The notes beneath the pieces were generated by a model that worked only from the letters and a program-made list of their open reading frames with translations, was not told where the DNA came from and ran no database searches. This document shows positions 1-21,261 of a stretch of DNA of 21,261 nt, piece by piece (within the stretch, counting starts at the first letter, position 1; every line of letters begins with the position of its first letter). Origin of the DNA: a virus. Position numbers and translations under genes: made by a program. The stretch spans positions 1-21,261 of IMG/VR virus record IMGVR_UViG_3300013102_000083; one strand, given 5' to 3'.

Positions 1-135
1 CGTTTCGCCAAGGCTTTAGCTAAATAATCTGAAAATCTGAAAATCTGAAACAAAACTGTCCTAAGTTATTGTTTTTAAAGACTTTTCTGTGATTCACGTT
101 TGTTTCAGATTATTCTAAGCCCTTGTTTTATAACG
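1..135. repeat. AT-rich island with tandem AATCTGAA units and an inverted partner
   Basis: This stretch is much richer in A and T than the rest of the window and has no convincing ORF. Three perfect head-to-tail copies of AATCTGAA occupy 26-33, 34-41 and 42-49. The last copy extends into AATCTGAAACAAA (42-54), whose exact reverse complement TTTGTTTCAGATT lies at 99-111, a 13-bp inverted repeat 44 bases apart. A looser direct repeat (CTAAG, a few bases, then TTGTTTT) recurs at 61-77 and 115-132. A TATAAC hexamer (129-134) resembles a -10 box but has no good -35 partner. The layout would suit a protein-binding or iteron-like site, or the boundary of a transcription unit. The function is not known. 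Confidence 0.5.
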
Positions 136-297
136 ACTTTCCCCAAAATCGGCGTCCCTTGGGATCACTCGACCTACACCGGGCCACCGGGCCACTAGGT
201 CCGTACGGTAGACTGGCCCTGCGTATGGTGTCCGGGCACTCAGCATCCGGGTCGCTCCTCGGCGGTCGCTTGGTCCCGGGCACCATGCGCTCTGGTC

Positions 298-314
298 TTG
301 GCATGATTCTTGCT
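298..314 (+). promoter_or_regulatory. Sigma-54 type -24/-12 promoter box, copy 1
   Basis: TTGGCATGATTCTTGCT matches the sigma-54 consensus YTGGCACG-N4-TTGCW except T for C in the -24 half, with the correct GG-to-GC spacing. The expected transcription start is near 325, upstream of the lysis and head genes. Use of such a box requires host RpoN and an AAA+ enhancer-binding activator. Confidence 0.55.
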
Positions 315-335
315 TAGGACCGGGCGCTCAGTGAC

Positions 336-352
336 TTGGCATGATCCTTGCA
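336..352 (+). promoter_or_regulatory. Sigma-54 type -24/-12 promoter box, copy 2
   Basis: TTGGCATGATCCTTGCA has the same single T-for-C departure from the consensus as copy 1 and the correct spacing between the GG and GC dinucleotides. It starts exactly 38 bases after copy 1. The expected transcription start is near 363. It is preceded by GTGAC (331-335), a half-site that recurs in the dyads downstream. Confidence 0.55.
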
Positions 353-365
353 TTGGACCATGCAA

Positions 366-450
366 TGACACAATCTGTCACAATCAGGCAGAGTGTGACG
401 TTCTTGGTCACTTGGCACGATCCTTGCAGAATGTGACGCGAAGGGTCACA
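366..450. promoter_or_regulatory. Cluster of three dyads around the third sigma-54 box
   Basis: Three inverted repeats lie within 85 bases: TGACA-N5-TGTCA at 366-380, GTGAC-N7-GTCAC at 395-411, and TGTGAC-N7-GTCACA at 432-450. The last two share the core GTGAC-N7-GTCAC and their cores start 38 bases apart. All use related TGAC/GTCA half-sites, as expected for binding sites of one dimeric regulator. The third covers the predicted start of transcription and could equally act as a small RNA hairpin. No regulator gene is in the window, so the protein is unknown. Confidence 0.45.
412..428 (+). promoter_or_regulatory. Sigma-54 type -24/-12 promoter box, copy 3 (full consensus)
   Basis: TTGGCACGATCCTTGCA matches every fixed position of the consensus YTGGCACG-N4-TTGCW with correct spacing, making it the best of the three boxes. 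The expected start is near 439, about 150 bases ahead of the muramidase start codon at 591. It is flanked by two GTGAC-N7-GTCAC dyads (395-411 and 433-449), so an activator or repressor could act right at this promoter. Confidence 0.65.
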
Positions 451-590
451 TGCCCCGGTTCTCAGGGCGCGGCGGGCGGTCCTTAATCCAGTACACGGAG
501 GAACTTTTCGGATAGTCAGTCAGCGCAGACCCACCGGGCCCTTGGAAGCGAGGATAACAAGGGAACCCACCACTCCACAGGAGCGAGAAG

Positions 591-1091
591 ATGTCCAGCT
601 TGTTTGACAACATCATCGCGAGGGTTCTCACCGCCGAGGGCGGCTACCTGAGCCCCCAAGAAGCTGCGAAGCAGGGAGACCCAGGAGGGGAGACGAATTG
701 GGGAATCAGCAAGCGGGCATATCCCGACCTGGATATCAAGAATCTCACGCGCGCGCAAGCGGTCGAGATATACCGCAACGATTACTGGAATCACATCGAC
801 GGCGACAACCTCCCTTCTGCCGTCGCGTTCGCCATGCTCGATGCCGCCATCAACTCGGGATGGACGAAATCGATCATGTGGCTCCAGAAGGCGGCGGGCG
901 TCGCAGACGATGGAAAATACGGTCCCATCTCCAAGGCAGCCGTGAAAAAGGCGGACGCAGCCGACCTCATGCTGGTCATAAGCGCCGAGCGCCTGGAATA
1001 CATGACCCGCCTGTCCAACTGGCAGACCAACTCGAGAGGCTGGGCCCGCAGGATCGCCCAGAATCTTCGCTACGGCGCGGAGGATAACTGA
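591..1091 (+). CDS. Endolysin, glycoside hydrolase 108-type N-acetylmuramidase
   Basis: This 166-residue protein is a phage lysozyme of the GH108 family, which cleaves peptidoglycan glycan strands. The catalytic glutamate is E16 in the family motif EGGY (16-19), followed by DPGGETNWGIS (30-40), which fits the family pattern DPGGxTxxGI. Residues about 92-160 fit the peptidoglycan-binding tail of the family, including SRGWARRI (148-155). No signal peptide is visible, so release to the periplasm needs a holin, and the next two genes are candidates. The start is supported by AGGAG at 579-583, seven bases before the ATG. The gene is first in the operon behind the sigma-54 array, and its stop codon overlaps the next gene's start by one base. 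Confidence 0.92.
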   Translation: MSSLFDNIIARVLTAEGGYLSPQEAAKQGDPGGETNWGISKRAYPDLDIKNLTRAQAVEIYRNDYWNHIDGDNLPSAVAFAMLDAAINSGWTKSIMWLQKAAGVADDGKYGPISKAAVKKADAADLMLVISAERLEYMTRLSNWQTNSRGWARRIAQNLRYGAEDN

Positions 1092-1504
1092 TGGCCGCCC
1101 CGGAAGTCGCCATTGCCTCCGTCGTCACTGCGTCGGCGGCCACTGTCGTCCCCAGCCTCTTCGGATTCGACTCCTACATCATCGCGTTCATCGGGGTGCC
1201 CTTCACGGTCGTGGGGATGGCAGCGGCAGGCAGCCTGATGAGCTTCGCGTTCGGAAGCCCGGAGCCCAAGCGCCTGAAGCTTTTGTTCACGGCGGGCGCA
1301 GCCACCCTGATCGGAGCGGCGGCGGTGACCGGCATCCCAGCCCTCCTTCACATCAACCAGATCGCGGAGCCAGCGCAGCCCGTGGCCGGATTCTTCTATG
1401 CACTATTCACCCGATGGGCCATGCCCGTATTCATCGACGTGTTGCCGATGTTGATCCGCCGGTGGTTGAACATTCCCGAGAAGAAGCCCGGAGACACGCC
1501 ATGA
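1091..1504 (+). CDS. Hydrophobic membrane protein, holin candidate
   Basis: This 137-residue protein has at least two clear membrane segments (about 29-50 and 64-86) and weaker hydrophobic stretches near 5-22 and 98-120. The C-terminal tail is short and charged (RRWLNIPEKKPGDTP). Size, hydrophobicity and position directly after the muramidase suit a holin, which would permeabilise the inner membrane for endolysin export, but I see no family-specific signature. The ATG at 1091 shares its A with the muramidase stop codon, so translation is probably coupled. The next gene overlaps its stop by four bases (ATGA). It could instead be a holin partner or antiholin to the following membrane protein. 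Confidence 0.65.
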   Translation: MAAPEVAIASVVTASAATVVPSLFGFDSYIIAFIGVPFTVVGMAAAGSLMSFAFGSPEPKRLKLLFTAGAATLIGAAAVTGIPALLHINQIAEPAQPVAGFFYALFTRWAMPVFIDVLPMLIRRWLNIPEKKPGDTP

Positions 1505-2136
1505 ATCACACGAACGCCCCCACCGACGACCGTCCGATCAAGCAGATGGTCTCGGAGAAAATCCAGCGCGCGAAGCTGCACTTCTGGCCCTTCGTGCTGA
1601 TGGTCTTCATGATCATGGTGTTCTACGTCGCCAGCGCCACGATCCCGCCCGGCTGGACCACCTTCTGGCTGAGCGCGGCGAGCCTTGCCGTCACGGCCAT
1701 CACGGCGCTGGCGCGGCTGAACGACCTCGGGTCGGAGTTCAGCAGCAAGCGGTGGCAGGTCCGCCGGTTCGGACTGATGGCGGTCGGCGCCGCTGCGATC
1801 GGACTGATGATGGAGCCGATAATCGTCTGGCTGAGCGGCCATCCGATGGTGGACTTCCCCACTTGGCGCGAGGTCATGCTCCGGTTCGGGTTCGCGCTCG
1901 TCTGGATCACCACGCCGCATATGCCTCCGTGGTGGAGGTACATCAGCGGTCAGTACAAGACGGCACGGCAGGCCTCCATCGCGGCCGCAGCGGCGGCGGG
2001 AGTGGTCGGGCTCGATCCGAAGGACGACGCGCCGGTGATGGTGCGGCCGATGCCGTATCGTGACCCCAAGGAACTACCGCCTGACGTGCCGGTCGAGCGG
2101 AGACACGGCGGCGACCGCCGCGAAATTGACCTCTGA
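1501..2136 (+). CDS. Multi-spanning membrane protein in the lysis block
   Basis: I place the start at the ATG of the ATGA overlap with the previous gene; an in-frame ATG exists at 1414 but would run 91 bases deep into that gene. The 211-residue product has about four hydrophobic segments (29-47, 53-72, 90-112 and 124-138), a basic loop between the second and third (SSKRWQVRR, 81-89), and a long charged, proline-containing tail (171-211) that is probably cytoplasmic. I do not recognise a named family. Position between the muramidase and the peptidase suggests a second holin-type or lysis-regulating protein. A role in superinfection exclusion is also possible. Confidence 0.6.
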   Translation: MNHTNAPTDDRPIKQMVSEKIQRAKLHFWPFVLMVFMIMVFYVASATIPPGWTTFWLSAASLAVTAITALARLNDLGSEFSSKRWQVRRFGLMAVGAAAIGLMMEPIIVWLSGHPMVDFPTWREVMLRFGFALVWITTPHMPPWWRYISGQYKTARQASIAAAAAAGVVGLDPKDDAPVMVRPMPYRDPKELPPDVPVERRHGGDRREIDL

Positions 2137-2146
2137 GGAGTAGAGC

Positions 2147-2959
2147 ATGAGCCTGCAACCGCGCAAGAACTTCGGCTGGATCCCGCAACTGCCCGATCAC
2201 CGGGACAAACTGCTGAAGACCATGATCCCGGCGGTGCCTGTCTATGAAGGACCGCCGCTGCTGGATCTGTCCATGGAGCATAAGTTCCACGTCATGGACC
2301 AAGGCAATCTGGGAACCTGCGTACTCCACGCCACGGCCAGCGCGTTGGAGTTCACCCACGCCTCGGTGACCAAGAAAACTCTCCGGCGCGAGCTTGACTT
2401 TCCGGTCAGTCGCCTGTTCCTCTACTACGAGGCCCGGAAGGCCATCGACACGCTCGGAGAAGACAGCGGCTGCAACATCCGCGACGCCATGCGCGTCCTC
2501 TACAACGTGGGCGGCCCGCGCGAGAGCGGGTGGAAGTACGACGAGAGCATGTTCACCGTCAAGCCACCGGCCGGGGCGTACCGGAGCGCGCCGTATCACA
2601 AGATCACGAGCTACCAGTCCGTCGGCGTCAACCTCGCCGAGATGCGAACGGCTCTGATCAACAAGATGCCAATCGTCATCGGCGTCAGCGTCTTCGATTC
2701 CTGGCCGATGGGGCTGGGCCAGCCGGTCGTTCCGATGCCGGGCAACTACGAGTCGATGATCGGCGGCCATGCCGTCCTGGTCGTGGGATACGATGACGTC
2801 CAGCGGCGCTTCAAGTTCCTGAACTCCTGGGGCGAGGAGTGGGGAATGGGCGGCTTCGGCTTCATTCCGTACGACTACGCGGCGGATCCCCGGTTCGGCG
2901 ATGACTATTGGGTCCTCACCGACACCGAGTACAAGGAGAACATGACGCCAAGCACCTGA
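2147..2959 (+). CDS. Papain-like C1 family cysteine peptidase
   Basis: The 270-residue protein has the full papain-type catalytic set: oxyanion Gln52 and nucleophile Cys58 in DQGNLGTC (51-58), His208 in GGHAV, and Asn226 in NSWGEEWG. The N-terminal GWIPQLPDHRD (10-20) resembles bacterial C1A peptidases without a long inhibitory propeptide. No signal peptide or membrane segment is visible, so it acts in the cytoplasm, is released at lysis, or is carried in the virion. GAGGAG immediately precedes the ATG at a usable distance. Peptidases of this family are uncommon in phage late operons. Substrate and role are unknown: head or tail protein processing, host takeover and degradation of cell-envelope proteins are all open. 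Confidence 0.88.
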   Translation: MSLQPRKNFGWIPQLPDHRDKLLKTMIPAVPVYEGPPLLDLSMEHKFHVMDQGNLGTCVLHATASALEFTHASVTKKTLRRELDFPVSRLFLYYEARKAIDTLGEDSGCNIRDAMRVLYNVGGPRESGWKYDESMFTVKPPAGAYRSAPYHKITSYQSVGVNLAEMRTALINKMPIVIGVSVFDSWPMGLGQPVVPMPGNYESMIGGHAVLVVGYDDVQRRFKFLNSWGEEWGMGGFGFIPYDYAADPRFGDDYWVLTDTEYKENMTPST

Positions 2960-3001
2960 ATACTGGCTGTGCTAGTATCGCGCCGCTGGAGCGCTTCCAG
3001 C
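2960..3001 (+). promoter_or_regulatory. Two hairpins and an extended -10-like site before the lipoprotein gene
   Basis: The first hairpin, ATACTGGC-TGT-GCTAGTAT (2960-2978), has eight pairs including one G-U. The second, GCTGGA-N5-TCCAGC (2985-3001), has six. Neither is followed by a T run, so a terminator is unlikely. TGCTAGTAT at 2970-2978 also resembles an extended -10 element (TGn plus TAGTAT), without a recognisable -35. The site may therefore be a small promoter or an RNA structure shielding the AGGAG at 3007-3011. Confidence 0.3.
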
Positions 3002-3018
3002 TGAAGAGGAGATACCAG

Positions 3019-3333
3019 ATGAAGATGATGTTGCTTGCTCTGGCCTTGGTCTTCGTGTCCGCCGGTCTCGGTGGCTGCCAGTCCATGGGCCTGAATACCG
3101 ACCTGCAGAAGATCGAGGCGTCCTGCGCCACCGCCACCGCGGCCGTTAACACGCTGACCGTCGCCGACAAGGCCGGGAAGCTGACCGACGCGCAGCGCAA
3201 GGACGTGCTGAAAGCGATCAACGTGACCACGCCGATCTGCACCCAGGAAACGCCGCCCACGCTCGACGCCGTCAAGGAGCAAGCCTTCCAGGCTGCGATC
3301 ACGGCACTGAGCAGCCTCGCTGCGAAGTACTGA
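3019..3333 (+). CDS. Small phage lipoprotein
   Basis: The start at 3019 is set by the AGGAG just upstream and by the signal sequence it exposes; an in-frame start at 2908 would lie inside the peptidase gene. The 104-residue product begins with a lipoprotein signal (MKMMLLALALVFVSAGLGGC) ending at lipobox LGGC, so Cys20 should be lipidated and the mature protein anchored in the cell envelope. Two further cysteines (36 and 74) could form a disulfide. The mature part looks helical and is not proline-rich, so it does not resemble a classic Rz1 outer-membrane spanin. Next to the lysis genes it may be a spanin substitute or a surface-exclusion lipoprotein. No specific family is recognised. Confidence 0.7.
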   Translation: MKMMLLALALVFVSAGLGGCQSMGLNTDLQKIEASCATATAAVNTLTVADKAGKLTDAQRKDVLKAINVTTPICTQETPPTLDAVKEQAFQAAITALSSLAAKY

Positions 3334-3369
3334 TCCCGGCGTCAAACCCCTCCGCTACCGAGAACGAAC

Positions 3370-3624
3370 ATGGCAAAGATCACCGCTGAACAGATCGAGG
3401 ACATCGCCAATCAGCTGGCGGACGTCGCCGCGATCTTCGATCCGGCCGACGCAGCCGCCATCAAGGCGTTGCTCCTGGTCGGCACGCAGCTGAACAAGGC
3501 GATCAACGACATCAAGAACCAGACGGACGCGAACGCGCAGGCCGTGTGGGACAATGTCCGGACGAACTACTCCGACGCCGTCTCGGCGTTCGAAGAGTCC
3601 GCCGCCTCCCACGCGGCCGAGTAA
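3370..3624 (+). CDS. Small helical phage protein of unknown function
   Basis: An 84-residue acidic, alanine-rich protein that looks almost entirely alpha-helical, with no signal peptide, membrane segment or metal-binding motif. Its pattern of alternating hydrophobic and charged residues (for example AAAIKALLLVGTQLNKAINDIKN, split here as AAAIKALLLVG and TQLNKAINDIKN) suggests a coiled coil or helical bundle. It sits between the lipoprotein and the small terminase with a 12-base gap before the latter. The upstream ribosome binding site is weak (GAGAACGAAC). It could be a small packaging or virion accessory protein. I cannot assign a function. Confidence 0.6.
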   Translation: MAKITAEQIEDIANQLADVAAIFDPADAAAIKALLLVGTQLNKAINDIKNQTDANAQAVWDNVRTNYSDAVSAFEESAASHAAE

Positions 3625-3636
3625 GGAAAAGGGGTC

Positions 3637-4113
3637 ATGGGCACGATCAGCAAACTGCCAGCCGGGAAAAATTCCAACGAAAAGACGTTGGACGAACGCT
3701 TCGTGGAAGAATACCTGATCGACCGTGACCCCGTTTCTGCTGCAATCCGGGTCGGTGTGCGTCGCCAGCAGCTTGAAAACCGCGTCCGGACTTGGATGTC
3801 GAACCCGGACGTCCTGCGAAAGATCCGCGAGGCGACCGATGGCGCGGATATCGACTCGATGATCACCCCGCAGCGCGTCATGGCGGGCTTCATCGAGGTC
3901 GCGTTTGACAAAACGGCTCCGGCGGCCAGCCGCAACGCGGCGCTGCGAGAGCTGGCGCAGTTCAAGAAGATGTATCCGGAGAAGGAAGACCCGGATAAGA
4001 ATCGCACCTACGCGCGGAATGTCATGTTCGTGCCCGCCGCCCCATCGCTTGAAGATTGGGAGAAGGCGGCGACCGCGCAGCAGGCCACCCTCCGCGAGGA
4101 CGTGCGCAAGTGA
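3637..4113 (+). CDS. Terminase small subunit
   Basis: The 158-residue protein is the likely DNA-recognition subunit of the packaging motor. Residues about 19-64 form a helix-turn-helix-like stretch (FVEEYLIDRDPVSAAIRVG, then a basic helix RRQQLENRVRTWMSNP) typical of phage small terminases, where the fold binds the packaging site and the C-terminal helices oligomerise and contact the large subunit. A GGAAAAGGGG stretch precedes the ATG. The gene's stop overlaps the GTG start of the large terminase (GTGA), the usual coupled pair. Family assignment rests on fold-like pattern and position more than on a strict motif. Confidence 0.8.
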   Translation: MGTISKLPAGKNSNEKTLDERFVEEYLIDRDPVSAAIRVGVRRQQLENRVRTWMSNPDVLRKIREATDGADIDSMITPQRVMAGFIEVAFDKTAPAASRNAALRELAQFKKMYPEKEDPDKNRTYARNVMFVPAAPSLEDWEKAATAQQATLREDVRK

Positions 4114-5615
4114 ACGCCGCCGTCGACGACTTCAACATCGTATGGTCCCCACTCAAGGGGTCCCAGGTGCTGGCGATCACGGCCCCGTGCAATCATATCG
4201 TCTTCGAAGGTACGCGCGGCCCCGGCAAGACCGACACGCAGCTGATGCGCTTCCGAAAGAACGTCGGGCTGGGCTACGGAAAATTCTGGCGCGGGATCAT
4301 TTTCGACCGGCAATACCGGAACTTGGACGATTTGATCAACAAGTCGTCCCGCTGGTTTGGTGAGTTTGACGATGGCGCGACGTTTTCCGGTGCAGGCGGT
4401 GGCGGACGCTGGCGCTGGCCCACCGGCGAGGAGCTTTTGTTCCGGCATATCAAGAAGCCCGGTGACTACTGGCTGTATCACGGGCACGAATATCCCTTCA
4501 TGGGGTGGAACGAGCTGACGAAGTACCCGACGTCGGAGCTCTACGACACCATGATGTCCTGTAATCGCTCATCCTTCCGCCCCGAGGACTACCCTCTCGA
4601 TGACGGATCGCTGCTGCCGCCCATCCCTCTCGAAGTTTTCAGCACGACGAATCCCTTTGGCCCCGGCCATAATTGGGTCAAGCGCCGCTTCATCGACGTA
4701 GCGAAGCCGGGTGAAGTGGTCCGGACGAAAATCAACGTGTTCAACCCGCGCACGCAGGAGCGCGAAGACATTGTCAAGACGCAAGTCCGCATCTTCGGCT
4801 CGTACAAAGAGAACGTTTACCTCGATCCCATGTACATCGCGGAGCTCGAGAGCATCCGAGATCAGAACAAGCGCCGCGCGTGGCTCTACGGCGATTGGGA
4901 TGTTATCTCCGGCGGTGCGTTCGATGATCTTTGGGATTCGGACATCCACGTCGTGCCTCGTTTCCGTGTCCCGAAGTCCTGGCACTTGGACCGCTCATTC
5001 GATTGGGGCTCGACGCATCCGTTCTGGGTTGGCTGGTGGGCGATGTCCAACGGCGAGTCGGTGACTCTCCAGGACGGTCGCAAGTTCCAGCCACCGGCCA
5101 ACTCACTGATCTTGTTCGATGAGTGGTACGGTACGAACGAGATCGGGAGCAACAAGGGCCTGATGATGGGCGCCAAGGACATTGCCAAGGGCATCGTCAA
5201 CCGCGAGCGCATCCTGAAAGAGAATCGGTACGTCTCGGGAACGATCTACGGCGGTCCGGCCGACAATCAAATCAGCAACGTGGTCGAGCGCAGTACGGAC
5301 ACCATCGAAAAGTTGATGGAAGACAACGGCGTGATCTGGTCGGAGGCCGACAAGTCCCACGGCAGCCGCAAGATCGGTCTGCAACTCTTCCGCGATCGCC
5401 TGGAGGCCTCGCTTCGTGGTGAGGGCCCCGGCATCTACTTCATGTCGCATTGCACGGCTGCGACGAGCTTGATCCCGGTACTGCCGCGCGACGAGGACGA
5501 CCAAGACGACGTGGACACCGACGCTGAGGACCATCCGTGGGATGGAACCCGTTATCGCGTCCTGTCCGGTGCGAAGCGGACCGCCCAGCACGTTCCCACC
5601 ATCCGTACACGCTAG
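4110..5615 (+). CDS. Terminase large subunit
   Basis: I choose GTG at 4110, which overlaps the small-subunit stop and has GAGGA upstream; an ATG at 4056 is in frame but lies inside the previous gene. The 501-residue protein is the ATPase and nuclease that packages DNA into the prohead. The Walker A motif is GTRGPGKT (34-41). The Walker B position is FMGWNE, with catalytic Glu135 and Asn in place of the more usual Asp before it. STTNP (178-182) fits the coupling motif. The C-terminal RuvC-like nuclease shows acidic residues in SFDWG (D298), LFDEW (E338), GPADNQ (D385) and the closing DHPWDGTRY (D474, D478). All parts look intact. Confidence 0.93.
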   Translation: MNAAVDDFNIVWSPLKGSQVLAITAPCNHIVFEGTRGPGKTDTQLMRFRKNVGLGYGKFWRGIIFDRQYRNLDDLINKSSRWFGEFDDGATFSGAGGGGRWRWPTGEELLFRHIKKPGDYWLYHGHEYPFMGWNELTKYPTSELYDTMMSCNRSSFRPEDYPLDDGSLLPPIPLEVFSTTNPFGPGHNWVKRRFIDVAKPGEVVRTKINVFNPRTQEREDIVKTQVRIFGSYKENVYLDPMYIAELESIRDQNKRRAWLYGDWDVISGGAFDDLWDSDIHVVPRFRVPKSWHLDRSFDWGSTHPFWVGWWAMSNGESVTLQDGRKFQPPANSLILFDEWYGTNEIGSNKGLMMGAKDIAKGIVNRERILKENRYVSGTIYGGPADNQISNVVERSTDTIEKLMEDNGVIWSEADKSHGSRKIGLQLFRDRLEASLRGEGPGIYFMSHCTAATSLIPVLPRDEDDQDDVDTDAEDHPWDGTRYRVLSGAKRTAQHVPTIRTR

Positions 5616-5624
5616 GAGTAAGCC

Positions 5625-7202
5625 ATGCCCACCGAGAAGTCCACCGTCGCAGGTCCGCAGGTCGACTATGTCCTGCCCGAAGTCATCAGCGCGATCCCAC
5701 TGTGGGCCACGGTGCGAGACTGCGTGGATGGTCAAGCGGCTATCAAGGCCAAGGGGACGACCTACCTCCCCATGCCGAACGTCGAGGACCAGTCCCCTGA
5801 GAACGTGGCCCGATACTCCGCCTACCAGACGCGCGGAATATTCGCGAACTTCACGGCGCGCACGTTGCAGGGCATGACCGGCACGGTGTTCAGCAAGGAC
5901 GCCGAGGCGACGCTCCCGAAGGAGCTCGAGATCATGCACGAGGATATCGACGGCGGCAGCGTCACGATGGACCAGCAGGCCAAGAAGGTCCTGAGCGACG
6001 TGATCTCCGTTGGCCGGTGTGGACTTTTGTCGGACTACCCGCCGGTCGACGGCAGGGTCAGCCGTCAGCAGGTCATCAGAGGCGAGATTCGGCCCACCAT
6101 CCAGTTCTACTTCGCCGAGAACATCATCAACTGGCGCACCACGATCATCAAGGGGCTGCGGAAGCTCACGCTGGTGGTACTGGCGGAGTCGAACACGGTT
6201 CGGGACGATGGCTTCAAGATAGAGACCGAGCGTCAGTACCGGGTGCTGCGCTTGACGAACGGCGTCTATACGACCCAGACTTACCAGAAGTCCACGACTG
6301 GCGTGTGGACCTCCACCGACCTTCGTACTCCGACGCAGGCCAGCGGGAAGCCGTTCGACTACATCCCGTTTGAGTTCATCGGCTCGGACAACAACGATCC
6401 GGGCATCGACTCGATCCCGCTGCTGGATCTGGCCAACCTGAACATCGGCCACTACCGGAATTCCTGCGACTTCGAAGAAATGGTGTTCCTGCTGGGCCAG
6501 CCCACGCCGATCTTCACTGGCTTGACCAAGGATTGGGTCGACACCGTCCTGGATGGCCGCATCGTCCTGGGCTCTAACGTCGCCGTCAGCTTGCCCGAGG
6601 GCGCGGCGGCGCAACTCCTGCAGATCACCGAGTCGGCGCTCGCGCTGGAGGCTATGGAACACAAGGAGCGTCAGGCCGTGGCGCTGGGTGCGAGACTGGT
6701 CCAGCAGCAGACCGTCCAACGAACCGCGACCGAGGCGGGTATGGAGGAGGCCAGCGAGACCTCCCTGCTGCTGTCGTCGGCCAAGAACGTCAACTCGGCC
6801 TACAAGAATGCGCTGAAGTCCGCTGCGCTGTTCGCCGGGGCCGCAGTGACCGATGACATCGGCTACGAACTCAACACTGACTTCGACATCCTGCGCCTCG
6901 ACTCGCCCGGTCGCGCGCAGCTCCTGGCAGAGTGGCAGCGTGGCGCGCTCACGTTCAGTGAGTACCGCAGCATCCTGCGTCGCGCGGGCGTGGCAACGCT
7001 GGACGACGCGCAGGCTCAGGCAGAGCTCGACGCGGAGGCGCAGCGCAACATGGAGAACATGGGCCTCAACCCGAACGTCCAGAACGATGGCGTCACGCCG
7101 GTTGACAAGAATGCTCCGCCCAACGCCGCCAATTCTCCTCTTGGTAGGGCAGTCCGTGGCACCGCCGCGCGCAAGGCCGCCAAGAAGGCGCTGAAGCAAT
7201 GA
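5625..7202 (+). CDS. Portal protein, DUF4055 type
   Basis: The 525-residue protein matches the DUF4055 group of phage portals in its N-terminal pattern (LPEVISAIPLWATVRDCVDG, then a conserved YLPMPN about 25 residues on), its length and its place between the large terminase and a gpF-like head protein. Portals form the dodecameric ring at the unique head vertex through which DNA enters and to which the neck attaches. The family call is from memory of its N-terminal pattern and gene order. An AGGAGTAA ribosome binding site lies just ahead of the ATG, and the stop overlaps the next start by four bases. The C-terminus is rich in Asn, Pro and basic residues and is probably flexible. Confidence 0.85.
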   Translation: MPTEKSTVAGPQVDYVLPEVISAIPLWATVRDCVDGQAAIKAKGTTYLPMPNVEDQSPENVARYSAYQTRGIFANFTARTLQGMTGTVFSKDAEATLPKELEIMHEDIDGGSVTMDQQAKKVLSDVISVGRCGLLSDYPPVDGRVSRQQVIRGEIRPTIQFYFAENIINWRTTIIKGLRKLTLVVLAESNTVRDDGFKIETERQYRVLRLTNGVYTTQTYQKSTTGVWTSTDLRTPTQASGKPFDYIPFEFIGSDNNDPGIDSIPLLDLANLNIGHYRNSCDFEEMVFLLGQPTPIFTGLTKDWVDTVLDGRIVLGSNVAVSLPEGAAAQLLQITESALALEAMEHKERQAVALGARLVQQQTVQRTATEAGMEEASETSLLLSSAKNVNSAYKNALKSAALFAGAAVTDDIGYELNTDFDILRLDSPGRAQLLAEWQRGALTFSEYRSILRRAGVATLDDAQAQAELDAEAQRNMENMGLNPNVQNDGVTPVDKNAPPNAANSPLGRAVRGTAARKAAKKALKQ

Positions 7203-8248
7203 GTAAGACACTCCAAGACATTGCGACCCGCTTTCAGGTTCTCCTGGAGCGGCTCAAGAGCGGCGAAGTCAAGGATTTCCAGAACGTTCTCGACGCCATC
7301 GAGAACGAGGTCACCAAGGAACTTGCCAGCGGCGAACTGACGCGCCTGAACAAAGCTCAGATCGACAAGCTGATCCTGCGCGTTCGGTCCAACAACGTGG
7401 AGGCGATGAACACGGCGGTCGACGACTTCATTGCTCGCCTCAAGGATATCTCGAAGTACTCCTATGATTTCGAGAACGAGGCGCTCAAGGATATCATCGC
7501 CGCCATCGTAGTCAAGAAGGCCACGCCAGCCAATCTATGGACCAGCGTTGTGGAGCGGCCCATGTCCGCCACCGGCGAGATACTGGTCCCGTGGATTCGC
7601 CGCTTGACGACCAGTGAGCTCCTGGCCGTCGAGGGTCTTCTGCGCCGGGGCTATGCCGAGAACTGGTCGAACCGCCAGATCACGCAGGCGCTACGCGGCA
7701 CGCGGGCCAATCGCTTCACGGATGGGCTGCTGATTCGCATGGGCCGCCAGAACGCGACCATCGTCCGCACCGCCATCCAGCACGTCAACTCAGTCGCGCG
7801 CCAGCGGGTCTGGGAAAACAACGACGACATCATCGAGGGATACAAGTGGGTATCAACTCTGGACAATCGGACTTCCGAACAATGCCGCGCGCTCGACGGC
7901 AAGGTCTTCAAAATTGGTCAGGGGCCGCTTCCGCCCATCCACCCAAACTGCCGGTCAACTACCGTTGCACAGATCAGCAGCGACTTCGACTTCCTCGACA
8001 AGGGAGCGACGAGGGCCGCAATGGGCGGACCCGTCTCCTCATCCGAGACTTACTACGAATGGTTGAAAAGCCAAAGCGCTGAGTTCCAAGATAGCGTGAT
8101 CGGCCCTACACGCGGCGCGCTGCTGCGCAACGGTGGCCTAAGTGCGGCAGAATTCGCTAGGCTGTCACTGAATTCTCTGTTCGAGCCTCTCACGCTCGAC
8201 GAGATGCGGAAACTCGCTCCTCTTGCATTCCGCAGGGCGGGCGTCTAA
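7199..8248 (+). CDS. Head morphogenesis protein, Mu gpF / SPP1 gp7-like
   Basis: A 349-residue minor head protein. The diagnostic stretch is residues about 217-252: YKWVSTLDNRTSEQCRALDG followed by PPIHPNCR. It contains the conserved W, D-x-R-T, C229, H248, C251 and R252 of the Mu gpF family, with a cysteine/histidine arrangement suggesting a bound metal. Family members attach to the portal inside the prohead and some are ejected with the DNA. Residues 1-110 are mainly helical. The ATG overlaps the portal stop codon (ATGA). A 48-base gap with two small hairpins separates it from the scaffold gene. Confidence 0.88.
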   Translation: MSKTLQDIATRFQVLLERLKSGEVKDFQNVLDAIENEVTKELASGELTRLNKAQIDKLILRVRSNNVEAMNTAVDDFIARLKDISKYSYDFENEALKDIIAAIVVKKATPANLWTSVVERPMSATGEILVPWIRRLTTSELLAVEGLLRRGYAENWSNRQITQALRGTRANRFTDGLLIRMGRQNATIVRTAIQHVNSVARQRVWENNDDIIEGYKWVSTLDNRTSEQCRALDGKVFKIGQGPLPPIHPNCRSTTVAQISSDFDFLDKGATRAAMGGPVSSSETYYEWLKSQSAEFQDSVIGPTRGALLRNGGLSAAEFARLSLNSLFEPLTLDEMRKLAPLAFRRAGV

Positions 8249-8249
8249 C

Positions 8250-8289
8250 GGGGCGGTGCCCCAACATCAACGAGCCGGTGGCTCAGGAG
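8250..8289 (+). promoter_or_regulatory. Two adjacent GGT-loop hairpins leading into the scaffold ribosome binding site
   Basis: GGGGC-GGT-GCCCC (8250-8262) and GAGCC-GGT-GGCTC (8272-8284) are two five-pair hairpins with the same three-base loop. The second runs straight into the AGGAG (8285-8289) that serves the scaffold start at 8297. There is no T run, so they are not terminators. They may mark RNA processing or tune translation of the abundant scaffold and capsid proteins. Confidence 0.4.
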
Positions 8290-8296
8290 AAATACC

Positions 8297-9040
8297 ATGC
8301 TTAAGAAGATCCTCGACAAGACCGCCTTTTCGGCACTCCACGAAGAACTGCAGAAGCTCTACAAGGTCGGCGATGACGGCAAGTATCACCTGCTGGTCGA
8401 AGACGACGACGGTGCGGAGCTGAAGCGTGCCAAGGACCACGAAGTCGGTCTCCGCAAGATCGCCGAGCAGGAGCGTGACGCTGCCCGTGCCGAGCTTGCA
8501 ACGGCCCAGGAGCAGGTGACCACGCTGACGGCAGCGCAGGGAACGAGCGTCCAGCAACTGCGCGAGCAGCTGACGGCGGAGCACACCCGCCTGATGAGCG
8601 AGGCCAACAAGAAGCACGAGAAAGAAGTGCAGGGCCTCAACGCCGCGATCAAGAAGACCTTCGTGGACGGCGTCGCTTCGGGGATCGCCAAGGACATCGC
8701 TGTCGATGACGGAGCGGCCGAACTCCTGACCGAAGTCCTGCGCAAGAGGCTGACCGTCGAGATCGTCAACGGCGAGCCGCTCACCCGTGTTCTTTCGCCC
8801 ACCGGCGAGGCATCGACCATGACGCCCGACGAGCTGAAGAACGAATACTTTACAAATGAAAAATATGCAGGCATAATGCGCGCGTCTGATGCCTCCGGCG
8901 GCGGTGCCACGGGAGGAAAGAAGGGAAGCGGTGCTTCCAAGCCGTTCGCTGAATGGGGCGACGCAGAGCGAGGCGCTCTCGCGAAGTCCAACCCGGCTGA
9001 GTTCCAGCGTCTGGTAGACCTGGAAAAAGCTGGAGCGTAA
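8297..9040 (+). CDS. Capsid scaffolding protein
   Basis: A 247-residue, highly charged protein lying immediately before the major capsid gene. Residues about 45-120 form a long predicted coiled coil, rich in Glu, Lys, Gln and Ala with heptad spacing (RKIAEQERDAARAELATAQEQ and onward). The C-terminal quarter has a glycine-rich linker (about 197-215) and then a short helical tail ending in VDLEKAGA. This is the architecture of assembly scaffolds, which line the inside of the prohead and bind the coat through the C-terminus. No protease motif is present, so scaffold removal would be by exit or by another enzyme. AGGAG lies eight bases before the ATG. Confidence 0.82.
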   Translation: MLKKILDKTAFSALHEELQKLYKVGDDGKYHLLVEDDDGAELKRAKDHEVGLRKIAEQERDAARAELATAQEQVTTLTAAQGTSVQQLREQLTAEHTRLMSEANKKHEKEVQGLNAAIKKTFVDGVASGIAKDIAVDDGAAELLTEVLRKRLTVEIVNGEPLTRVLSPTGEASTMTPDELKNEYFTNEKYAGIMRASDASGGGATGGKKGSGASKPFAEWGDAERGALAKSNPAEFQRLVDLEKAGA

Positions 9041-9073
9041 TCCCACCCACACCGCCAACTCTCGGAGCTTGTC

Positions 9074-10102
9074 ATGCCCTTCACGACTCTCGCCGACGTC
9101 TGGATCCCGGAAGTCTTCGCATCGTATCAGACCAATGATCCGGTGGAATCGACCGACTTCATCCAGTCCGGCATCGCCGTTGCATCCCCCGCCTTCCAGG
9201 ACCTCGCCAATGGCGCAGGCCGCATCACCACGATGCCGTTCTGGAATCCCCTCGACGCGTCCATCGAGCCGAACTACTCCAACGACGTCTACACGGACAT
9301 CGCCGAGCCGCAGAAGGTCAACACGGGCGAGATGGTTGCCCGTATCAGCGACCTGAACGAAGGTTGGAACTCCCCCGACCTCGTCACGCAGCTTTCCGGC
9401 CGTGATCCGCTGAAGATGGTCGCCCAGACCGTCGACACCTACTGGCAGGAGCAGTTCCAGCGCCGCGCCATCGCCACCGCCATCGGCGTCTACAATGACA
9501 ACGTCGCGGCGAACGCCGGTGACATGGTCGTGGACATCTCGGCCGCTGGCGCACCCGGCACCGTGACCGACGCCAACCGCATCAGCTCGGACGTGTTCAT
9601 CCGCGCTGCGTTCACGATGGGTGACCGCTACAAGAACATCGGCGCGGTCGCCATGCACTCCGTGGTCCTGCAGAAGCTGGTGTCGGAAGACCAGATCGTC
9701 TACACCCGTCCGTCGGGTGGACTCCTGGACGTCCCGACCTACCTCGGCAAGCGCGTGATCGTGGACGACGGAATGCCCATCGTCGGCGGCAACGGAACGA
9801 CCGTGGCCTTCAAGTATCTCGTGATCGCCTTCGCGGCGGGCGCGTTCGGATACGGCCGGGGTCAGGCGAAGGTCCCGCAGGAATTCCAGCGCGCGGCTGA
9901 CCGTGCCAACGGCGGCGGCACCGAGACGCTGTGGATCCGCAAGCGGTGGATCATCCATCCGTTCGGCTACTCGTTCAACTCGACGGTGATCACCGGCCCC
10001 GGCCTGTCCCCGACGTGGGCGGACCTCAAGGACGCGACCAACTGGACGCGTATCGCGAGCCGCAAGAACGTCCCGATGGCCTTCATGGTCGTCAACGCCT
10101 AA
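9074..10102 (+). CDS. Major capsid protein
   Basis: The 342-residue protein is the likely HK97-fold coat subunit. It follows the scaffold, as expected, and contains coat-like elements: an N-terminal arm, TYWQEQFQRRAIATAIGVYNDN (131-152; shown as TYWQEQFQRR and AIATAIGVYNDN) resembling the spine helix, AMHSVVLQKL as in many coat proteins, and a C-terminal domain with YLGKRVIVDDGMP. No N-terminal delta domain longer than about 40 residues is apparent, fitting a separate scaffold. The ribosome binding site is CGGAG at 9063-9067. The gene is followed by a GC-rich hairpin. The exact coat subfamily cannot be named with certainty. Confidence 0.87.
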   Translation: MPFTTLADVWIPEVFASYQTNDPVESTDFIQSGIAVASPAFQDLANGAGRITTMPFWNPLDASIEPNYSNDVYTDIAEPQKVNTGEMVARISDLNEGWNSPDLVTQLSGRDPLKMVAQTVDTYWQEQFQRRAIATAIGVYNDNVAANAGDMVVDISAAGAPGTVTDANRISSDVFIRAAFTMGDRYKNIGAVAMHSVVLQKLVSEDQIVYTRPSGGLLDVPTYLGKRVIVDDGMPIVGGNGTTVAFKYLVIAFAAGAFGYGRGQAKVPQEFQRAADRANGGGTETLWIRKRWIIHPFGYSFNSTVITGPGLSPTWADLKDATNWTRIASRKNVPMAFMVVNA

Positions 10103-10110
10103 CCGAAGCG

Positions 10111-10134
10111 CCCCGCCGCCGTAAGAGGGCGGGG
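10111..10134 (+). terminator. GC-rich hairpin after the major capsid gene
   Basis: CCCCGCC (10111-10117) pairs perfectly with GGCGGGG (10128-10134) across a ten-base loop, starting nine bases after the capsid stop. It is followed by TCCTCCTC, not a T run, so it may be a partial terminator or a structure that protects the 3' end of the capsid message. Confidence 0.4.
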
Positions 10135-10187
10135 TCCTCCTCGGGTAAGGTCATCCATCACGCTACAAAGCCAAGAGGAACACGATC

Positions 10188-10541
10188 ATGGCAACTCCCC
10201 GCGAAACGCGCCCGCCGAAGGATGGAGAGGGCGGCAACATGGGCCGCAAGAACGGTGGCGATGAAAACCCCGGTGCCATCACCGGCGGTGCACCGATCTC
10301 CGGCAAGAAGCCCGATGGCTCCGTCGAGAAGCCGAGCCGTGAAACGGCCCGCGCCAATGCGATGAAGGCGCCGACGGACAACGGCGACCGCGAAGCAATC
10401 CCGTCCGCGAAGCTGGACAAGGTCTACACCGCCGATTCCAAGGCACGGTGGGGCGATGACCAGCCGACCTTCGCCGACCTCCAGAAGGAGCGCGGCAAGA
10501 TCCAGGCCAGCATCGACAAGAAGGCCGCCAAGGAAGACTGA
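10188..10541 (+). CDS. Small hydrophilic protein between capsid and neck genes
   Basis: A 117-residue protein dominated by Gly, Lys, Pro, Asp and Asn in its first 80 residues, so probably disordered, with a short helical tail (TFADLQKERGKIQASIDKKAAKED, residues 94-117; only the start TFADLQKERGKI is quoted as the clearest helix). No known motif is seen. Its place directly after the major capsid gene, with its own AGAGGAA ribosome binding site and flanked by a hairpin on each side, would suit a head-associated or head-completion protein made in step with the coat. It is not recognisable as a decoration protein by fold. Function is inferred from position only. Confidence 0.6.
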   Translation: MATPRETRPPKDGEGGNMGRKNGGDENPGAITGGAPISGKKPDGSVEKPSRETARANAMKAPTDNGDREAIPSAKLDKVYTADSKARWGDDQPTFADLQKERGKIQASIDKKAAKED

Positions 10542-10575
10542 TTTACGTTCCACCCCGTAAGCCGTGTTGAACGTG

Positions 10576-10605
10576 CCCCGGCTTGCTCATGCAGGCCGGG
10601 GTTTT
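10576..10605 (+). terminator. Intrinsic terminator closing the head module
   Basis: The left arm 10576-10586 pairs with the right arm 10591-10601 over 11 pairs (seven GC pairs at the base, one G-U) around a TCAT loop, and is followed at once by TTTT (10602-10605). This is a textbook factor-independent terminator. It separates the capsid genes from the neck and tail genes. Since no strong promoter is obvious after it, downstream expression probably relies on read-through, which would lower tail gene expression relative to capsid. Confidence 0.82.
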
Positions 10606-10624
10606 CACTAAGTAAGGAACCGTC

Positions 10625-11128
10625 ATGGCCCTTGTCAAAGAAACCGGCGCAGGCGTGCCGAACGCCAACACCTATGCGGACGACGCCGATTTCACGGCGT
10701 GGGCCGAGGCTCGCGGGATTACCATCCCGGCCACGGTCGATGATCGCGAGAAGCTTCTGGTCCGGGCGATGGATTATCTCGAGACCCTAGGGTCGAGATA
10801 TCTCGGGTACAGACCCCAAGGCCAGGTCTTGCAATGGCCCCGGACGAACGTCACCCTGTACGGGTATGACTTTCCGACCGACAGCATTCCCCCGGAGCTC
10901 GTGAAGGCGCAGGTGGTCATCGCCGCTGCCGCCCAGACAATCGAGCTCTTCCCCAACGCTTCCGGCATGGCCCGCGTGGCGACTCACACCACCGTCGGTC
11001 CCATCACCATCGAGTACTCCTCGGCTGATGCCGAGCGCAGTCTCCGGCCGATCATCACGCAAGCCAATGCTCTGCTGCAAGTCCTCTTCGGGACCAGCGC
11101 GGGGCAACTGCGAGTGATCCGCGGATGA
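10625..11128 (+). CDS. Head-tail adaptor, DnaT-like
   Basis: A 167-residue protein whose N-terminus (NANTYADDADFTAWAEARG, then a run of helices with YLETLGSRYLGYRPQGQVLQWPR) matches the group annotated as DnaT-like single-stranded DNA binding proteins in phage structural clusters. In this gene position the group acts as the head-tail connector that docks under the portal; a real DNA-binding role is not implied. AAGGAA at 10613-10618 serves the ATG, and the gene is the first after the strong terminator. The stop overlaps the following start by four bases. Confidence 0.75.
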   Translation: MALVKETGAGVPNANTYADDADFTAWAEARGITIPATVDDREKLLVRAMDYLETLGSRYLGYRPQGQVLQWPRTNVTLYGYDFPTDSIPPELVKAQVVIAAAAQTIELFPNASGMARVATHTTVGPITIEYSSADAERSLRPIITQANALLQVLFGTSAGQLRVIRG

Positions 11129-11502
11129 GCGCCATCGACTACGCCGCCATCGCAGCTGAGGCCACGCAGGTCATCAAGGATGCTGGCAGCGTGCTGACTC
11201 TGGTGTCGACCGATGGCACTGACGTCTACGACCCTGTCACTGGCACGTCGACTCCGGCTGATCCTGGTGCCGAGACGCCATTCAACGGCGTCATGCTCAA
11301 TATCGACCAGAAGTACGCCCAGACGATTGGCACGCAGAACATCGAGCTCCAGGATCAGCTGATCTACATGGAGCCGAGCGTGGCCGTGCCGACCATCGGT
11401 GACAAGGTCCTGATCGCTGGCGAGACATGGGCGGTTGTCAACGTCGTCGTTATCTCACCCGCTGGCATCCCCGTGCTATTCATCCTGCAGGTGCGGCCGT
11501 GA
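11125..11502 (+). CDS. Head-closure / head-tail joining candidate
   Basis: A 125-residue protein with a helical N-terminus (about 1-22) and a beta-rich remainder, including GDKVLIAGETWAVVNVVVISPAG (93-115; quoted in part as GDKVLIAGETWAVVNV). This strand pattern is common in head-closure proteins of the HK97/SPP1 gp16 type, which form the ring between adaptor and tail. I see no exact family motif, so the call rests on fold pattern, size and its place between the adaptor and the gp10-like protein. It overlaps both neighbours by four bases (ATGA at the front, GTGA at the back), indicating coupled translation. Confidence 0.6.
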   Translation: MSAIDYAAIAAEATQVIKDAGSVLTLVSTDGTDVYDPVTGTSTPADPGAETPFNGVMLNIDQKYAQTIGTQNIELQDQLIYMEPSVAVPTIGDKVLIAGETWAVVNVVVISPAGIPVLFILQVRP

Positions 11503-11933
11503 GCGACGATCTCACCCTCGACTTCGGAAGGGACGTCGCCGCGTTCGCTGCAAAGACGAATCGGTCGATTGCGGAGGCGCATCGTCTCGTGTCGATTAAG
11601 CTGTTCAGCTCCATCATCCAGGATACGCCGGTCGACACCGGCGAGGCCGTGGGCGGCTGGATTCCGTCGATGGGGGAGCCAGTTAACGGGAAATCTGGCC
11701 GCCTAGGGCCGATTCCAGAGGGCGAACTGGCAGCAGCGGTGCGGGCCTTGCCGAGCAAGGTCGCATATCTGTCAAACAGCGTCGGCCATATCGATCTGCT
11801 GGAGTATGGCACGGCCAGCTACGGATTCTCGCCCAAGGCCCCTGAGGGCATGGTGCGGAGGAACATCGTGCGCTTCCGCCAGCTATTTCACGAGGCTTGG
11901 TTGGAAGCCCAGCAGGAGGCCAAGAAGTCATGA
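11499..11933 (+). CDS. Tail-completion protein, HK97 gp10-like
   Basis: The GTG at 11499 is chosen because it forms a GTGA overlap with the previous stop; an in-frame start at 11427 would overlap 76 bases. The 144-residue product carries the hallmark DTPVDTGEAVGGW (about 46-58), matching the PVDTG...W pattern of HK97 gp10 family neck and tail-completion proteins, and a helical start typical of the group. The C-terminal helix (MVRRNIVRFRQLFHEAWLEAQ, about 117-137) also fits. The protein probably sits at the top of the tail tube where it joins the head. The next gene starts inside its stop codon. Confidence 0.78.
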   Translation: MSDDLTLDFGRDVAAFAAKTNRSIAEAHRLVSIKLFSSIIQDTPVDTGEAVGGWIPSMGEPVNGKSGRLGPIPEGELAAAVRALPSKVAYLSNSVGHIDLLEYGTASYGFSPKAPEGMVRRNIVRFRQLFHEAWLEAQQEAKKS

Positions 11934-12358
11934 GCATGCTCGACGTCAACGCTGCGTTGGTGCAGGCGTACCGGGACATGGGCTTCAGTCTGCCCACCGG
12001 GTACGAAACCCGAGACTTCGCGCCACCGGCGAACTCCGCATGGGCCGCCGTGTTCAACATGCCCGCCTCCCGCAGCCCCGACACAATGGGTGACGGCGGC
12101 GACGATCTGTACAGCGGCCTGATGCAGATCGACTTCCACTCGGTGCAAAACTCTGGCACCGCCATTCTTTTGAACTACGCGGACAGCGTGGTCAATTTCC
12201 TGCCCGCTGGTAAGCGGGTGTCGTACAACGGACAGGATGTCCGGATTCGTCGTGTCGTCCCATCGCCGATCAGGAAGACCGAAGGTGGTTCAGGGTACGT
12301 TATCTCACTTTCCGTGTATTGGGAAGCGTGGATCGCACGCCCGGTCATTGGCCCATAA
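11930..12358 (+). CDS. Tail terminator protein
   Basis: Start at the ATGA overlap (11930); a second ATG two codons later is also possible. The 142-residue product resembles the phage tail-terminator group (DUF4128-like, functionally like lambda gpU): a helical start (LDVNAALVQAYRDMGF), then LMQIDFHS, a helix over ILLNYADSVVNFLPAGKRVSYNG, and final beta strands with SGYVISLSVYWEAW. Such proteins form a hexameric ring that stops tail-tube growth and receives the head. Position just before the tube gene agrees. Family call is by pattern and order. A 16-base gap with AGGAG leads to the tail tube gene. Confidence 0.7.
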   Translation: MSMLDVNAALVQAYRDMGFSLPTGYETRDFAPPANSAWAAVFNMPASRSPDTMGDGGDDLYSGLMQIDFHSVQNSGTAILLNYADSVVNFLPAGKRVSYNGQDVRIRRVVPSPIRKTEGGSGYVISLSVYWEAWIARPVIGP

Positions 12359-12374
12359 CTGCTAGGAGATCGTC

Positions 12375-13280
12375 ATGCCGCAGGCATCTGGTTCGCGTCA
12401 CAGCATGGGATACGTCCTGGAGACCGTGTACGGCACGACTCCGGCGACGCCCGCCTTCAAGGCAATCCGCCACAACTCCACTTCGCTCAACATGGGCAAG
12501 AATGCGTTCCAGTCGGGCGAGCTTCGCTCCGACCGGCAGATCGCAGACTTCCGGATGGGCACAACCTCCGTCGCCGGCAACTTCGTCGGTGAGCTGTCGA
12601 AGGACTCCTACGACGACTGGCTGGAAGCCGCGCTCGGTGGAACCTGGACGACCAACGTCCTCAAGACTGGCTTGCTCCGCAAGAGTTTCACCATCGAGCG
12701 CAAGTTCGGTGACATCGGACAATACTTCCGCTACACCGGCATGGAAGTCGATACCTTCCAGATCGGCGCGACCACCGGCGGCATCATCGGTGTCACGTTC
12801 GGCCTGATGGGCAAGGGCATGTCCCAGTCTGCGGCGGCCATCGTTGGCGCGACCTATCCGGCGGCGCCGACCACCAGCCCCATGGATGCTCTGACCGGTG
12901 TCCTGCAGGAAGGTGGCGTGACCAACGCGGTCGTCACCGAGGTCACCCTCAACCTGAACAACAACCTCAACCAGCGGTACGTCATCGGTTCGCCCGATTC
13001 GCTGGAGCCGAGCATCGGCCGGAGCAACGTGACCGGCACGATGACGGCCTTCTTCGAAGACGCCACGCTCTACGGCAAGTTCCTCACGAACACCAACTCG
13101 TCGCTTTCCTTCACCGCCAGCGACGGGACCAACAGCTTCGTCTTCCTGGTGCCGAAGCTGAAGTACACCGGCGGTGATGTCCCGGTTTCCGGTGAAGGTC
13201 CGGTGTCGATCTCGATGCCGTTCCAGGGTCTGTACGACTCGGTCACCGGCACGAACCTCCAGATCACAAGGGCTCCATAA
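12375..13280 (+). CDS. Major tail tube protein
   Basis: A 301-residue protein that matches the large phage tail-tube family by its opening (SRHSMGYVLETVYGTTPATPAFKAIRHNSTSLNMGKN; a typical YVxETxYGTTPxTP block at 12-26) followed by SGELRSDRQIADFRMGTTSVAGNF, the conserved block of this family. It would polymerise as hexamer rings around the tape measure. A second beta-rich half (about 160-301) ends with VTGTNLQITRAP. AGGAG at 12364-12368 is well placed for the ATG. High expression is expected, and only four bases separate its stop from the chaperone start. Confidence 0.88.
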   Translation: MPQASGSRHSMGYVLETVYGTTPATPAFKAIRHNSTSLNMGKNAFQSGELRSDRQIADFRMGTTSVAGNFVGELSKDSYDDWLEAALGGTWTTNVLKTGLLRKSFTIERKFGDIGQYFRYTGMEVDTFQIGATTGGIIGVTFGLMGKGMSQSAAAIVGATYPAAPTTSPMDALTGVLQEGGVTNAVVTEVTLNLNNNLNQRYVIGSPDSLEPSIGRSNVTGTMTAFFEDATLYGKFLTNTNSSLSFTASDGTNSFVFLVPKLKYTGGDVPVSGEGPVSISMPFQGLYDSVTGTNLQITRAP

Positions 13281-13284
13281 CGTC

Positions 13285-13731
13285 ATGAATACCAAGAACA
13301 CCAAGAGCGCACAGAAGAAGCAGGCTCCTCGCGAGTCGCAGCCTGCTACCGTGGGTGATTCCATGGATCGCTACAAGACCCGTGACAAGGCCAACGTGCC
13401 GAAGCGGGTGTTCCTGTATGACCCCGCCACGAAGGCGAAAACGGAAGACTGGCTGGACGTTCGCTCCAGCTTGTCCGACGATTTCCGCGAGGCTCGTGAC
13501 GAGGCCATGCAGCGAGCGTCGGAGATCGCGCAGATCGCCAACGACGGTGAACGCAAGGAAGCTCTGGACGATTCGCTCCGGGCGATGTACGCTTCCCTGA
13601 TCGCCGCCTGGAGCTTCGACAAGCCCTGCACGGAACAGAACAAGAAGCAGTTCTTGCTCGACGCCCCGCAGATCCGAAACATGGTGATGGCCGTCGCCGA
13701 CGACTCCGAGGCTTTTTTCGCGGGCGCCTAG
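13285..13731 (+). CDS. Tail assembly chaperone, G-like (0 frame)
   Basis: The start at 13285 lies just after the tube gene; an earlier in-frame ATG at 13174 would overlap it by over 100 bases. The 148-residue protein has a basic, disordered N-terminus and a helical body, as expected of tail assembly chaperones like lambda gpG, which coat the tape measure and recruit tube subunits before leaving the virion. Residues near the C-terminus (DDSEAFFAGA) are encoded by GAG GCT TTT TTC, a run suited to -1 slippage; see the next entry. The call rests on size, position between tube and tape measure and the slippery run. Confidence 0.8.
   Translation: MNTKNTKSAQKKQAPRESQPATVGDSMDRYKTRDKANVPKRVFLYDPATKAKTEDWLDVRSSLSDDFREARDEAMQRASEIAQIANDGERKEALDDSLRAMYASLIAAWSFDKPCTEQNKKQFLLDAPQIRNMVMAVADDSEAFFAGA
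13713..13719 (+). other. Programmed -1 frameshift site (TTTTTTC)
   Basis: T TTT TTC fits the X XXY YYZ slippery pattern in the reading frame of the upstream gene (GCT TTT TTC), ten bases before its stop at 13729. Slipping one base back reads CGC GGG CGC CTA GAC and stays open to 14030. This placement is the hallmark of G/GT tail chaperone frameshifting. The stimulating structure downstream was not confirmed by folding. Confidence 0.7.
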
Positions 13732-14030
13732 ACAGATTGGTGGCTTGGGCAGCGGCGGTGACAAAGCTGTCCAAGCCAGTCGAGGGCGGAACCCAATCCA
13801 AAATGGAACATCTGCGGGCTGTATGGAAGCAGACAGGAGTAAAGCCAACCGAGCTTGAACTTCCAGAAGTACCAAGAGAAATGCTATACCTCTGGAAGTG
13901 GCTGTGTGATTTGATCTACCCTATGTCGTTCAGTGAATTGAAAGCATGGGGCGAGCTCACCGGCAGGAAGTTAAGTCGGTGGGAGGTCGAGGTTCTAATT
14001 CGTCTGGACACGGTGAGATCAAATGGCTGA
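13719..14030 (+). CDS. Tail assembly chaperone, T extension (-1 frame)
   Basis: This reading frame is open from the slippery site to 14030 and has no good start of its own: the first candidates are TTG 13737 and GTG 13740, and there is no convincing ribosome binding site. It is most simply the T part of a G-T fusion of about 248 residues (145 from the first frame plus 103 here), like lambda gpGT, which bridges tape measure and tube. It contains a helix-rich domain with LYLWKWLCDLIYPMSFSELKAW. The stretch uses more A/T-ending codons than its neighbours. It overlaps the tape-measure start by eight bases. Confidence 0.72.
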   Translation, partial: RGRLDRLVAWAAAVTKLSKPVEGGTQSKMEHLRAVWKQTGVKPTELELPEVPREMLYLWKWLCDLIYPMSFSELKAWGELTGRKLSRWEVEVLIRLDTVRSNG

Positions 14031-16851
14031 CGAGACTGCTAAACTTGTAGTAGCCGTAGACGCGACTTCAGCGGCAAGCGCGGCTAAGACCCTCGACCAG
14101 ATGACCGAGTCTGCTCGGCAGGCCCAGCGCGAAACGCGGGGATTGACTGCTGAGCAGATCACGGCGGCCCGCGCGGTCGCCGGGACCTCCCACGAATACG
14201 AGGTCATCAACCAGCGACTCGATCAGCTGCGCGATCGCGAGATTTACGCGGCGCAGCAGGCCGCCAAGCTCGCCGCCGCCCAGCGCGACGTGGCAGCGGC
14301 CAGCGCCACGGCCACGCGGGCCGCTGGCGGCCATGCGACGGCCCTAGGCGGCCTTTCGCTTACCAGCGGGCAGGCGGCGCGCGAGTATGCCGTCCTAATT
14401 AACGAATTCCAGCGTGGCGACTTCACCCGGCTGCAAGGTTCGTTTATCACCCTGGGAAATCGCATCGGCCTGATGCCGAAGCTGTTCACGGCGGCTGGCG
14501 CTGCGTGGGGATCGCTGATTGCCGTCGCGGCTCTGTTCGGCGTGGCGATGGTGAAGGGCGCCAACGAGCAGAAAGAATTCAATCGTGCCATGGAGGCTAC
14601 CGGCGGATACGCTGGCAAGACCGAGGCCGAGATCACCAGTCTGGCTGGCGCGCTGCAAGATTCCGCCCACACCTACGGTGAAACGAAGGACGCTCTGCTC
14701 GCTATCGCAGAGTCGGGCCAGTTCGCTCAAGACCGCATCGCTCTCGTGGCGCGCGGCGTCCTCGATATGTCGCGGGTCACCGGTGCGTCCATCGAGGATA
14801 CGGTCAAGCAATTCGAGAAGCTCCAGGACGACCCGGTCAAGGGTGCCATGGAGCTCGACAAGTCCATGCACTTCCTCGAGACCTCGACGCTCATGGCGGC
14901 GCAGGCTGCCGAGAACATGGGTGACAAGGAGAAAGCTGCTGAGATCATCCTGACGGCTGCCGCTGCCGCCGCCCATCAACGCGCCGCGCAGGTGGAGGAA
15001 GACGTCGGCTACATGACGGCCCGTTGGCGCGAGCTGAAGGGTGCGGTATCGGATGCCTGGAACTGGATGCAGAACCTTGGCAAGAAGAACACCGACCTCG
15101 AGAACGTCGCTGATACGACCCTCGCCATCCGGCAGGCGCAGGCTCGCCTCCGCGAAGCGCAGCAGGGAACCTTCAACGCGCGCACCGGGACCTTCTCGCC
15201 AGCCGACACCGAGGAAGTTCACAAGTACACGGTTGCCCTGAACCTTGCGACTGCGGCGGGAGAACACGCGCAGCAGGTTCTGGCTGACAACACGCAGCTT
15301 GCCAAGTCCAACGCAGAGCTTGCGAAGCGGACGTCGCTCGCCAATGACGCAGTCGTGGCTATCAACGCCATGACGATGGCGACCGACCGGCAGGCGCGGC
15401 GCGAGTCGGAAGAGGCCAAGGTACGAGAGCAATTCCGCAACGCCAGGAACAGTCCGGATAAGGACGTCGCCAACAACGCCGCCTTTAGCCTTGAAGCAGA
15501 GGCCAAGGCTATCGCGGACGTTGATCGCAAGTACCGTGACTATCGCCCGACCCGCGTTGCGATGACGCAGGCCGAAAAGGACGCCCGGAAGGCGACCACG
15601 GAACATGCCGACGAAGTCAAGCGTCTGACCAAGAACATCGAGGACCACAAGGCTGTCACCGACGCGCAGACCGGCTCGACCACGAAGCTGACGGCTGGGC
15701 AGCAATGGGCCGCCAAGATGATCGCGGAGCTGGGAAGCTCCTATTCTCGACTGACCGCTGCTGAGGTCGCAAACTTCACTGCGCAGATCAAAGCGCAGGC
15801 CGTCGCCGACGACTTGAACGACGCGCGCCAGCGCGAGATCAAGCTGACCAACGATGCGGCGCAGGCTCTCGACCGTTACCAGAAGGCCGGAGCTGCGCGC
15901 GACACGCAGAACGCCCGTGAGCTTGCGGGCATCGGCCACGGTTCGGAATACACGCAGGAGCTGACCCGCCAATACCAGATCATCGACGCTGCGGAAAACG
16001 CTCGAATTCAGCTGACCGAAAAGGCCCGCGAGTCCGAGACCCTCGAGACGGATGCGTACAAGCAAGGTCTGCAAGATATCGGCGATGAGATGAACGCGCA
16101 GCTTGCGCGCGAGCAGAAGTTCTACGCCGACCGCAAGACCGCGATGGGTGATTGGCGCAACGGCGCGCAGCGCGCGTGGGAAGAGTTTTCGACGAAGGCC
16201 AATGACGTGGCCGGGCAGACTTACGATTCGTTCAACACCGCCTTCAGCGGTATGGAATCCGCAATCGACACGTTCGCCCGCACCGGCAAGTTCAAGTTCA
16301 GTGACTTCGCCCGTACCGTCCTGGCCGAGCTTGCCAAGATCGAGCTCCGCATTCTGCTGTCGAAGATTCTGACCAGCATGTTCGGCGCGGGTACAAGCAT
16401 GAGCGGTTCAGCCGATCTTGGCGGCCAGACCTACGGGACGAGCAACACTTATTCCGGAGGAGTCGGCGCGTACAACGGAGCAGTCTTCCGCAACGGCAAT
16501 ATCACCCCATTCGGCGCGGGCGGCTCGCTCATCCGCACGCCCACCTACTTCCCGATGGCTAACGGCGGAACTGCGCTGGCCGGGGAGCAAGGCGAGGAAG
16601 GTATCTTCCCGCTAACGAGAAACAGCCGGGGCCAGCTTGCCCTCCATGGAACGGGCGGGGGTGGAATCGGGCAGGTAAACTCCAACGTGACAGTCGTGGT
16701 GCAAAGTGATGGAACGTCGAAGGTCGAGAAGAATGATGCGACCAGCCAGCAAGCTCGGATGCTGGGTGAATTCTTGACCCAACGTGTCAAAGATATCCTG
16801 ACCGCCGAGCAGCGTCAGGGTGGTATCCTGTGGAGAATGCAAAATGGTTGA
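14023..16851 (+). CDS. Tail tape measure protein, lambda type
   Basis: This 942-residue protein is the longest in the window, as expected for the ruler that sets tail length. The first ~120 residues are Ala/Gln/Arg-rich helices with coiled-coil character, a hydrophobic stretch lies near 155-180 (AAWGSLIAVAALFGVAMV), and a long helical middle runs to about 720. Residues about 715-785 (EFSTKANDVAGQTYDSF through FARTVLAELAKIELRILLSKIL) match the lambda tape-measure C-terminal domain, and the last ~130 residues are glycine-rich. At about 0.15 nm per residue the tail would be near 140 nm long (inference). Its start overlaps the chaperone extension by eight bases. Confidence 0.92.
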   Translation: MADETAKLVVAVDATSAASAAKTLDQMTESARQAQRETRGLTAEQITAARAVAGTSHEYEVINQRLDQLRDREIYAAQQAAKLAAAQRDVAAASATATRAAGGHATALGGLSLTSGQAAREYAVLINEFQRGDFTRLQGSFITLGNRIGLMPKLFTAAGAAWGSLIAVAALFGVAMVKGANEQKEFNRAMEATGGYAGKTEAEITSLAGALQDSAHTYGETKDALLAIAESGQFAQDRIALVARGVLDMSRVTGASIEDTVKQFEKLQDDPVKGAMELDKSMHFLETSTLMAAQAAENMGDKEKAAEIILTAAAAAAHQRAAQVEEDVGYMTARWRELKGAVSDAWNWMQNLGKKNTDLENVADTTLAIRQAQARLREAQQGTFNARTGTFSPADTEEVHKYTVALNLATAAGEHAQQVLADNTQLAKSNAELAKRTSLANDAVVAINAMTMATDRQARRESEEAKVREQFRNARNSPDKDVANNAAFSLEAEAKAIADVDRKYRDYRPTRVAMTQAEKDARKATTEHADEVKRLTKNIEDHKAVTDAQTGSTTKLTAGQQWAAKMIAELGSSYSRLTAAEVANFTAQIKAQAVADDLNDARQREIKLTNDAAQALDRYQKAGAARDTQNARELAGIGHGSEYTQELTRQYQIIDAAENARIQLTEKARESETLETDAYKQGLQDIGDEMNAQLAREQKFYADRKTAMGDWRNGAQRAWEEFSTKANDVAGQTYDSFNTAFSGMESAIDTFARTGKFKFSDFARTVLAELAKIELRILLSKILTSMFGAGTSMSGSADLGGQTYGTSNTYSGGVGAYNGAVFRNGNITPFGAGGSLIRTPTYFPMANGGTALAGEQGEEGIFPLTRNSRGQLALHGTGGGGIGQVNSNVTVVVQSDGTSKVEKNDATSQQARMLGEFLTQRVKDILTAEQRQGGILWRMQNG

Positions 16852-17182
16852 TACCTTCGCGCCAACTCTTCCACCGCAGGAAGAGCCGACCGGCGACGTC
16901 AGCTACCGGCTAACTGAAAGCCAGTACGGTGATGGCTATCGCCAGATCGTCGGGGATGGCTTGAACCCCCGAGTTCAGAAGTGGCCGCTGATCTGGAAGG
17001 GCACGAACGCAGAAATCCAGCCCATCAAGGATTTCTTCGATGCTCACATCGGCGTGTCGTTCTATTACACTCCTCCCAATGGAACGCAGGGGCGCTACAT
17101 CTGCAAGGGCTACCAAGACATTCCGGCTGCTGCCGGCAACGGAACCGTTTCCGCAACACTTGAACAGACGTTTGCGCCATGA
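16844..17182 (+). CDS. Minor tail protein M-like
   Basis: Start chosen at ATG 16844, where TGGAGA lies seven bases upstream; the gene overlaps the tape-measure stop by eight bases. The 112-residue product matches lambda gpM-type tail-tip proteins in pattern: SYRLTESQYGDGYRQIVGDGLNP (21-43; the motif YGDGYRQ is the clearest) and PIKDFFDAHIGVSFYYTPP. In lambda, gpM caps the tail tip ring and is needed to start tube assembly. Its stop overlaps the next gene's start, keeping the M-L-K order of lambda. Confidence 0.82.
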   Translation: MVDTFAPTLPPQEEPTGDVSYRLTESQYGDGYRQIVGDGLNPRVQKWPLIWKGTNAEIQPIKDFFDAHIGVSFYYTPPNGTQGRYICKGYQDIPAAAGNGTVSATLEQTFAP

Positions 17183-18342
17183 CCACGACCAAGGGTGACG
17201 TTCAACTACTGGAGCCCGGCAACCTGATCGAGCTATTCGATCTGGACATCACGCCAATCGACCCGGCGGCGACGACCGAGCATTTCCACGGCTATCCCCA
17301 GGAAGCCAGCATCTGGTGGAAGGGAGTCGAGTACGTTCCGTGGCCGATCAAGGCCGAGGGCTTCCTCCGCACGGGCGACAAGCCGCCCACTCCCACTGTG
17401 ACCATCAGCAACATCGACGGCAGCGTGACTATCCTGTGTATGCAGTTCGATGATCTTGTCGGTGCAGTCTTGGTACGACGTCGGACGTTCGCCAAGTATC
17501 TCGACGCTGCCAACTTCGGAGGCGGCGCTGGCACGCCTGCTGTCCCGCCCACCTACGGGCCGGAGCTGATCACGAACAACACGTTCGCAGTCCTGACTCC
17601 GTGGGTGCAGCAGTCGGGCACGGTGACGTCTACGGGCACGGTGATGCGCGCCATGCGCGCGGGCGGCTCGCTGGGCCGTGGCCGCTACACGCTGAGCGGC
17701 CTGACCATCGGTGCCAACTACCTGCTGACGTTCGACCGCATCCTTGGAGCTGGCGGAGCGACCAATGGAACCGTGTCCATAGCGATCAGCGCTACCAGCG
17801 CGACCGGGGCCATTGCCACCGATACCGGGGCCACGACGTTGGGCCAGACGCTAGCGTTCACCGCAACGCAGACCACGCACTACGTTATGATGGACTCGGG
17901 TGCGGGATCCAACGGCGCGTATATGGACTACGACAACGTCTACTGCAAGCAAGTCATCGATCCTGGTAGCCCCGCCATCCCGGGCGGTGGATCGAACCCC
18001 ACGGCTGACCCGACCCAGGAATTTCCGAACGAAATCTGGTACGTCGAGCGCAAGGCCAGCGAAGATTCGCAGATGGTCAAGTTTGAGCTTTCGTCGGCCA
18101 TGGACTTCAACGGTGTCAAGCTGCCCCGGCGTCAGATCATTGCCAATCAGTGCTACTGGCAATACAGAAGCGCCGAGTGCGGCTATACTGGCGGCGCAGT
18201 AGCGGACATCAATGACAACCCGACGTCGGACATCAACCTCGACGCCTGCGCCAAGAAGGTACGTTCTTGCAAGTTCCGATTCGGTGATACTGGTGTGCTG
18301 AACTATGGCGGCTTCGCGGCCGCAGGGCTGATGCGTACATGA
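17179..18342 (+). CDS. Minor tail protein L-like with an inserted carbohydrate-binding-like domain
   Basis: The 387-residue protein has a lambda gpL-like frame: an N-terminal domain ending in RRTFAKYLDAANF (101-113), then, much later, EFPNEIWYVERK (281-292), LPRRQIIANQC (315-325) and SAECGYTGG. Four cysteines (325, 334, 357, 364) match the positions that in lambda gpL hold an iron-sulfur cluster. Lambda gpL is about 230 residues; the excess of roughly 150 lies at 114-276. It starts GPELITNNTFAVLTPW, ends YMDYDNVYC, and looks like a beta-sandwich of the CBM4/9 type between Gly/Pro linkers. Its role may be adhesion to surface glycans (inference). ATGA-type overlaps join it to M and K. Confidence 0.85.
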   Translation: MTTTKGDVQLLEPGNLIELFDLDITPIDPAATTEHFHGYPQEASIWWKGVEYVPWPIKAEGFLRTGDKPPTPTVTISNIDGSVTILCMQFDDLVGAVLVRRRTFAKYLDAANFGGGAGTPAVPPTYGPELITNNTFAVLTPWVQQSGTVTSTGTVMRAMRAGGSLGRGRYTLSGLTIGANYLLTFDRILGAGGATNGTVSIAISATSATGAIATDTGATTLGQTLAFTATQTTHYVMMDSGAGSNGAYMDYDNVYCKQVIDPGSPAIPGGGSNPTADPTQEFPNEIWYVERKASEDSQMVKFELSSAMDFNGVKLPRRQIIANQCYWQYRSAECGYTGGAVADINDNPTSDINLDACAKKVRSCKFRFGDTGVLNYGGFAAAGLMRT

Positions 18343-19097
18343 ACAAGAAACTACTAGAAGAGATTCATGCTCACATGATCTCGGAGTTTCCCCGCGAGGC
18401 TTGCGGCCTGCTGGTCGCCAACGGCCGGAAGCAGCGGTACGTCCCATGCCGGAATATGGCGACAAGTCCGAGCGAGCATTTTATCCTGAACCCCGAGGAC
18501 TACGCCGACGCCGAGGACAGCGGCAAGATCATCGGTATAGTCCACTCGCATCCGAACGAGGCCAGCCGCCCCAGCGATGCTGACAAGGCAAGCTGTGAGG
18601 CTACCGATCTCCCGTGGCATATATTCAGCGTCTACAAGATGCTAGACGAACCGGGCCAGCCGGTCAAGATCACGGGCGACACGGCCATCACCCCGACCGG
18701 CTGGGAAGCTCCGTTGCTCGGTCGTCAGTTCAGCTTCGGTACGCTGGATTGCTTCACGCTGCTGCGCGACTTCTACCATCGCGAGATGGGGATCGATCTG
18801 CCCGACTTCGACCGCACCGGAAAGGACAAGTTCTGGGAGCGCGGCGAAGACCTGTACATGGACAATTTCAAGAAGTTCGGATTCGTCGTGGCCGATGGCC
18901 CGATGGAAAAGGGCGACTTGATTCTCATGAACGTGCGGTCGCCAATCGTCAACCACGTCGGCGTGTTCCTGGGTGACGTGCATGGTGTCGGCAGCTACCT
19001 CTTCCTCCACCACCCCTACGGGGCTCTGTCCACCCGCGACGTCTACGGCGGATATTGGGCGGAGATCACCCGGTGTGTTCTTCGGTACGCAAAATGA
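18339..19097 (+). CDS. Tail assembly protein K-like, JAMM peptidase plus NlpC/P60
   Basis: A 252-residue two-domain protein as in lambda gpK. The N-terminal JAMM (Mov34/MPN) domain has Glu20 in REACGLL and the metal motif HSHPNEASRPSD (69-80; H69, H71, D80). The C-terminal NlpC/P60 domain has its catalytic Cys138 in GTLDCFTLL and His206 in NHVGVFLGD, with HHPYG (224-228) near the third position. In such phages the protein is a tail-tip component or assembly protease that can cut peptidoglycan during DNA entry. Both active sites look intact. It starts within the L stop codon and overlaps the first I gene by four bases. Confidence 0.92.
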   Translation: MNKKLLEEIHAHMISEFPREACGLLVANGRKQRYVPCRNMATSPSEHFILNPEDYADAEDSGKIIGIVHSHPNEASRPSDADKASCEATDLPWHIFSVYKMLDEPGQPVKITGDTAITPTGWEAPLLGRQFSFGTLDCFTLLRDFYHREMGIDLPDFDRTGKDKFWERGEDLYMDNFKKFGFVVADGPMEKGDLILMNVRSPIVNHVGVFLGDVHGVGSYLFLHHPYGALSTRDVYGGYWAEITRCVLRYAK

Positions 19098-19786
19098 ACC
19101 AGCTTCGTACCATCCGACTCTATGGGCGGCTGGGCGCGCTGTTCGGCCGTGAGCATCGGCTGGCCGTGGTATCGCCCGCCGAGGCCGTGCGTGCGCTGAT
19201 GGCCCTGAAGCCAGGATTTGAGAAATACTTGATGAACGCCAAGGACAAGGGCTTCGGATTCGCCGTGTTCCTTGGTAAGCGCAACCTTGCCGAGAGCGAG
19301 CTTCACAGCCCGGCTGGCAACGATGACATCCGTATCGCCCCTATCGTGTTCGGAGCGAAGTCGGGGTGGATGCAGATTATCGTTGGGCTGGTGATCATTA
19401 TCGTCAGCATGGTCATTGACTACTTCACCTACGGTGCGTTTGGTGAGGCCACCGGCTACCAGACGTACTATATGGGAATTACCATGATCATCGGCGGTGT
19501 AATCCAGCTGCTGATGCCGGTGCCGAAAGGTCCCCATTCCCAAGACCCCATCGAGAACCGCCCGAGCTATACGTTCAACGGATCGGTGAACACTCTGGCG
19601 CAGGGATACCCTGTTCCTCTGCTGTACGGCAAGGCGTTCACGGGCAGCGCGGTGGTCAGCGCTGGTATCTACGCCCAGGATAACATGAGCGTTCCCACCA
19701 CGACTTCGGTCACTGGCGGCGGTGGCGGGTCGCTTGGCGGCGGTGGCGGTGCGAACCGAGGAGACATGACAAGTGCAACTCTCTAG
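19094..19786 (+). CDS. Tail assembly protein I-like, copy 1
   Basis: ATG 19094 makes an ATGA overlap with K; the in-frame start at 19055 would be 43 bases inside K. The 230-residue protein has the gpI signature: LRTIRLYGRLGALFG at the start, then PAEAVRALMALKPGFEKYL, DDIRIAPIVFG, a hydrophobic hairpin (about 95-145, including MGITMIIGGVIQLLMP), and SYTFNGSVNTLAQGYPVPLLYG. The C-terminus is a glycine-rich tail followed by NRGDM. In lambda, gpI is needed for tail-tip assembly but is absent from the mature particle. It is followed, unusually, by a second related gene. Confidence 0.87.
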   Translation: MNQLRTIRLYGRLGALFGREHRLAVVSPAEAVRALMALKPGFEKYLMNAKDKGFGFAVFLGKRNLAESELHSPAGNDDIRIAPIVFGAKSGWMQIIVGLVIIIVSMVIDYFTYGAFGEATGYQTYYMGITMIIGGVIQLLMPVPKGPHSQDPIENRPSYTFNGSVNTLAQGYPVPLLYGKAFTGSAVVSAGIYAQDNMSVPTTTSVTGGGGGSLGGGGGANRGDMTSATL

Positions 19787-20480
19787 CGATCTTCGCACAA
19801 TCCGACTCTACGGTAAGCTGGGCGCTACGTTCGGACGGGTCCACCACCTAGCGGTGACGACTCCTGCCGAGGCTGTCCGCGCGCTGTGCGCCATCAAGCC
19901 GGGCTTCGAGAAGTTTCTCATGAACGCCAAGGACAATGGCCTTGGCTTCAGCGTGTTCGTCGGCAAGACTAATCTGTCGGCCGCAGAGCTTCGGAACACT
20001 GGCGCGGCTGGAGACATCCGCATTGCTCCAATGGTGCTGGGAAGCAAGAACGGTCTCGGTCAAATTATCCTGGGAGTCGTGTTGATAGTTGTGGGCGTCT
20101 ATATCCAGTACGAGAGCGGCGGTCCCAACTCGGCCTCCAACTATCTGTACGGAATGGGCATCAACATGATCATCGGTGGCGTCATGCAACTACTGGCACC
20201 CCATCCCAAAGACCGAAGCTCCAAGGACAAGGGCGACCAAGTCCCGAGCTACGCATTCAATGGCAGCGTCAATACGATGGCGCAGGGCAACCCGGTTCCA
20301 TTGCTCTACGGTAAGATGAAGGCTGGTAGCGCAGTAATCAGCGCTGGAATCTACGCCGAAGATAACATGACGATTCCTGACAATCCCACTGGCGGCACCA
20401 CGAATGTCTGGGGTAGGGTACTCCTGGCCGTGATGGGCGGTGGTGGCGGAGCCAACTTCGGAGATATGACTCATGACTAA
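19773..20480 (+). CDS. Tail assembly protein I-like, copy 2
   Basis: The GTG at 19773 is supported by GAGGAG at 19758-19763, and the gene overlaps copy 1 by 14 bases. The 235-residue product aligns with copy 1 end to end: about two thirds of the first 88 aligned residues are identical by eye, with the hydrophobic hairpin, the SYAFNGSVNTMAQGNPVPLLYG block and a glycine tail (GGGGGANFGDM) all kept. Copy 2 differs mainly in the loop around residues 105-125 and in an insert (TNVWGRVLLAV) before the glycine tail. It is intact, so both are probably made. Division of labour or a heteromeric tip complex is possible but unproven. Confidence 0.87.
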   Translation: MQLSSDLRTIRLYGKLGATFGRVHHLAVTTPAEAVRALCAIKPGFEKFLMNAKDNGLGFSVFVGKTNLSAAELRNTGAAGDIRIAPMVLGSKNGLGQIILGVVLIVVGVYIQYESGGPNSASNYLYGMGINMIIGGVMQLLAPHPKDRSSKDKGDQVPSYAFNGSVNTMAQGNPVPLLYGKMKAGSAVISAGIYAEDNMTIPDNPTGGTTNVWGRVLLAVMGGGGGANFGDMTHD

Positions 20481-21261
20481 TTCTGCCCGCCTGCGCCGTA
20501 AGTCGCCCGCCAAGGTTGCCAAGGTCGTCAAGCGCAAAGCTATCCAGGGACGCAAGGGCGGAGACAAGCCCAAGCCGCCAGTCGAGACTCCGGATAGCCT
20601 GCGCTCGATTGCCTACGCCAAGATTCTCGACCTAGTCTCTGAAGGTCAGATCGAGGGCTTCGTCTCGGGTACCGGCACCGACGTTCTCAAGGACATTTAC
20701 CTTGACGAGACCCCCATCGCCAACTCCGATGGCTCGCTCAACTTCAAGAACGTGCAGGTCGACACGCGCTCGGGCACGCAGAATCAGGATTACATCAAGT
20801 CGTTCCCAGCGGTCGAGAACGAGATTTCTATCAACACCGAGCTCAAGGACGTGTCGCCGTGGTCGCGCGCCTCCACCAATCTGACGCTCTCGGCTATCCG
20901 CGTGCGGCTGTCGGTCAACGCTCTGTCGAAATCGGACCTCACCACCGGCGACATCAAGGGCTATCGGATCGAGTACGCCATTGACGTTGCGGTCGACGGC
21001 GGCGCGTTCACCGAGGTCATCCACGCGGCGTTCGATGGTAAGTCCAGCAGCACCTATGAGCGCAGCCACCGGATCGATCTGCCGACTGCCACCACCAGCG
21101 GATGGGTGATCCGTGTGCGGCGCATCACGGCGAACGCGGGCAGCGCCTACATCCAGGACACCACGAACGTCGTCTCGATCACCGAGATCATCGACGCGAA
21201 GTTCCGCTATCCCAACTCGGCGCTGGTCGGCATCCAGATCGACGCCAGCCAGTTCCAGAAC
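20473..21261 (+). CDS. Tail tip attachment protein J-like (partial, cut by window end)
   Basis: An ATG at 20473 with GGAG upstream opens a frame that runs without a stop to the window end (263 codons). The N-terminus is basic, then IAYAKILDLVSEGQIEGFV matches the lambda gpJ start, and near the end TEIIDAKFRYPNSALVGIQIDASQF closely follows the corresponding lambda gpJ block. J forms the central fibre of the tail tip and its C-terminus, not seen here, sets receptor specificity. The start overlaps I copy 2 by eight bases. The family is certain; the receptor-binding part cannot be judged. Confidence 0.92.
   Translation, partial: MTNSARLRRKSPAKVAKVVKRKAIQGRKGGDKPKPPVETPDSLRSIAYAKILDLVSEGQIEGFVSGTGTDVLKDIYLDETPIANSDGSLNFKNVQVDTRSGTQNQDYIKSFPAVENEISINTELKDVSPWSRASTNLTLSAIRVRLSVNALSKSDLTTGDIKGYRIEYAIDVAVDGGAFTEVIHAAFDGKSSSTYERSHRIDLPTATTSGWVIRVRRITANAGSAYIQDTTNVVSITEIIDAKFRYPNSALVGIQIDASQFQN

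Follow-up and report, generated by a model that had tools for sequence, protein, structure and literature searches.

Sigma-54 promoters need an ATP-driven activator to fire, and the consensus used here for scoring them has Y at position -27 and W at -11. A phage precedent, invoked in the initial annotation of the locus described here, is phage YuA, whose record (NC_010116) marks three promoters among the particle genes with the remark '-24/-12 consensus sequence, high activity (2000 MU)'. The comparison is a loose one: the best boxes in the three marked stretches agree with the consensus at 10, 8 and 11 of 13 positions and lie on the minus strand, whereas the window (i.e., the whole virus record of 21,261 bases analysed here) carries three successive 13/13 boxes upstream of its lysis genes. 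No comparable box of at least 12/13 occurs in the first 50 kb of YuA (1-50000), in phage AXL_3 or in positions 1-41421 of the Pseudoxanthomonas phage PW916. The link to YuA runs through PW916, which is listed with it in the Mesyanzhinovviridae; YuA itself is absent from the best 40 of 624 large-terminase matches to the window. By capsid the nearest named phages are AXL_3 (56.6%) and PW916 (56.1%; large terminase 58.6%), and by large terminase BcepGomr (65%), which has one 12/13 box within its lysis genes (L216 41822). A comparable promoter at a comparable place was not seen in YuA and the relatives, the junctions of the close relatives L390 and L391 included. Open-literature searches returned no sigma-54 box arrays in phages among the matches listed, and the words "sigma", "promoter" and "RpoN" are absent from the main texts of PMC11946847 (Mesyanzhinovviridae, 2025) and PMC5418858.

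A pattern scan of the whole 21,261-base record confirmed the 16-mer TTGGCAYGATYCTTGC on the plus strand at 298, 336 and 412, with the spacings of 38 and 76 bp that had been reported for it; there is no fourth plus-strand copy and none on the minus strand, and the reversed pattern has 0 matches. Measured against YTGGCACG-N4-TTGCW, the box at 412 has 0 mismatches, as the initial annotation had claimed, and the boxes at 298 and 336 have one each; all three reach 13/13 once Y is allowed for that C (YTGGCAYG-N4-YTGCW). Like bacterial RpoN promoters, they share GG and GC dinucleotides ten bases apart (within TGGCAYG-N4-TTGCW), Y at -27 and A/T at -11. Shuffling speaks against chance: first-order shuffles of the window yield 0.025 boxes of 13/13 each, and 0 of 400 contained, inside a 150 bp span, three boxes that scored 12/13 or better. 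The description of the region as a 38-bp tandem array was upheld only in part. Self-similarity is 0.53 at a shift of 38 and 0.50 at 76, the top two values among shifts 5 to 89, but 298-449 is absent from the arrays that Tandem Repeats Finder reports at score 30, and the degenerate unit proposed at 374 agrees with the box at just 6 of 16 positions (counted by eye), palindromes being found there instead. The spacers have diverged between the boxes, whereas in a plain tandem repeat they would be as alike as the boxes themselves.

Table 1 Features of the window and position of a conserved small gene in four close relatives
Feature	Position	Strand	Remark
AT-rich stretch with three AATCTGAAA repeats and inverted TTTCAGATTATT	1..150		origin-like (inferred)
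Sigma-54 box 1, TTGGCATGATTCTTGCT	298..314	+	predicted transcription start ~325, inferred from the -12 position
Sigma-54 box 2, TTGGCATGATCCTTGCA	336..352	+	predicted start ~363
Palindrome ATGAC-N7-GTCAC	365..381		candidate operator
Palindrome GTGAC-N7-GTCAC	395..411		ends directly before box 3
Sigma-54 box 3, TTGGCACGATCCTTGCA	412..428	+	exact consensus; predicted start ~439
Palindrome GTGAC-N7-GTCAC	433..449		spans predicted start of promoter 3
AGGAG, ribosome binding site of lysozyme gene	579..583	+	by eye
Lysozyme, glycosyl hydrolase 108 family	591..1091	+	E 3.7e-22
Two overlapping hydrophobic-protein genes	1091..2136	+	1091-1504 and 1501-2136; holin-like by eye only
Papain-family (C1) cysteine protease gene	2147..2959	+	E 6.9e-10
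Small terminase subunit	3637-4113	+	profile match
Large terminase subunit	4110-5615	+	named by tblastn
Virion genes	5625..21261	+	run off record end; DUF4055 (portal position), Mu-F-like, capsid
Conserved small protein gene, L488	275-655	+
Conserved small protein gene, L124	5363-5800	minus
Conserved small protein gene, L125	5643-6002	minus
Conserved small protein gene, L390	4299-4664	minus

The boxes stand 293 to 163 bp upstream of the lysozyme start and point at the lysozyme, so that in the window they have the place and direction expected of sigma-54 promoters, which the wider array class described below has only partly. Their claimed position ahead of lysis and virion genes is likewise correct (Table 1): a second gene caller puts all genes from 591 onward on the plus strand. 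The two hydrophobic proteins have no Pfam match, and the scaffold and tail names within 5625..21261 were assigned by eye. A papain-like C1 protease gene, which in the window lies within the lysis region, also occurs in the relatives L389 and L390 (52%). In the tail region the genes 19094-19786 and 19773-20480 encode clearly similar proteins (by eye), a tandem gene duplication. A search for sigma-70-type promoters had 0 matches in window positions 1-3000, a weak result given that shuffles lead one to expect only 0.8, and Rfam returned for positions 1-700 a single match, to a microRNA family, which we take as chance.

The simplest account for the window is a multi-site late promoter, which fits how the boxes are oriented and how far they stand from the lysozyme gene, the presence of a ribosome binding site at 579 and the absence of sigma-70-type matches. 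We regard the chances as evenly balanced that the three boxes are host E-sigma54 sites forming such a promoter, fired by a host activator. Host sigma-54 polymerase would wait at each box in an inactive closed complex until a host enhancer-binding activator fired it, and the fired array would then drive the operon of lysis and virion genes beginning at 591, thereby tying late gene expression to the regulatory state of the host. The full consensus fit and the shuffles speak for a late promoter, as do several observations detailed below: the clustering of strong boxes at one junction in close relatives, box directions that follow a conserved small gene in three of them and are largely shared in the AT-hook group, and the mostly intergenic position of arrays of this kind.

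The sequence between and around the boxes is rich in further elements. In 291-590, GTGAC/GTCAC is found 6 times (0.76 expected), and the palindromes that it forms among the boxes probably serve as operators for a regulator, of phage or host origin, that gates the array. In the relatives, RTGAC-N7-GTCAC has one near-match, in L124 (4193), and none in seven others. An imperfect 16-bp inverted repeat (arms 221-236 and 275-290, with 38 bp between them) lies just 5' of the boxes. GAAAC-rich AT stretches (identified by eye) recur at the same place as the AT-rich stretch of the window in L124, L125, L390, L391 and L488, and a replication origin is therefore plausible for window positions 1-150.

The nearest virus contigs (terminase identity 71-74%) are L389, L390, L124, L125, L391 and L392. 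We compared the replication-lysis junction in the window, L390, L124, L125, L391 and L392 (the contig seen there as L488); L389 was excluded because it starts behind this junction, and the window, L391 and L488 are truncated on the left. In the six sequences the junctions (14,301 bases) hold all 12 boxes that score 12/13 or better, and the other 83,530 bases 0; a shuffle rate of 0.0125 per kb leads one to expect 0.18 in the junctions. Since boxes within one array are not independent, the 12 represent five separate events, the window included. Number and direction vary, however. The junction of L125 has two strong boxes and that of L124 one, all on the minus strand and pointing away from the lysis gene, while L488 has five plus-strand boxes that form a perfect 25-bp repeat and face a different gene lying further upstream, and one extra minus-strand box. 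L390 and L391 have no box of at least 12/13 at the junction. Strong boxes beside and facing the lysis gene thus occur in the window only, which together with the two of five close relatives that have no junction box speaks against a late promoter, and so much change between near relatives counts against a switch that is essential.

A small basic protein whose front is rich in lysine and alanine and whose end is conserved, perhaps a DNA-binding regulator, recurs among these relatives (Table 1); its four proteins have no PHROG match. Boxes lie upstream of its gene and in its direction at ~144 bp in L488, at 270 bp in L124 (assuming the likely start 5800) and at 1,065 bp in L125. They keep the direction of the gene even though the gene is inverted (five on the plus strand in L488, one and two on the minus strand in L124 and L125). 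Three of the six copies (L529, L531, which equals L390, and L533) have no upstream box in the direction of the gene, and this, like the extra minus-strand box of L488, counts against a late promoter.

Among 86 wider large-terminase loci (1.11 Mb), eight have a 13/13 box or a pair including one of at least 12/13; three shuffles of this set gave 2 and 1 in all. These include L408 and L461, with one 13/13 box each, and L128, with a pair 15 bp apart. In three of the eight, L428, L435 and L448, the 13/13 boxes were set aside because they lie within an apparent coding frame (judged by eye). Due to this low count and the seemingly coding boxes, the box array is not a standing feature of the large-terminase relatives, which is a further point against the late promoter.

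Outside these relatives, tandem boxes form a wide class in phage fragments. The search pattern TGGCAYG-N4-TTGC, N5-35, TGGCAYG-N4-TTGC, which allows gaps of 20-50 bp, matched at least 120 stretches in IMG/VR, and a complete scan with the same pattern read backwards matched 2. Three boxes with 9-13-base gaps occur in 75 stretches (complete scan), of which 13 or 14 are also among the pair-pattern stretches; from this low recurrence, we roughly estimate that the pair scan probably covered about a fifth of IMG/VR. Perfect boxes collected without selection for tandems behave similarly: among the matches listed, 42 of 122 are accompanied within 80 bp by another same-strand box that scores at least 12/13, 20 have such a partner on the opposite strand and 47 one on either strand, with only identical sites removed from this set. 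In 257 Gb of prokaryote genomes, by contrast, the tandem pattern has 73 matches, and the positions outside the search pattern follow the consensus less well there: comparing 87 non-redundant virus arrays (211 boxes) with 72 prokaryote matches (166 boxes), Y at -27 is found in 185/211 vs. 110/166 boxes and A/T at -11 in 191/211 vs. 101/166. Because these unsearched positions follow the consensus, and because of the junction clustering in the close relatives, we consider the boxes very probably to be recognition sites of sigma-54 holoenzyme, judging from sequence. Virus-like arrays also appear among the prokaryote matches in L336, L362, L338 (Chitinophagales MAG UW2SPNA023) and L354 (Methylococcaceae MAG), which may be phage contigs binned into genomes.

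The environmental phage arrays (L494, L503, L474, L121, the L246 group and others) resemble the window in being intergenic rows of near-consensus boxes, but they have more boxes, often tighter spacing, and boxes on both strands in 27 of 89 cases. The largest hold 15 (L503), 11 (L494), 10 (L474) and 8 (L490) boxes. The fifteen of L503 (5434-5948) stand in a row between two opposite-strand genes, the longest array seen. Long palindromes arise in L121 (3660-3780), where each of three 43-bp units has a plus box and a minus box turned towards one another. The first gap of an array measures 20-23, 24-29, 30-34 or 35-50 bp in 0, 35, 2 and 49 cases, respectively, in viruses vs. 16, 19, 6 and 30 in prokaryotes (p 9e-6). 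A raw histogram hinted at helical phasing, with peaks at 26, 36, 47 and 57 bp, but no significant 10.5 bp period was left once similar arrays were removed (n 61, R 0.17, p about 0.17), and helical phasing of the repeats was dropped. Among cultured phages, BLAST with array DNA, an insensitive route to such arrays, yielded a single perfect box in each of three: Shewanella phage 1/40 (scanned whole), Vibrio phage Ceto and Pseudomonas phage Lana (3-5 kb of each scanned); Ceto has an additional 12/13 box on the other strand, and the regions of FLC9 and SU503 have no boxes.

Rows of this kind could in principle be functionless, an ordinary tandem duplication having copied one sigma-54-like sequence by chance. 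The perfect 25-bp repeat of L488 has this appearance, and neighbouring spacers are at least 90% identical in 5% of comparisons in the virus pair set and in 25% in the triple set. On average, however, the identity of neighbouring spacers is only 0.39 in the virus pair set (0.52 in the triples, 0.51 in prokaryotes) while the boxes are intact; L494 keeps 11 boxes at 26-27 bp despite diverged spacers, and the reversed pattern has 2 matches against at least 120. We therefore judge mere duplication to be very improbable.

For the genomic context of the arrays, counts were taken from the second gene caller, which recovers the genes of the window; the first, which picked shadow frames in GC-rich DNA, the window included, supplied the PHROG and Pfam neighbours. 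Of 136 non-redundant arrays, 43 are at a contig end, 4 inside genes and 89 placed between genes. Without removal of similar arrays, 3 of 106 virus arrays lie inside called genes vs. 17 of 73 in prokaryotes. The 89 placed arrays comprise 54 between divergent and 4 between convergent genes, 10 that follow and 19 that oppose one-directional genes (p 0.14) and 2 ties. When only arrays with boxes on one strand are counted, 16 oppose and 5 follow the one-directional genes (p 0.027), and this more frequent opposition speaks against a late promoter.

The neighbouring genes also bear on the possibility that the boxes are packaging or replication sites, i.e., small-terminase or initiator iterons that resemble sigma-54 boxes. 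PHROG assignment through the first, poorer gene caller was obtained for 66 of 94 upstream and 83 of 142 downstream entries, and terminase is the commonest named family on either side of the arrays among the best 25 of 53 and 25 of 70 families; moreover, the array of the window adjoins the AT-rich repeat region. Yet the motif recurs beside terminases of several PHROG families and its unsearched positions follow sigma-54, whereas pac or cos sites would be terminase-adjacent and group-specific in sequence. The array of the window lies 3.2 kb from the small terminase gene, and that of L488 about 1.7 kb from the AT-rich region (by eye). On these grounds we think packaging or replication sites improbable, though less so than a chance duplication.

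A gene of AT-hook type adjoins the box region in 75 loci, all of them fetched for holding boxes. It encodes a protein of ~128 residues (L258 1198-1584 and 74 other loci) at the head of a terminase operon, and a search of 50,697 cultured phage records at E 1e-5 brought up no relative of the L258 protein. Box direction is away from this gene in 65 loci and towards it in 5, with none in 4 and one tie; in the 35 distinct regions the numbers are 28, 3, 3 and 1. This agrees with directional sites, as expected. In the loci of this group that were scanned (L229, L246, L263), the AT-hook side has terminase, portal, capsid and tail fibre genes, and the boxes face the side of DNA polymerase, primase-helicase and thymidylate synthase. 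The arrays of this group thus face the replication arm rather than virion genes, in which they differ from the window. In L273, six boxes face the large terminase gene instead, and the array class is not bound to late genes. Sigma-70-like forward matches occur in 23 of the 35 AT-hook regions vs. 19.2 in shuffles, several of them being the boxes themselves; in some regions such a match lies behind the array. The RpoN-dependent late switch put forward in the initial annotation consequently survives in part: sigma-54 sites are very probable, but a general switch finds no support, since relatives vary and the AT-hook arrays face replication genes.

Searches for an activator and for sigma-54 in the virus records gave no candidate. 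The sigma-54 activator domain PF00158 was found in 0 of 50 + 37 virus records, 82 of which hold an array since they were chosen from those found, and which may be incomplete; the control was positive in 14 of 14 genomes. Sigma-54 itself (PF04552) was found in 0 of 50 virus records, where the control was positive in 6 of 14. Phage-type RNA polymerase (PF00940) was found in 0 of 48, but as the control was positive nowhere this count carries no weight. The missing PF00158 activator speaks against a late promoter; a host activator for the arrays is possible, with the palindromes at 365-449 of the window as candidates for its binding site.

The same absence is what one would expect if the arrays held host sigma-54 polymerase in closed complexes that do not fire. 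Boxes packed about as tightly as the protein permits would titrate the scarce holoenzyme as phage DNA multiplies, and host sigma-54 genes for stress and nitrogen responses would be silenced. Up to 15, 11, 10 and 8 boxes at one place, the box pairs on opposite strands (20 of 122 perfect boxes among the matches listed; 27 of 89 placed arrays, alternating in L121), the opposition to one-directional genes in 16 of 21 one-strand arrays and virus gaps distributed as if neighbours must be filled simultaneously are all in keeping with such sequestration. It leaves unexplained the conserved direction in the AT-hook group (28 of 31 distinct majority regions), which would be needless in a sponge, although shared descent may account for it; in addition, divergent genes flank 54 of the 89 placed arrays, a setting in which promoters sit, and the window has just three boxes, all facing the late operon. 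Sequestration, the main rival to the late promoter, appears rather unlikely to us, but for at least part of the array class it draws support from the dense packing, from boxes on both strands, from arrays that run against their genes and from the absence of an activator in the records searched. The promoter and sponge readings may also both hold, as a loaded promoter row would act as a sponge as well.

For the class as a whole, we tentatively propose, at somewhat less than even probability, that a wide range of phages carries landing strips for sigma-54 holoenzyme: rows of consensus boxes on which neighbouring polymerases would fit side by side, either loading a phage operon for a synchronous start on the signal of a host activator or sequestering the sigma-54 polymerase of the host. 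If true, the fate of these phages would be coupled to host sigma-54 circuitry through sites provided in large numbers by a phage that has no activator itself. As sigma-54 promoters cannot fire without an activator, reliance on them makes the phage programme depend on the physiology of the host. Near-perfect boxes in rows, found with different terminases and rare in bacterial genomes, suggest an overlooked coupling of phage timing to the stress or nitrogen state of the host, or, alternatively, a DNA decoy against a host sigma factor.

Follow-up and report, generated by a model that had tools for sequence, protein, structure and literature searches.

A xylellain-type C1A peptidase gene in a phage lysis cassette and its possible accessory role in lysis

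Gene organization of the lysis cassette

The window analyzed here is the entire 21,261-nucleotide stretch of viral DNA taken from positions 1 to 21,261 of IMG/VR record IMGVR_UViG_3300013102_000083. All genes of its lysis cassette lie on the plus strand. The first gene (591..1091) encodes a GH108 endolysin of the N-acetylmuramidase type (PF05838, E = 3.7e-22; phrog_315 endolysin, E = 4.6e-45). The product of the next gene (1091..1504) is a holin/antiholin-like membrane protein by homology and hydropathy, with three hydrophobic segments, and it is homologous to AXL3_24 (E = 2e-12) and to the 'holin/antiholin class IV' of Stenotrophomonas phage Suso (E = 2e-4). The following gene (1501..2136) encodes a second holin-like membrane protein; tblastn matched it to the Suso 'holin/antiholin class I' (E = 4e-8) and relatives, and blastp matched its product to Suso holin I (E = 9e-18) and to a protein of the related contig L009 (E = 1e-41). 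A xylellain-type cysteine peptidase of the C1A (papain) family is encoded next (2147..2959; 270 amino acids), followed by a small lipoprotein with the lipobox LGGC (3019..3333), which from its sequence is a candidate outer-membrane lysis protein. Downstream of the lipoprotein gene lie a gene for an 84-residue protein and then terS, the terminase small subunit gene that marks the end of the cassette (3637..4113; PF03592, E = 4.6e-7; phrog_5334, E = 3.9e-19), succeeded by terL and the genes of the portal, a MuF-type minor head protein, the scaffold and the major head protein.

In both the window and L009, the C1A gene is part of a holin-endolysin-spanin block whose genes are co-oriented and closely spaced. 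A preliminary description, made from the letters of this DNA, had assigned it to a lysis-packaging block. The lysis block stands, and the locus is best named a lysis cassette directly upstream of the terminase and packaging genes. The lipoprotein is not established as an o-spanin, its Rz-like spanin match being non-significant (E = 0.099), and no i-spanin gene was recognized in the window. Pfam and PHROG profiles gave no match between the lipoprotein and a protease inhibitor.

Farther downstream in the late operon, the gene at 18339-19097 encodes a lambda K type tail protein with JAB and NlpC/P60 domains, a second papain-fold enzyme. Each of two overlapping genes in tandem (19070-19786 and 19773-20480) gave a match to lambda tail assembly protein I (PF06805), and the two share similar long Gly-rich C-termini; a tail-assembly gene has been duplicated in tandem here.

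Catalytic residues and predicted structure of the peptidase

The C1A reading frame begins with ATG, just downstream of a GAGGAG ribosome-binding site. Its product scores 39.8 bits against the Pfam Peptidase_C1 profile (PF00112; E = 6.9e-10, cut-off 20.7) and matches PHROG 16701 'peptidase'. Among solved structures, the best phmmer match is xylellain (PDB 3ois; E = 7e-43, residues 5-258). All 152 aligned homologues (77 viral and 75 cellular) share Cys58, His208 and Asn226, and Gln52 is kept in 76 of the viral and all of the cellular sequences. Q52, C58, H208 and N226 thus align with the Gln-Cys-His-Asn catalytic set of the family. Sequence and hydropathy analysis detected neither a transmembrane segment nor a signal peptide. 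The preliminary description had proposed an intact papain-like peptidase with these four residues and no signal peptide, and the Pfam match, the 3ois match and the residue conservation, together with the absence of a detectable signal peptide, bear it out. Within C1A, the protein belongs to a known subfamily, already recorded in tailed phages, of which it is a typical representative; judged from its sequence, it is an intact peptidase of the cytosolic type that is probably active. The dN and dS values between the window and L009 genes (0.46 and 0.87, respectively) are uninformative beyond weak constraint. A 275-residue reading frame antisense to the C1A gene is one of many spurious GC-rich frames and was rejected as unsupported.

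An AlphaFold model of the peptidase was built from 111 homologues (mean pLDDT 89.0, pTM 0.89). The structure-based search for the nearest relatives that the preliminary description had suggested led to xylellain: 3ois ranked first with Foldseek (E = 5e-27) and with VIA-align 2 (Z 35.7, 251 residues, rmsd 2.7, 36% identity), the second-best structure in the latter having a Z of 26.5. The predicted fold is that of papain and is closest to xylellain. The xylellain of Xylella fastidiosa and the xylellain-like peptidases resemble the window protein in fold, catalytic residues, short N-terminal segment and length. However, xylellain is a cellular enzyme, whereas the window protein, which is about 33-36% identical to it, is encoded in a phage lysis cassette. 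The substrate of the cellular enzyme is not known, and plant proteins have been discussed as its targets (PMC12090721).

The window protein lacks a long propeptide and has instead a short N-terminal segment (residues 1-33) containing a GW.P.LPD.RD motif, which is conserved across the viral and cellular homologues. Structural alignment begins at model residue 1-2 for proenzymes (procathepsins B, K, L and H, pro-papain and procaricain) and at residue 33-35 for most mature C1A enzymes; for mature Der p 1 and Der f 1, it begins at 20. Therefore, residues 1-33 follow the course of a propeptide end. That there is no long propeptide, as stated previously, holds true, with the amendment that, in structural alignment, residues 1-33 correspond to the C-terminal part of propeptides. 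In the xylellain structure of Leite et al. 2013, part of the N-terminus reportedly blocks the active site, and we infer that the phage enzyme may be latent.

Occurrence in related phages and in the wider family

Phage relatives were found by portal and terminase searches of IMG/VR. Two contigs, L008 and L009, whose terL is 73% identical to that of the window, carry a C1A gene in the same slot (52% identity); these two copies are identical and were counted once. The cassette of L009 runs from an M15 endolysin through two holins, C1A, i-spanin and o-spanin to terS, and 4-bp overlaps join the C1A gene to the second holin gene before it and to the i-spanin gene after it. The L009 spanins match the annotated i-spanin (E = 5.5e-14) and o-spanin (E = 1e-18) of Suso. 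The contig L189 (terL 73%) is arranged as M15 endolysin, holin, holin, i-spanin, o-spanin and terS; an 11-bp overlap joins its holin gene to its i-spanin gene, and its 17.8-kb record gave no C1A match. Because L189 keeps the endolysin-holin-holin-i-spanin-o-spanin order without it, the C1A gene is an optional insert in the lysis cassette, and because that cassette is complete, the peptidase is not required for lysis as such. The C1A gene occupies the same slot beside differing types of endolysin. Upstream of the same holin pair, the endolysin has been swapped between GH108 (window, 591-1091) and M15, an L-alanyl-D-glutamate peptidase type, in the relatives (4553-5017 in L009 and 3565-4005 in L189).

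The Suso cassette consists of endolysin, holin IV, holin I, i-spanin and o-spanin. Its holins are homologous to those of the window, and its spanins are also common to L009. Suso and L189 are without the peptidase; the window instead has the GH108 endolysin, and its lipoprotein (3019-3333) occupies the place of the i-spanin/o-spanin pair of the relatives.

Sporadic presence in relatives, which the preliminary description had named as an outcome that would count against its proposal, is what we observed. The peptidase occurs in the window and L008/L009, and phages with the same lysis block (L189, L010/L190, L011/L191 and Suso) gave no C1A match. Among 49 contigs that extend upstream of terL for more than 3 kb, only L188, which is the same contig as L009, has the gene; IMG/VR records are often fragments, so that a missing gene can be asserted firmly only for the slot itself. 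The C1A gene was found in no cultured relative, and 50,697 phage records gave only three distant homologues.

These observations bear on the earlier proposal that the enzyme processes head or virion proteins or is packed in the particle. The late-gene position adjoining the terminase genes would suit such a role, and the head block offers no other prohead protease; as previously noted, none lies between the portal and capsid genes, where the MuF-type minor head protein and the scaffold are encoded. However, the enzyme belongs to family C1A, its gene stands outside the head block and upstream of terS, and it is sporadic among relatives with the same head genes. Although S77/S78 prohead proteases are present in the same phages as C1A relatives, 0 of 8 lie within 5 kb of them. 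Terminase genes (PF03237) are likewise not linked to the peptidase, with 2 of 11 within 5 kb against 1.7 expected. The C1 family peptidase predicted in the jumbo phage XacN1 is not among the enzymes reported in virions (PMC5852040); the window protein did not match it at E <= 0.05, which makes it at best a distant analogue. Consequently, we consider a part in head maturation or inside the particle to be very unlikely.

Relatives of the peptidase were found in at least 476 IMG/VR contigs and at least 495 genome contigs. Xylellain-type C1A genes in Caudoviricetes and Mimiviridae, and the acquisition of such peptidases from bacteria by Myo- and Siphoviridae, are described in the accessible part of PMC10380794. 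Given these contigs and the published acquisition by tailed phages, the preliminary statement that C1A peptidases are not standard in phage late operons needs amending. The genes of that report and PHROG 16701 belong to the same subfamily as the window protein; the accessible part gives neither their genomic context nor their function. They differ from the window and L009 enzymes, which form a two-member branch of their own on a long stem (99% SH-aLRT). The tree needs 16 changes between viruses and cells, although its strongly supported branches force only 2, and the interleaving of viral and cellular copies suggests repeated transfer.

The viral genes are almost always co-oriented with their neighbours (56 of 60 upstream and 54 of 62 downstream). 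In jumbo phages, relatives occur as single genes on the opposite strand, and others adjoin tail, head or replication genes. Tallies of neighbouring genes by PHROG and Pfam showed no dominant partner. With so many relatives at non-lysis positions, the family as a whole is not tied to lysis. In one jumbo phage (L002, the 595-kb uncultured LR756511; 7960-11853), two inteins with LAGLIDADG homing domains split the large subunit of ribonucleotide reductase. On a small Priestia megaterium plasmid (L005, 3989-5183), a C1A gene is directly followed by a gene for a chagasin-family I42 inhibitor, forming a protease-inhibitor pair.

The scattered distribution raises the alternative that the gene is a late 'moron': it would encode a cytosolic protease acting against host or competitor proteins (in defence, takeover or superinfection) and would sit in the lysis cassette, a common cargo site, only by chance. 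Its sporadic presence among the closest phage relatives, the unrelated positions of many homologues, including the solitary inverted genes of jumbo phages, the repeated transfer and the lack of a signal peptide all agree with this alternative. We regard it as a distinct possibility and as the main rival to the accessory lysis protease proposed below.

Association with lysis genes and a proposed role

The moron explanation accounts less readily for the company that the gene keeps. Small membrane protein or lipoprotein genes account for 15% of the genes within 3 genes of viral C1A genes and 8.6% of those further out (p = 0.003), and no such excess surrounds the cellular homologues. We also searched for six endolysin families in 50 phage contigs with C1A relatives, leaving out L009. 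The nearest endolysin was within 5 kb of the C1A gene in 10 of the 17 contigs having one, against 2.9 for random placement (P = 5.5e-5), with the qualification that some of these families were picked after the neighbourhoods had been inspected. For the least hindsight-chosen families alone (GH24, Amidase_2 and GH108), the count was 6 of 11 (1.6 expected, P = 0.002). Both figures are weakened by descent among the contigs and by incomplete contigs. The 4-bp overlaps with the holin and spanin genes in L009 also speak against mere cargo.

A further point against the moron explanation comes from Alicyclobacillus phage MMB025, in which an annotated endolysin contains a C1A domain of the same kind that retains Cys, His and Asn and is fused to glycoside-hydrolase-like and peptidoglycan-binding domains. 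Modular papain-fold endolysins (CHAP, NlpC/P60, C39-like lysin A and the C1A of MMB025) resemble the window in placing a thiol enzyme in the lysis module. In contrast to them, the window protein stands alone as a true C1A peptidase with no wall-binding domain; the peptidoglycan hydrolase of the window is the separate GH108 endolysin, and C1A is not known to cut peptidoglycan. The endolysin of BetterKatz is called 'cysteine protease-like'.

Canonical endolysins have no signal peptide and cross the inner membrane once the holin has been triggered. A leaderless, possibly self-blocked C1A peptidase in a lysis operon would fit the same route, by which it would reach envelope proteins only after triggering. 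We therefore propose, with a probability of about one half, that the peptidase is an optional, horizontally acquired accessory lysis protease. It would be translated late together with the holins and the endolysin, and would fold in the cytosol in a largely latent form with its N-terminal segment in the substrate cleft. When the holin opens the inner membrane, the peptidase would leave the cytosol with the endolysin and might then cleave protein links of the envelope, such as proteins bound to peptidoglycan, proteins of the outer membrane or lysis proteins of the phage itself, and could thereby make lysis faster or more complete. The lysis cassette may, on the other hand, simply tolerate extra genes, which is a point against a role in lysis. 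Action on host proteins, also suggested in the preliminary description, would form part of the accessory lysis role.

The immediate neighbours of the gene also bring up a regulatory function, in which the peptidase would trim the holin, the endolysin or the lipoprotein and thereby time lysis. The holins and the lipoprotein adjoin it in the window, where the peptidase and lipoprotein are present and a canonical i-spanin is not recognizable. However, the endolysin type and the spanins differ between the window and L009, leaving the holins as the only constant partner, and no phage example of such regulation was found. We judge this function unlikely.

Gram-negative lysis is taught as three steps carried out by three kinds of protein, namely holin, endolysin and spanin. 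A true protease in line with lysis genes, and near endolysins of unrelated phages, would add a proteolytic step if the accessory role is correct, and xylellain-type enzymes would gain a testable natural setting. It is conceivable, though doubtful, that holin-released, self-blocked xylellain-type proteases form a further class of lysis enzymes in many uncultured phages, dismantling protein links of the envelope. Neither a C1A gene between holin and spanin genes nor the endolysin link was found described in the searchable literature. Because the slots of L189 and L009 differ by the C1A insert alone, the contribution of the peptidase could be measured by expressing only the lysis genes.
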